DNA of 64,000 nt from Gammaproteobacteria bacterium. Lineage in GTDB: Bacteria > Pseudomonadota > Gammaproteobacteria > Burkholderiales > Thiobacillaceae. Below are positions 1 to 64,000 of this stretch, in pieces. The translations under genes were made by a program, and so were the position numbers. Location: assembly GCA_018820765.1 (NCBI GenBank), contig JAHJNN010000001.1, forward strand, positions 62,001 through 126,000, read 5' to 3'. Below the pieces are notes generated by a model that was not told where the DNA came from, did no database searches, and saw only the letters and a program-made list of their open reading frames with translations. Numbering within the stretch: the stretch's first letter is position 1; each line of letters starts with the position of its first letter.

Positions 1-781
1 GCGCGACCGGCACGTCCATGCCCAGGGTGCGCCGCTTGAAATCGCGCCAGGTGCCGATGAAGAAGGGCCACGCCGAATACAGCACCACCGGGATGGTGAG
101 CACCAGACTCGCCCAGCTCATCAGCAGCCGGATGTCGTCGGTCATGTCGGTGGCGGTGTAGGTCGGCAGCGCGTACATCATCACCTGCATCATGCCGAGT
201 CCGGCGATGGCGAGCCGCTTGATCGCGGTGTTGCGCTCGCGCCGGTGGATGTCGTCGGAGCGGCCGGGGTCGAAGGGGTGGGCGATGTAGCCGATGTCGG
301 ACACCGCTTTCAGGATCGCCGACAGCTGGATGCGGCTGTTGTCCCAGCGCACCCGCGCGCGCCGCGTGGCGTAGTTGATCTCCACCGACAGCACGCCGGG
401 CAGGCCGGCGATGTGGCGCTCGTTGAGCCAGATGCACGCGGCGCAGACGATGTTTTCCAGGATCAGCGCGGCCTCGCGGATGTGCTCCGCTTCCACGCGC
501 ACGAAGCTTTCCTGGATTTCGGGCAGGTCGTATAGGCCCAGCTGCGCCAGCTCGGCCTCGGCCTCGCGCGGCGTGGCGGGCAGCGCGGTGCGGTGGGTGT
601 AGTAGGCGCCCTGGCCGCTGTCGATGATGGTCTGCGCCACCGCCTGGCAGCCGCGGCAGCAGGCTTGCTTCGTTTCGCTTTCGAACTGGATGGGGTAGGA
701 GGCGCCGTCCGGCACCGGCAGGCCGCAGTGGAAGCAGCCAGAAAAAGACGGGGCGTCCGTGAGCGTAGGAGAGACGCTCAT
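1..781 (-). CDS. ccoI: N-terminal part of heavy-metal (Cu) translocating P-type ATPase, CcoI/FixI-like; runs off the left edge
   Basis: Minus-strand translation from CAT 779-781 gives MSVSPTLTDAPSFSGCFHCGLPVPDGASYPIQFESETKQACCRGCQAVAQTIIDSGQGAYY...IVCAACIWLNERHIAGLPGV...; CxxCG plus CCxGCQAV metal-binding region and CAAC HMA motif. Not in the supplied ORF track because it is open at the edge. Confidence 0.8.
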   Translation of the reverse strand, partial: MSVSPTLTDAPSFSGCFHCGLPVPDGASYPIQFESETKQACCRGCQAVAQTIIDSGQGAYYTHRTALPATPREAEAELAQLGLYDLPEIQESFVRVEAEHIREAALILENIVCAACIWLNERHIAGLPGVLSVEINYATRRARVRWDNSRIQLSAILKAVSDIGYIAHPFDPGRSDDIHRRERNTAIKRLAIAGLGMMQVMMYALPTYTATDMTDDIRLLMSWASLVLTIPVVLYSAWPFFIGTWRDFKRRTLGMDVPVA

Positions 782-1193
782 GACACGCCCCGCAAAATGA
801 CGCCATGATGCGGCAAGCCCGGGAGAGAGGTCGGACCCGCCGCCGGCGTCAGGCACTGCTTTTGTACAAACTCCGCACACGCTGTCCCGGGCCATCGGGT
901 GGATGGCCGGATCGCCCGGCCTGACGCCTCTGCTCGTGGCTTCGGCTTCGATGCGGGGGGTGTGGACGTCGTGTTCGGTATGGCCATTCTTCCTTACTGC
1001 AAAGTCCCCGGTTTGAGGCTGCCCGAAGGGCTTTCGGCGCCAAACCGCTAAACCGGCATTATACGAAGCGAGTGGGTTTGAGCCCCGCGCTTCCGTCCGG
1101 TGGTGTCGAAAGATAGCAGTATTGAAGATATGCATATCATAATATGCCGCCTGGTACGGATGCAAGCCGATTCCAATCCGCTACCATGGCAGC

Positions 1194-1886
1194 ATGAGCG
1201 AACGTCTCCCAGATCCCTCCTGCTTTCCCCCGGTCGAGACCGCGCTTGCCGACCCCAACGGCCTACTGGCGATGGGCGGCGACCTGTCCATGGAACGCCT
1301 GCTGGACGCCTATCGGCACGGCATTTTCCCCTGGTTCAATCCCGGTGAGCCCATCCTGTGGTGGAGCCCCGACCCGCGCATGGTGCTGGTGCCGGGCGAG
1401 GTGCGCATCACCCGTTCGCTGGCAAAACGCATCCGCAATGGCGGCTTCGAGGTGAGGGTCGACACCGCGTTTGCCGACGTGATGCGCGCGTGCGGCGAGC
1501 CACGCGACGGTGCGTTCGGCACCTGGATCTCGCCGGTGATGATCGCCGCCTATAGCCGTCTGTTCGATGCCGGCTATGCGCATTCGATCGAAACCTGGCG
1601 CGACGGCCGCCTGGTCGGCGGCCTCTACGGCGTGGCGATCGGCCGCATGTTCTACGGCGAATCCATGTTCAGCCGCGAACCCGACGCCTCCAAGGTTGCG
1701 CTGGTGCGGCTGGCGCAGCAGCTGCAGCGCTGGGAATTCGGCCTCATCGACTGCCAGATGGAAACGCCGCACCTCGCCAGCATGGGCGCGCGCACGCTGC
1801 CGCGCGCGGCATTCACGGCAAGGCTGGCAGAATTGGTAAACTTGCCCCATCACCCCGGGCCGTGGACGTTTGACCTTTTAATGTAA
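1194..1886 (+). CDS. aat: Leucyl/phenylalanyl-tRNA--protein transferase
   Basis: [42 protein letters not shown] is characteristic of Aat; overlaps next gene (TAATG). Confidence 0.95.
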
Positions 1887-2611
1887 TGCACCCGACTGAA
1901 CCGCCCTTCCAGCGCATCCAGTTCTACCTGACCGCGCACTACGACTGCAGCTACCTGCCGGGACGGCAGGCGCGCTCGCAGGTCGCCACGCCCACCCATC
2001 TGATCGACAGCGAGGCCTACAGCGCGCTGATTCGCGCCGGCTTTCGCCGCAGCGGCCAGTTCACCTATCGCCCGCATTGCGAGCACTGCCAGGCCTGCGT
2101 GCCGGTGCGGGTCGAGGCCGCCCGTTTCGTGCCCAACCGCACCCAGCGCCGCTGCCTCAAGCGCAACCAGCACCTGAGTGCGCGCTTTCTGCCGCTCGAT
2201 TTCAAGGAAGAACATTACGAGCTGTATCGCAGCTACCTCGGCAGCCGTCATGCCGGCGGCGGCATGGACCGCGACGGTCCCGACCAGTACACCCAGTTCC
2301 TGCTGTCGTCCAACGTCGATTCCGTGCTGGTCGAATTCCGCGATGGCGATGAACTCGTCATGATTTCTGTCATCGACCAGATCGACGACGGCATTTCCGC
2401 CGTCTACACCTTTTTCGATCCCGCGCGCGACAAGGACAGCCTCGGCGTCTACGGCGTGCTGTGGCAGATCGAACTGGCGAAGCGGCTGGAACTGCCCTAT
2501 CTCTACCTCGGCTACTGGATCGCCGAGAGCCGCAAGATGGCCTACAAGAAGCAGTACCCGCCGCTGGAAGGGCTGGTCGATGGCCGTTGGCAGGTGCTGG
2601 CGGACGCGTGA
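1886..2611 (+). CDS. bpt: Aspartate/glutamate leucyltransferase (arginyltransferase family)
   Basis: [42 protein letters not shown]; adjacent to aat. Confidence 0.93.
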
Positions 2612-2660
2612 GGCCGGAAAACGGCCCCTAGTCACGCGAGCCGCCGCATCGCCGGCCCGC

Positions 2661-3947
2661 TCAGTGGCGGATGCCAGGCGCGTTGATTTTTTGTCCCTGA
2701 TTGATGGCCGCCAGCGCGAGCTCGAGATCGCCGTATTCGGGCGCGTCCGGCGGCAGTTCGTTGGCGCGGATGGCGACGCCGCACCACTGGAAGCGTCTGC
2801 GCAAATCCCAGATTTCGCTGCGGCTGGTGCGGAAGGTCGGAAAGTGCGCGATTTGCCCCTTCGATTCGGTCAGCCACTGGCCGCGGATCCATTTGTTGGC
2901 GCCCTTTTCGGGGCTGTGGCAGTCCATGCAGGCAAAATTGAGTTGGCCGATTTTTCGCACCATCAAGGCGTTGCCGCGCTTGATCGCCGCGGCCGAGTCT
3001 TTCGACTGGGTGTCGACCTTGATCGGCGTGCCGTTGGCGAGGTGGCGCAGATAAATCGCTAGGTCGATATTGTCCGCGCTTTGCATCAGCAGGTCGTCCC
3101 CCGTGGTGCTGCGCGCGTGGCGCGTGATGAACTCCTCGACGCCGATGACCTTCTTCAGCCGCGGCTCATAGCGCGGCATGCTGGCAGCCCAGGTCTTGAA
3201 GCTTTTTTCCGGCGCGGCATGGCACGACGCGCAGGATTTTCCGCTGGCGCCGGCACGCGCATAAATCAACTTGGCGCGTTCGACCGCGGCCATGCCGTCG
3301 TTCACGAAGGGATCGAGGTTGTCGCGGGTTTCGACCGGAACCGGCCGCGTGGCGGGGTTCTCCAGTTCGCTGCTGAAAACGGGGGGGGCCTTGAGCGTTT
3401 TGAGGAAAGCGACGATGTCGTGGATCTCCTGCACGCTGAAGAGCTTGTGCGTGCCCCAGGGCGGCATCACCGAATTCGGGTTGATCTTGCGCGGGTCGTA
3501 CACGTAGTCGAACAGCCACTGGTCGGTCCGTCCCCAGGTGCCGACGGTGGACAGGTCGGGGCCGACATTGCCGGGCAGCGCGGGTGTGGTCTTGCCCATG
3601 ACGTGACACGCCACGCAACTGCCGCCCCGCGAGCGGTCGAAAGCCAGTTTCTCGCCGTTCTGGGCGTCGCCGCCGATCGGGCCATCGAGCTTCGGCGGTG
3701 GCGCGTAGGGAGGCGATGCGATTTGGGTCAAGGTGTTGTAGTCTTTCCAGTCGGTGGCAGGCCAGCCGCGGTAGCGTGTCCAGGGCCTCTCGGAGGCCGG
3801 CTGCACCAGATCCATCGGTGCGGCTGCCCGGGCCTTCTTCTGCTGGGCGGTGCTGTCGGCAGGAACGGCCGCCAGCATCAGTGCGCCGAGCAGGGTGGAT
3901 AATGAAACATACGTAGTCCTGGCGGACAGGAAGACCGGATTCTCCAT
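2661..3947 (-). CDS. soxXA: SoxX-SoxA fusion c-type cytochrome (thiosulfate oxidation)
   Basis: N-terminal SoxX-like part (CVACHVMGKTTPALPGNVGPDLSTVG...SVMPPWG) followed by SoxA-like part (CASCH...MPRYEPRLKKVIGVEEFITRH...CMDCHSPEKGANKWIRGQWLTES...RRRFQWCG) in one ORF; start chosen at MENPVFL. Confidence 0.88.
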   Translation of the reverse strand: MENPVFLSARTTYVSLSTLLGALMLAAVPADSTAQQKKARAAAPMDLVQPASERPWTRYRGWPATDWKDYNTLTQIASPPYAPPPKLDGPIGGDAQNGEKLAFDRSRGGSCVACHVMGKTTPALPGNVGPDLSTVGTWGRTDQWLFDYVYDPRKINPNSVMPPWGTHKLFSVQEIHDIVAFLKTLKAPPVFSSELENPATRPVPVETRDNLDPFVNDGMAAVERAKLIYARAGASGKSCASCHAAPEKSFKTWAASMPRYEPRLKKVIGVEEFITRHARSTTGDDLLMQSADNIDLAIYLRHLANGTPIKVDTQSKDSAAAIKRGNALMVRKIGQLNFACMDCHSPEKGANKWIRGQWLTESKGQIAHFPTFRTSRSEIWDLRRRFQWCGVAIRANELPPDAPEYGDLELALAAINQGQKINAPGIRH

Positions 3948-4054
3948 TTGAGCATCCTTTCGGTGGCAATCAGCGGGGCGTGGACTGCACGTGTATGCGC
4001 GCAGCCGGCTCATAAATATAGGCAATTTTGCGGAAAATGAACGGCCCGATTTTC

Positions 4055-4909
4055 ATGACAGGACGCGCGCTTCAGGGTTTCTTCCTGTCCCTTGCGTGCA
4101 TGCTGCTCGGCGGCTGCGCGCTGACCGTCAGCCACCCGCGCGCCCTCGCGCCGCTCGACACCTTCGTCCCCCTGGAGGCGGATGAGCGGGTGTGGGTCGA
4201 ACCCGGGTATGAAGACTACGGCGAGCGTGTGGCGGAGGCCCTGCCGGCGGCGATCGACAAGGTCGAGGCCGCGCACTACCTGCCGTTCGTCCACCCGCCG
4301 CGCGTGAATGTGTGCGGCAGCGATGCCTGTTTCAAGCGCTACGTGAAGACGCCCAAGCTGTCGGCTGCCGTCATTCCCGACAACCGCCTCATCCTGTCGC
4401 CCAATCTCAACGGCCGCGAGAAAAACCGGCTGCCCGCGCTGTTGACGCATGAACTCGCGCACCTGCATCTGGGCCAGCGCATCGGCCACTATCACAGCAC
4501 CCTGCCGGTCTGGTTTCACGAAGGCTGGGCCTCGCTGACCGCCGACGGCGGCGGCGCCGAATACGCGAGCAACGCGCAGGCCATCGCCGCCATCCGCGGT
4601 GGGCGGCGGATCAAACTCAAATTGCGCGATGCGCCCGACAATCGGCATCGCGCAGACGCGTCCAAGCTCAGTATCCACGAGTTTTACCGCCAGTCCATGC
4701 TGCTGGTCGGCTGGCTGAAATCGCAGGACGAAGCGCGCTTTCGTTCGCTGGTGCTCGCCGTGCAGCGCAACACCGACTTTGTCATCGCCTTCTGGAACGT
4801 CTACGGCCAGGGGCCCTCCACCCGGCTCGCCGGATTTTTCGACGGCGTCCAGCGCAGCGCCGTCTTCAACGATAATGGGTCGACCCAGGCCGCCCCCGCA
4901 AAACCCTGA
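4055..4909 (+). CDS. Putative lipoprotein with HExxH metalloprotease-like motif
   Basis: MTGRALQGFFLSLACMLLGGC lipobox; LLTHELAHLHLGQ and WFHEGWAS motifs. Confidence 0.65.
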   Translation: MTGRALQGFFLSLACMLLGGCALTVSHPRALAPLDTFVPLEADERVWVEPGYEDYGERVAEALPAAIDKVEAAHYLPFVHPPRVNVCGSDACFKRYVKTPKLSAAVIPDNRLILSPNLNGREKNRLPALLTHELAHLHLGQRIGHYHSTLPVWFHEGWASLTADGGGAEYASNAQAIAAIRGGRRIKLKLRDAPDNRHRADASKLSIHEFYRQSMLLVGWLKSQDEARFRSLVLAVQRNTDFVIAFWNVYGQGPSTRLAGFFDGVQRSAVFNDNGSTQAAPAKP

Positions 4910-4921
4910 ACCCGTTCCGAC

Positions 4922-5716
4922 ATGAAACCCTATCTCGACCTGATGCGCCACGTGCTCGAGCACGGCACCCGAAAAGACGACCGCACCGGCACCGGCACTC
5001 TCTCGGTGTTCGGCTGGCAGATGCGCTACAACCTCGCCGAAGGCTTTCCGCTCGTCACCACCAAGAAATGCCACCTGCGCTCCATCATCCACGAACTGCT
5101 GTGGTTCCTGCAGGGCGACACCAACATCAAATACCTGAAGGAAAACGGCGTCTCGATCTGGGACGAATGGGCGGACGAAAACGGCAACCTCGGCCCGGTC
5201 TACGGCCACCAGTGGCGCAGCTGGCCCAAGCCCGACGGCGGGACGATTGATCAAATCAGCGAAGTCGTGAACACCCTCAAGAGCAACCCCGATTCGCGCC
5301 GCATCATCGTCTCGGCCTGGAACGTCGCCGACCTCGACAAGATGGCGCTGGCGCCGTGCCACGCCTTCTTCCAGTTCTACGTCGCCGACGGCAGGCTCTC
5401 CTGCCAGCTGTATCAGCGCAGCGCCGACATCTTCCTCGGCGTGCCCTTCAATATTGCAAGCTATGCGCTGCTGACGCTGATGATGGCGCAGGTGACGGGT
5501 CTCAAGCCGGGCGACTTCGTCCACACCCTGGGCGATGCGCACCTGTATCTGAACCACCTCGACCAGACGCGCGAGCAGTTGAGCCGTGATCCGCGCGCGC
5601 TGCCGACCATGACGCTCAATCCTGACGTGAAGCACATCTTCGACTTCCGCTTCGAGGATTTCACCTTGAGCGGCTACGCCCCGCACCCGGCGATCAAGGC
5701 GCCGGTGGCGGTTTAA
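4922..5716 (+). CDS. thyA: Thymidylate synthase
   Basis: [31 protein letters not shown]...[12 protein letters not shown]...[25 protein letters not shown]. Confidence 0.98.
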
Positions 5717-5738
5717 GCGGGCCGAGAGTCGAGAGAAC

Positions 5739-6239
5739 ATGATCCCAAACAAACCCCGCATCAGCGTCATCGCCGCGCTCGCCAGGAACCGCGTCATCGG
5801 CATCGAAAACCGCCTGCCCTGGCGCTTGCCGGAAGACCTCGCCCACTTCAAGGCGCTCACGCTCAACCACCCCATCCTCATGGGACGCAAGACCTTCGAA
5901 TCGCTCAGCCGCCCGCTGCCGAGCCGCACCAACATCGTCATCACCCGCAACCCCGACTACTGCAAGGACGGCTGCGTGGTCGCCGCCTCCATTCCCGCCG
6001 CTATTGCCTTGTGCCAGGACGCCGACGAAATTTTCTTCATCGGCGGCGCCGATCTCTACGCCCAGGCTATCCCGCTGGCTGATCGCCTGTACCTGACCGA
6101 AGTGGACATCGAAGCCGAGGGCGACGCGTGGTTTCCCGATTACGACAGAAACGCGTTCAGGGAAGTCTCGCGCGAGTCGCACAGGGGTGAAAAGGGCGAT
6201 GCGCTGGGGTTTGATTTTGTGGTGTACGAGCGGGGGTAG
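5739..6239 (+). CDS. folA: Dihydrofolate reductase
   Basis: ISVIAALARNRVIGIENRLPWRLPEDLAHFKALTLNHPILMGRKTFES. Confidence 0.96.
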   Translation: MIPNKPRISVIAALARNRVIGIENRLPWRLPEDLAHFKALTLNHPILMGRKTFESLSRPLPSRTNIVITRNPDYCKDGCVVAASIPAAIALCQDADEIFFIGGADLYAQAIPLADRLYLTEVDIEAEGDAWFPDYDRNAFREVSRESHRGEKGDALGFDFVVYERG

Positions 6240-6255
6240 TGAGTTCTGGAGTGGT

Positions 6256-6286
6256 GTTGGGCTTGGCAGCCCAACCTACGATGTTG
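6256..6286 (+). repeat. REP-like palindrome, copy 1
   Basis: GTTGGGCTTGGCAGCCCAACCTACGATGTTG; same core as copies at 6708 and 7290. Confidence 0.8.
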
Positions 6287-6324
6287 AGCAGCCCTGTTGT
6301 TCGTGCGAATCTGGTAGAGGATGA

Positions 6325-6726
6325 ATGCTCCTGCTCCTACTTCTTCTTGCGGTTGTTCCCCTACTCGTGTTTCGGTACGCACGCCGCCGCTACCCAAATC
6401 GTGTGTTTCTTATCTCTGGCATCGCACTTGGGTCGGTAATTTCGCCCCTCAGTCTGGGGCTGTACGCCACGTTTTTTATCCCTTATGTCGGGCTCGTGCC
6501 TGGAATCCTCGGGCTAGTGTCCACCATGTTTCATAGCGCACCTGGTTATGACTTGGCCATCGCTCTCGGTATCATCCCTTCACATCAAGTCGTTAAGGTT
6601 GTTGGCCACCTTTACTTGGCTGCAATTGATGCGGTTTTTTGGGCGGCTGTTTATGGCGGCCTTGGGTCGATAATCGACTGGGTTCGCTCAAAGAATCGCA
6701 AAGCCTGCGTAGGTTGGGCTGAATGA
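6325..6726 (+). CDS. Hypothetical membrane protein whose last codons lie in a REP copy
   Basis: Hydrophobic 133-aa ORF; C-terminus CVGWAE* encoded by REP copy 2. Confidence 0.45.
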   Translation: MLLLLLLLAVVPLLVFRYARRRYPNRVFLISGIALGSVISPLSLGLYATFFIPYVGLVPGILGLVSTMFHSAPGYDLAIALGIIPSHQVVKVVGHLYLAAIDAVFWAAVYGGLGSIIDWVRSKNRKACVGWAE

Positions 6727-6740
6727 AATGAAGCCCAACA
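6708..6740 (-). repeat. REP-like palindrome, copy 2 (inverted, longer loop)
   Basis: CGTAGGTTGGGCTGAATGAAATGAAGCCCAAC. Confidence 0.8.
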
Positions 6741-6755
6741 CATCCCCCGCATGAC

Positions 6756-7325
6756 ATGCAATATCGGCGAGCACAGGTCCCAGGCGGAACCTATTTCTTC
6801 ACGGTGGCGCTGGCGGAACGTAAAAGCACATTGCTGATCGAGCGGGCAGATCGGTTGCGTGAAGCCATTCGCGTCGTCAAGCTCCGTCACCAGTTCGAGA
6901 TTGTGGCCATGGTTGTGCTGCCGGATCATCTGCATGCGGTCTGGCGGTTGCCGCCAGGGGATATGGACTATCCGAAGCGCTGGGCGCTCATCAAGGCGGG
7001 CTTTTCGCGCGGTATTCCAAAGGATGAGCGCATTCGTCCGACCCGCATCGCGAAACGGGAACGTGGGATTTGGCAGCGCCGCTATTGGGAACATCTGATT
7101 CGGGATGATGAGGATTTACAGGCGCATGTTGATTACATTCATCACAATCCGGTCAAGCACGGGTATGTGGCGCAGGCGTCGGCATGGCCGCATTCGAGTA
7201 TTCACCGCTACATTCGAATGGGGTGGCTGAAGGAGGATTGGGGTATTGGGATCGAGGCAGGCGGGGGTATGGCGAGTGAAGCGGGAGGCGTTGGGCTTGT
7301 CAGCCCAACCTACGATGTCCCATGA
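6756..7325 (+). mobile_element. REP-associated tyrosine transposase (RAYT, Y1_Tnp/HUH family)
   Basis: MQYRRAQVPGGTYFFTVAL...VVLPDHLHAVWRLP (HxH)...RIAKRERGIWQRRYWEHLIRDDEDLQAHVDYIHHNPVKHGYV; flanked by REP copies. Confidence 0.93.
7290..7320 (+). repeat. REP-like palindrome, copy 3
   Basis: GTTGGGCTTGTCAGCCCAACCTACGATGTCC. Confidence 0.8.
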
Positions 7326-7410
7326 TGGATGGCTATTTTTTTTGAATGCTTAAAGGGAAACAGAGAATGAACGTGAAAGACAGCAGCGTGACCGTGCAGC
7401 GAGGTGCAGC

Positions 7411-7749
7411 ATGAGCGGTGTACCCAAGTGCCCGCAGTGCGGCTCCGAATACGCCTATGAAGACGGCACCATGGTTGTGTGTCCGGAATGCGCGCATGAA
7501 TGGCCCAAGGATGCGCCGACTGCCGCGGATGACACCAAGGTGGTGCGCGATTCCAACGGCAATGTGCTGGCGGACGGCGACACGGTGACGGTGATCAAGG
7601 ATCTGAAGATCAAGGGCTCGTCTCTGGTTGTCAAGGTCGGCACCAAGGTGAAGAACATCCGCCTGGTCGAAGGCGATCACGATATCGACTGCAAGATCGA
7701 CGGCATCGGCGCGATGCAGCTGAAATCGGAGTTCGTCAGGAAGGCATAG
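7411..7749 (+). CDS. yjdM: PhnA/YjdM-family zinc-ribbon protein
   Basis: [25 protein letters not shown] ... [25 protein letters not shown]. Confidence 0.92.
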
Positions 7750-7776
7750 GCCGTACGGATTCCAGGGCATCGATCA

Positions 7777-7798
7777 AACGGGGCTGCGGCCCCGTTTA
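7777..7798. terminator. Bidirectional hairpin terminator between convergent genes
   Basis: AAACGGGGCTGCGGCCCCGTTT. Confidence 0.7.
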
Positions 7799-8086
7799 GC
7801 GTTCGAAGCGCTCGACCAGCTTCTCCAGTTTCTGGGCCAGCGTGTCCCAGACCACCATGGGGCCGGTTTTTTCGAATTCCTCTTGCGACCACTGGCCAGG
7901 GGGCCTCAGCTTGAGTTCCTCGACTCGGCTGGACAATTGGTCGCGTTCCCGTTTCACGTCCGCCAGTTGCTCGGCTGCCACGCCTGCCTGGGCGCGCTTG
8001 AGCAGTTCGTCCACATGTTTCAGGCGCGATTCATGCTCGAGGATATGCTGTTGAATCAGCTGGTTCAGTTTGGTCGTTTCTGCCAT
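7796..8086 (-). CDS. Hypothetical coiled-coil protein
   Basis: 96-aa charged helical ORF, MAETTKLNQLIQQHILEHESRLKHVDELLKRAQ. Confidence 0.6.
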   Translation of the reverse strand: MAETTKLNQLIQQHILEHESRLKHVDELLKRAQAGVAAEQLADVKRERDQLSSRVEELKLRPPGQWSQEEFEKTGPMVVWDTLAQKLEKLVERFER

Positions 8087-8210
8087 GTCCGATTCTCCTG
8101 CAAGGAAACTGTGCGGATCTCGATGAACTAAAGTTAGTCATCAATTGGCTCGACGACAACCAGCGTGTTTGTTTCGAAACATGGAGCAGCGGTAAGCAAG
8201 GAGGAATGCC

Positions 8211-8672
8211 ATGTACGCAAAAATTCTGGTGGCGATAGACGAAAGCGACACGTCGCTGCATGCGCTCGAACACGCGATCGAACTGGCCAGAAAGCTGTCG
8301 GCCAGCGTGCGCATGATTCACGTCCTGGACATGAGCTGGCTGCCGCTCGGCCCGGAGATTGCGATCGATACCGCGGCCTTGAGCGAGGCGCGGCGCAGCG
8401 CGGGAGAAAGAATCATCGCGTCCGCGCGCGATGCTGCGCGGCAGGCCGGATTCGATGCGGAAGCCGTGCTGGTGGAAACCGAGACGCCGATTCAGCAGGT
8501 TGCCGAGGCGCTGACCCGCGAGGCATCGCGCTGGGGCGCCGACCTGGTGGTGCTGGGGACCCATGGCCGTCGCGGTTTCCAGCACCTGATGCTTGGCAGC
8601 GTGGCGGAACAGATGGTGCGGCGATCGCCCGGGCCGGTCTTGCTGATTCCGTCGCCCAAGGGGCCGCCATAA
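8211..8672 (+). CDS. Universal stress protein UspA family
   Basis: MYAKILVAIDESDTSLHALEHAIELA...VVLGTHGRRGFQHLMLGSVAEQMVRRSPGPVLLI. Confidence 0.95.
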   Translation: MYAKILVAIDESDTSLHALEHAIELARKLSASVRMIHVLDMSWLPLGPEIAIDTAALSEARRSAGERIIASARDAARQAGFDAEAVLVETETPIQQVAEALTREASRWGADLVVLGTHGRRGFQHLMLGSVAEQMVRRSPGPVLLIPSPKGPP

Positions 8673-8705
8673 TCGGACACCAGGGTTCACCTTGGCGTGG
8701 GCAAA

Positions 8706-8734
8706 CAAAAACGGGGCCGAAGCCCCGTTTTTCA
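8706..8734. terminator. Bidirectional terminator
   Basis: AAAAACGGGGCCGAAGCCCCGTTTTT. Confidence 0.8.
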
Positions 8735-8751
8735 TTGATGCGACGAGCCGG

Positions 8752-10077
8752 TCAGCCCTTGGCCGTGAAGTTATATGACTCCGGCAGGCCCAGCGTGTCG
8801 GCCCAGACGTTTTTCGCCCAGGATTCCATGAAGGCCATTTCCAGTTCGCTTTCCGCGCTGGAAATTCCGTTGGCGTCCTTGGGCGGGACCATGGACTGCT
8901 TGGCCTCGTCCCAGCGGAACACGGTGGCGACGTGGAAGGCCGTGCCCATGCCGGTGCCCGAATAGCAGGTATTGGTCACCACCGGCGCCGGATCGAACGG
9001 TCGCCCGGCGAACTGCTCGGACAGGGCATAGGCGCACATCTTGCCGGTGTTGTTGGCCACCGAGCCGGACTTGGGGAAGTTGGTCAGTGCGGAATCGCCC
9101 AGGATGTGGACGTTCTTCACGACCTTGGACTCGAAGGTGCGGTAGTCGATGGTGCACCAGTTGCCACCGCTGCCGTCGCGCACGCCGGCGAGGCCGCACA
9201 CCTCGGCTGCGCGCATCGGCGGCACCACGTTGATGACGTCGCCCTTGACGTCGTCGAACTCGGTGCTGACCATCATTTTCTTGACGTCGACGGCGCGCGG
9301 CTGGTTGTTCCCGCGGAAGTCGATCATGCTGTTGTCGGTGCCGTAGCCGAAGTGCCTGGTCCAGGCGGCTACGAACAGCGGTTTCTTGGAAGCGATGTCC
9401 GGGTTGCCGTCGAGGATGATGATCTTCGACTTGGGCTTGGCCTGCTTGAAGTAGCTGGCGACCATGCATGCGCGCTCGTAGGGTCCGGGCGGGCAACGGT
9501 ATGGGGCCATCGGCACCGACATCACGAAGGTGCCGCCATCCGGCATGGCTTCGAGTTGCTTCCGCAGAGTGGCGGTCTGCGGACCGGCTTTCCAGGCATG
9601 CATCACGGTCTTCTGCGCTTCGGCGTCGTAGCCTTGCACCTTGTCGAACAGCAGTTCGATCCCGCCGGCCAGAACCAGCTTGTCATAGGCGAAGGTGCGG
9701 CCGCCTGCGGTGGTAACGGTCTGCTTGGTGGTGTCGATGGCGGTGACGGTGTCCGGCACGAAGTTGTCGACGGCCTTTTTCAGGTAGTCGTACGGATGGG
9801 TGATGTCTTCCATCTTGTTGATGCCTGCGAGCACGGTGTTGGAGTACGGGCAGGAGGTGAACTTGGCGTTCGGTTCGATCAGGGTGACGTTGGCAGTGGG
9901 CGCCCACATCTTCAGGTAGCGCGAGAAGGCGGCGCCGCCGAAACCGGCGCCGACCACGACGACTTTGGGACCGGCGCTGCCGGTCTGCGTGGTGGCGCAG
10001 CCGGCCAGGCCGGCGGTGACGGCGAGACCTGCTGCACCGAAGGAGGTTTTCAGGAAATCGCGACGATTGAGGGTCAT
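8752..10077 (-). CDS. fccB: Sulfide dehydrogenase flavoprotein subunit (flavocytochrome c, FccB/SoxF type)
   Basis: Tat-like signal MTLNRRDFLKTSFGAAG; VVVVGAGFGGAAFSRYLK; SCPYSNTVLAG; paired with small cytochrome c. Confidence 0.9.
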   Translation of the reverse strand: MTLNRRDFLKTSFGAAGLAVTAGLAGCATTQTGSAGPKVVVVGAGFGGAAFSRYLKMWAPTANVTLIEPNAKFTSCPYSNTVLAGINKMEDITHPYDYLKKAVDNFVPDTVTAIDTTKQTVTTAGGRTFAYDKLVLAGGIELLFDKVQGYDAEAQKTVMHAWKAGPQTATLRKQLEAMPDGGTFVMSVPMAPYRCPPGPYERACMVASYFKQAKPKSKIIILDGNPDIASKKPLFVAAWTRHFGYGTDNSMIDFRGNNQPRAVDVKKMMVSTEFDDVKGDVINVVPPMRAAEVCGLAGVRDGSGGNWCTIDYRTFESKVVKNVHILGDSALTNFPKSGSVANNTGKMCAYALSEQFAGRPFDPAPVVTNTCYSGTGMGTAFHVATVFRWDEAKQSMVPPKDANGISSAESELEMAFMESWAKNVWADTLGLPESYNFTAKG

Positions 10078-10098
10078 GATGGAAAGTCTCCTTCTGTC

Positions 10099-10401
10099 TT
10101 ATTTGATCGAGGCGAAGTACTTGGCCAAGGCTTCGAATTCGGCGTCGGTGTAGCCGGCAGCGTGTTTCTTCATGACGGTTGCCGGACGCGAGCCATCCCG
10201 GAAGGCCTTCATCTGATCGACGAAATAGCCGGGCTCAAGTCCTGCCAGGCTGGGAATGGCGCCATGGCTTTTGCCGTTCGGGCCGTGACAATAGGAACAG
10301 TTGGCCGCCATGAAACGGGCGCGTGTGTCCACCGCGCCAGCGACGCCGGAGACGGCGAGGCTGACGAGGCCGGCCAACGCCAGAGTGATCTTTTTATTCA
10401 T
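10099..10401 (-). CDS. fccA: Cytochrome c subunit of flavocytochrome c sulfide dehydrogenase
   Basis: Signal peptide plus CSYCHGPNGKSHGAIPSLAG; directly upstream of fccB. Confidence 0.85.
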   Translation of the reverse strand: MNKKITLALAGLVSLAVSGVAGAVDTRARFMAANCSYCHGPNGKSHGAIPSLAGLEPGYFVDQMKAFRDGSRPATVMKKHAAGYTDAEFEALAKYFASIK

Positions 10402-10592
10402 GGGATTCTCCAGGGGATTGAGGACAAAAACAGGGACCGTGACGGTCCTGGAAGCCTTGGTCATGGGCGGGGCTGGAAGAGCCCCCATCCACTTGTACCA
10501 TCCTGGAAGAGTAGAAAATGCCTGACAACAAGCAAGCAAAGATGAAACGCTATTTCCGTGCTTGCAGAATGGGTATTTTTTAAAGTGTGCTT

Positions 10593-11696
10593 TTAGCCAC
10601 GCGCGCCCAGCTTCAGGGCGAGATTTTTGCTGGCTTGCCGGGCCTGTTCGTCGGCGTCGCGATCCCAGGTTTCGCTGACCCAGCCGCCCAGGTTGTCCAG
10701 TGCGATCCGGCCCAGCGCGGCTATCCAGTGCGGATGTTCGTTGAGGGCGGGAATGTAGTGGAAGGCCTTGCCACCCGCTGCGAGAAAATGGGCGCGGCCT
10801 TCCATCGCCAGTTCCTCCAGCGTTTCCAGGCAGTCGGCGGTGAAGCCCGGCGCGACCACGTCGACCCGGCCCACGCCTTCGCGACCGAGCGCCCCCAGCG
10901 TCTTGTCGGTGTAGGGCTGCAGCCATTCGGCGCGGCCGAAGCGCGACTGGAAGGTGAGGCGATATTGCTGCGCTTCGAGCCCTAGCGCGCCCGCCAGCAG
11001 CCGCGCGGTTTTATGGCATTCGCAGTGGTAAGGATCGCCCTTGTCCAGGGTGTAGCGCGGCACGCCGTGGAAGCTCATCACGAGCACGTCGGGGCGGCCG
11101 TGCATCTGCCAGTGGTCGCGGATGTTGGCGGCCAGCGCGTGAATGTAGGCAGGATGGTCGTGGTAGTGCTTGATCGTGCGTAGCGCCGGCTGGGTGCGGG
11201 TTTTCTGCAGCCAGACATAGGCAGCGTCGAATGCGGTGGCGGTGCTGGAAGCGGCGTATTGCGGATAGGCCGGCAGGATCAGGATGCGGTCGCAGCCCGC
11301 GGCCTTCATTTTGGCCAGGGTGTCGCGTATCGACGGATTGCCGTAGCGCATCGCGTAGTCGACCATGAAAGGCGTGGCGATCTTTTCGCTGAGCCAGCCT
11401 TTCAACAGCTTGGCCTGTTTCTCGGTGTGAACCTTCAGCGGCGAGCCGTCGGCAGTCCAGATCGCGGCATATTTCTCGGCCGATTTTTTCGGCCGGGTGT
11501 TGAGGATGATGCCGTTGAGGATCAGCCACCACACGGCGCGCGGAATTTCCACCACGCGCGGATCGGACAGGAATTCCTTCAGGTAGGTCCGCAGTGCCTT
11601 GGCGGTGGGCGCCTCGGGCGTGCCGAGGTTGACCAGCAGGATGCCGGTGCGGGCCTGCTGGCCGTGGCTGTATTCGGGTTCCTTGAGGTATTTCAT
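10593..11696 (-). CDS. hemH: Ferrochelatase
   Basis: [51 protein letters not shown]. Confidence 0.96.
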
Positions 11697-12712
11697 CCGT
11701 GATGCGACAGCGCGCTCGACAACAGTTTGGCGGTGACGTCGACGATCGGCACCACGCGCTCGTAGGCCATGCGGGTGGGGCCGACCACGCCGAGCGTGCC
11801 GACCACCTGGCCATCGACCGAATAGGGCGCGGTGACCAGACTGCATTCGTCGAGCGGTAAGAGTTCGGATTCGCCGCCGATGAAGATCTGCACGCCGGCG
11901 GCGGTGCGCGACTGGTCGAGCAGCTGCAGGAGCCCGGTTTTCTGCTCGAAGGCGTCGAACAGGCGGCGCAGGTTGCCCATGTTGCTGGAGAGCTCGTGCA
12001 CGTCGAGCAGCTTGCGGCTGCCGGACACCACCATGTGTTCCTGGCTGGCGTCGTGCGCCTGGCTGCCGGCGTCCACCGCGGCGGCCATCAGCCGGGTGAT
12101 GTCGTCGCGCATGCGGCCCAGTTCGTCGCGCAGCTTGCCGCGCACCTGCTCGAAGCTGTGGCCGGCGAAGTTCTGGTTGAAGAAGTTGGCCGCCTCGGTC
12201 AGCGCGGATGCGCTATAGGACTGGTCGGTGAGGATGACGCGGTTTTCGACTTCGCCTTCCATGGTGACGATGATGAGCAGGATGCGCTTGTCCGACAGGC
12301 TGAGGAATTCGATCTGGCGGAAGGCCGGGCTGCGGCGCGGCGTCATCACCAGCCCGGCAAACTGGCTGAGGTCAGACAACAGGGTCGAGGCCGCGGTCAT
12401 CAGCCGTTGCGGGTCGGACGGCGTCAGGCTGGATTCAAGCTGGCTGACTGCGCGCTGGTCCAGCGGGCGCACCGTCAGCAGCGTGTCGACGAAGAAGCGG
12501 TAGCCGCGCGGCGTCGGCACCCGGCCCGCCGAGGTGTGCGGGCTGGCGACGAAGCCCATGTCCTCGAGGTCGGCCATGATGTTGCGGATGCTGGCCGGCG
12601 ACAGGTCGAGGCCGGCGTGCTTCGACAGGGTGCGCGACCCCACAGGCTCGCCCTCGCTGATGTAGCGTTCCACCAGGGTTTTCAGCAGGATGCGGGCGCG
12701 GTCGTTGAGCAT
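11693..12712 (-). CDS. hrcA: Heat-inducible transcription repressor HrcA
   Basis: [53 protein letters not shown]. Confidence 0.96.
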
Positions 12713-12731
12713 AGGGCCATTATAAAGGGCT

Positions 12732-12819
12732 AGGGGCCAGGATTCAGGATTCAGGGAATGAGCGGCCGAAGGCCGCGAATCAAAACCCCCTGATCCCTGA
12801 ATCCTGGCCCCTGACCCCT
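12732..12819. repeat. Inverted-repeat element in hrcA/nadK divergent intergenic region
   Basis: AGGGGCCAGGATTCAGGATTCAGGG ... CCCTGAATCCTGGCCCCTGACCCCT arms. Confidence 0.7.
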
Positions 12820-12834
12820 ATATAATCGCCCCTC

Positions 12835-13707
12835 ATGCAAACTCCTTTCCACACCGTCGGCCTCGTCGGCAAATACGATAATCAGGGCATGCAGGCTTCG
12901 GTGCGTGCGCTGGCCGATTTTCTCAGGGCGCGCGGGCACGAGGTGCTGCTGGCCTGCCAGACCGCCGAACATTTCGGGATCACGGAGTTCCCCACCCGCG
13001 ATCTGCACGATCTGGCGGCCGAAAGCGATGTCGTGGTGGTGCTGGGCGGCGACGGCACCATGCTGTCGATCGCGCGCGAGCTGGCGCCGCAAGGCGTGCC
13101 GCTGATCGGCATCAACCAGGGGCGGCTGGGGTTTCTCACCGACATTACGGTCGACAACATGTTCGACGTCGTGGCGGAAATTCTCAGCGGCCAGTACGTG
13201 GCGGAAGAACGCATCCTGCTGAACGGCCAGGTCCGTCGCGGCGGCGAACGGGTGTTCGAGGCCACTGCGTTCAACGATGTGGTGGTGGGCAAGGGCGGCT
13301 CGGGCCGCCTCATCGACCTGGAAATCTCCATCAACAGCGAGTTCGTCTACAGCCAGCGGGCCGACGGTCTGGTGGTCACCAGCCCGACCGGCACCACCGC
13401 ATATGCGCTGTCGGCCGGCGGTCCCATCGTGCATCCGACGCTGGAAGCCGTCGCGCTGGTGCCGATCTGCCCGCACACCCTGTCGGCGCGGCCCATCGTG
13501 GTGAGCAGCCACTCGCGCATCGAACTGCACCTGACCCACGCCGACGACGCGCGCGTCCACTTCGACGGCCAGCATCATTTCGACCTGCAAAGCGGCGACC
13601 ACGTGTGGATCACCCGCGCCAGCCGCCCGGTCACCCTGCTGCATCCGCATTCCTACAGTTACTATGACACCCTGCGGCAGAAGCTGCACTGGGGCAAAAA
13701 ACTCTGA
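12835..13707 (+). CDS. nadK: NAD kinase
   Basis: VVLGGDGTMLSIAREL; GINQGRLGFLTDI; SPTGTTAYALSAGGPIVHP. Confidence 0.96.
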   Translation: MQTPFHTVGLVGKYDNQGMQASVRALADFLRARGHEVLLACQTAEHFGITEFPTRDLHDLAAESDVVVVLGGDGTMLSIARELAPQGVPLIGINQGRLGFLTDITVDNMFDVVAEILSGQYVAEERILLNGQVRRGGERVFEATAFNDVVVGKGGSGRLIDLEISINSEFVYSQRADGLVVTSPTGTTAYALSAGGPIVHPTLEAVALVPICPHTLSARPIVVSSHSRIELHLTHADDARVHFDGQHHFDLQSGDHVWITRASRPVTLLHPHSYSYYDTLRQKLHWGKKL

Positions 13708-13716
13708 GCTTTTTGT

Positions 13717-13859
13717 GGGAGCCCCTAGAAATCGTAGCGAGCGGCCATCAGCCGGGTGCGCCCGGAGCGCAGGAACCGGAATGTACATAAAAGTACATGA
13801 GGATTCCGAGCACCGGACGCACCCGGATCATGGCCGCGCAGTAGATTTATAGGGGCGCC
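13717..13859. repeat. Long imperfect hairpin element (about 140 bp) abutting recN ATG
   Basis: GGAGCCCCTAGAAATCGTAGCGAGCGGCCATCAGCCGGGTGCGCCCGG...GGAATGTAC / GTACATGAGGATTCC...CCGGACGCACCCGGATCATGGCCGCGCAGTAGATTTATAGGGGCGCC. Confidence 0.8.
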
Positions 13860-13860
13860 C

Positions 13861-15516
13861 ATGCTGTCGCATCTCTCCATCCGCAATTACCTGCTGGTCG
13901 AATCGGTCGAGCTCGATTTCGCACCGGGTCTGACCGTGCTCACCGGCGAGACCGGTGCCGGCAAGTCCATCCTGGTCGATGCGCTGGCGCTGGCGCTGGG
14001 CGACCGCGCCGAGGGCGGCGTGGTGCGCCAGGGCGCTGCGCGCGCCGAGATCGCGGCCGAATTCGCGATCGACGGCCTGGCTGCGCTGGCGGCCTGGCTC
14101 GAGGAGGCCGGCTTCGCGTCGGACGACGGCGCGCTGATCCTGCGCCGCGTGATCGACGCCGGCGGCCGCTCGCGCGCCTTCATCAACGGCAGCGCCGCGC
14201 CGCTGACACAACTGAAGGAGGCCGCCGAATTCCTGCTCGACATCCACGGCCAGCATGCGCACCACGCCTTGTTGCGGCCGCAGACCCAGCGCGAGGTGCT
14301 CGATGCCTACGCCGGCGCACTTCCGCAGGCCGCCGCCGTGCGTGACGCCTGGCATGCCTGGCAGGGCGCGCGGCAACGGCGTCTGGACGCCGAGTCGCAC
14401 GGCCAGGCGCGCCAGATCGAACGCGAGGGCCTCACGCTGGCGGTGGAGGAATTGCGCGCGCTGGGCGACGACCTCGCGCGCTGGGACGATATCCAGACCG
14501 AACATGCGCGGCTGGCGCACGTCACCACGCTGCTCGAAGGCAGCCACGCACTGATCGAGGGACTCGACGAGAGCGAGTCGGCGGTGTCCGGCCAGCTCGG
14601 CGAAATGAGCGCGCGGCTGGCCGCCATGCTGGCGGTGGACGACAGCCTGGGCGAGATCGCCGCGTTGCTGGATTCGGCCAGCGCCGACATCGCCGAGGCG
14701 GTGCACGCGCTGCGCCGCTACGCCGGCCAGCTCAACCTCGACCCCGAGCGGCTGGCCGAACTCGACCGCCTGCTCGCCGACATGCACCGGCTGGCGCGCA
14801 AGCACCGCGTGCAGCCTGAGGCGCTCGCCGGACTGCTCGACCAGTTTCAGGCGCGACTGGCCGAACTGGCCGCCAGCGACGATCTCGACGCGCTGCAGGC
14901 ACACGAAGACGCCGCCTGGGCGCGTTACCAGACCGATGCCAAACAGCTCAGCGCGCTGCGCCGCAAGGCGGCAACCGCGCTGTCGAAACAGGTGACGGCG
15001 GCGATGCACGAACTCGCGCTGGCCGGCGGACACCTCGACATCGTGTTGCAGCCGACCGGCGAACCCCGCGCGCACGGGCAGGAGGACATCGGCTTTCTTG
15101 CAGCCAGCCATCCCGGCCTGCCGCCGGGGCCGCTCGGCAAGGTGGCCTCGGGCGGCGAGCTGTCGCGCATCAGCCTGGCGATCCAGACTGCGCTGTCCGG
15201 CGTGGCCGGGGTGCCGACGCTGATCTTCGACGAGGTCGACGTCGGCATCGGCGGCAGCGTCGCCGAGGCGGTCGGGCGGCGTCTGGCCAAGTTGGGCGAA
15301 ACCCGCCAGGTGCTGGTCATCACCCACCTGCCGCAGGTGGCGGCGCGCGGCGCGCAGCACTTGCGCGTGGCCAAGCAGGCCAGCGGCGGCTTTGTCTCGT
15401 CCAATATCGAACTGCTCGATGCCGACACGCGCGTGGAGGAAGTCGCGCGCATGCTGGGCGGGCTCAAGATCACCGCCACCACGCGGCAGCACGCCGCGGA
15501 GATGCTCGCCGGGTGA
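13861..15516 (+). CDS. recN: DNA repair protein RecN
   Basis: MLSHLSIRNYLLVESVELDFAPGLTVLTGETGAGKSILVDAL; FDEVDVGIGG. Confidence 0.97.
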   Translation: MLSHLSIRNYLLVESVELDFAPGLTVLTGETGAGKSILVDALALALGDRAEGGVVRQGAARAEIAAEFAIDGLAALAAWLEEAGFASDDGALILRRVIDAGGRSRAFINGSAAPLTQLKEAAEFLLDIHGQHAHHALLRPQTQREVLDAYAGALPQAAAVRDAWHAWQGARQRRLDAESHGQARQIEREGLTLAVEELRALGDDLARWDDIQTEHARLAHVTTLLEGSHALIEGLDESESAVSGQLGEMSARLAAMLAVDDSLGEIAALLDSASADIAEAVHALRRYAGQLNLDPERLAELDRLLADMHRLARKHRVQPEALAGLLDQFQARLAELAASDDLDALQAHEDAAWARYQTDAKQLSALRRKAATALSKQVTAAMHELALAGGHLDIVLQPTGEPRAHGQEDIGFLAASHPGLPPGPLGKVASGGELSRISLAIQTALSGVAGVPTLIFDEVDVGIGGSVAEAVGRRLAKLGETRQVLVITHLPQVAARGAQHLRVAKQASGGFVSSNIELLDADTRVEEVARMLGGLKITATTRQHAAEMLAG

Positions 15517-15995
15517 GGTTTTTGCTTGCGCTGTGCCTGCTGTTCACTGCGGCCGCGGCGGCGGACACGATGCACGGCGTCGTCATCGTGGTGATCGACG
15601 GCGATACCGTGCTGTTCAAACCCGATTCCTATGGCGCCGCGTCGCGCGCCTTCCTGAAACTGCGTCTGGCCGACATCGACGCGCCGGAGAAGGATCAGCC
15701 CTACGGCGACGCGGCGACCCAGGCGCTGACGGCGCTGGTGCTGAAACAACGGGTGGAAGTCGACACGGTTGCGACCGATGACTATGGCCGCACGGTCGCG
15801 TACCTGCGGACGGGCGCGCTGCAGGTCAACGCGGAACTGGTGCGGCGCGGGTACGCCTGGCCGCTCACACGCTATCGGCGCAATGCCGAGCTGCTCGACG
15901 CCCAGCGCGAAGCGCGACATATACGGCGCGGGGTGTGGCAGGACCCTGCGCCAACGCCGCCCTGGATCTGGCGGCGTTCAACGAGGGAGAAGTAG
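15513..15995 (+). CDS. Thermonuclease (SNase)-family protein, secreted
   Basis: GTG start overlapping recN stop; VVIDGDTVLFK, RLADIDAPEKDQPYGDAA, DDYGRTVAYL. Confidence 0.88.
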   Translation: MRFLLALCLLFTAAAAADTMHGVVIVVIDGDTVLFKPDSYGAASRAFLKLRLADIDAPEKDQPYGDAATQALTALVLKQRVEVDTVATDDYGRTVAYLRTGALQVNAELVRRGYAWPLTRYRRNAELLDAQREARHIRRGVWQDPAPTPPWIWRRSTREK

Positions 15996-16002
15996 CACGC
16001 AT

Positions 16003-16052
16003 GCTCCCTCCCCAACCCTCCCCCGCTCGCGGGAGAGGGGGCGAACGCTAGG
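16003..16052 (+). repeat. Dispersed palindromic repeat, copy A
   Basis: CTCCCTCCCCAACCCTCCCCCGCTCGCGGGAGAGGGGGCGAACGCTAGGCC; shared with 27187-27227 (inverted) and 51628-51673. Confidence 0.8.
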
Positions 16053-16062
16053 CCCAAACCGA

Positions 16063-17862
16063 TTAACGCGGCGTGCCGTCCGGCAGCGCGACATGGCACT
16101 CGCGGAAGATCCGCGCCGTGCAGGTGCGGCAGATTTCGTTATCGAGGCGCGAGTAGATCGACTGGAGCGCTTCACCCTTGTGGCGGAAGATCTGATCCTC
16201 GCCCACGGTGTCGACCTGGCCGCTGCGGCGCAGCATCTTGCACAGGTCGGGCTGCACCCCTACCAGATACAAGCCGCCGCCCATCTTGCGCCGCCGCGTG
16301 GCCTCCTTGGCCAGCAGTTCCGCGCCGGCCAGGTCGATGAAGCCGATCGCACGCGAGGTCAGCAGCAGGTGCTTCTTCTGCGGGTCGGATTCGTCGACAT
16401 TGCGAAAGTGTATTTGCACGTGCTCGGCCGCGCCGAAGAAGATCGAGCCTTCCACGCGCAGCATGGTCATCTGCGGGCACTTCGGCGAATCGGGGGCGAC
16501 CGGCACGAACTTGCGGCGCGGATTGTCGGCTTCGGCGGCGAGCGGCACCAACTCGCGGATCGACGGCTGCGAGGTGCGGTACAGGTAGAACATCAGCGAC
16601 ACCAGGATGCCGAGAAAGATGCCTTTTTCCAGGTCGACCAGGGTGCCGACGAAGGTGAGCGCGAGCACGACGCGCTCGCGCTTGTGGCGCTTGATGATTT
16701 CGCCGATGTGGTGGAAGTCGATCAGGCTCCAGGCCACGATGAACAGGATCGCCGCCATCGACGCCACCGGCAGGTAGGCCGCGAGGGGCGCGACCAGCAG
16801 CACGATCAGGAGCAGGAACACCGCCGACAGCGCCGCGGCCAGAGGCGTCTTCGCGCCCGAGGCGTAGTTCACGCCGCTGCGGTTGAACGACCCGCTGCCG
16901 GCGTAGCCGGAGAAAAAGCTGCCCGCGATGTTGGACAGGCCCTGGCCGACGAATTCCTGGTTGCTGTCGATGCGCTGGTCGGACTTGGTGGCAACCGAAC
17001 GCGCGATCGCCACCGCTTCGGTCAGCGCCAGGATGGCGATGATGGTGGCGGGAAACAGGGTCTGCCGGATTGCCGTGAGCGAGAAATCCGGCAGCGACAA
17101 GGGCGGCAGCCCCGCCGCCAGCGCGCCGACGGTGAGGATGCCGGTTTGCCCGGCGCCGAATTTTTCGTTCAGGACGGCGGCCACGATGCTGCCTGCCACC
17201 ATGGCGACGATCATGTAGGGCAGCTTCTGCAGATAGCGTTTGGCGAGCATGCCCGACACCAGCGTGGCCAGCCCCACCGCCATCACCCAGGGCTGGATGT
17301 CCGCGAGGTGCGAACCGAACTGGATCAGCACCTCGTGGAAGTGCGCGCCGCGCGGCATGTCGAGGCCGAAAAAATTCTTGATCTGGCTGGCGGCGATGAG
17401 GATGGCCGCGCCCGCGGTGAAGCCGATGATGACGGTGTGCGAGATGAAGTTGACGAGCATGCCCAGCCGCGCGAGCCCCATCGCCAGCTGGACCAGGCCC
17501 GCCAGCAGGGTGAGCGTGAGCACCAGGCCGATGAATTGCGGGCTGCCGGGTTCGGCCAGTGGACTGATCGAGGCGAACACCACGATCGAAATCGCCGTGG
17601 TCGGCCCCGACACCAGATGCCAGCTCGATCCCCACAGGGCCGCGACGATGGCGGGCACCATCGCCGCATAGAGGCCGTATTCGGGCGGCAGGCCGGCGAT
17701 GGTGGCGAACGCCACCGCCTGCGGCAGCACGATCATCGCGCCGGTGAGCGCGGCGACGCTGTCGGCCTTGAAGGTTTGCGGGGTGACGTCGGGCCACCAG
17801 CGAAGGAAGGGCAACAGACGATACAGCCAGAGGGGACAGGCCTTGAGGTCGATCACACACAC
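16063..17862 (-). CDS. SulP-family anion (sulfate) transporter with STAS domain
   Basis: LTGAMIVLPQAVAFATIAGLPPEYGLYAAMVPAIVAALWGSS; FNRSGVNYASGAKTPLAA; C-terminal STAS region. Confidence 0.92.
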   Translation of the reverse strand: MCVIDLKACPLWLYRLLPFLRWWPDVTPQTFKADSVAALTGAMIVLPQAVAFATIAGLPPEYGLYAAMVPAIVAALWGSSWHLVSGPTTAISIVVFASISPLAEPGSPQFIGLVLTLTLLAGLVQLAMGLARLGMLVNFISHTVIIGFTAGAAILIAASQIKNFFGLDMPRGAHFHEVLIQFGSHLADIQPWVMAVGLATLVSGMLAKRYLQKLPYMIVAMVAGSIVAAVLNEKFGAGQTGILTVGALAAGLPPLSLPDFSLTAIRQTLFPATIIAILALTEAVAIARSVATKSDQRIDSNQEFVGQGLSNIAGSFFSGYAGSGSFNRSGVNYASGAKTPLAAALSAVFLLLIVLLVAPLAAYLPVASMAAILFIVAWSLIDFHHIGEIIKRHKRERVVLALTFVGTLVDLEKGIFLGILVSLMFYLYRTSQPSIRELVPLAAEADNPRRKFVPVAPDSPKCPQMTMLRVEGSIFFGAAEHVQIHFRNVDESDPQKKHLLLTSRAIGFIDLAGAELLAKEATRRRKMGGGLYLVGVQPDLCKMLRRSGQVDTVGEDQIFRHKGEALQSIYSRLDNEICRTCTARIFRECHVALPDGTPR

Positions 17863-18021
17863 TCCAGAAGAATATTAACGAATAATACTATAACTCGTTG
17901 TCATAAAAGGATTTTTACCCCCGAAAGCATTCATGAACCGGGCCGTCCGGATTTATAATCGGCTGCAAACTCCGCGTCAGACGGGGTCCTGATGACAACT
18001 CAACCAGAGAGAGCGAGGAAG

Positions 18022-18357
18022 ATGAAAACCACCACGATGGCGCTGTGCGCGTCCGTGCTGATGGTGTTGGCCCTGCCGGTACAGGCGGCGGGCGACCCCA
18101 AGGCCGGAAAACTCAAAACTTCAATGTGTGCCGGCTGTCACGGCATCCCCGGCTGGCGCACTGCCTACCCCAGCGTTTACAGCGTTCCGGTGCTGGGCGG
18201 CCAGCACGCCGAGTACATCGTGGCCGCGCTCAAGGCCTACAAGAGCGGCGAGCGCAAGCATCCGAGCATGTCGGGCATTGCGGGCAGCCTGTCCGAACAG
18301 GACATGGAAGACCTCGCAGCGTATTACGCGTCGTCATACACCGGCCCTGCCAACTGA
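18022..18357 (+). CDS. Class I cytochrome c (cytochrome c553-like)
   Basis: Signal peptide MKTTTMALCASVLMVLALPVQA; CAGCHG heme motif. Confidence 0.88.
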   Translation: MKTTTMALCASVLMVLALPVQAAGDPKAGKLKTSMCAGCHGIPGWRTAYPSVYSVPVLGGQHAEYIVAALKAYKSGERKHPSMSGIAGSLSEQDMEDLAAYYASSYTGPAN

Positions 18358-18371
18358 CCGAGGACAACACC

Positions 18372-18695
18372 ATGAAAAAAACCATGTTCATCCTCGCTGC
18401 CGTCGCGCTGGGTTTTTCGCTGCCGGGCCATGCCAAGGGCAACTTCGAGGCGGGCAAGGCCAAGTCCGCTGCCTGTGCCGCCTGCCACGGCGCCGACGGC
18501 GTCAGTTCGATCCCGTCCTTCCCCAAGCTGGCCGGGCAGCAGCGTGACTATCTCTATCACGCGCTGAAGGACTACAAATCGGGCAAGCGCAACAACCCGC
18601 TCATGGCCGAGCAGGTGAAAAACCTGTCGGATGCGGACATGCTCGATCTGGCGATGTATTTCTCCAAGCAGAAGGGCCTGATCCTGAAGTATTGA
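18372..18695 (+). CDS. Class I cytochrome c (cytochrome c553/c4-like)
   Basis: MKKTMFILAAVALGFSLPGHAKG; CAACHGADGVSSIPSFPKLAGQQ. Confidence 0.9.
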   Translation: MKKTMFILAAVALGFSLPGHAKGNFEAGKAKSAACAACHGADGVSSIPSFPKLAGQQRDYLYHALKDYKSGKRNNPLMAEQVKNLSDADMLDLAMYFSKQKGLILKY

Positions 18696-18713
18696 ATTCA
18701 GGGTACAGAAAGA

Positions 18714-18752
18714 AAATGGGCGCGGCTGAAAGGCCGCGCCCATTTTTTTGGC
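18714..18752 (+). terminator. Rho-independent terminator
   Basis: AAATGGGCGCGGCTGAAAGGCCGCGCCCATTTTTTT. Confidence 0.88.
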
Positions 18753-18947
18753 TAGCCGTACCTTGGCTCCGAGAGCGTCGGGGAACTCGCCAAAGAGCAA
18801 AGGCCGGATTCGACCCATTTGAGACGGTCATCACCTTATCGTTCAATGTCCGCTCCGCAGCTAAAGGTCTTTCAATCCTCGTCTGGCTGGCAGTGCGGCA
18901 AAAAATCCGCCACAGCATGGAATCCGGAGGGGCTACCTGGGATCGGG

Positions 18948-19487
18948 TTAGTTGTTTCCACTAAGCCTGCATTTGCAGAGTTTCCCAACGGAATTGAGTT
19001 GCAGGGTGTTGCCTTGGAGGGTCGAGGTGAAGGATGTGAGCGTCGGGTCGTAGCCGCTGACAATCTCACCGCAGTTGTAGTCACCGATGCCCGTCTCCAA
19101 CACCAGCTTGAACACCAGGCCACATTCGCCCTGGCCGCAACTCGGGTCGCCCTGCAACGGAACGGTCTTGATTTCATCGAAGGTTGTAAAGTTTACGCGA
19201 CGGTTATCTACGCCCTTGAACTCATGCGATGAAACGAAAGTGGCCTTTCCCTCTAGAAAGTCTGTAATGCCCAGTGGTACGGCAGTGAACGTCACCGGGA
19301 TCTGTTCGCTGGTCGCGACGAGGGTCAGCGTCGAGCTTCCCACGATTACACCGCTCTCTGAGCGCGTGCCACTGCCGCTGAGCGTAACAACGTCACACCC
19401 ACTCTTCGGATTGCCGGCCACCGCATTTGTAACGGCTGCGAATCCGGCGATAACTGCAAGTATGACGCCAAGTCTATTCGTCTTCAT
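18948..19487 (-). CDS. Hypothetical secreted protein
   Basis: Signal peptide MKTNRLGVILAVIAGFAAVTNAVAG; several cysteines. Confidence 0.6.
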   Translation of the reverse strand: MKTNRLGVILAVIAGFAAVTNAVAGNPKSGCDVVTLSGSGTRSESGVIVGSSTLTLVATSEQIPVTFTAVPLGITDFLEGKATFVSSHEFKGVDNRRVNFTTFDEIKTVPLQGDPSCGQGECGLVFKLVLETGIGDYNCGEIVSGYDPTLTSFTSTLQGNTLQLNSVGKLCKCRLSGNN

Positions 19488-19649
19488 TGGAGTTTCCCTT
19501 TCCATAGTCAGATACACCAGTTCCTGACCATAGAAGATTATTCGCGCCCTGCTACTGGAGTGGCGAGTTGCGGGTGGAAACACCTGCTTAACGGACTATC
19601 GTGGCCACTGGGCAGCGAAATCTGGCTCAGCCTGATCCTTTTCAGACCT

Positions 19650-20546
19650 TTATTGCACGGGTGCCTCAATCGGCCTGGCCCTATAAGGATAATTTTTCAG
19701 GCGCGTGTCGCTGCGCTCGTGGGGCTTGGCGAGGGTCTTGGCCGGGTCAATCCAGTCTTCCCATTTGAAGTTCTCGATCACCTTGGCCTGATAGCTTTCT
19801 TCCAGCGGGTGTTCGAGGATGTCGTTGATATGCGCCCACTGCTGATAGCGCATGAGGTCGACTTGATAAGGCGTTGGATTGCCCCCGGCTTTTTTCACCA
19901 CTGCCTTGAGCGCTTCCACGTCCTTCATCGTCACCTTGGGCTGCCAGGTTACCTTGCCGGGCAGCATGACCGGCTCGCCAGGGATGTTGTTGATCCCTTC
20001 CTTCCACGTCGCCAGCACGGCGACCCTCGTGTCTTCCCGATAGAGAACGATGGCATGGCTGTAGCGCTTGTCCTTGAAGAATCCCAAGTTGCCGTATTGC
20101 AGCCGCGCACCGGTAAGGAAAGCCACCGCATCCGACCAGCAGGGCGATTCGCCGCTGATACCCCAGAGTACGCTGCGGTCGATGATGCCGTCTGGAAAGA
20201 GAATCTTGAACGCCACCCATGCGGAGTTTGCGGCGGTTGTCGTCCCCTCGCAGTCGTGGCCGTGGAAGCGCACCAGGTCTTTCAGCGTGACCGGATAGGT
20301 ATAGGGGTAGTAACGCCCCTGTGTACCTTGAGTGGCCAGCATCTCGAATACCGGCGCATAAGGCTTGGCAACCATGGACGCATACCAGGTCGGGTTGCGA
20401 TCCGGTGCTTCCACGCCAGTTTCGATGAAGATCGATTCGCCCTCCTTGTAGGTAGGTTCTGCGGCGACGACACAGGTAGCAAAAAGGAAAAACAGGCCAC
20501 AGGACAACACGATGTCCCGGAAGAGTTTGCGCATGAGGTTTTTCAT
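19650..20546 (-). CDS. Exported FmdE-domain-like protein
   Basis: N-terminal signal; FHGHDCEGTTTAANSAWVAFK resembles FmdE FHGH-x-C core; GISGESPCWSDAVAFLTGARL. Confidence 0.65.
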   Translation of the reverse strand: MKNLMRKLFRDIVLSCGLFFLFATCVVAAEPTYKEGESIFIETGVEAPDRNPTWYASMVAKPYAPVFEMLATQGTQGRYYPYTYPVTLKDLVRFHGHDCEGTTTAANSAWVAFKILFPDGIIDRSVLWGISGESPCWSDAVAFLTGARLQYGNLGFFKDKRYSHAIVLYREDTRVAVLATWKEGINNIPGEPVMLPGKVTWQPKVTMKDVEALKAVVKKAGGNPTPYQVDLMRYQQWAHINDILEHPLEESYQAKVIENFKWEDWIDPAKTLAKPHERSDTRLKNYPYRARPIEAPVQ

Positions 20547-20882
20547 TGCCCCTCCTTTGTCATGAGTATCGGAATCCGTTAGCCCTGCATATCACGCCCA
20601 ATTGGCGGTCTATGAGCATTCTTGCCCTTTTCCCTGTATAGCAGACTGGTAGATCAGCCTGAGCGTCTGCTAACCCCTCCATCGAGCGGACGCCCTACGG
20701 CATGCTTCGCACGCCTACAGTCGCTGTTCATGTCGAACGTTGACTGGCCGTTTAGGGACGTAGGGCTGGCCTCCTTATTTGTTACCCCGACCGGCCGCTC
20801 CTGGTCGAACCCGGCCCTCTCTCGTTTCCCCAATCCCCACACCCCACTCAGATTCTTGCTGATCAAGTCCGCGAAGCGTGGT

Positions 20883-21806
20883 TCATAGCTCCGCCAGGGT
20901 CTTGATATGCGCCGCCACGCTGCGCCCCAGGGAACTGAGGTCGTAGCCGCCTTCGAGCACCGAGACGATGCGGCCGTCGGCGTGGCGTGCGGCCACGCCC
21001 ATCACTTGCTCGGTGATCCAGACGTAATCCGCTTCCACCAGGCCGAATTGCGCCATGTCGTCTTCGCGGTGGCCGTCGAAGCCGGCGGAGAAAAACAGCA
21101 TCTGCGGGCGGAAGGCCTCCAGCCGCGGCATGATCCGGGTGCCGAAGGCTTCGCGGTAGGCGGGGCCAGTGGTGCCGGCGGGCAGCGGCACGTTGACGAT
21201 GTGCGCGCTGGCGGTGTCGGCACCGCGAAAGGGATAGAAAGGGTGCTGGAAGGTGGAGCACAGCATCACGCGCGGATCGTCCGTGAAGATGTCCTCGGTG
21301 CCGTTGCCGTGGTGGACGTCGAAATCGACGATGGCGACCCGTTCCAGGCCGTGTTGTTCGAGTGCGTGCGCGACGGCCACGGCGACGTTGTTGAAGATGC
21401 AGAATCCCATGGCCTGGTTGCGGGTGGCGTGATGTCCGGGTGGGCGGCAGGCGACGAAGGCGTTGTTCACTTCGCCGCGCATCACCCGATCCACCGCCAT
21501 GACGGCGCCGCCCGCGGCATGGAAGGCGGCGTCCAGGGTATGCGGGTTCATGCTGGTGTCGGGGTCGAGCGCGTGCAGGCCTTCGCTGGGCGAGGCGGCT
21601 TCGACGAAATCGATATAGGCGGCGTCATGCACCCGTAGCAGTTGGCTGCGCTCTACCCGCGGGGCTTCGAGGTGCGCCAGAAAATCGAACAGATGGGCGG
21701 CATGCAGCCGGTCATCGATGGCGCGCAGGCGCATGGGGCTTTCCGGATGCCAGCTTCCCATGTCGTGCAGGAGATAACTGGGGTGGGTGATGTAGGCGGT
21801 GTGCAT
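20883..21806 (-). CDS. Histone deacetylase-family (acetoin-utilisation-like) deacetylase
   Basis: CRPPGHHATRNQAMGFCIFNNVAVA; VAIVDFDVHHGNGTEDIF; FFSAGFDGHREDD. Confidence 0.95.
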   Translation of the reverse strand: MHTAYITHPSYLLHDMGSWHPESPMRLRAIDDRLHAAHLFDFLAHLEAPRVERSQLLRVHDAAYIDFVEAASPSEGLHALDPDTSMNPHTLDAAFHAAGGAVMAVDRVMRGEVNNAFVACRPPGHHATRNQAMGFCIFNNVAVAVAHALEQHGLERVAIVDFDVHHGNGTEDIFTDDPRVMLCSTFQHPFYPFRGADTASAHIVNVPLPAGTTGPAYREAFGTRIMPRLEAFRPQMLFFSAGFDGHREDDMAQFGLVEADYVWITEQVMGVAARHADGRIVSVLEGGYDLSSLGRSVAAHIKTLAEL

Positions 21807-21932
21807 GGCGCGCGGAAGCTGGCGAATAGGCAAACTATACGCCCGGCGTGATGGCGCAGGGACAGGGGATGGCCTAGCATGAATGCTTGCTTGCCGGCCC
21901 GATCGATTTGCCACACCCATTCCAGCCCAATC

Positions 21933-24611
21933 ATGTCCCAACACTATCTGCATGCCCTGTTCAACGCCCGCTCGGTGGCGGTTTTCGGCGCCAGCGAGCG
22001 TGAGGGGTCGGTCGCCGGCATCCTGTTCCGCAACCTGCGCAATGCCGGCTATAGCGGCGAGGTTTACCCGGTCAATCCCAAACACGAGTCGGTATTCGGC
22101 GTGCGCTGCTACGCCAGCGCCGGCGAATTGCCGGCCACCCCCGAACTGGCGCTGATCGCCACTCCGGCACCGACCGTGGCGCAGATTATGGAGGCATGCG
22201 GACAGCGCGGCATCCGCCATGCCATCGTGCTGTCGGCCGGGTTTCGCGAGGTGGGCGCGCAGGGCGCGGCGTTGGAAGACGGCGTGAAGGCGGTGGCCCG
22301 AAAATACGGCATCCGCTTCATCGGCCCCAACTGCCTGGGCATCCAGCGGCCCGCCATCGGGCTGAACGCCACCTTCAGCCAGGGCGCGACCCTGTCCGGC
22401 GACCTCGCGCTGGTGTCGCAGTCCGGCGCGCTGTGCACCGCCATGCTGGACTGGGCGGAAACCAACGGCATCGGGTTTTCCAGCGTCATTTCCACCGGCG
22501 CGTCGGCCGACCTGGATTTCGGCGAGATCCTCGATTACCTCGCTTCCGACACGCAGACCAAGGGCATCCTGCTCTACATCGAGGGCATCCGCGATGCGCG
22601 CCGTTTCATGAGCGCGTTGCGCGCGACGTCCCGCTTCAAGCCCGTCGTCATGGTCAAGGTGGGGCGCCACGCGGCCGGTTCGAAAGCGGTGCAGTCGCAC
22701 ACCGGCGCGCTGGTCGGTTCGGACGCGGTGTTCGACGCGCTGGTGCGGCGCGCCGGCGTGGTCCGCGTCAACACCATCCTGCAGCTGTTCGCCTCAGCAC
22801 GGGCGCTGTCCACCCACATCCAGCCCACCGGCAACCGGCTGGCCATCGTCACCAACGGCGGCGGCCCCGGCGTCATGGCAACCGATCTTGCAGTGGAGCT
22901 GGGGGTGCGCATGGCCGAGCTGTCACCGGCGACGATCGAAACACTCAATGCCGTGCTGCCGTCCAACTGGTCGCAGGCCAATCCACTCGACATCATCGGC
23001 GATGCCGCCGCCGACCGCTATCGCGCGGCGGTGGACGCCTGCCTCGCCGACGACAACGTCGACGGCGTGCTGGTGATGCTGACGCCGCAGGCGATGACCC
23101 GGCCGACCGAAGCCGCGCAGGCCGTGATCGAGGTGGCGAAGACATCGAGCAAGCCGGTGCTGACCTGCTGGATGGGCGAGGCCCAGGTGCACGAGGGCCG
23201 CCGCCTGTTCAAGCAGGCGGGGATTCCCTACTTCACCACGCCGGAACCGGCGGTCGAGGTGTTCTCCTTCCTCTCCGCCTTTTACGAGAACCAGCGGCTG
23301 CTGATGCAGACGCCGGGGCCGCTGTCGCAGCAGGCCGAGCCGGACGTCGAAGGCGCGCGCCTGATCATCGAGAGCGCGCTGGCGCACGGCCGCCATCTGC
23401 TGAACGAGGTGGAATCGAAGGCGCTGCTGGCGGCGTTCCACATCCCGATCGCGCAGACCCTGATCGCGCGCGATCCGATGGAAGCGATGCTGATGGCGCA
23501 GCAGATGGGGTTTCCGGTGGCGATGAAGATCAACTCGCCGGACATTACCCACAAATCCGACGTCAACGGCGTGCACCTCGGCTTGTCGAGCGGCCAGGCG
23601 GTGCGTGCCGCCTTCGGCGAGATGCTGGCCGACGTCAAGCGCCTGCGCCCCGACGCCGTTCTGGACGGCATCGTCATCGAGCCCATGGTGGCCCGCCCGC
23701 ACGCGCGCGAGGTACTGCTGGGCATGACCTCGGACCCGGTGCTGGGGCCGGTGATCGTGTTCGGCGCCGGTGGCGTCGATGTCGAAGCCTTCCAGGATCG
23801 CGCGGTGACCCTGCCGCCGCTGAATCGCTATCTGGCGCGCGACCTGATCCAGCGCACCCGCGTCGCGACCCTGCTGGGCCCGTTCCGCAACCGCCCGCCG
23901 GTCGACATGAACGCGCTGGAGAACGTGCTGCTGCGCCTGTCGGAAATGGTCTGCGAACTGCCCTGGCTGGAGGAAATGGACATCAACCCCCTGCTGGTGG
24001 ACGAGCAGGGCGCGCTGGCACTGGATGCGCGCATCGTCATCGCGCCGCGTGTGCCGATGGCCGACCGTTACGGCCACATGGCGATCCATCCCTATCCGGC
24101 GCATCTGGTGACGCACTGGCAATTGCCGAGCGGCAACGATGTGCTGATCCGCCCGATTCGCCCGGAGGATGCCGATCTGACCCAGGGCTTCGTGCGCAGC
24201 CTGTCCGAGGAAACCAAATATTTCCGCTTCATGGATGCGGTGCGCGAGTTGTCCCCCACCATGCTGGCGCGCCTGACGCAGATCGATTACACGCGCGAGA
24301 TGGCGCTCTTGGCGCTGACCGAGATCGAGGGGCGGGAAGTGGAACTCGGCGTGGCGCGCTACGCCATCAATCCAAATAGCGAATCCTGCGAATTCGCCCT
24401 GGTGGTCAACGACCAGTGGCAGAAGCAGGGGATCGGCCACAAGCTCATGGATGTGCTGATGGATGTGGCCCGCAGCCGGGGCCTGAAGGTGATCGAGGGC
24501 GAAGTGCTGAAAACCAACCGGCCGATGCTGAAGCTGGTGGAAGCCCTGGGCTTCCGTATCGAGCCGCACCCCGAGGACGATACGGTGCGGAAGATCTCAC
24601 GCATGTTGTAG
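21933..24611 (+). CDS. Bifunctional acyl-CoA synthetase (NDP-forming)/GNAT N-acetyltransferase
   Basis: ARSVAVFGASEREGSVAGILFRNL; VSQSGALCTAMLDWA; ATP-grasp segment; C-terminal GNAT domain. Confidence 0.93.
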   Translation: MSQHYLHALFNARSVAVFGASEREGSVAGILFRNLRNAGYSGEVYPVNPKHESVFGVRCYASAGELPATPELALIATPAPTVAQIMEACGQRGIRHAIVLSAGFREVGAQGAALEDGVKAVARKYGIRFIGPNCLGIQRPAIGLNATFSQGATLSGDLALVSQSGALCTAMLDWAETNGIGFSSVISTGASADLDFGEILDYLASDTQTKGILLYIEGIRDARRFMSALRATSRFKPVVMVKVGRHAAGSKAVQSHTGALVGSDAVFDALVRRAGVVRVNTILQLFASARALSTHIQPTGNRLAIVTNGGGPGVMATDLAVELGVRMAELSPATIETLNAVLPSNWSQANPLDIIGDAAADRYRAAVDACLADDNVDGVLVMLTPQAMTRPTEAAQAVIEVAKTSSKPVLTCWMGEAQVHEGRRLFKQAGIPYFTTPEPAVEVFSFLSAFYENQRLLMQTPGPLSQQAEPDVEGARLIIESALAHGRHLLNEVESKALLAAFHIPIAQTLIARDPMEAMLMAQQMGFPVAMKINSPDITHKSDVNGVHLGLSSGQAVRAAFGEMLADVKRLRPDAVLDGIVIEPMVARPHAREVLLGMTSDPVLGPVIVFGAGGVDVEAFQDRAVTLPPLNRYLARDLIQRTRVATLLGPFRNRPPVDMNALENVLLRLSEMVCELPWLEEMDINPLLVDEQGALALDARIVIAPRVPMADRYGHMAIHPYPAHLVTHWQLPSGNDVLIRPIRPEDADLTQGFVRSLSEETKYFRFMDAVRELSPTMLARLTQIDYTREMALLALTEIEGREVELGVARYAINPNSESCEFALVVNDQWQKQGIGHKLMDVLMDVARSRGLKVIEGEVLKTNRPMLKLVEALGFRIEPHPEDDTVRKISRML

Positions 24612-24643
24612 CACGCTCGCGGCGAAGCCGGCGGGACGTCCGC

Positions 24644-26530
<1,887 letters not shown>

Positions 26531-26738
26531 CTATCAACCAGTTTCAATCAGTAAAGACTATCCCGGGTCAGCCCTCCCTGGCCGCGCCTGCGCAGGGCTG
26601 AAAGTCGATATGACCGGGGAGTTCGGGCTGACATGAAAAGGGTGTCCGGAGACACCCGAGTCATGCGTATACCAGCACTATCGGCAGGATTTCGACAAAA
26701 TGAAGCCGGCACGCGTCGAACGAAGCCGGCGAACGGGG

Positions 26739-27173
26739 TCAGACATCGCCCAGCTTGTGGTCCAGGCAGCGCAGATAGGCCGCCGAATCGAATGCCGTCT
26801 GGTTGCGCTGCACCTGCCAGATCATTTCGCCCAGGCAGTCCATGACGTCGTGCTGGGCGTCCATTTCGTTGCCATAGCGCTTGAGCAGCCGCTGGTAGCG
26901 CTCACGGATGCCCGGCGGCTGGTCGACCGACAGCTGTTCGGCAATCGCCAGGTGCATGGAAAGATGCAGGAAAGGATTGGTTTCGCCGGCCTCGGGCAGG
27001 TAGTCCCGGTCCTTGTAGCGGTCCGGCTGATCGAGTAGGGCATGGTATTCGGGATGCGCCAGCACCGCCTCGAGCGCCGGCTGCTCCGCCCCCGCCAGCG
27101 GCTGCCCGGCGCGGTATTTCGCCCACACGTCGAAAAAGAACTGGCGAACCTGGTCGCGGCTGGGATTGAACAT
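26739..27173 (-). CDS. DUF1841-family protein
   Basis: MFNPSRDQVRQFFFDVWAKYRAGQPLAGAE...NPFLHLSMHLAIAEQLSVDQPPGIRERY. Confidence 0.8.
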   Translation of the reverse strand: MFNPSRDQVRQFFFDVWAKYRAGQPLAGAEQPALEAVLAHPEYHALLDQPDRYKDRDYLPEAGETNPFLHLSMHLAIAEQLSVDQPPGIRERYQRLLKRYGNEMDAQHDVMDCLGEMIWQVQRNQTAFDSAAYLRCLDHKLGDV

Positions 27174-27186
27174 GAATGGTGCGGCC

Positions 27187-27227
27187 TAGCGCTTGCTCTC
27201 TCCCCCGTTCGGGGGAGGGTTGGGGAT
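27187..27227 (-). repeat. Dispersed palindromic repeat, copy B
   Basis: CTAGCGCTTGCTCTCTCCCCCGTTCGGGGGAGGGTTGGGGA (inverted relative to copy A). Confidence 0.8.
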
Positions 27228-27277
27228 AAACAGCGACTTGCCCGCTTGCGGGCTTAGTCGAATGGTTAGAGGTTCCA

Positions 27278-27958
27278 TCAGAGGGAAGCGAAGCCGTTGC
27301 TGCGTTTTTTGTTCCCTTCGGGCGCGGACGGGGTCTTGTCCTTGTATTCGCACAGGTCGGCGATGATGCATTCAGGGCATTTCGGCTTCCTCGCCTGGCA
27401 CACGTAGCGTCCATGCAGGATCAGCCAGTGGTGGGCGTCGACGCGGAATTCGTCGGGGATGGTTTTCAGCAGCTTCTTTTCCACGTCCAGCACCGTCTTG
27501 CCGTGGGCCAGACCGGTGCGGTTGGCGACGCGGAAGATATGGGTGTCGACCGCCATGGTCGGCTGGCCGAACGCGGTATTCAGGATCACGTTGGCGGTCT
27601 TGCGCCCGACGCCCGGCAGCGCCTCGAGCGCGGCGCGCTCGGCCGGCACCTGGCTGCCGTGCAGTTCGATCAGCATGCGGCAGGCGGCAATCAAATGGCG
27701 CGCCTTGCTCTTGTAAAGCCCGATGGTCCTGATGAAGTCGGCCAGGCCTTCTTCGCCCAGCGCATGGATGGCCTCGGGGGTGTTGGCCACCGGGAACAGC
27801 CGGCGGGTGGCCAGATTCACCCCCTTGTCGGTGGACTGCGCCGACAGCACCACCGCCACCAGCAGCTCGAACGGCGTCGTGTATTCGAGCTCGGTGGTGG
27901 GATGCGGATTGACGGCGCGCAGGCGGCTGAAGATTTCGTGGCGCTTGGTGGGGTTCAT
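27278..27958 (-). CDS. nth: Endonuclease III
   Basis: LLVAVVLSAQSTDKGVN; LPGVGRKTANVILNTAFG; C-terminal CxxxxxxCxxCxxxxxC Fe-S motif. Confidence 0.96.
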   Translation of the reverse strand: MNPTKRHEIFSRLRAVNPHPTTELEYTTPFELLVAVVLSAQSTDKGVNLATRRLFPVANTPEAIHALGEEGLADFIRTIGLYKSKARHLIAACRMLIELHGSQVPAERAALEALPGVGRKTANVILNTAFGQPTMAVDTHIFRVANRTGLAHGKTVLDVEKKLLKTIPDEFRVDAHHWLILHGRYVCQARKPKCPECIIADLCEYKDKTPSAPEGNKKRSNGFASL

Positions 27959-28107
27959 TGTTCGGCGAGGCGCTTCTTCAAGGCCTGCTTTTCGGCCTGG
28001 CGCCGGGCGCCGGGTGTTTTCTCATGCTCGCCGGCCTTGCGTACCAGCGCCAGCGGCACATAGGGATTGCGCGGCTTCGGCACGCGCCGCTTCAGCGGCG
28101 GCTTCAT
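27955..28107 (-). CDS. Small basic hypothetical protein overlapping nth and rnfE
   Basis: MKPPLKRRVPKPRNPYVPLALVRKAGEHEKTPGARRQAEKQALKKRLAEQ, overlapping stop/start with both neighbours. Confidence 0.65.
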   Translation of the reverse strand: MKPPLKRRVPKPRNPYVPLALVRKAGEHEKTPGARRQAEKQALKKRLAEQ

Positions 28108-28781
28108 GCCGGCATCGGCGCGGCGGCGTGGACGCGCCGCTCGGCGCGGGCCTTCTGCCAGTTGTGCGCGGCGATCAACAACCCCAGCGCGATGAAAGCG
28201 CCGGGCGGCAGGATGGCGAGCAGAAAGCCCTGGTAATCGGGCAGCACGTGCAGCACGAATTGCTTCGCCCCTTCGCCGAACACCAGGTCGAGGCCGGACA
28301 GCAGCGTGCCCTGGCCGGCGAGTTCGCGCATGGCACCCAGCACCACCAGCACCAGGGTGAGTCCCAGGCCCATCGCGAAAGCGTCGACCACGCTGTGCAG
28401 CGGACGATTCTTGGAAGCGAAGGCATCGGCGCGCGCGAGCACGATGCAATTGGTCGTGATGAGTGGAATGAAAATCCCCAGCACCAGATACAGCGGATGC
28501 ACGAAGGCGTTCATCAGAAGGTCGATCACCGTGACCAGCGCGGCGATGATGAGCACGAACACCGGGATGCGGATCTCGTGCGGAACGAAATGGCGCACGC
28601 TCGACACCGCCCCGCTGGAGGCCGCCATCACCAGCATGGTCGCCAGTCCCAGCGACAGCGCGTTGACCACGGTGGTGCTGATGGCGAGCAGCGGGCACAG
28701 GCCGAGCAGCTGCACCAGACCGGTGTTCTGTTTCGACAGGCCATTGCTGAAGAGCGTGCGGAACTCCTGCAGGGTCATCAT
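28104..28781 (-). CDS. rnfE: Electron transport complex subunit RnfE
   Basis: NTGLVQLLGLCPLLAISTTVVNALSLGLAT. Confidence 0.95.
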   Translation of the reverse strand: MMTLQEFRTLFSNGLSKQNTGLVQLLGLCPLLAISTTVVNALSLGLATMLVMAASSGAVSSVRHFVPHEIRIPVFVLIIAALVTVIDLLMNAFVHPLYLVLGIFIPLITTNCIVLARADAFASKNRPLHSVVDAFAMGLGLTLVLVVLGAMRELAGQGTLLSGLDLVFGEGAKQFVLHVLPDYQGFLLAILPPGAFIALGLLIAAHNWQKARAERRVHAAAPMPA

Positions 28782-29452
28782 GGGGGCGTCTCCTGGTTGG
28801 ATGCGACGTCGGCCGGGCCGGTCTCGGCCAGCAGCGCGGCGCGGTTGCGGGCGAAATAATCGAGTGCCGCGCCGACCGCCTTGACCACTGCGCGCGGGGT
28901 GATGGTGGCGCCGGCGCGGGCGTCGAAGCGGCCGCCGTCCTTGGCGACCCGCCAATATCTGGGCACCGGATTCATGCGCGACTTGCCGACGAACTGCTCG
29001 ATCCACGGGCTTTTGGCGCGCTCGATGTAATCGCCCAGCCCCGGGGTTTCGCGGTGTGCGGTGACGCGCACCCCGGTCACGCTGCCGTCGACGTCGATGC
29101 CGATCAGCAGGGCGATGTCGCCGCCGTAGCCGTCCGGCGCGATGGCTTCCAGCACCACGGCGGTGATCGATTCGCCGCGCCGTGCGATCCACATCGCCGA
29201 GGGCTGGCGCGTGCCCAGCGACGCGTCCGGCGGCACGCTCTGCTGGCTGGCGAGCAGGTCGTTGTCATACAGCGCGGGCGGCAGCACCTGGTTCAGCAGC
29301 GCCCGCTTTTCGGCCTGCCGGCTACGCTCGATGGTGGGCTCCGTGCGGGCGAAGGTGAAGCTCAGCAGCGCGGTGGCGACCAGCGCGAAGGCGAACAGGA
29401 TCACCCCGGTGCGCAGGGCATTGCGGCCGGCGGCCTTGAGCAGGCTGATCAC
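28778..29452 (-). CDS. rnfG: Electron transport complex subunit RnfG (GTG start)
   Basis: ISLLKAAGRNALRTGVILFAF; AHRETPGLGDYIE; DARAGATITPRAVV. Confidence 0.94.
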   Translation of the reverse strand: MISLLKAAGRNALRTGVILFAFALVATALLSFTFARTEPTIERSRQAEKRALLNQVLPPALYDNDLLASQQSVPPDASLGTRQPSAMWIARRGESITAVVLEAIAPDGYGGDIALLIGIDVDGSVTGVRVTAHRETPGLGDYIERAKSPWIEQFVGKSRMNPVPRYWRVAKDGGRFDARAGATITPRAVVKAVGAALDYFARNRAALLAETGPADVASNQETPP

Positions 29453-30486
29453 GCCGGCGGCTCCTTGCCGCGGCGGGGAGCGACCCCGTAGACGCGCGGC
29501 TGGGTCCAGGCGTCGATCAGCGGCACGGCAAGGTTCATCAGCAGGATCGCGAAGGCCACCCCGTCCGGGTAGCCGCCCCAGGTGCGGATGACGATGGTGA
29601 GCAGGCCGGCGCCGAAGCCGAAGATCAGCTTGCCGCGCGGCGTGGTGGCGCCCGACACCGGGTCGGTGGCGATGAAGAAGGCGCCCAGCATCACCGACGG
29701 CGCGAACAGGTGGAACCAGGGCGCGCCGAAGCGGCCGGCGTCGAAGAAATGCAGGAAGCCGGCGGCCAGCCAGATGCCGGCGAGGAAGGCCAGCGGCACC
29801 TGCCAGCTGATGATGCGCAGCGCCCACAGTGCAAGGCCGCCGAGCAGGAAGGCGCCCGCCAGCCATTCGAAGCCGATGCCGCCATAGTGGCCGAAGATCG
29901 GCTGCGTCATGATCTCGTCCACCGTGTACTGCTGCAGCAGTCCGGTTCGCAGCGCATCCAGCGGGGTGGCCATGGTCACCGCGTCGAGCATGGCCTTCGG
30001 CAGGTCGCCGCCGAAAATCACGCTCGCGCTTTGCGCCAGCGTGAGCGGGGTGGCGGTGAGCGAGAGCGGGCCCGCCCACTGCGTCATCTGCACCGGGAAG
30101 GACACGATCAGCACCGCGTAGCCGACCATCGCCGGGTTGAAAATGTTCTGCCCCAGTCCGCCGTACAGATGCTTGGCCACCACGATGGCGAACAGCGTGC
30201 CGGTGACGATCAGCCACCACGGCGCCAGCGTGGGCAGCGACAGCGCCAGCAGCCAGGCGGTGACGATGGCGGAGAGATCGGTGAGGAAGGGTTTCGCCGG
30301 ATAGCCGCGCGCCTTCAGCATCGCTGCTTCGGCCGCCAGCGCGGTGGCGGTGGCGAGCGACAGCGTGATCAGGATGCCCGGACCGAACAGCCAGACGCTC
30401 GCCGCGATGCCGGGGAGCAGCGCGGCCAGCACCCAGGCCATGACCTGGGTGACGCTGCTGCGATCAAGAACAAAAGGAGCGGGCAT
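29449..30486 (-). CDS. rnfD: Electron transport complex subunit RnfD
   Basis: Membrane protein; GLGQNIFNPAMVGYAVLIVSFP; ATDPVSGATTPRGKLIFGFGAGLLT. Confidence 0.95.
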   Translation of the reverse strand: MPAPFVLDRSSVTQVMAWVLAALLPGIAASVWLFGPGILITLSLATATALAAEAAMLKARGYPAKPFLTDLSAIVTAWLLALSLPTLAPWWLIVTGTLFAIVVAKHLYGGLGQNIFNPAMVGYAVLIVSFPVQMTQWAGPLSLTATPLTLAQSASVIFGGDLPKAMLDAVTMATPLDALRTGLLQQYTVDEIMTQPIFGHYGGIGFEWLAGAFLLGGLALWALRIISWQVPLAFLAGIWLAAGFLHFFDAGRFGAPWFHLFAPSVMLGAFFIATDPVSGATTPRGKLIFGFGAGLLTIVIRTWGGYPDGVAFAILLMNLAVPLIDAWTQPRVYGVAPRRGKEPPA

Positions 30487-32150
30487 CAGGGATTCTCTTC
30501 GGGTTCCAGCGGCTGGCGCGCCAGTGCGCGGATTTTAGCCCGGCGTGCCTCGATTTCCTCGATCTCGTGCTGCTTGTCGGGCGGCAGGTGGTCGACGTTC
30601 TTCGGTTCGACCCCGGCCTTTTTCGCCTGCGCGCGCGCCAGCGCGGCGGCGATCAGCGCCTTCTTGGCGTCGGCGTCGGGGGCGCCCGAAGCCGAGGGAT
30701 CGGCGGCGAGTTCGGCGCGCTTGGCCTGCGCCTTGGCAGCGAGCTTCTCGGCCTTTTCCTTTTTCTCGCGCTCCAGCCGGAACTGGCGGAACTCGTGGCG
30801 CTCGCGCGCCAGGTCGGATGCGCGCTTCTCTTTCTCGCGTGCCCAGATTTCGCTCTTGGCATAGCGATAGAAATCGACCAGCGGAATGTGGCTGGGGCAG
30901 ACGTAGCTGCAGCAGCCGCATTCGATGCAGTCGAACAGGCTGTATTCCTGCGCGCGGCCGAAGTCGCCCGCCTTGGCGAAGCGGAACAGTTCCTGCGGCT
31001 GCAGCACGGCGGGACAGGCGTCGGCGCAGCGGGTGCAGCGGATGCACGGCAGCGCCTTCGGCAGCGGCGGAAACAGTTCGTTCGACTGCACCAGGATGCA
31101 GTTGGTGGCCTTGACCACCGGCACCTCCGGATCGGGCATCGGCATGCCCATCATCGGCCCACCCATCAGTACGCCGGTGGTGCCCTCGCGGTCGCCCGCG
31201 AGGGTGATCAGCGCGTGCATCGGGGTGCCGATCAGCACCTCGACATTCTGCGGGCGCAGCACGTGGCCGGTGACGGTGACCAGGCGCGAGATCAGCGGTT
31301 CGCCATGGTGCACCGCGCGCGCCAGCGCATGGGCGGTGCCGACGTTGAACACCTGGATGCCGATGTCGGTGGACAGCTTGCCGGACGGAACCTGCTTGCC
31401 GGTGAGTGTCTCGATCAGCTGCTTGGCGCCGCCGCCGGGGTAGATCGCAGGAACCGCGACCACCTCCACCGCGAAATCCAGCTTCGCGGCAGCGGAGCGC
31501 ATTGAATCCAGCGCCTCGGGCTTGTTGTCCTCGATGCCGACCAGGATTTCCGTGCTGCCCAATAAATGCCGCATCACCGCCACGCCCTGCAGGATGTCGT
31601 CGGCGTGGGTGCGCATCAGCACGTCGTCGCAGGTGATCCACGGCTCGCATTCGCCGCCGTTGACGATCAGCGTGGGGCAGGGGTGGGTCGCGCCGGGGTC
31701 GAGCTTGACCGCGCTGGGAAACACCGCGCCGCCGAGGCCGGCCAGGCCCAGGTCGCGCAGCCGCAGGCGCAGGTCGGCCGGCGTCATCGTGCGGTAGTCG
31801 AGCGGGGCGTGGGCGATCCATTCGTCGCGGCCGTCGGTTTCGATCGTGATGCATTCGTCCGGCAGGCCCGAGGCGTGCGGCACGACGGCGGGGCCGATTG
31901 CGCTGACGACGCCGGAACTCGACGCATGCACGGCGGCGGAGATATAGCCGTCCGCGGCGCCGATCAGCTGGCCTTTCAGCACCCGCTCGCCCACCTCGAC
32001 CACCGGCTTGGCCGGGGTGCCGATGTGCTGGCGCAGCGGGATGACGAGCTTTTTCGGCAGCGGCGCGGCGTGAACCGGGCGCGTGTTCGATTCGGCCTTG
32101 TGCCCGGGCGGATGCACCCCACCCTTGAAGCTGAAGAGTGTGCGGCTCAT
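30486..32150 (-). CDS. rnfC: Electron transport complex subunit RnfC
   Basis: [35 protein letters not shown]; two CxxCxxCxxxCP ferredoxin motifs. Confidence 0.96.
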
Positions 32151-32698
32151 GACACTTTTTTCAGCATCACCACCGGAGCCTTCCATTTCCAGTGCGGCAG
32201 ATCCTCGGCGATCGGCACCATGGTGATGCAGTCGACCGGGCAGGGCGGCAGGCACAGTTCGCAGCCGGTGCATTCGGCGGCGATGATGGTGTGCATCTGC
32301 TTGGCGGCGCCGGAGATGGCGTCGACCGGGCAGGCCTGGATGCACAGGGTGCAGCCGATGCAGGTGTTCTCGTCGATGAAGGCCACCGACTTCGGCTTCG
32401 GCGTGCCGTGGGATTCGTCGAGCGCTTTGGGTTCGACGCCCAGGAGTTCGGCCAGCTTCTTCACCCCCTCCTCGCCGCCCGGCGGACACTGGTTGATGTC
32501 GGCCTCGCCCCGGGCGATCGCCTCGGCATAGGGCCGGCAGCCGGGAAAGCCGCACTGGCCGCACTGCGTCTGCGGCAGGATGGCGTCGATCTTTTCCGCC
32601 AGCGGATTGCCTTCCACCTTGAAGCGGATCGCCGACCAGCCGAGCACCAGGCCGATCACGACCGCGATGGCGACCATCACCCAGATCGCGGTCAGCAT
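32147..32698 (-). CDS. rnfB: Electron transport complex subunit RnfB
   Basis: [51 protein letters not shown]. Confidence 0.97.
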
Positions 32699-32939
32699 GA
32701 TCCTGGAAACCTCGGTTGGGCGTGCCCGATGACGTGTTCGGGCGTGTGGATGGCGCGAAGCGACAACGCGGCAGGCTGATGCCTGCAAGGCGGAGCGACA
32801 AAGCCAGACGCATGTCCGAACGCGTCAGCGGGTGCGTAGCGGTGCTTGACTGGGCGAGAACAACAATCGAAAGCACAGGCGCTTGTCTTCGTGCGGGCTT
32901 TCTTGATCATGATCGAGCGGTCAACCGGGGTTTGCAGGA

Positions 32940-33515
32940 TCACTTGACCAGCCCGGAGAAGCCCATGAAGGCGAGCGACATCAGGCCGGCGGTGATCATT
33001 GCGATGCTGGTGCCCTTGAACGGCGACGGCACGTCACAGGTATCGAGGCGTTCGCGGATGCCGGCAAACAGGATCAGCACCAGGGTGAATCCGAGCGCCC
33101 CGCCGGCGCCGAAAAACAGCGACTCGACGAAGTTGTGCTGCGCCTGCACGTTGAGCAGCGGAATCCCCAGCACCGCGCAGTTGGTGGTGATGAGCGGCAG
33201 ATAGATGCCCAGCACCTGGTACAGCACCGGGCTGGTCTTGTGGATGAACATCTCGGTGAACTGCACGATGCCCGCGATCACCACGATGAAGGACAGCGTG
33301 CGCAGATAGAACAGCTCGGTGCCGAGCAGGTATTCGTTGATGAGATAGCTCGCGCCGGACGCCAGCGTCAGCACGAAGGTCGTCGCCAGACCCATGCTGA
33401 TCGATGTTTCCAGTCTTTTCGACACGCCCATGAAGGGGCACAGGCCAAGTATCTTGGCCATCACGATGTTGTTCACGAACACCGTGGAAATGAGGATGAG
33501 GATGTAGGTTTCCAA
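32940..33515 (-). CDS. rnfA: Electron transport complex subunit RnfA
   Basis: [53 protein letters not shown]. Confidence 0.96.
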
Positions 33516-33661
33516 AATGGGCTATCCGGCGCAATGCGACATTATCCGCCGCGGAGGGCGGGGGATTCAAGCTATTGTGGACAGGGGTATTGGGTCACGC
33601 TTGCTGCTGAGTCATTTCTACTGGCTTTCATGCATGTTATCGAGCAGCGTTGATGAGCCAG

Positions 33662-36600
33662 CTTCAAATCCGAGCCTCGTCGTGAGGCCGGGCGATGCCC
33701 GCATGTTCGGCTGGTCTCGTGCCATCGTCTACGTTTCAATCCGTGCCCGGCCGTGAGGCCGGGCGATGCTATCGGTAGCAAGCGCGGAAGATTTCACCGA
33801 TTTGCGTTTCAATCCGCGCCCGGCCGTGAGGCCGGGCGATGCGTGAGCCGGGGCGCACAGACCATGACTGAGAAAACGTTTCAATCCGCGCCCGGCCGTG
33901 AGGCCGGGCGATGCGACGGGCGAGGACGAGGAAAGCCGCCATAACCCGGTTTCAATCCGCGCCCGGCCGTGAGGCCGGGCGATGCGCAGCACGTCGTCCG
34001 CCTCGGCGCGGCGGTCGGTGTTTCAATCCGCGCCCGGCCGTGAGGCCGGGCGATGCCTGTCGTAACTGTAACTCAGGACAGGGCTCATCAGTTTCAATCC
34101 GCGCCCGGCCGTGAGGCCGGGCGATGCCGTAGGCCGTGATTGCCGGGGATGGGGTGAGGCTGTTTCAATCCGCGCCCGGCCGTGAGGCCGGGCGATGCGC
34201 ACTCGGACTGAGCCGAGGCGCGGCATCACAGTGGTTTCAATCCGCGCCCGGCCGTGAGGCCGGGCGATGCCCGATGCGGGTGTCGCACAGCCGACAGGGC
34301 TTGGAGTTTCAATCCGCGCCCGGCCGTGAGGCCGGGCGATGCCAGATGCCGGTGTCGCGCAGCCGACCGGACTGGGGGTTTCAATCCGCGCCCGGCCGTG
34401 AGGCCGGGCGATGCTCCAGCGTGCCGATGTAGAGCGGGCTGTGCACCATGTTTCAATCCGCGCCCGGCCGTGAGGCCGGGCGATGCCTGGCGAGGCGGTG
34501 GCGGCGGTTCATGTACCAGGGTTTCAATCCGCGCCCGGCCGTGAGGCCGGGCGATGCCTGCCGATGGCGATCTTGGTGGTGCTGGCCACCGGCTTGTTTC
34601 AATCCGCGCCCGGCCGTGAGGCCGGGCGATGCGCACCGCCTTGCTGGAGATGTGCGCGAGAACATAGAGTTTCAATCCGCGCCCGGCCGTGAGGCCGGGC
34701 GATGCAAGGAGAGCAGTGATGCCATTGGCCGCAGGCATGGGTTTCAATCCGCGCCCGGCCGTGAGGCCGGGCGATGCTGATGCCATAACCGCAACAATTA
34801 CCCCGGCAGATGTTTCAATCCGCGCCCGGCCGTGAGGCCGGGCGATGCGAGCAGCTGGCGCTCTACATCAAGGGGATCGTATGTTTCAATCCGCGCCCGG
34901 CCGTGAGGCCGGGCGATGCGCCTTCCGTCTTGCGGTGGGGTCAGGCGGACGTGGTTTCAATCCGCGCCCGGCCGTGAGGCCGGGCGATGCCTGCGTACTG
35001 TTGGGCGAGCTGCGGTAGTACGGTTGTTTCAATCCGCGCCCGGCCGTGAGGCCGGGCGATGCAAGGAGAGCAGTGATGCCATTGGCCGCAGGCATGGGTT
35101 TCAATCCGCGCCCGGCCGTGAGGCCGGGCGATGCTCATGGCAAAACGTTGCCGCTTCTCGGGCCATTGGTTTCAATCCGCGCCCGGCCGTGAGGCCGGGC
35201 GATGCATGCAGGCGCACGAGTCGGCCACGAACCGGGCGATGTTTCAATCCGCGCCCGGCCGTGAGGCCGGGCGATGCACGACTTCGAAGCCGCCGCCACC
35301 CCGGTTGGCGTGTTTCAATCCGCGCCCGGCCGTGAGGCCGGGCGATGCGCCAGCCGGACAGGTAGCCGGCCATCGCCACCGGGTTTCAATCCGCGCCCGG
35401 CCGTGAGGCCGGGCGATGCGCCGGGTCGCCGGCGTGCCAGATCCTGATCGCGGCGTTTCAATCCGCGCCCGGCCGTGAGGCCGGGCGATGCGTCTGGAAT
35501 GTCCTGCTGAGTAGCTGAAATATTAGGTTTCAATCCGCGCCCGGCCGTGAGGCCGGGCGATGCGCGGCGGCAAGGTTTGCGCTGGAAGGCGTAGCGAGGT
35601 TTCAATCCGCGCCCGGCCGTGAGGCCGGGCGATGCATGCCGCTCCCCTATGAAAACAGCACCAGCGGCGAGTTTCAATCCGCGCCCGGCCGTGAGGCCGG
35701 GCGATGCTGATGATGTCGCCCGAGCGCAGCGTCACGCCTGAGTTTCAATCCGCGCCCGGCCGTGAGGCCGGGCGATGCGATGCAGAAGGCGTTTGACCCA
35801 GCGAATCTGACGAAGTTTCAATCCGCGCCCGGCCGTGAGGCCGGGCGATGCCTCCTGACCTGGGACGCGAGCGCGGCAGCGATGAAGTTTCAATCCGCGC
35901 CCGGCCGTGAGGCCGGGCGATGCACTTCAAGGGTGCCTCCATTATCGGCGACACGATGTTTCAATCCGCGCCCGGCCGTGAGGCCGGGCGATGCGCACGA
36001 AATCGGCCCAGGAAAGATTCATCCGGGCGTTTCAATCCGCGCCCGGCCGTGAGGCCGGGCGATGCGGCAGCAGCCGCACGACGATAGTGGCGCTCATCAG
36101 TTTCAATCCGCGCCCGGCCGTGAGGCCGGGCGATGCGCAGGCCCGCCTTGGCGATGGTGTCGCGGAAGTCGTTTCAATCCGCGCCCGGCCGTGAGGCCGG
36201 GCGATGCCGGCATCGAGCACGCTGGACACGATGGTGTCGGCGTTTCAATCCGCGCCCGGCCGTGAGGCCGGGCGATGCTGGCGTTGTGTATGGGACCAGT
36301 CTCGGGCAAAACGTTTCAATCCGCGCCCGGCCGTGAGGCCGGGCGATGCCCTGGCGCGTTGTGCTAAAGTGCGCGCCGTGTGACGTTTCAATCCGCGCCC
36401 GGCCGTGAGGCCGGGCGATGCGCCGCCGCCAGCCCGCCGGCAGACAGCGCCAGCTTGTTTCAATCCGCGCCCGGCCGTGAGGCCGGGCGATGCCAAGCCG
36501 ACGCCATGGCGCGCCAGCAGGCCGAGAGTGTTTCAATCCGCGCCCGGCCGTGAGGCCGGGCGATGCGCGTTCTGTTTTCCTGGCCGCAGGCGGCCAAATC

Positions 36601-37285
36601 GTTTCAATCCGCGCCCGGCCGTGAGGCCGGGCGATGCGCAGATCGGGCGGCACTGCCCCCTCGCCCGGCATGTTTCAATCCGCGCCCGGCCGTGAGGCCG
36701 GGCGATGCGATGGGTACCACCGCCCGCCGAAGCCGAAGCTGAGGTTTCAATCCGCGCCCGGCCGTGAGGCCGGGCGATGCCTGGTCGATCAGGACATTGG
36801 AAACGGTGAGCGTCGCGTTTCAATCCGCGCCCGGCCGTGAGGCCGGGCGATGCATCCGCTTTCCGGTGAAGGCGTCGGCGAATTCGCGGTTTCAATCCGC
36901 GCCCGGCCGTGAGGCCGGGCGATGCCTGATTAAAGCCCATCCAGATGAATCTATACTTGACGTTTCAATCCGCGCCCGGCCGTGAGGCCGGGCGATGCTG
37001 CCTGAACGGCGCCCCGCACAACTACGAGCGGACGTTTCAATCCGCGCCCGGCCGTGAGGCCGGGCGATGCGCACGGGCATGTCAGGCGTGAACGTGGTGT
37101 CGCACGCGTTTCAATCCGCGCCCGGCCGTGAGGCCGGGCGATGCATCCCTGAGCCGTTTGTCTGGGGCTTTTACGATGGTTTCAATCCGCGCCCGGCCGT
37201 GAGGCCGGGCGATGCGCAATCATGCTCGCGTATTCGTACATGATTGAGGTTTCAATCCGCGCCCGGCCGTGAGGCCGGGCGATGC
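33662..37285 (-). CRISPR. Type I-C CRISPR array, 51 repeat units (one degenerate) and 50 spacers
   Basis: 37-bp repeat, crRNA-sense strand GCATCGCCCGGCCTCACGGCCGGGCGCGGATTGAAAC, counted by eye at about 71-72-bp period; spacers about 33-38 bp; ends in GAAAC; next to I-C cas genes. Confidence 0.98.
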
Positions 37286-37463
37286 TCCACCACTGCAGTT
37301 TTTTGTTTGCAATGTGAAGTTTCTGCAGTTTGCGCGAACCTTGGGAAGGCGGCAACGATGCAGGAATCAGCAAGTTGCATCGCAATTGCCAGATTGTTAA
37401 AGAACAATGGGTTATCGTCTCCGCGAACGTGCCGGAAATATGTCTTCGATTGGGGTTCGCGCG
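37286..37463 (-). promoter_or_regulatory. Putative CRISPR leader between cas2 and first repeat
   Basis: AT-richer 178-bp segment on the cas2-proximal side; contains CATTGTTCTTTAACAATCTGG on the minus strand and two CTGCAGTTT motifs 30 bp apart. Confidence 0.75.
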
Positions 37464-37754
37464 TCATATGAGAAGCGGGCCATCGAAATCCACTGAGCGG
37501 AAGCAGCCGTGTTGTCTGACGCGAAGATCGACAGGTTCGGTGATGCGGTAAAAGCGCAGGTTGTCATGGTTTGCATCGATCTCGGCGAGTAAGTCGCGTT
37601 CGAGTTGTTCGAACTGCATTTCGTTGACGGTGCATTCGAAGACGGATTTTTGCACGCGTTGGCCGACGCGTTCGCAGGCCTTTGCGACACGGCGTAGGCG
37701 TTTGCGTCCGGCGGCGGTCTCGGTGGAGACGTCATAGGTGACGATGATGAGCAT
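37464..37754 (-). CDS. cas2: CRISPR-associated endonuclease Cas2 (type I-C)
   Basis: [43 protein letters not shown]. Confidence 0.97.
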
Positions 37755-37757
37755 GGC

Positions 37758-38792
37758 TTATTTGGCCAGATAGGGCAGGTAGCCTTCCATTTCGCCGCGC
37801 AGGGTGCGCGCCATGAATCGTGCCTGAACGAAAGGCAGCAGGGCAAGAGGGAGTTTGGTTTCGGTGAGCGGGTGGGTGAGTTCTTCCTGCTTGCGTTCCT
37901 GCCAGGAGGTGACGACGGCACGGCGGCCACGGTCGTTCAGCATGACAGCGCCGCCCTCTCGCAGATCAAAGTCGCCGGGGCCGACTTGACCCCGGTTGAT
38001 GAGGGTGAGCGCCAGGCGGTCGCACAGTACGGCGCGGAATTCTTCCTGGAGGTCGAGCGCAAGCGCTGCACGGCCGGGACGAACGGCGTGCAGAAAGCCG
38101 AGTTGCGGATCAAGCCCGGCGGCTTCCAGCGCGGAACGGCAGTCATTCATGAGCATGGCGTAGAGGAAGGAAATTAGTGCATTGAAGCGGTCGAGCGGCG
38201 GTCGGCGGGTGCGGCCGTCGAGTTTGAAATGCGCGCGCATGGCGGGTTTGACGATGAGATTGACGGCTGCAAAGTAGCCGCGCGCGGCTTCGCCTTCGAC
38301 GCCGCGTAGTTCATCCAGCGTGGCAGTGACGGTTACTGCGCGCAGCGAGGCGGCAAGGTTGTCGGCGGCGCGTGTGAGCCGGGCCGCCTCTTGTTCGTCG
38401 GTCGCTTCGCGCGCGCCGCGCTGCAATACGCTGCGGCTGTTTTTGAGCTTGCCGGCGACCACGGCGCGGGCCAGCTCCAACGTGAAGGCTGGGTTGCCCG
38501 CTTGCTTATGCTGAGCCTGGCGCAGCAGGATGTTGCCGGAAACCGGACCTTCGAGCCGTGCCTTGAAACGGCCGCTGTCGTCCAGCAGAACCAGAGATTT
38601 ACCCTCGTCGGCCAGGCGGTGCATGAGCGCAGGCGAGACCATGACGTTGCCGAAACAGACCAGTCCGCCGACATGGTGCAGCGGCACCTGGAGTTTTTTC
38701 TCGCGCTCGACATCGATGCGCACGGTGGCGTTTTCCAGGTGGGCATACGCCTGCGGGGTCATGACGTAGAGGGTGTTTTGGATGGTGTGCAA
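37758..38792 (-). CDS. cas1: CRISPR-associated endonuclease Cas1 (type I-C)
   Basis: MHTIQNTLYVMTPQAYAHLENATVRID...PLHHVGGLVCFGNVMVSPALMHRLADEGKSLVLLDDSGRF; ALISFLYAMLMNDCRSALEAAGLDPQLGFLH. Confidence 0.97.
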   Translation of the reverse strand: MHTIQNTLYVMTPQAYAHLENATVRIDVEREKKLQVPLHHVGGLVCFGNVMVSPALMHRLADEGKSLVLLDDSGRFKARLEGPVSGNILLRQAQHKQAGNPAFTLELARAVVAGKLKNSRSVLQRGAREATDEQEAARLTRAADNLAASLRAVTVTATLDELRGVEGEAARGYFAAVNLIVKPAMRAHFKLDGRTRRPPLDRFNALISFLYAMLMNDCRSALEAAGLDPQLGFLHAVRPGRAALALDLQEEFRAVLCDRLALTLINRGQVGPGDFDLREGGAVMLNDRGRRAVVTSWQERKQEELTHPLTETKLPLALLPFVQARFMARTLRGEMEGYLPYLAK

Positions 38793-38793
38793 T

Positions 38794-39414
38794 TCATGCC
38801 TCCGGGTCGAACAGATCGTGTTTTTGTTGTCGCTGCCTGGTTTGGTCGGCGACGGCTTCAGGCTGGCAAATCTCTTTCAAGGAACATTCCCTGCATCGTG
38901 AATCGTTGACCGGTGGCGGTAGCGTGCCCGAGACAAGCATCGCGCGGATCGCATTTGCAGTGTCGATCACCCGTGCCTTCAGCTCCGGCGTGATGACGAC
39001 CTCGCGCCGCCGGTGGCTGCTGGCATGAAAGATCGCGCCCTTGGTCACCGGCCGGCCGAGCATGTCTTCCAGACACATGGCCTGCGCCGCGAGCTGCAGG
39101 TCGTCGTGCAGCTTTTGCCGCTTGGCGCCATGCTTGAACTCCACCGGGAACACCGTGCCGTCAGGATGAAACTCAACCAGGTCGGCCTTGCCGATGAGGT
39201 TGAGACGGTCGCTCCACAAAGGCAGCGCGCGTTCCACCCGCACGCCGGACTTAATCTCGTAGCCAGGCGTGTCAACCAGGTGGTGCACCGCCTGCCCACG
39301 CGCCGTGTGAATGTTGTCGGCAAATGCCTGCTCCAGATGAATCAGCCCGCACTGGCGTGGGCAATAGGCCCAGTGCTGGAGCGCGGAAAGGGGAATCGGG
39401 TCTGTTTCGGCCAT
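38794..39414 (-). CDS. cas4: CRISPR-associated exonuclease Cas4
   Basis: IPLSALQHWAYCPRQCGLIHLEQAF; KADLVEFHPDGTVFPVEFKHG; C-terminal CRECSLKEIC cysteines. Confidence 0.96.
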   Translation of the reverse strand: MAETDPIPLSALQHWAYCPRQCGLIHLEQAFADNIHTARGQAVHHLVDTPGYEIKSGVRVERALPLWSDRLNLIGKADLVEFHPDGTVFPVEFKHGAKRQKLHDDLQLAAQAMCLEDMLGRPVTKGAIFHASSHRRREVVITPELKARVIDTANAIRAMLVSGTLPPPVNDSRCRECSLKEICQPEAVADQTRQRQQKHDLFDPEA

Positions 39415-39461
39415 GATGCGAGTGCTACCATTCCAACAGGACGTTATTTCTGGAGCGCGTC

Positions 39462-39713
39462 ATGGCAGCGTTATTGAAAGAGATTGAAAACCAGGCCTTG
39501 CAGCTTTCGCCGCAAGAGCGCGGCAAACTCATCCACCGCCTGATCGTTAGCTTGGAAGGGCCGACGGAAGACACCCCCGAAGCCATCGCCCAGGCCTGGG
39601 ACGAAGAAATCGCCCGGCGCGTGGCGGAAATCGATGCCGGTACTGCGGTGTTGATTCCACATGAGCAAGTCATGGCGGAAATCGATGAAATGCTGAGAAA
39701 GTCCGGTAATTGA
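39462..39713 (+). CDS. Antitoxin-like protein, addiction-module component family (TIGR02574-like)
   Basis: MAALLKEIENQALQLSPQERGKLIHRLIVSLEG...AQAWDEEIARRVAEIDAGTAVLIPHEQVMAEIDEMLRK; stop overlaps start of toxin. Confidence 0.85.
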   Translation: MAALLKEIENQALQLSPQERGKLIHRLIVSLEGPTEDTPEAIAQAWDEEIARRVAEIDAGTAVLIPHEQVMAEIDEMLRKSGN

Positions 39714-40003
39714 GGCTCGCTTGGCAAAGCCAGGCCAAGGTCGAATTTGCAGAGGCGCTGAAGTATTACCGCGACCAGGCCGGGCTCGACATTGCACGGG
39801 ATTTCAACCACGCCGCCATGCAAGCCGCGCAGCGCCTGCTCGAATATCCCGAGATGGGCGTCAAATCGGTCCATGGAGCAAGGCGGTTTGTTATGCACGA
39901 TTACCCTTACACCTTGATCTACCGCGTGATGCCCGAGACGATCATCATCGTCGCCGTCGCGCACCACAGCCGCCGTCCGGGGTACTGGGCGGGGCGGCGG
40001 TAG
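39710..40003 (+). CDS. RelE/ParE-superfamily toxin-like protein (TTG start)
   Basis: MRLAWQSQAKVEFAEALKYYRDQAGLDIARDFNHAAMQAAQRLLEYPEMG...RRFVMHDYPYTLIYRVMPETIIIVAVAHHSRRPGYW. Confidence 0.88.
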   Translation: MRLAWQSQAKVEFAEALKYYRDQAGLDIARDFNHAAMQAAQRLLEYPEMGVKSVHGARRFVMHDYPYTLIYRVMPETIIIVAVAHHSRRPGYWAGRR

Positions 40004-40013
40004 CGAAAGATTT

Positions 40014-40901
40014 CTAGAATCCCTCGATTTCCTCGGGCTTCAACCCATCCAAGTTAGCGAGTTCATAACTGCCATCGGCTTTCACGGTCAGAGTGCGGTG
40101 TACCTTGGCAGAAGAATGTTGTCCTGCTTTACAGTTGTGCCGCCACCAAACGACTTTTAGAACTTCCATGCTGCCCGCAGGTCGGGCTGCGGCGTCGTCG
40201 TTTTCGAACAGTCTGGGTAATGCCAGTTTGATTGCCTCGGCATCCGCATCAGTGAAGCCGGTTTTTTCGGCCAGTTGGGGATTCATGCTGCCGTAGAACC
40301 TGTAAATGCCCTGATCGACACGATGCTTCATACCCATGGTGTCGCTGCCGCGTTTGGTGCCATCGCCTTCGCCACTCACGCTTTTGGTGATTTGCAGGCT
40401 GGAAATATCGATGGGCTCGACGCTAAAAGCCGATTGGACGGTGACAGGTCCACGTATACCGATGGAAACCCCAGTGTCGCCTTCTTCATCGTTACCGTCT
40501 TCTTTTTTCTTGCCAGCTTTCTTGTTGCTTTTCAGGGCGAAGAGCTGCCCGAAAGCGCGTACGTCCAGCCATTTCTTGCACGCCAGTTCGGCGGTCTTTT
40601 CTGAGCCCAATTCTTTACCCAAACCAGCTTCTGCCCGAGCGCGAAGGCTTCTCGCGTCGTCAGCCCTGCGGTCGTCGGACTGGACGAAGATCATGTTGCC
40701 GTCGTTTTCTTTCTTACCGTCGTTGATCCAGCGTTCCAGCAGCCGATCCCGGATTTTTCGCTTGATCGACACATCGCTCATTTCCCCGAAGTTCGAATAA
40801 TCGGTACGCGGACGGTTGCCGTTCAGCGGGTCGCCGTTCGGGTTGGCATTCTTGACGCGGAGGATGACAGCGAAATCAATTTTGTTTTGCAGAGTGCTCA
40901 T
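40014..40901 (-). CDS. cas7c: Cas7 (Csd2), type I-C Cascade backbone
   Basis: NKIDFAVILRVKNANPNGDPLNGNRPRTDYSNFGEMSDVSIKRKIRDRL; Shine-Dalgarno GAGGAA upstream of ATG at 40901. Confidence 0.96.
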   Translation of the reverse strand: MSTLQNKIDFAVILRVKNANPNGDPLNGNRPRTDYSNFGEMSDVSIKRKIRDRLLERWINDGKKENDGNMIFVQSDDRRADDARSLRARAEAGLGKELGSEKTAELACKKWLDVRAFGQLFALKSNKKAGKKKEDGNDEEGDTGVSIGIRGPVTVQSAFSVEPIDISSLQITKSVSGEGDGTKRGSDTMGMKHRVDQGIYRFYGSMNPQLAEKTGFTDADAEAIKLALPRLFENDDAAARPAGSMEVLKVVWWRHNCKAGQHSSAKVHRTLTVKADGSYELANLDGLKPEEIEGF

Positions 40902-40919
40902 GTGCATTTCCTCGGTTGG

Positions 40920-42764
40920 TTATTCGGCAATGGGGTCTTCAGTAGGTGCGGTTTTGTCTGTCTTGGGCGGATTCAGAATCTGCCGTTGGCAGTGGTAGCC
41001 GAGCAGAAATTCGCCGGAAAGCTTGCTGTCGTCCAGGAAGTCTTCTCCCTGAAAACTAGAAATGACCTCGTCATGCAGCTTTTCCATGTCATACAAAGAG
41101 CCGGGGCGTTTGGCGCGCAGGCGTGACTTAGATGGCGTGAGGGCAAGTTCGATGGTGCGCCAGGTGCTCGCTGGTCGGTCGGCAAAGCGTTGCATCAGCT
41201 TCGCGGCGGTGGTGTCGCGTTTTTCGCCCGCCACGTACAGGGCACGACTTTCGATATGCTCGGCAATCGCAAGCAGGCGGCCATAGAGGTAGTCCCGGCT
41301 GGTCCGGTCGGTTTCCAACGACATTTGATACTCCTTGTTTTTAAAAGCGCCTTTGAATAGGGCGCAGGCGATACCCAGGGTTTTTTCCCATTCCCAATGA
41401 TCGAGGCCGGCCCGATTGCTGGCCCTGCGTACAGTCGATTCGACAAGGTCACGTGGCAGCCGCTGTCCATCGACGATGCACGGCAGGAGCCGCTCAACCG
41501 TGGATTTTTTAAGCTTGTCGTCCAAGCGACGGCCAAACGCCGCTTCGGCGATGTCACGTGGCGCCGGTGCCCCGACGAATTTCAGTTCCTTACCGAAGTT
41601 CTGCGGCCAGGCCTGCGCCTTGTGCCAGGTTTCGACCCGCTCAAGAAACTCGGACCCGGTCAGCTCGCGGTAATACGTGATGGCCATTCGCCCCGGCGTT
41701 GCTGAGTCCAGGCCCATGACGACGATGTCATCTGTCGGCCCCAGCTTGTTGCGGTAGCCAGCCATGACGAGGCTCAAGCGCTTGGCAAAGGATTGACCGA
41801 CATCGCTATCAAGGGATAGCTCCGGCGCTATGGGCTGCTCTTCGGTGGCTCCGCCAGCAAGCATCAAGGTCATCGAGTTGCCGAATGGATCGGGAATCGG
41901 CGTGCCTGCGACAGCCCAACTCACGATGACCTGATCGTCGTTTCGGTAGGCTTGGCGCTGGATTAGCCAGCGCAGGGCATTGTGGGCCTTCTGCGTGACT
42001 TCGTAGCCTACGCCGCACGCCTGCTGGCCAGTGTCGTCGGTGAAGCGACCTCTGAAGGTATAACCGGAGCTATCGTTGGCGCTGATGAGCTTGGCACCGT
42101 CACCGGAGTGACGGATGAATTTTGGATGGTTTTTACAAAGACGCGCTTCCTCGCCAAGAACCATGCATATCCCGTTCTTGGGGTTTTGAATCTGGTCGTA
42201 GGCTATCCATGCGTCGATCAGATTCGTGTCCTCCCAAGTACCTGATGCAGGATCATCCGGCGATTCAACTCGCCAACGAATAAAAACCTTTGAATCTTTG
42301 ATTTTTTCTTTTCCGCGAGCACCTTCGAAAACCATGGGGATCATTTTTTCGCTGAGAAGATCTGCCCAAAGATTCCCGTGCGTTAAATAAGTTAGTACTG
42401 CTTTGGCTTTCGGGTGTTGTTGTGCCGATTCACACCATTTCTCCAAATTGGCAATGTAAGCCGTATATTTTTTCTCATCTTTTTCCGGGAAGTCTCGGGC
42501 GCAGTAACTGATTTCCTCGCAAAGTGGGTGCGGAGCGATTTTGCTTCCTGATCTTCCGACCGATGCTTCTGTTACAGGGATTAGTGTTGCTGACTCTGTG
42601 GCGCCTAATTTCCTGACACGTCTGAAATTACCGGATGAGTCGATGGCGACCTCAACGTGTGCTCTCTTTGAATAGTGAGCCAAAGGCCAAGGTGGGTTTT
42701 CATTCCGATTCGGCAATCGAACTGTCTGCTCATAAGTTTCATACAGCTTTTGTATCCAGCTCAT
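40920..42764 (-). CDS. cas8c: Cas8c (Csd1), type I-C large subunit
   Basis: MSWIQKLYETYEQTVRL...; position between cas5c and cas7; Csd1-like NDSSGYTFRGRF, ALRWLIQRQ. Confidence 0.94.
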   Translation of the reverse strand: MSWIQKLYETYEQTVRLPNRNENPPWPLAHYSKRAHVEVAIDSSGNFRRVRKLGATESATLIPVTEASVGRSGSKIAPHPLCEEISYCARDFPEKDEKKYTAYIANLEKWCESAQQHPKAKAVLTYLTHGNLWADLLSEKMIPMVFEGARGKEKIKDSKVFIRWRVESPDDPASGTWEDTNLIDAWIAYDQIQNPKNGICMVLGEEARLCKNHPKFIRHSGDGAKLISANDSSGYTFRGRFTDDTGQQACGVGYEVTQKAHNALRWLIQRQAYRNDDQVIVSWAVAGTPIPDPFGNSMTLMLAGGATEEQPIAPELSLDSDVGQSFAKRLSLVMAGYRNKLGPTDDIVVMGLDSATPGRMAITYYRELTGSEFLERVETWHKAQAWPQNFGKELKFVGAPAPRDIAEAAFGRRLDDKLKKSTVERLLPCIVDGQRLPRDLVESTVRRASNRAGLDHWEWEKTLGIACALFKGAFKNKEYQMSLETDRTSRDYLYGRLLAIAEHIESRALYVAGEKRDTTAAKLMQRFADRPASTWRTIELALTPSKSRLRAKRPGSLYDMEKLHDEVISSFQGEDFLDDSKLSGEFLLGYHCQRQILNPPKTDKTAPTEDPIAE

Positions 42765-42765
42765 T

Positions 42766-43479
42766 TCAAACCCCCAGATCAGTGGCCTCATGCGCGACAT
42801 CGCGCAGCTTTCCCTTGCAGAATTTCTTGGGCGTCATCGCTCGGACGAATTTGCGGATCGTGCAGTCCTCAGGTCGTGAGAATTGAATGCGGCCATTAAC
42901 CATGATCGGCTTCCAGAGTCGGGCGTGCAGATTGTTCGCGCCGGTTTCATCGGGATAGTCGAAGCCGTGGAACATCAGGCCGTAGGCCAACTCTCCCGCG
43001 TCGTCGTAATGTCCAGTTTCAGAGCCGTATGTGCAGGGTTCGACGTAACCCTGACAGTCTCGTGTTCCCAGAAAAACATCCTGCCGCCCGCCCAATTCCA
43101 GCATTCGCTTGGCGATTGCGTAATGCTTGCCTTCCACACGGTCCTCTTCGAGTTCGGGGCGTTGCATGTTCCATTCAAAATGCGCGCGTACCTGGTATTC
43201 GACATCGGACAAAAAGGTGTAGATGGCCAGGGTATTTCCACCGCCGAATTCCAAGGGTTTGGTGCCCTTGGTCTGCGTGCGGATCGGTTTCATCACCCTG
43301 ACCTCGTCGATCACCCAGATGAAAGTGGGCTTCCAGTAGATGGACTTGGCGATGCCCTTCAAGGCTTCATATGTCGGGACGTGGTACGAGCACTTTTCGC
43401 CGCCGATCCGGGTCAGCGGATCGGTGAACAGGGCGTGGCGCGCACTGGCTTTGAATTCGATACTGTTGCGGTTAGCCAC
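42766..43479 (-). CDS. cas5c: Cas5c (Cas5d), pre-crRNA processing subunit (GTG start overlapping cas3 stop)
   Basis: [63 protein letters not shown]. Confidence 0.95.
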
Positions 43480-46003
43480 AGAGAACCTCCATTTTTCCTT
43501 CCGGGGTTTCGGACAGGCCGAATTCCGGGCTGTAGTAGCGTGAATCGGCCAGGTAGAGAACACCCGTGCCCTCTTGAACTTCCCGCACGATAAGGGCTTT
43601 GGATAGTTTTTCCAGTACGTTCGGGAATACGTTGACACTGAATTGCTGTGCACGGCGCAGCAATTCGAATTCCTTGTCTGGCAGGTAGGCCGCGCATAAA
43701 TCGTTGATGAGCTGTTTGCCCTCGTCAACGTAAGGAACGATGACGCCGCGCGTGGGTGCGTCGATCGCTTTGAATGCTTTGGCAGCGGTCATGAAAGCTT
43801 GCCGAAGATAGATTGCCGGAGCTTGGCGTTTCGTTCTTTTGTAGTCTTCCAGCGCAAACGTGTTGCTTGATAGCAGGTTGAGCAGGGTGTCGTCATGGCC
43901 GACCGAGACGGGATAGCCCATTTCGTTTGCCCGAGCGAAGAAATAGTTTTCGTAGTACCACACCATTGCCTGAGGGCCGATGCGGTTGTTGCCGTATTTC
44001 TCGGGGTCGGCATCAAAGTCGTCCAGCACGCGCTCAGCCTTTTCTCGGCCAACCAGAATAGCGGGCAATTTACCCAGATTCTCATCCTCGGGGCGCGGGT
44101 TGAGTACATGCACCAAACCCTGCTTGGCGCGGCCATTGCGATTGCAACGTCCCGCCGCCTGGGCGATGGAATCCAGACCCGCAATAAAGCGGATGACTGC
44201 GCCGAAATCGACATCAACGCCAGCTTCAATCAATTGCGTGCTGATGCACAGCGTCGGGGCAGACGGGACTTGATCCAGCCGCGTGCGCACTTCATTCAAA
44301 ATCGCTTTCCGATGCGCCGGACACATGTTCGTGCTTAGGTGGAAAACCTTGGTAGTACTGTTTTCTCCACTCATCTTTTGGCACAGTCGGTAAATGGCCT
44401 GCGCCGCCTTTTTCGTGTTGACGATGACCAGACAGCTACCAGACGCCTCGACTTGCTCAAACGCCAGCACTGCGATTTCGTCCTGCGACCAGCCACCGGG
44501 TTTTCGGCGGTTGACGACTTCGACGCGCTTCAGATCGTCAAAGAGTTTCTTCACATCTGGCATGAGTTCGTTTCCTGCCGATACGCGAATTGCGCCTTTG
44601 TACGCATCGACTTGATCGAGCAGTGGTTGAGTGGCGGTACATAGAACAACAGTGCTGCCGCAGAAGTCGGCCAGGTAGTTCATGGCGTTGTTGAACAGGT
44701 GAACGCAGTTGACCGGCAGGCTCTGGATTTCGTCGAAAATCAACACTGCATTGGCGAGCTGATGCATTCGCCGCGCCCCGCGCGTGCCTGCGCCGAACAG
44801 GGTTTCCAGTAATTGCACGGAGGTGGTGTATACGACTGGCGCATCCCAGTTTTCCGAGAGGATTTTGCCGCGCCAGCTTTGCGCCTCCGGGGTGAGGTTG
44901 GAATGGTGTTCGAGTACCACGCTGCCCGCTTCAACGCCTTCTGGTTCCAGGATGCGTCGCACGACTTCGGCGTTCTGGTCGATGATGGACGTGAACGGAA
45001 TGACATAGATCACTCTGTCCATTGTGTGCTTGCGGGCGTGGTGCAACGCAAACCGCAGGCTTGCGAGTGTCTTGCCGCCACCGGTTGGCACGGTCAGGGT
45101 GTAAATGCCTTTCTCCCGTGCTGCGGCTTCCAGACAATGGCGTGAAATATCTTGTCGCAAAGCGTCGATGGGATGGCGTGACGTGAAAGCGCCGAGGTGC
45201 GCTTCCAGGCGCGCTATCAACACATCCCAAGATTCGTAATTGCCGCGTAGCCGCCGCCGCGCTCGTCCGGGGTGTTCAAAATCCGCTGTGTCGATGCGGT
45301 CGGCGTCGATCAAGCAACTGTAGAGCGAGCGAACAAGTAGGCCGAGTTGCTGCTGGAATACTGGGCTCTGCGGGTTCTTCCCAGGGACTTTGCCAAGAAT
45401 ATTTGCGATCCAGACCTGAAACGCCTGCGTGGTTTCAGGGCGAGTCATCAGGCCGCGAGCGGTTGCAAGGAGTTTTTTATCTGCCTTTCCAAGCACCTCG
45501 CTGAGGTGAGTCTTTTCGCCGAGCTTGTTCATCCGCTTGGTGAACAAGTCTTCTGCGGGTTTTCCGGCCGATAGCGCAAGACAGTCGATCAAACCGGAAT
45601 GGTGCGAGGCGATGCACAAAGCCAGTACCTGCCCGGCGATTCGTGCCAGATCGTTCTGTTGCGCCAGTTCCTGCCAAATCCACTGCGCCCCGCTGGTGGA
45701 GTGATCGATTTTGCCTTTTAGGCCAGCCGCATCGACAAACTCTTCATCCTCGTCCTGATTAAGCAAGCCCGTGGCCGATTGGATGTATGCCTGAAACGCC
45801 GCGCTGTACTTGCCCAAGTCGTGGAGCAAGCCGAGAAGTTCGCCGTGCGTGGCGAGGCTAAATTTCTCGGCCAGCTCAGAGCTGAGTATGGCGACCTTGG
45901 AAAGATGATCTTCTAGAGATTGGATTTTGCCGTCTGGACGAACGTGAGCGACAAACGCGGGTTTGTCGATTGACTTGAGCGAAGCGTCGAAAGGCGAATC
46001 CAT
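43472..46003 (-). CDS. cas3: Cas3 HD nuclease-helicase
   Basis: N-terminal HD ([19 protein letters not shown]); [56 protein letters not shown]. Confidence 0.97.
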
Positions 46004-46036
46004 ATTGAGTGTGGCTTGGTCTATGGTGATGCCATC

Positions 46037-47044
46037 CTACTCGCCCCCAGGCTCAGAACCTGAGCACGGCGTTTCCCCACGTTGATACTGGCCTGCCGCC
46101 ATTTCAAGCAAGTTCTTCGCAGCCTCGCGCAATTTTGGCGGGCCTGTAACTTCGACGTCCGCCCCATATTTGAGGATGTCCATAAGCAGTTCACGGTCAT
46201 CGGAATAGGGCAGGCGCAATTCGTAGCGGCCGTCTTCGAGCCAGCGGCTTTGCTGTTCGGGGTGCCAGATTTCTTCGGCGACCCAGCGGGCGCGTTTGGC
46301 GGTGAATCGGAGCACGGCGGTGGCGTGGGGCTGGCCGGCGAAGATGCCGTAGCTGCTGGCGAGTTCGCGATTCAAGGTGGATTCAGCGACGGTTTTGGTG
46401 GGCTTGGCCAGCGGTTCGACGGCGCGTATGCATTCGACGGCGAAGATGCGCAGGCCTTTTTTGTCATGGCACCAGGCGTCGAGGTACCAGTTGTCGCGGT
46501 AGTGGGCGAGACGTTGCGGGGAGATTTCGCGGCGGCTGGTTTGGTCGCGCTCGCGGTTGTAGTAGTCGATGCGGAGCCGGTGGCGTTGCAGGACGGCATG
46601 GGCGACGGCCTGGAAGTGGCGCGGGTTCTTGTGGCGGGAGGCGATGCTCAGGAGCCGGATGCGCTGGGCGGCTTCGCCCACGCCGAGGTGCTGGCTGGCC
46701 AGGAGTGTGTCGATGCGGGCTTCCAGGGGGCGCAGGTGGTCGTCGAGCAGGCCAGGCTCCAGGTTGGCGAGCAGGTGTTTCAGGGTGACGAGGGCAAGCA
46801 GTTCCGCGGGGCTGAACCACAGGCCCGGTAAGGAGTGGCGGCCGTCGGCGGTGTCGTAGCGATAACCGCCCCGTTCAAGGTCGCAGACGATGGGTGCGCC
46901 GAGTTTGTCGCGCAGGTCGGCGATGAGCCGGGTGAGGGTGGAACGCGAAAAGCCGTGCTCAGCGATGAGCGCGGCGCGGGGGAGCCCGGTGCGCCGTCCA
47001 TCCAGCAGGCGGTGCAGGCGATAGATTTCGTCGAGTTTGCTCAA
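46037..47044 (-). CDS. Helix-turn-helix/WYL-domain transcriptional regulator
   Basis: LDEIYRLHRLLDGRRTGLPRAALIAEHGFSRSTLTRLIADLRD; QRHRLRIDYYNRERDQTSRREISPQRLAHYRDNWYLDAWCHDKKGLRIFAVECI. Confidence 0.92.
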   Translation of the reverse strand: MSKLDEIYRLHRLLDGRRTGLPRAALIAEHGFSRSTLTRLIADLRDKLGAPIVCDLERGGYRYDTADGRHSLPGLWFSPAELLALVTLKHLLANLEPGLLDDHLRPLEARIDTLLASQHLGVGEAAQRIRLLSIASRHKNPRHFQAVAHAVLQRHRLRIDYYNRERDQTSRREISPQRLAHYRDNWYLDAWCHDKKGLRIFAVECIRAVEPLAKPTKTVAESTLNRELASSYGIFAGQPHATAVLRFTAKRARWVAEEIWHPEQQSRWLEDGRYELRLPYSDDRELLMDILKYGADVEVTGPPKLREAAKNLLEMAAGQYQRGETPCSGSEPGGE

Positions 47045-47210
47045 GGGTTCCGGATCGTTTGTTCGTTTTCATTCGATTCTCCGCGCCGGTTGTTTTTGTT
47101 TTGTGATGAAGTGTGCTGCATGCGATGGGCACTTGCAAGCCTGGGTGCGGGTGATGGCAGAGGGGACTGTTGCTCGTGATTCAAGCATGGCCTGCTGCAG
47201 AAATCGCCTA

Positions 47211-47510
47211 TCAGAAGAAATCGTCTTCTCGCTGGTGGCGCACCGCCAATATCGTAACGGTTTCGGCGTCTTCGATTTCGAACAGTGCGACATACCCGGA
47301 CTGGCCAAATTCGATCACCATTTCGCGCAAGAAGGGATGATCGGGCGAAGCCTTGCGGCAGGCAAATGGAAAAGTCTCCAAAAATCCAAAGGCCTTTTCA
47401 ATCGCCACGCGCGCGCGTTCGGCCGACTCCAGGTCACGCTCTGCCAAATTATCGAACAGGCGCTGTAAATCGTCGGCGGTGCGGGCTGCAAGGCGCAGCC
47501 GGAAGCTCAT
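47211..47510 (-). CDS. RelE/ParE-superfamily toxin-like protein
   Basis: MSFRLRLAARTADDLQRLFDNLAERDLESAERARVAIEKAFGFLETFPFACRKAS...GYVALFEIEDAETVTILAVRHQREDDFF. Confidence 0.88.
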   Translation of the reverse strand: MSFRLRLAARTADDLQRLFDNLAERDLESAERARVAIEKAFGFLETFPFACRKASPDHPFLREMVIEFGQSGYVALFEIEDAETVTILAVRHQREDDFF

Positions 47511-47788
47511 TGCGTTCCGGTTGCCTGCTTGCTGCGTGCACGGGCGAGGCTTGCATCCAGCCGCGTCAACATGCCCTCAGCGCTCACATAGTCGCCTGTG
47601 GACCGCGCTTCCTCGCGGGCCAGCAGGCCGCGTGCGATGAATTCGCGCTGGGCTTGGCGCCGTTCGATGTTCAGGCGAACGGCTTCGAGCACGAAACCGG
47701 ACAGGGTTTCGCCCTCGCGCAGGACCGATTCGGCCGCGCTTCGCAGTGCGCTGTCAACGCGCAGGGGGGGCAGGGTGGCGTTTTTCAT
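47507..47788 (-). CDS. Cognate antitoxin-like protein (YlcI/YnfO-like)
   Basis: MKNATLPPLRVDSALRSAAESVLREGETLSGFVLEAVRLNIERRQAQREFIARGLLAREEARSTGDYVSAEGMLTRLDASLARARSKQATGTQ; overlaps toxin start; internal start of the longer track ORF. Confidence 0.8.
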   Translation of the reverse strand: MKNATLPPLRVDSALRSAAESVLREGETLSGFVLEAVRLNIERRQAQREFIARGLLAREEARSTGDYVSAEGMLTRLDASLARARSKQATGTQ

Positions 47789-47886
47789 GGCGGGATCCTT
47801 GCATTGCATTACATATGCAATGCAGTTTAGGAGGCAAATGGGGGATGCGCAAGGCAGGTGACGGGGAGGCCCGCCTGACCGTTCGC

Positions 47887-48894
47887 TCAGCCGAGCGATT
47901 TGCCGCTGGCCCAGAAGTCGTAGCCTTTGCTCAAAAACTCGTCCCACGGCAGGTAGTGCGAGCCGTCGCACGAAAAAGTGAGTCCGACCATGCCGTTGAA
48001 GATGTTGAGCGAGCCGGCGCGCAGGTAGAAGGTCTCGTCCATGAAGCGCAGCGCGCGCAGGCCGTCGAGTACAGCGCGGATCTTGTCCTTGGGCACTACC
48101 GCGTTGGCCGGGTAGGCATGGCGGGGGTAGATCAGGCAGGTGTCGGGGTCGGTCAGCGCGTCGATATCGAGCAGGCGGTAGCGATAGGGGTCGTCGACCA
48201 GCCAGATGGTTGCGCGGCTGCTGGAAAAATGCAGCTTGCCGTGGAAGATGCCGCGATCGGTCATCAACTCCTCGATCACTCCCAGCACCGTGTCGAGGTG
48301 GATATCCATCTGGCTGTCGCTGCGGGTCTGGTGGAACACCGCGCCGCGGATCGCCGGGTCGCCCTTGATCTGCCGCCAGTAAGTCGGTTCGTCGTACAGC
48401 TTGCCGGTGATCGGCAGGTCGCGCAGGTCGAAGTCGGCGCCGACGAAACCGAGCACCTGGCCGTCGTCGTCGCGCACGATCTGGATTGCCGTGAGCGACG
48501 GCCGTTTGGCGCGCAAGCTGATGTAGGCCTGCGACAGCAGAAAGCCCTGGTTCGGCACCGCTTCGCGCATGTAGGGGCGGTCGGAGCGGTCGCGCCCGTA
48601 ATCGATGTCGACCAGGCCTTCGTGGCTGATGTTGTCGGAGAACTGAATGGCGTGGGTATCCATTGCATACATGTACTTGCATGCAGGCAAGGCGGCCAGC
48701 GCATGTGTCAGCGCGGCGTTGAGCCCGGCGCGGCTGGGCCATGCCCGGTTGCACGCCTGCGCCGCCAGCGCCAGCGGTTCGCGCAGCAGGTTGGCGAGCG
48801 CTTCGCGTTGCCTGGCGACGCTTTCGGCAAGGGTGGAAGAGGTGGACATGGGCGAGGGTCGATCCGCGGAAGCCTGCATGGTCTGCATGCTCAA
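47887..48894 (-). CDS. PDC/Cache-type sensor-domain protein
   Basis: MQTMQASADRPSPM...PACKYMYAMDTHAIQFSDNIS...YGRDRSDRPYMREAVPNQGFLLSQAYISLRAKRPSLTAIQIVRDDDGQVLGFVGADFDLRDL; start uncertain. Confidence 0.75.
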   Translation of the reverse strand: MSMQTMQASADRPSPMSTSSTLAESVARQREALANLLREPLALAAQACNRAWPSRAGLNAALTHALAALPACKYMYAMDTHAIQFSDNISHEGLVDIDYGRDRSDRPYMREAVPNQGFLLSQAYISLRAKRPSLTAIQIVRDDDGQVLGFVGADFDLRDLPITGKLYDEPTYWRQIKGDPAIRGAVFHQTRSDSQMDIHLDTVLGVIEELMTDRGIFHGKLHFSSSRATIWLVDDPYRYRLLDIDALTDPDTCLIYPRHAYPANAVVPKDKIRAVLDGLRALRFMDETFYLRAGSLNIFNGMVGLTFSCDGSHYLPWDEFLSKGYDFWASGKSLG

Positions 48895-49556
48895 TGACGC
48901 AGGGAAATCACCGGCCAGCCCCGGGCCTCGGCATGGGCGCGCAGGGTGGGGTCGGGATCGACGGCAACCGGATGCTGGACTTTCTCCAGCAGCGGCAGGT
49001 CGTTGTGTGAGTCGCTGTAGAACCAGCTGGTGTCGAGGCAGTCGAGCCGGGTGCCATGGGCTTCGAGGAAGTGTTCGATGCGCGCGACCTTGCCTTCGCG
49101 GAAGCAGGGCGTGCCGGCGACCTCGCCGGTGAAGCGGCCGTCGATTTCCTCGGGATCGGTGGCGATCAGGTGGGGAATGCCGAATTCCTTCGCGATCAGG
49201 CCGGTGACGAAGCTGTTGGTGGCGGTGATGACGGCGACCAGATCGGCCTCGTCCAGGTGTTTGTCGACGAGGTCGCGCGCGGCCTGGGTGATCATCGGCC
49301 TGACGCGCGTTTCCATGTATTCGGCACGCCAGGCGTCGAGCTGCTCGCGCGTGTGGGTGGCGAGCGGGCGCAGGGCAAACGCGAGGAAGGCGTAGATGTC
49401 GAGTTCCCCGGCCTTGTAGTCCTCGTAGAACGCGCGGTTCTTGGCTTCGTAGTGGGGGCCGTCGACCGCGCCCTTGGCGATGAGGAACTGCCCCCATTCG
49501 TAGTCGGAGTCGCCGGCGAGCAGGGTGTTGTCGAGATCGAAGAGGACGAGGTTCAT
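48891..49556 (-). CDS. HAD-IB family phosphatase (SerB-like)
   Basis: MNLVLFDLDNTLLAGDSDYEWGQFL; ITATNSFVTGLIAKEFGIPHLIAT; YSDSHNDLPLLEKV. Confidence 0.92.
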   Translation of the reverse strand: MNLVLFDLDNTLLAGDSDYEWGQFLIAKGAVDGPHYEAKNRAFYEDYKAGELDIYAFLAFALRPLATHTREQLDAWRAEYMETRVRPMITQAARDLVDKHLDEADLVAVITATNSFVTGLIAKEFGIPHLIATDPEEIDGRFTGEVAGTPCFREGKVARIEHFLEAHGTRLDCLDTSWFYSDSHNDLPLLEKVQHPVAVDPDPTLRAHAEARGWPVISLRH

Positions 49557-49593
49557 ATCGAGGTACACGTTACAGGATTCAAGTTACAAAATT

Positions 49594-50268
49594 TCAGTGA
49601 CGCGGCCCCTGGCCGCGGTCGAGCCAGAATTCGCGCAGTTCGTAGGCGCCCCACAGGGCGAGGGCGAGGTGATCTTCGCGGCGGATGGCGCGCTCCTCGG
49701 GGCTGAGCTCGTCGAGCGGCGCGGCCAGCACATAGAAGGGATCGAGCACTTCGTCGACGAAGGCTTCGTCCTTGCTGTCCGCGGGGAGTTCCCAGTCGTC
49801 TTCCCAGTGCTCCACCGCCAGCAGAAAACCACCGGCCCACAGCTGGGCGTAGGGCGGGATGCCGGCGTCCCTCAGTTGCTTGGCTTCGGCCGAGGGCAGT
49901 TCGGCCAAAAGGCCGATCCAGTCCATGACCAGCGGCGACAGGGCCTTGGGGTCGGCCAGGTTCTCGATCGGCGCCGCGAGCGCGCGGCTGATCTCGTTGC
50001 GGCGGCGCTCGAACAGCGCCAGAAAGCGGGCTTCGTCGGCCGCGTCCTCGAACACCGTGGCCAGGCCGTCGGCGCTGTCGAGCAGCACCGGGAAATACTC
50101 CGCTGGCGGAATGGCGCGCGGGCTGCACACCAGCGCGGTCAGAAAGCCGTCGAGGCCCTCCAGCGAGACCGGCACGTCGGTGCGCTCGTCGATCAGATCG
50201 ACCAGATCGGCCAGATCGTCGATCTCCTCGTCTCTGAGCGGGGCGTGGGGGGATTTGGGTGCGGACAT
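49594..50268 (-). CDS. UPF0149/YecA-family protein
   Basis: VSLEGLDGFLTALVCSPRAIPPAEYFPVLL...EVLDPFYVLAAPLDELSPEE. Confidence 0.85.
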   Translation of the reverse strand: MSAPKSPHAPLRDEEIDDLADLVDLIDERTDVPVSLEGLDGFLTALVCSPRAIPPAEYFPVLLDSADGLATVFEDAADEARFLALFERRRNEISRALAAPIENLADPKALSPLVMDWIGLLAELPSAEAKQLRDAGIPPYAQLWAGGFLLAVEHWEDDWELPADSKDEAFVDEVLDPFYVLAAPLDELSPEERAIRREDHLALALWGAYELREFWLDRGQGPRH

Positions 50269-50329
50269 GGCGTGGGCTCGCATACTTTCGATTAAGGGTG
50301 CGGACCGGCGCATCGCGTAAAATCCGCCC

Positions 50330-51013
50330 ATGAATTTTACCGCGCCGGGGCTGACCGCATCACTGTTGCCCGAATCCTTTTATCTGATCGGCTGGCTGGG
50401 GCTGGCCTTCCTGGCTTGGCGCTGGCTGATGTCGGGCGACTGGCGCCGCCTGGCCGAACCCTCGAAGCTGAACCTGTTCCTCGGCGCCACCGTGGCACTG
50501 CTCGCGCTGTGGCAGATCCGCACCGGCATCAAGCCGGGGCTGACCTTCCACTTTTACGGCATCGCGGCGCTGACGCTGATGTTCGGCTTCTGGCGCGCCA
50601 GCTTTGCCGGCACCCTGATCCTGCTGGCGAACGCGGCCTTCGGGCGCGGCAGCTGGAACGCGCTGGGGTTCGATGCGCTGCTGGTGGCGGCGCTGCCGGC
50701 GGCGGTGAGCTGGGGCGTGTTCCGCCTGCTGGACCGCCATCTGCCGAATCATTTCTTCGTCTACGTGCTGGGCAACGGCTTTTTCGGCGCGGCGCTCTCG
50801 GTGGCGGCGGTCGGCCTGGCCACCACCGCGCTGATGACCCTCGCCGGCGCCTACCCGCTCGATTATCTGCTGACGCACTACACGCCGTACGCCGCCCTGC
50901 TGATCAGCTGGGCCGAAGCCTTTTCCACCGGCATGGCGATCACCGTGATGGCGGTGTACCGCCCAGCTTGGCTGGAAACCTTCGATGACGCCAAATACCT
51001 TCAGAACAAGTAG
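50330..51013 (+). CDS. CbiM-like energy-coupling factor / cobalt-nickel permease-related membrane protein
   Basis: Hydrophobic; GIAALTLMFGFWRASFAGTLILLANAAFG...YAALLISWAEAFSTGMAITVMAVYRPAWLETFDD. Confidence 0.75.
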   Translation: MNFTAPGLTASLLPESFYLIGWLGLAFLAWRWLMSGDWRRLAEPSKLNLFLGATVALLALWQIRTGIKPGLTFHFYGIAALTLMFGFWRASFAGTLILLANAAFGRGSWNALGFDALLVAALPAAVSWGVFRLLDRHLPNHFFVYVLGNGFFGAALSVAAVGLATTALMTLAGAYPLDYLLTHYTPYAALLISWAEAFSTGMAITVMAVYRPAWLETFDDAKYLQNK

Positions 51014-54000
51014 TCCCTTGCATATCACCTATCCCGACCTGCCGGTCGCCGCGCGCCGCGACGACATCCTTGCCGCGCTTCAAGCCAACCGCGTGCTCAT
51101 CCTGTGCGGCGAGACCGGCTCGGGCAAGACCACGCAGATTCCCAAGATGTGCCTGGAGGCACGATTTGGGTCAGAGGCGGCTCGTCCGGGGAAGCTCATC
51201 GGCTGCACCCAGCCGCGCCGCATCGCCGCGCGCTCGGTGGCGGCGCGCATCGCGCAGGAGCTCGGCGGCGAGCTGGGCGGCATCGTCGGCTACAAGGTGC
51301 GCTTCACCGACAAGGTGCGCCATGACACCGCAATCAAGGTGATGACCGACGGCATCCTGCTGGCCGAGAGCCAGGGCGATCCGCTATTGAGCCGCTACGA
51401 CACCATCATCATCGACGAGGCGCACGAGCGCAGCCTCAACATCGATTTCCTGCTGGGTTATCTGAAAACCCTGGTGGAAAAGCGCAGCGACCTGCGCGTG
51501 GTCATCACCTCCGCCACCATCGACGCCGAGCGTTTTTCCAAGCACTTCAACGACGCGCCGGTGATCGAGGTGTCGGGACGCACCTACCCGGTGGAAATCC
51601 GCTGGCGGCCGATCGAGCGCGAGGAATCCCCCTCTCCCCAACCCTCCCCCCGTAGCGGGGGAGGGAGCAAACGTGATGCCCAAAGCGATATAACGGCCAT
51701 CCTCGACGCCACCGACGAACTGGCGCGCCTGGGTCCCGGCGACATCCTAGTGTTCCTGCCGGGCGAGCGCGAAATCCGCGACACCGCCGAGGCGCTGCGC
51801 AAACACCACCCGCCCGGCACCGAAATCCTGCCGCTGTTCTCCCGCCTGTCGGTCGCCGAGCAGGACGCGATCTTCAAGCCGACGAACGCGCTGCGACGCA
51901 TCGTGCTCGCCACCAACGTGGCGGAAACCTCGCTCACCGTGCCCGGCATCCGCTATGTGATCGACCCCGGCACCGCGCGGGTGAAGCGCTATTCGGCGCG
52001 CAACAAGGTCGAACAGCTGCTGATCGAGAAGGTGTCGCAGGCCTCGGCCAACCAGCGCGCCGGACGCTGTGGGCGGGTCGCGGACGGCGTCTGCATCCGC
52101 CTCTACGACGAGGCCGATTTCGGCAACCGCCCGCGCTTCACCGACCCCGAGCTGCTGCGCTCGTCTCTGGCCGGCGTCATCCTGCGCATGAAGTCGCTGG
52201 GCCTGGGCGACGTGGTGGGCTTTCCCTTCATCGACCCACCGAGTTCGCGTCTGGTGACCGACGGCTACCAGTTGCTGGCCGAACTGCACGCGCTGGATGA
52301 GCAGGGGCAGCTGACCAAGATCGGCACCAAACTTGCCAAGCTGCCGCTCGATCCGCGCATTGCTCGTATGTTATTGGCGGCGGAACAGCAGCGCTGCGTC
52401 AACGAGGTGTTGATCATCGCCAGCGCGCTGTCGGTGCAGGACCCGCGCGACCGTCCTATGGAGCGCGCGCAGGCGGCCGACGAGAAGCACAAGCTGTTCG
52501 CCGACGAGCGTTCCGACTTCATGGGCTGGCTGAAGCTGTGGCGCTGGTACGAGGAGCAGGTGCAGCACAAGAAAACCAACCGCCAGCTGCAGACGCTGTT
52601 GCAGGACCATTTCCTGTCGCCGCGGCGGATGCGCGAATGGCGCGACATCCACGGTCAGCTGCACGCGCAGGTCACCGAACTCGGCTTGCGCGAGAACGAG
52701 AAGGACGCCGGCTACGACACGATCCATCAAGCGCTCTTGACCGGTCTTTTGGGCAACATCGGGTTCAAGTCCGACGACGCCAAAGGCCGGCCCAAGCCGG
52801 GCGAAGGCAACTATCAGGGCGCGCGCGGCATCAAGCTGTCGATCCACCCCGGCTCGGCGCTGGCGAAGAAGGGACCGAAGTGGATCATGGCGGCCGAGTT
52901 GACCGATACCGGGCGGCTGCTCGCGCGCACCGTCGCCGAGGTGCGCCCGGAATGGATCGAGGCCGCGGGGCGTCATTTATTGACGCGCATGTTCATCGAG
53001 CCGCACTGGGAACAGGACGGTGCGCGCGTGGTGGCGTTCGAGCGCGTGAGCCTGTACGGCATCACCCTGGTGCCGCGGCGCAAGATCCACTACGGCCCGA
53101 TCGACCCGGTGCTGTCGCGCGAGCTGTTCATCCGCGGCGCGCTGGTGGCCGGCGAATACGACACGAAAGCGCCGTGGTTCGCGCACAACCGTGCGCTGAT
53201 CAAGGAAATCGAAGACCTCGAACACAAGGCGCGCAAATCCGGCGTGTGGCTGGACGAGGAACGCATCTTCCGCGTGTTCGACGCGCGCATTCCGGCCGAG
53301 CTCCACAACGGCGCGGCCTTCGAACAATGGCGCGCGGAAGCCGAAGCCGGCAACCCCAAAATCCTGTTCCTGCAGCGCGAGGACATCCTCGGCGAAGGAC
53401 TCGGCGCCGACCACACGCTGTTTCCCGAGACCATGCCGGTCGACGGCGTGGCGTGCAAGCTCAAGTATCGCTTCGAGCCCGGCCACGTGCTCGACGGCGT
53501 GACGGTGCACCTGCCGCTGTACCTGCTCAACCGCATCGAGCCGGCGCAGGTCGACTGGCTGGTGCCCGGCCTCATCCGCGAAAAGCTCACCCTGCTCTTG
53601 AAGTCGCTGCCCAAGGACCGCCGCCGTCCGCTGATTCCGCTGCCCGACACGGTGACGGCGTTTCTCTCGGTGGCGAAGCCGGGCGAGCAGACACTGACCG
53701 CGGCGCTGGCCGCCTACATCCGCAAGAAGACCGGCACCGACACCCATCCAGACGAGTGGAAGGGCGAGCTGCCGGCACACCTGCACATGAACCTCAGCGT
53801 GATCGACGACAGCGGGCAGGAGCTTGCCAGCGGACGCGATCTTGTTGCGCTGCGCCAGCAGCTGGGCGGCGCGGCGCGCATCACCTACGGCGGCGGCGCC
53901 GAGGACAGCGAGTTTGAGCGTACCGGCCTTGTCGAATGGAATTTCGGCGACCTGCCGGAACAGGTGAAATTCAAGCGCGGCGGGCGCGAGCTGATCGGCT

Positions 54001-54782
54001 ATCCGGCGCTGGTCGACAACGGCGAGAGCGTCGATCTGCGCCTGCTCGACGCCGCCGACGTGGCGGAGGCCGAGACCCGCCGCGGCGTGGTGCGCCTGCT
54101 GCGCATCGCGCTCGTCGCGCAGTTCAAGCAGCTCGACAAGGACCTGTCGCGCGAAACCGCGCTGGCAATGAAATACCGTGTGTTCGGCAGCGCCGAACAG
54201 CTGCGCGCGGCGCTGATCGATGCCATCGCCACGCGTGCGCTGCTGGGCGACGACGACACGCCGCGCGACGCAAAAACATTCGGAAAGCAGAAGGAGCGCG
54301 CCAAGCCCAGAATCACCGTGGTGAAGCAGGCGCTCCTGCGCGACGCGGCGGAGATTCTCGACCTGCACGCGCAGGTGGCGGCGCGCCTTGCCGCCAAGCC
54401 GCAGTTCACCGCCGCGATGCGCGACGAAACCGCGCACCTCGCCGCGCTGGTACCGGCCGACTTCATCACTGCCACGCCGTGGACGCACCTGAAAGACCTG
54501 CCGCGTTATTTGAGGGGCATCCTCAAGCGGCTGGAGAAGCTGCCCGCGTCCGAGCAGCGCGACTCGCGCGGCATGGCCGGCGTGCTGACGCTACAGAACA
54601 AGGTCCTGGCGCGGCGCGCGCAGGTGAAGGGCGCGGTGTCCGCGGTGCTCGACGATTTCCGCTGGCAGCTGGAGGAACTGCGGATTTCGCTCTTCGCCCA
54701 GGAACTCAAGACGCCGTTCCCGGTGTCGGTCAAACGGCTCGACAAGCTGTGGGACGAGCTTGCCAGACAGCCCCTGAATTGA
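50985..54782 (+). CDS. hrpA: ATP-dependent RNA helicase HrpA
   Basis: LCGETGSGKTTQIPKMCLEA; IIIDEAHERSLNIDFLLGYLK; ASANQRAGRCGRVADGVCIRLY; 1265 aa. Confidence 0.97.
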   Translation: MTPNTFRTSSPLHITYPDLPVAARRDDILAALQANRVLILCGETGSGKTTQIPKMCLEARFGSEAARPGKLIGCTQPRRIAARSVAARIAQELGGELGGIVGYKVRFTDKVRHDTAIKVMTDGILLAESQGDPLLSRYDTIIIDEAHERSLNIDFLLGYLKTLVEKRSDLRVVITSATIDAERFSKHFNDAPVIEVSGRTYPVEIRWRPIEREESPSPQPSPRSGGGSKRDAQSDITAILDATDELARLGPGDILVFLPGEREIRDTAEALRKHHPPGTEILPLFSRLSVAEQDAIFKPTNALRRIVLATNVAETSLTVPGIRYVIDPGTARVKRYSARNKVEQLLIEKVSQASANQRAGRCGRVADGVCIRLYDEADFGNRPRFTDPELLRSSLAGVILRMKSLGLGDVVGFPFIDPPSSRLVTDGYQLLAELHALDEQGQLTKIGTKLAKLPLDPRIARMLLAAEQQRCVNEVLIIASALSVQDPRDRPMERAQAADEKHKLFADERSDFMGWLKLWRWYEEQVQHKKTNRQLQTLLQDHFLSPRRMREWRDIHGQLHAQVTELGLRENEKDAGYDTIHQALLTGLLGNIGFKSDDAKGRPKPGEGNYQGARGIKLSIHPGSALAKKGPKWIMAAELTDTGRLLARTVAEVRPEWIEAAGRHLLTRMFIEPHWEQDGARVVAFERVSLYGITLVPRRKIHYGPIDPVLSRELFIRGALVAGEYDTKAPWFAHNRALIKEIEDLEHKARKSGVWLDEERIFRVFDARIPAELHNGAAFEQWRAEAEAGNPKILFLQREDILGEGLGADHTLFPETMPVDGVACKLKYRFEPGHVLDGVTVHLPLYLLNRIEPAQVDWLVPGLIREKLTLLLKSLPKDRRRPLIPLPDTVTAFLSVAKPGEQTLTAALAAYIRKKTGTDTHPDEWKGELPAHLHMNLSVIDDSGQELASGRDLVALRQQLGGAARITYGGGAEDSEFERTGLVEWNFGDLPEQVKFKRGGRELIGYPALVDNGESVDLRLLDAADVAEAETRRGVVRLLRIALVAQFKQLDKDLSRETALAMKYRVFGSAEQLRAALIDAIATRALLGDDDTPRDAKTFGKQKERAKPRITVVKQALLRDAAEILDLHAQVAARLAAKPQFTAAMRDETAHLAALVPADFITATPWTHLKDLPRYLRGILKRLEKLPASEQRDSRGMAGVLTLQNKVLARRAQVKGAVSAVLDDFRWQLEELRISLFAQELKTPFPVSVKRLDKLWDELARQPLN
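51628..51673 (+). repeat. Dispersed palindromic repeat, copy C, inside hrpA reading frame
   Basis: CCCCCTCTCCCCAACCCTCCCCCCGTAGCGGGGGAGGGAGCAAACG, encodes ..SPSPQPSPRSGGGSKR.. Confidence 0.85.
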
Positions 54783-54788
54783 GTAGGG

Positions 54789-54972
54789 TTGGAACCCGGA
54801 TAATTCATTAGGGTGCGAGATGATGGCGAGCGGATTTGCGAGGCAGTTTTGTTGCTTGGGAGAAGTCCATGGTCGTTCCATGGACGCCGAGCAAGCGGCG
54901 AAAATGACCGCAAAGCCGCCGCCAGCACTCGCACAGGCGCGCAGCGCCGCCTAATGGATTACCCGGGTTCAA
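54789..54972. repeat. MITE/ERIC-like long hairpin element with about 24-bp terminal inverted repeats
   Basis: TTGGAACCCGGATAATTCATTAGGGTGCGAG ... CTCGCAC...CCTAATGGATTACCCGGGTTCAA; central GTCCATGGTCGTTCCATGGAC. Confidence 0.85.
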
Positions 54973-54973
54973 T

Positions 54974-55555
54974 ATGAGCGAGCGCGTCTTCAATCTGCCG
55001 AACGTCATTTCCCTGCTGCGGGTCGCGGCGGTGCCGGTCGTCGCCTGGCTGATCCTGCAGCAGCGCTGGGAGGCGGCCTGCTGGCTGTTCCTCGCCGCCG
55101 CGGTGTCGGACGGCATCGACGGCCTGCTGGCGCGCTGGCTGAATCAGCTGACGCAACTGGGCGCCGCGCTCGACACCGTCGCCGACAAGGCCCTGGGCTT
55201 GGTGACGCTGGTGATGCTGACGCAGGCGCACGCGATCCCGCTGTGGGTGACGCTGGCGATCCTGCTGCGCGACAGCGTCATTGTGCTGGGTGCGCTGAGC
55301 TACCGCGGGCTGGCCGGGCATCTGGAAATTCATCCCACCTGGCTCGGCAAGACGCACATGTTTGCCGAGTTCACCCTGCTGGCGCTGGTGCTGGGCGGGC
55401 TCGCCGGGCTGCTGGCGCTGGACGACTGGCGGCAGCCCCTGTTCGTGACGGTGTTCGCCATCGCCGTGGTGTCCGGCGTGCAGTACGTGTGGATCTGGGG
55501 CGCCAAGGCCCGGCGCGAGCGGGCCGACCCGAGCCGCTCGGACGCGCTTCACTGA
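54974..55555 (+). CDS. CDP-alcohol phosphatidyltransferase (PgsA-like)
   Basis: NLPNVISLLRVAAVPVVAWLI; SDGIDGLLARWLNQLTQLGAALDTVADK (D-G-x2-A-R-x8-G-x3-D-x3-D motif). Confidence 0.92.
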   Translation: MSERVFNLPNVISLLRVAAVPVVAWLILQQRWEAACWLFLAAAVSDGIDGLLARWLNQLTQLGAALDTVADKALGLVTLVMLTQAHAIPLWVTLAILLRDSVIVLGALSYRGLAGHLEIHPTWLGKTHMFAEFTLLALVLGGLAGLLALDDWRQPLFVTVFAIAVVSGVQYVWIWGAKARRERADPSRSDALH

Positions 55556-56763
55556 AACGGCAGGTGTTGCTGGCGCGCTGATTCGCAGCCGGTTTTGACC
55601 CGGTACATGGCGGCGTCGGCGGCTCGAATCAGGGCATCCTCGTCGGTGCCGTCGTTGGGGTACAGCGCATGGCCGACGCTCGCCTCGATTTTTACGTTGA
55701 ATCCGTAGAATTTCGTGTCCGCATTGACCGCCTGCTCGATCTTGTGGGCGGCGGCGAGGCAGTCCTCACGCCCTTGCACTTCTTCCAGCAGCACCACGAA
55801 CTCGTCGCCGCCCAGACGCGCCGCCGAATCGGAGTCGCGAATGCTGGAGGTCAGCCGTTTCGCCACCTCGGTCAGCACGGCGTCGCCGACATGGTGGCCA
55901 TGGCGGTCGTTGATGTCCTTGAAGCGATCCAGGTCCACATACAGGACGCCCACCTTGCCGCCGTAGCGATGGGCGTGGCGGACCGCCTGATGCAGGCGGT
56001 CGTAAAACAGCCGCCGGTTGGCCAGGCCGGTGAGCGGATCATGCGTGGCTTCTTCGCGCAGCGCCGCGCGCGAGCGTTCGAGTTCCCCCATCTGCTCCAG
56101 GATCAGCTGTGACCTCAGCCTCGCTTTGCGCAGCGTGCGCCAGGCGATCAGCAGTGCCAGGGCAATCGCTGCGATGCTGAATGCCAGCGTGTATGAAAAG
56201 GTGCGCCGGTAAGACTGCTTCACCCGTTGCAGGGCGTTCAGGTTGGCCTGCTGATACAGCGCGCGCATGTCGGCCAGTTGCTGGTTGAAAGCCTCCTTGT
56301 TGGGGATGGCTTGCTGACGCAATACCCGGTAGGCGTCGGGACCGCGGTCCGCGTTGATCAGGTCGACTACCTGTTCCTGGATCGCTTCGATTTCGTTGAC
56401 CAGGCGGGTCTGGGCATCGAAGCTGCGTTGCTCGTCCGGGGTAAACCCCATCTGGCGCAGGGCGTTGCGCCCGCTCCCGACCAGGAAACCTGCGCGGTTG
56501 AACTCCATGAAATAGGCATCGCGCTCGAACGGATCCCCGGCCAGCACCATGCGGAACAGGCTGTCGGTGCGGAGGTGCGAAGCCACCTGGGTTTGCGTGA
56601 TGAGGTCGATCTTGCGGTTGTGGGTTTCGACCACCGTGGTCATCTGGGTGTTCAAGGCTCGCAGTTGCAGCAGGCTGTTCAATACTAGCCCGCAAATCAG
56701 GGCGATCAGCACGACGAAGGCCATGCTGATGGTGAGAGAGATTCCACGCTGCTGTAGTGGCAT
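55549..56763 (-). CDS. Membrane-bound diguanylate cyclase (GGDEF)
   Basis: Two TM segments; DPLTGLANRRLFYDRLHQAVRHAHRYGGKVGVLYVDLDRFKDINDRHGH...ARLGGDEFVVLLEEV. Confidence 0.93.
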   Translation of the reverse strand: MPLQQRGISLTISMAFVVLIALICGLVLNSLLQLRALNTQMTTVVETHNRKIDLITQTQVASHLRTDSLFRMVLAGDPFERDAYFMEFNRAGFLVGSGRNALRQMGFTPDEQRSFDAQTRLVNEIEAIQEQVVDLINADRGPDAYRVLRQQAIPNKEAFNQQLADMRALYQQANLNALQRVKQSYRRTFSYTLAFSIAAIALALLIAWRTLRKARLRSQLILEQMGELERSRAALREEATHDPLTGLANRRLFYDRLHQAVRHAHRYGGKVGVLYVDLDRFKDINDRHGHHVGDAVLTEVAKRLTSSIRDSDSAARLGGDEFVVLLEEVQGREDCLAAAHKIEQAVNADTKFYGFNVKIEASVGHALYPNDGTDEDALIRAADAAMYRVKTGCESARQQHLPFQ

Positions 56764-56801
56764 GAGCGCTTTTGATCAGGTCATATTCTGTATGTAGTCC
56801 A

Positions 56802-57341
56802 TTATTGGCCGGCTCGCAGGGACCGCAGGGCGCCGGCCACCTCCTGCGCGTGGCGCGCCGGGTCGACCTTGTCGAAACGCGCGGCAATGCGGCCGTCCGG
56901 CGCGATGATGAAGGTATGGCGGCGCGCAAACCGCGCAACCCCCAGATTCAACAGGCTGCCGTAGGCCGCCGCCGCCTTGCCGCCGGGGTCCGACAGCAGC
57001 GGAAACGGCAATGTATATTTGCGGGCGAAATCGGCATGCGATTCCGTGTCGTCGACACTGACCCCCGCCACCGCCGCACCGAGGTCGCCCAGCAGTCCGA
57101 TGTCGTCGCGGAAACGGCAGGCTTCCCGGGCGCAACCCGGCGTGTCGTCCCTGGGGTAGAAGTACAGCACCAGCCAGCGCCCGGCGTAATCGCCCAGGCG
57201 ATGAATCCGGCCGTTCTGGTCCGCCAGTTCAAACTCCGGTGCGGCGCTTCCCTCCGGCCGTTGCGCGCCCGGCCGCAGCATCCACAGGACCGCACTTGCC
57301 ACCAGCAGCAGCCCCGCCACTCCGCCCAGTATCAGTTTCAT
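56802..57341 (-). CDS. Membrane-anchored peroxiredoxin (Bcp/AhpC-TSA family)
   Basis: FELADQNGRIHRLGDYAGRWLVLYFYPRDDTPGCAREACRFRDD. Confidence 0.92.
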   Translation of the reverse strand: MKLILGGVAGLLLVASAVLWMLRPGAQRPEGSAAPEFELADQNGRIHRLGDYAGRWLVLYFYPRDDTPGCAREACRFRDDIGLLGDLGAAVAGVSVDDTESHADFARKYTLPFPLLSDPGGKAAAAYGSLLNLGVARFARRHTFIIAPDGRIAARFDKVDPARHAQEVAGALRSLRAGQ

Positions 57342-57418
57342 AGACTCTCCTCTCGCGCATCATAGCGGCCCCGGCGCGGCTCGGTAATCCATGCGGGATT
57401 CGGTACAATGCGCGCCAC

Positions 57419-57494
57419 GCCCCGGTAGCTCAGTGGATAGAGCAACCCCCTCCTAAGGGGTAGGTCGGACGTTCGATTCGTCTTCGGGGCGCCA
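57419..57494 (+). tRNA. tRNA-Arg (anticodon CCT)
   Basis: GCCCCGGTAGCTCAGTGGATAGAGCAACCCCCTCCTAAGGGGTAGGTCGGACGTTCGATTCGTCTTCGGGGCGCCA; cloverleaf arms pair, encoded CCA. Confidence 0.95.
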
Positions 57495-57591
57495 GTAAAC
57501 ACAAGGGATACAAGGGGTTTTGCCGGTTCCCGCTGCGGGCTCGTCAGATTTGAAAAATCGCTAAAAAATCGCGCGGCGTTGAGGAGGTCAT

Positions 57592-58392
57592 ATGGAACGT
57601 GTCCCGCCATTTAACGCTCAGGAACTTGCCTCGCTTGCCAAGGCACTTGGAAACACTGCCGACGGTTTGACCGGCCCGCAGATCGAACACCTCTTGGCGC
57701 AGTGTGGTATTCCAGATGTGCATCCAGAATTGACCAAGTGGAAAAGGCTATACAACGCCTTTGCTGCATTTCAGAACAAAAAAGATTTTGGCAATCACGT
57801 TGTGGTTTTCATCAAACGGGCGATGGCCCCCGTCCAATTCACTGACGATCCTGCGCGCTTCGATAGATGGAGAGATCGACTCAATCCAATTCTTGCGTTC
57901 TCAAGCATGTCAGTCGGTAACGATGGGCAAGTTCGATGGGTCAAGCCAGCGTCAAATCTCGATGAAGCTATTGCACGCGCAAACCGATTGCAGCACCTTC
58001 TTGAAAATCGCGGTGTACACGCCGATGTATTGACGTACTGCAAGGCAGAGTGGCTTCAGGAAAATTACTTTCACGCCGTATTTGAGGCAACCAAGAGCAT
58101 TGCCGGAAAAATACGCGCACTTACTGGACACCCTGGAGATGGTGCCCCATTGATACAAGCAACTCTCGGTGGCGAGAATCCACAGCTTGCGATCAATGCC
58201 TTGAAAACAGCAAGCGACAGGAGCGAACAGTCTGGTTTTGTAAACTTACTCATTGGTATATTTGGCACCGTTCGCAATCCATTGGCACACAATCCTAAGA
58301 TAGATTGGGCCATGAACGAGCAAGATGCTTTGGACATCCTAACGCTTGTGTCGCTGGTGCATCGTAAGCTCGATCAATGCATCCGACCATAA
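57592..58392 (+). CDS. TIGR02391/Abi-like hypothetical protein with HEPN-type R-x4-H motif
   Basis: FGTVRNPLAHNPKIDWAMNEQDALDILTLVSLVHRKLD near C-terminus. Confidence 0.75.
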   Translation: MERVPPFNAQELASLAKALGNTADGLTGPQIEHLLAQCGIPDVHPELTKWKRLYNAFAAFQNKKDFGNHVVVFIKRAMAPVQFTDDPARFDRWRDRLNPILAFSSMSVGNDGQVRWVKPASNLDEAIARANRLQHLLENRGVHADVLTYCKAEWLQENYFHAVFEATKSIAGKIRALTGHPGDGAPLIQATLGGENPQLAINALKTASDRSEQSGFVNLLIGIFGTVRNPLAHNPKIDWAMNEQDALDILTLVSLVHRKLDQCIRP

Positions 58393-58463
58393 TGCAGCTC
58401 AGCACCGCGCTTCACTTTTCGCCGCTACCGCTGCGAGTTCTACTAGATTTAATTCGACGTCAT

Positions 58464-58485
58464 AACCGGTTTGCAAGCCGGTTTT
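58464..58485 (+). terminator. Candidate terminator between convergent HEPN genes
   Basis: AACCGGTTTGCAAGCCGGTTTT. Confidence 0.55.
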
Positions 58486-58591
58486 CACTTAGTGGCGTGT
58501 TCAGCATGGCACTTCAACTCCTTCTCCACCTAAGGTATGAACTCGCCGTGCTTGAGTGAAGCCTTGGCATGACTTTCGCCCTGTAAGTGCA

Positions 58592-59272
58592 TCAGGGCGC
58601 GACCCGAACCATAAATCCCATCACACCAGAAAGAAGCTGCTTGACCTGCTCTGCCGTGTAATGGCCGTATTTACCGTGAGCAGCGTCATTTCTGAGGCCA
58701 AGCCAAGCGGTAATTTGTTTTTGATCAATGGAGGTGTAAACGGATTTCTTTGCGAGTTCAGCATTAAGACGGTCTGCCTTGCGCGGAACAAGCTGTCCGT
58801 CCTTTTCGTCGTTGAGGTCAACGGAGTGCCTGTGGCAGAGTTGACGCAGATGTTCCTCAAGCACTGAACCAATCATGACAGCAGCGGCATCTTTAAAGCC
58901 TTGTTCCAGCAGGTGTTCCGCCATATCAAGAAAGTCAGAGAAGAGCTCCGCGGCAACCAGCCCCTTAACCGTGAAGAGCCATCCGCCGGCAATTTCAGAA
59001 CGAATAGCCCGGAGTATCGAAAGCCCTCGTTCTGCGTCGCCAGCGTATGAGGATTTTGTCCTGTCAAGGAACTGCTTGAAATGGGAGTGATCACTCCCAT
59101 ACACGCGATCAATGAACGACAAGGCCGCAGCGCGGAAACCGGCCATTGGGGCAGACTTGACGTGGGCGAAGGTCTGGCCGCCCAAGCCACCTTGGGTGTA
59201 TCTCGTTGCAAGCACCTGCTCGCCGAGTTCGATGATCTGGTCGATGCGCGTTACGAGATCAGTCAGTGTCAT
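58592..59272 (-). CDS. Hypothetical protein with HEPN-type R-x4-H motif
   Basis: MTLTDLVTRIDQIIELGEQVL...MIGSVLEEHLRQLCHRH...ITAWLGLRNDAAHGKYGHYTAEQVKQLLSGV; ATG at 59272 (upstream extension in track judged non-coding). Confidence 0.75.
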   Translation of the reverse strand: MTLTDLVTRIDQIIELGEQVLATRYTQGGLGGQTFAHVKSAPMAGFRAAALSFIDRVYGSDHSHFKQFLDRTKSSYAGDAERGLSILRAIRSEIAGGWLFTVKGLVAAELFSDFLDMAEHLLEQGFKDAAAVMIGSVLEEHLRQLCHRHSVDLNDEKDGQLVPRKADRLNAELAKKSVYTSIDQKQITAWLGLRNDAAHGKYGHYTAEQVKQLLSGVMGFMVRVAP

Positions 59273-59585
59273 TTGGTGGGTCGATATTGTTGGAAAGCCG
59301 GGTTCATGAATCCTAACAGTACGACGGCGAATATATAAAGGGATAAGACTGTGGATAGGTGGGTCGCCAAGGCACCTGGGAGCGAGAGCCTGTCGTGGGT
59401 AGCTGCCCCGTACTGAGAACGGAAACCGCGCGCCCTGCTGCACCCAGCTGCGCAAGTTCGCCGACGTTGAGGATGAATTTGGCATCCACTTTTCACAAAT
59501 TTTAGGCGAGCGCGGGCCCCGACTGGATGAAACGCTTCATGCGCACCCCAGCCGCTAGTTCAACTAACGGGTTTATGGAATGCGG

Positions 59586-59693
59586 TTACTTGCGCTTGCG
59601 AGGTTTCTTGAGAAGTTCGACAAGCTTCCAAACCGCACGGATGAAATCCGCGATATCGGTCAGTAGCTCGATGTACGATTTGAAATCGTCCAC
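59586..59693 (-). CDS. Candidate 35-aa amphipathic cationic small protein
   Basis: GTG start with GGAG 5 nt upstream; VDDFKSYIELLTDIADFIRAVWKLVELLKKPRKRK*. Confidence 0.4.
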   Translation of the reverse strand: MDDFKSYIELLTDIADFIRAVWKLVELLKKPRKRK

Positions 59694-59756
59694 GTGAACT
59701 CCAGCTGAAAAAGAGAACGAGGGGGTGCTGCAAGCGAATGGGCCTCCCAAAAGAAA

Positions 59757-59804
59757 AGCCCGCTCAAGGCGGGCAATAAAAAAGCCGCTCGAAGTGAGCG
59801 GCTT
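59757..59804 (-). terminator. Tandem rho-independent terminators of the right-end operon
   Basis: Minus strand AAGCCGCTCACTTCGAGCGGCTTTTTTATTGCCCGCCTTGAGCGGGCTTTTCTTTT. Confidence 0.85.
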
Positions 59805-59851
59805 ACGTTTGTTCAGGGCGCAACTTGCCCCATTGAGATAAATACTACCAG

Positions 59852-60421
59852 CTAATTCAGCCCGTAATACGAAATCAGCGCCCCCAGTTCCAGGTCGCTG
59901 AAGGGATTGCCATAAGCGGTGCTCCCGTTTCCGCGCACACCGATGATGAGGCGTGCAGCAAACTCTTCCCTGGGCATTTTCCTGCTCTGCTCGAACAGGT
60001 TGAGTGCCGGAAGTTTTGCGTCGGCGTTGGACGCATCGTGGCAACCTGCGCATCTCTCGCGATGAATCGCCGCCCCAAGGCGCAATCGCTCCGGTGAAGG
60101 CGTGGCGAGCGACAGGGTGTGAAGATCCAGTGGGTGACGCCGGCTCAGGACAGCCAATTCCCGCTCCAGCGTGCGCCAGTCTTCCTTCGCTAGTGCCGCT
60201 CGCAGCGGCGGGACCGCGGCGGCATCTCCGCCAGCGCGCCGCAACAGTAGCGGCAGGGAGGACAGATCGCCCGTTACCCGGGCGCGCAGCCCCTCCCGCC
60301 TTTGCAAAGTCTCACCCTTGCCTGCAAGCAACCGCACGTCCCCCGACATCACCGCCAATCCGGCGGCCAATCGGCGCGCATCCTCGCCCTGGGCTATGGC
60401 GCCGCCCGAGAGCGTTGCCAT
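59852..60421 (-). CDS. c-type cytochrome (start uncertain, may be upstream non-ATG)
   Basis: HRERCAGCHDASNADAKLPALNLFEQSRKMPREEFAARLIIGVRGNGSTAYGNPFSDLELGALISYY. Confidence 0.8.
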   Translation of the reverse strand: MATLSGGAIAQGEDARRLAAGLAVMSGDVRLLAGKGETLQRREGLRARVTGDLSSLPLLLRRAGGDAAAVPPLRAALAKEDWRTLERELAVLSRRHPLDLHTLSLATPSPERLRLGAAIHRERCAGCHDASNADAKLPALNLFEQSRKMPREEFAARLIIGVRGNGSTAYGNPFSDLELGALISYYGLN

Positions 60422-60456
60422 GACCAGCCAAACGAGGAAACGATACTTCAGCTTGT

Positions 60457-61392
60457 TTATTGCAGCTTCACTTTCTGTTCGACGGGGCCGGCCTTGTCCA
60501 TGGTCCATTCGACCATCGAGCCGTCATATAGCTTGGTCTTCTTGTTGCCCACCAGTTCGCTGGAGACGAACCAGCCGATGGAAGCCAGGTGGCCGGTATT
60601 GCAGAAGGTGATTTGCTCGCCGCTGACAGGCACCCCGGCAACCTTGTAGAGCTGTTTCAGCGTGGCCGTGGAACGGAACTTGCCGCCGCCATTCTCGGTC
60701 GTCCAGCCAGACGGCAAGTTTTTCGCGCCAGGCAGGGTGCCGTTTTCGGTAGCCTTGGGGTTGCGGTTGATACCGACGTACTGGTCTTCGGGACGGCTGT
60801 CGATCAGCATCACACCTTTGGCCTTGGCTGCCTTCACATCCTCGACGGTGGCGATCAGGCTCTTGTCCAGATGCGCGGTGAAAGTCTTGGGCTCGGCCTT
60901 GGTCATGCCGGTCTGCATGGGGTTGGCCTTGTTCTTGGCCCAGTCGTTCATGCCGCCGTTCAGGATAGAGACGTTATCGTGGCCCAGCACCTTGAATGTC
61001 CAGTAGATGCGGGTTGCCCAGCCCATGTCGAGGTAGGCGTCGCCAGGTGCCACCAGCACGACGTGGGTGTTGTTGTCGATACCGAGACTGCCGATGTGGG
61101 CGACCAGTTTGTCAAGATTGGTCGGCAACATGTCGGGCACCTTGTCGGCGGCGCGCTCCTCGCGCCAGCCCGACTTGCCGAAGTCGCTGTTCACTGCGCC
61201 GGGGATGTGTCCGCGCAGGTAGCCGGTGGCCGGCTGAAGGTCCACGAACACCACGTCAGACTTGCCGATATTGGCTTTTACCCAGGCCGTATCGACCAGC
61301 GGATCGGCGGCCAGCGCCGCTTGCGTTATCCCCAGGAACAGGATGAAAACAGCGGCCAGCAGGCCATTCCAATGTGTCAGTAGCTTTTTCAT
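60457..61392 (-). CDS. Exported rhodanese-type thiosulfate sulfurtransferase
   Basis: Signal peptide MKKLLTHWNGLLAAVFILFLGITQAALA; two rhodanese domains; active-site-like ITFCNTGHLASIGW. Confidence 0.92.
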   Translation of the reverse strand: MKKLLTHWNGLLAAVFILFLGITQAALAADPLVDTAWVKANIGKSDVVFVDLQPATGYLRGHIPGAVNSDFGKSGWREERAADKVPDMLPTNLDKLVAHIGSLGIDNNTHVVLVAPGDAYLDMGWATRIYWTFKVLGHDNVSILNGGMNDWAKNKANPMQTGMTKAEPKTFTAHLDKSLIATVEDVKAAKAKGVMLIDSRPEDQYVGINRNPKATENGTLPGAKNLPSGWTTENGGGKFRSTATLKQLYKVAGVPVSGEQITFCNTGHLASIGWFVSSELVGNKKTKLYDGSMVEWTMDKAGPVEQKVKLQ

Positions 61393-61403
61393 ATTCATCT
61401 CCT

Positions 61404-61589
61404 TCAGATCGTTATTGAAAGATCGGAGGTCAGGATGGCGGCAACCGCCTTGTCCCATGCCTCGCTCTCCACTTCCTGACACATCAAGTCGATGGATTCG
61501 ACGCTATGCGCCGCCTCCATCCGCCGCAGGGCGGCGATCACGGTCTGAGCGTCAGGGAACAGACCGGTATTCAGTTGTACTATCTTCAT
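61404..61589 (-). CDS. Small hypothetical protein in sulfur-relay operon
   Basis: MKIVQLNTGLFPDAQTVIAALRRMEAAHSVESIDLMCQEVESEAWDKAVAAILTSDLSITI; tight spacing. Confidence 0.6.
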   Translation of the reverse strand: MKIVQLNTGLFPDAQTVIAALRRMEAAHSVESIDLMCQEVESEAWDKAVAAILTSDLSITI

Positions 61590-61598
61590 GTTGTCTCC

Positions 61599-61889
61599 TC
61601 AAATACTCAGGACGGCATCGGCCGCGCCCAAGGCGTGCGCGAGACCCTCGGCATCCAGAAAAGGAAGCTGATCCGCCATCGCTTCCACGGTGGTTTGCGG
61701 TTCGATGCCGGTCAGTTCCAGCAACTCGGCGTTGGCGGCGTTTTCCGGGGTCTCGGCCACCGGGCCGGTCATGAAAACCAGCGCGACCCGATGACCGAAA
61801 ATAGTCAGACCGGCCGCCACGCGCATGGCCTCGGCGTGGTCGCGCCGCGCCAACACCAGCAACACCTTCTCCTTCCTCGCGTCACTCAC
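61599..61889 (-). CDS. DsrE-like protein
   Basis: EKVLLVLARRDHAEAMRVAAGLTIFGHRVALVFMTGPVAETPENAANAELLELTG. Confidence 0.75.
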   Translation of the reverse strand: MSDARKEKVLLVLARRDHAEAMRVAAGLTIFGHRVALVFMTGPVAETPENAANAELLELTGIEPQTTVEAMADQLPFLDAEGLAHALGAADAVLSI

Positions 61890-61898
61890 GTTCGCCTC

Positions 61899-62189
61899 CT
61901 AAAGACTGACTACACGTCGGGCTTCGCCCATCATGGCGCTGTTGACCGTCTGGCTGCCGCGTTCGGCGGGGCATAGCGCCTCGCCACAAAATCGGTGCCA
62001 GGATTCCTCGCACGCCACGGACCGGGCTGCGTGTTCCAGCGCCCTGTTAAGCGCGGGATCCTTCAGTCCCAGGACACCTTCATGGGTGAAGAAAGCACCG
62101 AAGGTGCAGCCGGCCCGCCGGCAACTCTGCACCAAGGGCAACAGGAATTTCCCGCCCTCCGCCGTGCTTACCAGAAATACTATGTCCAT
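61899..62189 (-). CDS. DsrE-like protein
   Basis: MDIVFLVSTAEGGKFLLPLVQSCRRAGCTFGAFFTHEGVLGLKDPAL. Confidence 0.7.
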   Translation of the reverse strand: MDIVFLVSTAEGGKFLLPLVQSCRRAGCTFGAFFTHEGVLGLKDPALNRALEHAARSVACEESWHRFCGEALCPAERGSQTVNSAMMGEARRVVSL

Positions 62190-63151
62190 CAATTTTTCCT
62201 TTCGCGCTTCAGCCACCAGCCCGCAGCGAAGGCTGCAAGAACCATCCCCAGCGTGCCCGCCTTCGCCAACCCATCCTGCCGACCCAGTGGAAGCGCTTCA
62301 GCTTTTCGTACGGCAGGCCGCTCCGGGTAGCCTGCCGCATCGACGGGCAGTGCACCGTCCGCAGCCCACTCCCCCCAGCCGGCCAGATAAAGCCGGGCCG
62401 GCACGCCATACCCTGCGGTGAGCAGGGTGAGATAGGCCAGCCCCTCGTAGGCATCATGTCCGTAGGCAACCGGCACGCCTTCGGGCAACAACGGCCGGGT
62501 TTCAGGCGAGGCCAGGCCAGCCCGCAGCGCTAGCCCCGGCAGGCTTGCCGCTCCCGGCAGGTGGCCGCTACGTGGGCTGCGCGCCACTTCGCCCCAATAC
62601 TCAGCCTCTGTGCGCCCATCCAGCACCACGGGAGCGGGGCGCATGGCGCGCAATTCATCGCGCAGCACCACCACCCCATCCCGCATGGCGGCCTGGTACA
62701 CATGTTCGCGCACAAAGCTCCGTTCGCGTCCTGGCCCGGTCTCGATGCCGCTTTCCAATAGTTTTCCCACGGGTTCCGTCAGCACCCGCACGCGGCGCTG
62801 TCCCGCGATATACAGCAGCCCCGCGACGAAGTCCCGCGCCGTGGCATCCTGACCGACCACCAATACCATTTCGTCACCCGCGATTCCGGCCGTACCCAGC
62901 AGCCAAAGCAGGTCGCGTTCGGCAGGCAGCCTGCGTTGCGGGCCGAGGAAATCGTCGGCAGGTAGGCAGATGGCGCCCGCCACGCTGCGTAGTTTGCAGG
63001 CCTCCAGCGGTCGCGTGTCCACCACCACGCTCCCTGCACGAAGCTGCGCGGCAGCGTCGCGCACATAGATGAAATCATCCGTTGCACGGGCTTGCACCCC
63101 CGCGGCCAGAAGGACCACACCGACTCCCGCAATGAAGAGCCGTAGACTCAT
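62189..63151 (-). CDS. Exported, C-terminally membrane-anchored rhodanese-like protein without evident catalytic Cys
   Basis: Signal peptide; DTRPLEACKLRSVAGAICLP...VVLDGRTEAEYWGEV...SGHLPGAASLPG...GVPVAYGHDAYEGLAYLTLLTAGYGVPARLYLAGWGEW; C-terminal TM. Confidence 0.8.
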   Translation of the reverse strand: MSLRLFIAGVGVVLLAAGVQARATDDFIYVRDAAAQLRAGSVVVDTRPLEACKLRSVAGAICLPADDFLGPQRRLPAERDLLWLLGTAGIAGDEMVLVVGQDATARDFVAGLLYIAGQRRVRVLTEPVGKLLESGIETGPGRERSFVREHVYQAAMRDGVVVLRDELRAMRPAPVVLDGRTEAEYWGEVARSPRSGHLPGAASLPGLALRAGLASPETRPLLPEGVPVAYGHDAYEGLAYLTLLTAGYGVPARLYLAGWGEWAADGALPVDAAGYPERPAVRKAEALPLGRQDGLAKAGTLGMVLAAFAAGWWLKRERKN

Positions 63152-63153
63152 GT

Positions 63154-63432
63154 TCAGCAGCCGCCGAAGCGCTTGGCAGAGCTTGTTGTCGCGCCACCGC
63201 CTGCCGTTGCCGCAATGGGTGGGTTCTCGATGTAATAGCCCATCATGTCCGTTACAGAAACCTTGCCGAAACCTGGCATGTCGATGTCAGGCAAGCTTTC
63301 GGATGGAACCGGCGTTTTCGCCGACGCGATGGACTGGCGCGGCATGGCAGCGAGGTTGAAGCCCGCGACAAGCACCCCCGCAGTGAGGGCCAACGAGACA
63401 GTGCAGAAAACAATGCTCACACGATTTATCAT
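63154..63432 (-). CDS. Small exported/anchored protein ending in FGGC
   Basis: MINRVSIVFCTVSLALTAGVLVAGFNLAAM...VSVTDMMGYYIENPPIAATAGGGATTSSAKRFGGC*. Confidence 0.7.
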   Translation of the reverse strand: MINRVSIVFCTVSLALTAGVLVAGFNLAAMPRQSIASAKTPVPSESLPDIDMPGFGKVSVTDMMGYYIENPPIAATAGGGATTSSAKRFGGC

Positions 63433-63442
63433 GGCGGATCTC

Positions 63443-63535
63443 CTACAGGGGGTCGCCCAGGAGGGCCAGATACATCACGCCGAAGGCAACAAAAAACATG
63501 ATGATCTGCACGATGGTTTCGATGTCCAGGCTCAT
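63443..63535 (-). CDS. 30-aa single-TM small protein
   Basis: MSLDIETIVQIIMFFVAFGVMYLALLGDPL*, ATG at 63535, overlaps upstream gene stop. Confidence 0.6.
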   Translation of the reverse strand: MSLDIETIVQIIMFFVAFGVMYLALLGDPL

Positions 63536-63744
63536 TGGCGGTCTCCGCGATAGTGTCTGACCAGTTGTTCGACCGGAATGGCCTCTCCCGTTATGGGGTT
63601 GACGACCGGCGGCGTAAAGTAGGGCACCCCGTCGCGATTGACCCGCATGCTCTCCGGCGGCATGACGTAGACATAGGCCAGCCCTGCGACGACGATCACT
63701 GCCGACAGGGCGACCAGGAAATGCATCAATAGCTTGGCCACCAT
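63532..63744 (-). CDS. 70-aa single-TM protein
   Basis: MVAKLLMHFLVALSAVIVVAGLAYVYVMPPESMRVNRDGVPYFTPPVVNPITGEAIPVEQLVRHYRGDRQ. Confidence 0.7.
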   Translation of the reverse strand: MVAKLLMHFLVALSAVIVVAGLAYVYVMPPESMRVNRDGVPYFTPPVVNPITGEAIPVEQLVRHYRGDRQ

Positions 63745-63747
63745 GGC

Positions 63748-63993
63748 TCAGTCCTTTCGGATGTAGACGCGCCAATCCGACGGATCCTTGATAGTCTCCA
63801 GATGGGTCGCGTTGAGCTCGTCGCACATGGGCGGCAGCGCCTCCACCGATGAGGGGTTGTCGAGCATGACCTCGACCACCTCGCCGGAACCCATCTCAGC
63901 CATGGCTTTCTTGGTCATCAACTGCGGACGCGGGCAGGAACACCCCAGACAATCCACGCGCCGGGCGATTTTCACCTTCTGGCCGCTGCTCAA
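63748..63993 (-). CDS. TusA/SirA-family sulfur carrier
   Basis: VDCLGCSCPRPQLMTKKAMAEMGSGEVVEVMLDNPSSVEALPPMCDELN; CPRP core. Confidence 0.9.
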   Translation of the reverse strand: MSSGQKVKIARRVDCLGCSCPRPQLMTKKAMAEMGSGEVVEVMLDNPSSVEALPPMCDELNATHLETIKDPSDWRVYIRKD

Positions 63994-64000
63994 GGTCGCT

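Follow-up and report, generated by a model that had tools for sequence, protein, structure and literature searches.

How a protein toxin-antitoxin (TA) pair comes to lie antisense within a type I-C cas operon, and what it could be doing there, is the question raised by the window considered here, that is the whole stretch of 64,000 nucleotides analysed from contig JAHJNN010000001.1 of a member of the Thiobacillaceae. The antitoxin gene (39462..39713, plus strand; 83 aa, ATG start) matches PF09720 (E 5.6e-13, 49.2 bits vs. a Pfam cut-off of 23.3) as well as TIGR02574, and the toxin gene (39710..40003, plus strand; 97 aa), whose TTG start overlaps the antitoxin TGA, matches the PF05016 ParE_toxin family (E 2.3e-11, 44.6 bits vs. 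a cut-off of 23) and, below threshold, TIGR02385 (RelE/StbE). Both ORFs are intact, and such an overlapping bicistronic operon is the layout met in type II TA systems combining PF09720 with a toxin of the ParE/RelE superfamily; judged by its domains and gene order, the pair has the look of a functional type II TA module. Regarding the mode of action, PDB profile matches of the toxin (8c26, 3kxe and 8c24) are to proteins named ParE or plasmid stabilisation toxins, and a ParE-like action, i.e. gyrase inhibition, is likely, with an RNase action as the alternative; PF05016 also includes mRNases (PMC11980606). A search of a plasmid collection with the toxin gave weak matches only. For the antitoxin, the search for a solved relative, a significant fold match or a recognisable DNA-binding fold gave none, the predicted model consisting of four helices (pLDDT 86 but pTM 0.40), and its candidature as a DNA-binding regulator of cas4 was rejected on that account. 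Since the whole genome holds nine PF05016 matches, such toxins are common there and it is the location that wants explaining.

The pair is bordered by cas7 (Csd2, a divergent type I-C variant; 40014..40907), with 10 bp to its stop, and by cas4 (38794..39414), with 47 bp to its start. Together with cas8c (Csd1; 40920..42800), cas5c (42766..43728 as called, the Cas5 domain beginning at about residue 95), cas3 (43472..46003), cas1 (37758..38792) and cas2 (37464..37754), all on the minus strand, these genes make up a type I-C set that is complete by profile matches, and NCBIfam names the flanks of the TA as Csd2 (Cas7), Cas4, Csd1 and Cas5c. The earlier note on this DNA, which had described a protein TA antisense inside a type I-C operon, is thus borne out by the Pfam domains, the ORF coordinates (exact for both genes in an ORF check) and the flanking Cas families. 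The CRISPR array (33733..37285) comprises 50 repeats of 37 nt each and 49 spacers, 48 of them different, one of which resembles another site of the window (32384, minus strand) at 25/35 bases only. Just past the distal end of the array lies an Rnf-like electron-transport cluster (28000-33515, minus strand). At the opposite end, a WYL-domain regulator (46037-47044, minus strand) stands directly upstream of cas3, as does a similar gene in locus L120 (12318-13400), and beyond it comes a second ParE-family toxin (47211-47510, minus strand; PF05016, E 1.5e-13), preceded by an antitoxin that is likely of RHH type (frame ending at about 47507, minus strand; no Pfam match).

By analogy with CreTA, the earlier note had also proposed that the pair might make it toxic to lose or silence the cas locus, or might couple adaptation with interference. 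A guard of this kind, in which the Cas complex would repress the toxin, has the location within a type I cas operon in its favour, and that alone. No CRISPR-repeat-like (CreA-like) element was found in or near the TA, the best match reaching 19/37 in the TA region and 21/37 in the wider region vs. 20-23/37 in shuffles of the latter, and no array spacer matches the TA; the toxin is, besides, a conserved protein gene already paired with its own protein antitoxin. Because a protein TA that is complete in itself has no means of sensing cas silencing, the analogy is unsupported; neither silencing nor loss of cas3-cas7 would free the toxin, only a deletion including the TA itself, and we regard repression by the Cas complex as barely conceivable.

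The other suggestion made at the time, as a null expectation, was a passive insertion. Related genomes were searched with the toxin, cas7, the antitoxin and cas4, and within the genus a TA stands directly upstream of cas4 in 20/20 of the cas4 loci found: in 18 of them this same pair lies antisense between cas4 and an effector gene, and in the remaining two (G035 and G034:C229) the place is taken by HicBA, in sense direction. A one-off or strain-specific insertion is rejected by these loci; the TA recurs at the cas4 site across genus, order and class, and the association is non-random. With few exceptions, namely the orphans L130 and L174, the degenerate G003 and the remnant L173, antitoxin relatives at least 58% identical stand divergent to cas4, and relatives of about 50% identity or less are mostly found elsewhere than at cas4.

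As to which neighbour the TA follows, a count by cas4 lineage, made once near-identical loci had been removed, gave a TA in 60/76 loci with Cas4 at least 55% identical vs. 4/52 of the others. Since this count mixes search seeds, it was repeated with cas4 as the sole seed, in surveys that also score a few loci where the pair is incomplete (only the antitoxin or only HicB): TAs were present in 29/37 loci with closer Cas4 vs. 0/9 with more distant Cas4 in the order, and in 6/10 vs. 2/22 in the class. Pooled without the own genome, the figures are 34/46 (Cas4 at least about 55% identical) vs. 2/31 (more distant), with a p-value (1.7e-9) to be taken as indicative, given that the 55% line was chosen with the data in view and that the loci share descent. 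A TA is missing from roughly a quarter of the cas4 lineage. Between the window and L120, Cas4 and the antitoxin are each 95% identical and the toxin 90%, vs. 33% for Cas7, and three effector types occur under the same cas4-TA block, namely the canonical I-C of L120, the divergent I-C of the window and the L168 set, which is rearranged, highly diverged and I-C-like, with cas3 adjoining the TA. Assignment of L132, L167 and L168 to type I-B was considered and rejected, the L168 effectors scoring best, below cut-off, on I-C models and their order being rearranged. While the spacing to cas4 hardly changes, that between TA and effector is variable, with gaps of about 440 to 1447 bp. A link to Cascade or Cas7 is rejected, as Cas7 differs under a fixed cas4-TA; on these comparisons, the TA goes with cas4-cas1-cas2 and not with the effector.

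The place itself is less constant in content than in position. In a sample of loci retrieved through similarity to cas7, a gap of more than 250 bp separates cas7 from cas4 in 32/72 cases and cas4 from cas1 in 6/69. Once near-identical loci are removed, 64/74 inserts at the site hold a TA, from HicBA, VapBC, ParDE, HI1420-type HigBA, DUF433/DUF5615 or PF09720-ParE in either direction, to which RelB-YafQ adds a single locus where the effector was not found. Some loci are layered, with HicBA still standing beside a PF09720 pair in L016 and HicB still present in L170. On a Cas4 tree of 85 proteins, the minimum number of changes, inflated by weakly supported branches, is at least 30 for the TA family label vs. 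12 for presence or absence, which indicates that the slot stays filled while its occupants change; starred branches of the tree require that PF09720, and likewise HicBA, was gained or lost independently several times. Taken together, these data show a slot occupied in most loci of the cas4 lineage of the window, the occupant of which has often been replaced by an unrelated TA family.

This could still be the mark of a passenger, if the boundary between effector and adaptation genes simply tolerated inserts and TAs, abundant and hard to lose, piled up there without helping CRISPR. The absence of any insert above 250 bp at cas8-cas7 (0/78 in the same cas7-based sample) or at cas1-cas2 (never split in 140 loci), the non-TA inserts seen at the site (Bro-N, RhuM, Fic, NucS and a transposase) and the persistence of TAs after cas loss all agree with it, and recombination at this boundary would help cassettes to spread. 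It accounts poorly for the share of TAs among the inserts, as TA genes are a small part of any genome, for the same TA panel finding a TA in 0/80 loci over the 1.2 kb upstream of cas3, and for the combination of high occupancy, repeated replacement by unrelated families and attachment to one cas4 lineage, so that a mere passenger seems rather unlikely. Of note, the RhuM (L245, L248, L250 and L252), Bro-N (L048, L055, L082 and L102) and KilA-N-like (L244) inserts at the effector-cas4 junction are mostly from loci with more distant Cas4.

Antisense TAs (MazF/PemK with RHH, and PIN with Phd) are also found between cas4 and cas1 (L132 8456-9132, L169 4735-5444, L184 11964-12622, L168 4375-5104, L053 and L058), in some loci on top of the TA upstream of cas4. 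In L210, a reverse-transcriptase-like ORF (494 aa, recognised by eye) occupies that interval (11350-12831).

The 47-bp divergent intergenic region between cas4 and the antitoxin (39415..39461) gives some hints about control. Comparison of loci uncovered a motif, TGCTAnnAT, which shows no variation across 19 aligned loci and occurs in 27/34. It lies 30-34 bp before the antitoxin ATG, at some 9-18 bp from where cas4 starts, and is followed by GGAG; in the window it reads TGCTACCAT (39423..39431, plus strand) and the GGAG, a conserved ribosome-binding site of the antitoxin, lies at 39452..39455 (plus strand). Extended -10 elements are a feature of sigma-70 promoters, and the motif fits such an element in a putative TA promoter. 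That element came from the comparison of loci and not from the sigma-70 consensus scan, which found no promoter there and none separately for cas4. As the motif is still present in the orphan L130, it belongs to the TA. Nearly all antisense pairs begin 47-62 bp away from cas4, L126 being closer at 41 bp, and for relatives carrying the antitoxin clade of the window the spacing is nearly always 47-51 bp. In loci with a sense-oriented TA, the stop codon of HicA touches the start of cas4 or overlaps with it (TGATG in L192 and L195); in the divergent 47-bp design as in the HicA-cas4 arrangement, the layout couples the TA tightly to the adaptation genes. Such abutment also fits a regulatory role, and a coupling of adaptation with interference through the TA is possible.

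Two readings build on this layout. In the first, antisense cas transcription would lower the antitoxin and free the toxin, strong cas induction thereby leading to dormancy. The antisense arrangement with its 47-bp and 10-bp margins would suit it, and the lack of a separately detected cas4 promoter makes read-through from cas7 plausible. At the site, 33/71 TA records are antisense, of which 32 are PF09720, and the other families are almost all sense; as antisense orientation is therefore not essential, interference by transcription is very improbable. In the second reading, the TA would share control with cas4-cas1-cas2, through an overlapping divergent promoter in the window and through a common operon with overlapping HicA-cas4 genes elsewhere, and release of the toxin would slow growth as spacers are acquired. 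The tie to adaptation genes instead of the effector, the closeness of the putative promoter element to the cas4 start, the TGATG overlap and the TAs between cas4 and cas1 all speak for dormancy coupled to adaptation, which agrees with the favouring of spacer acquisition by slow growth, as stated in a passage of PMC10269591, and with a 2012 proposal (PMC3506569). Weighing on the other side are the four-helix antitoxin model, in which no DNA-binding fold was recognised and which has no solved relative, and the lack of a sigma-70-like cas4 promoter in the scan; moreover, no regulatory design is conserved, the orientation and the layout of promoters changing from one TA family to another. Coupled dormancy of this sort is somewhat unlikely in our view. 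The wider statement, that one cas4 lineage keeps a dedicated, interchangeable TA slot and that the TA in it links growth arrest with spacer acquisition, being functional in adaptation and not only in addiction, is considered unlikely.

The history of the pair itself bears on whether a Cas partner is involved. The window and L128 share 90-95% identity over a stretch that runs from the 5' part of cas4 across the promoter and takes in the first 100 bp of the antitoxin, vs. about 50% across the C-terminal half of the antitoxin and most of the toxin, before conservation resumes at the 3' end of the toxin (SRRPGYWAGRR). Throughout the cas4-linked clade, the N-terminal two thirds of the antitoxin are conserved and the C-terminus is swapped along with the toxin, a pattern by which toxin and antitoxin C-terminus are evidently exchanged as one cassette. 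Pairwise distances of the toxin correlate with those of the antitoxin C-terminus (r 0.74, vs. 0.77 between Cas4 and Cas1), and hardly with those of Cas4 (r 0.19), Cas1 (0.15) or Cas7 (0.02); co-evolution of the toxin with Cas proteins thus finds no support, and no specific Cas partner is implied. In several pairs, the dS of the TA is below that of cas4 (0.12 for the toxin vs. 0.62 for cas4 between the window and L120), as recent exchange would give. Where estimable, with only numerically sound estimates retained for such short genes, dN/dS is below 1 for both TA genes, denoting purifying selection.

The reading we favour, tentatively and as close to an even call, is that the TA slot anchors the adaptation module by addiction. 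The TA would occupy a slot at the effector-side edge of the mobile module cas4-cas1-cas2 and would be retained since the cell is addicted to the DNA around cas4, a role for which any TA family, in either orientation, may suffice. A recombination or deletion taking the TA together with adaptation genes would leave a longer-lived toxin with no fresh antitoxin and be punished; with the TA at the joint where effectors are swapped, exchanges cutting into cas4-cas1-cas2 would become costly. The TA would then be a guard in cis against DNA loss and not a sensor of Cas expression. Addiction in cis would explain why any TA and any orientation works, why occupancy is kept despite changes of identity and why no Cas partner co-evolves. 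Several loci speak against it. The orphan L130 (6876-7422 and upstream) has kept the TA, with about the first 10 cas4 codons on the promoter side, and is evidently the relic of a lost cas locus, and in L173 TA remnants lie beside a decayed cas4; cas genes lost with the TA left behind mean that any protection is leaky. Besides, premature stops break the toxin next to an intact antitoxin in L163 (6288-6581) and L121 (11275-11568), the antitoxin is intact with no toxin found in L176, and there is the quarter of the lineage lacking a TA. No toxin-only case of the PF09720-ParE family was seen among the loci examined. In L040 (3576-4340), Cas4 apparently lacks 54 residues at its N-terminus, on the side abutting the TA. 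The pattern of the slot is much more certain than its function.

What looked like a single odd insertion becomes a general pattern, in which unrelated TA families are repeatedly found at the same place beside cas4, and this repeated filling suggests that having a TA there is useful. If the TA stabilises the module, the survival of adaptation genes through frequent effector exchange would be explained; if it slows growth during infection, the 2012 dormancy proposal becomes directly testable with genes already in place. As the flanking genes remain constant while the TA changes, these loci amount to a natural experiment on the purpose of TAs.

In the open-licence literature, no description of protein TAs fixed beside cas4 was found, and the slot appears undescribed, CRISPR-linked TAs in general having already been noted. 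A passage of the FLSHclust survey (2023) reports numerous TA modules associated with CRISPR systems that could safeguard cas genes (PMC10910872); unlike what that passage describes, the present case has a fixed site, a linkage to cas4 and a turnover of families. A 2025 review of TA-CRISPR coupling treats, in the parts concerned, CreTA, CreR, Cas2 and Cas13 and not a cas4-side slot (PMC12737573). CreTA (type VIII, CRISPR-regulated toxin-antitoxin RNA; PMC10097628, PMC9458426) likewise places a toxin module in a type I cas locus, where it could penalise locus loss, but the window pair is made up of two proteins and lacks any CreA-like RNA or repeat; it is not under repression by Cascade, and its linkage is to cas4 instead of Cascade. 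The coupling of immunity and suicide proposed by Makarova et al. (2012), in which dormancy buys time for adaptation, was put forward for Cas2 and similarly predicts dormancy genes beside immunity genes (PMC3506569); spacer acquisition is raised by slow growth according to a passage citing Dimitriu 2022 (PMC10269591). In the in situ effector exchange already described (PMC6452270), the adaptation genes also stay while effectors are shuffled, the difference being that loci of the window type have a TA at the joint, which stays with the adaptation genes. Lastly, the pair shares gene order, overlap, families and compact operon with other PF09720-ParE type II TA modules, from which its clade (antitoxin at least about 58% identical) differs in being almost always divergent from cas4 and in exchanging its toxin cassettes while the N-terminus of the antitoxin stays fixed.
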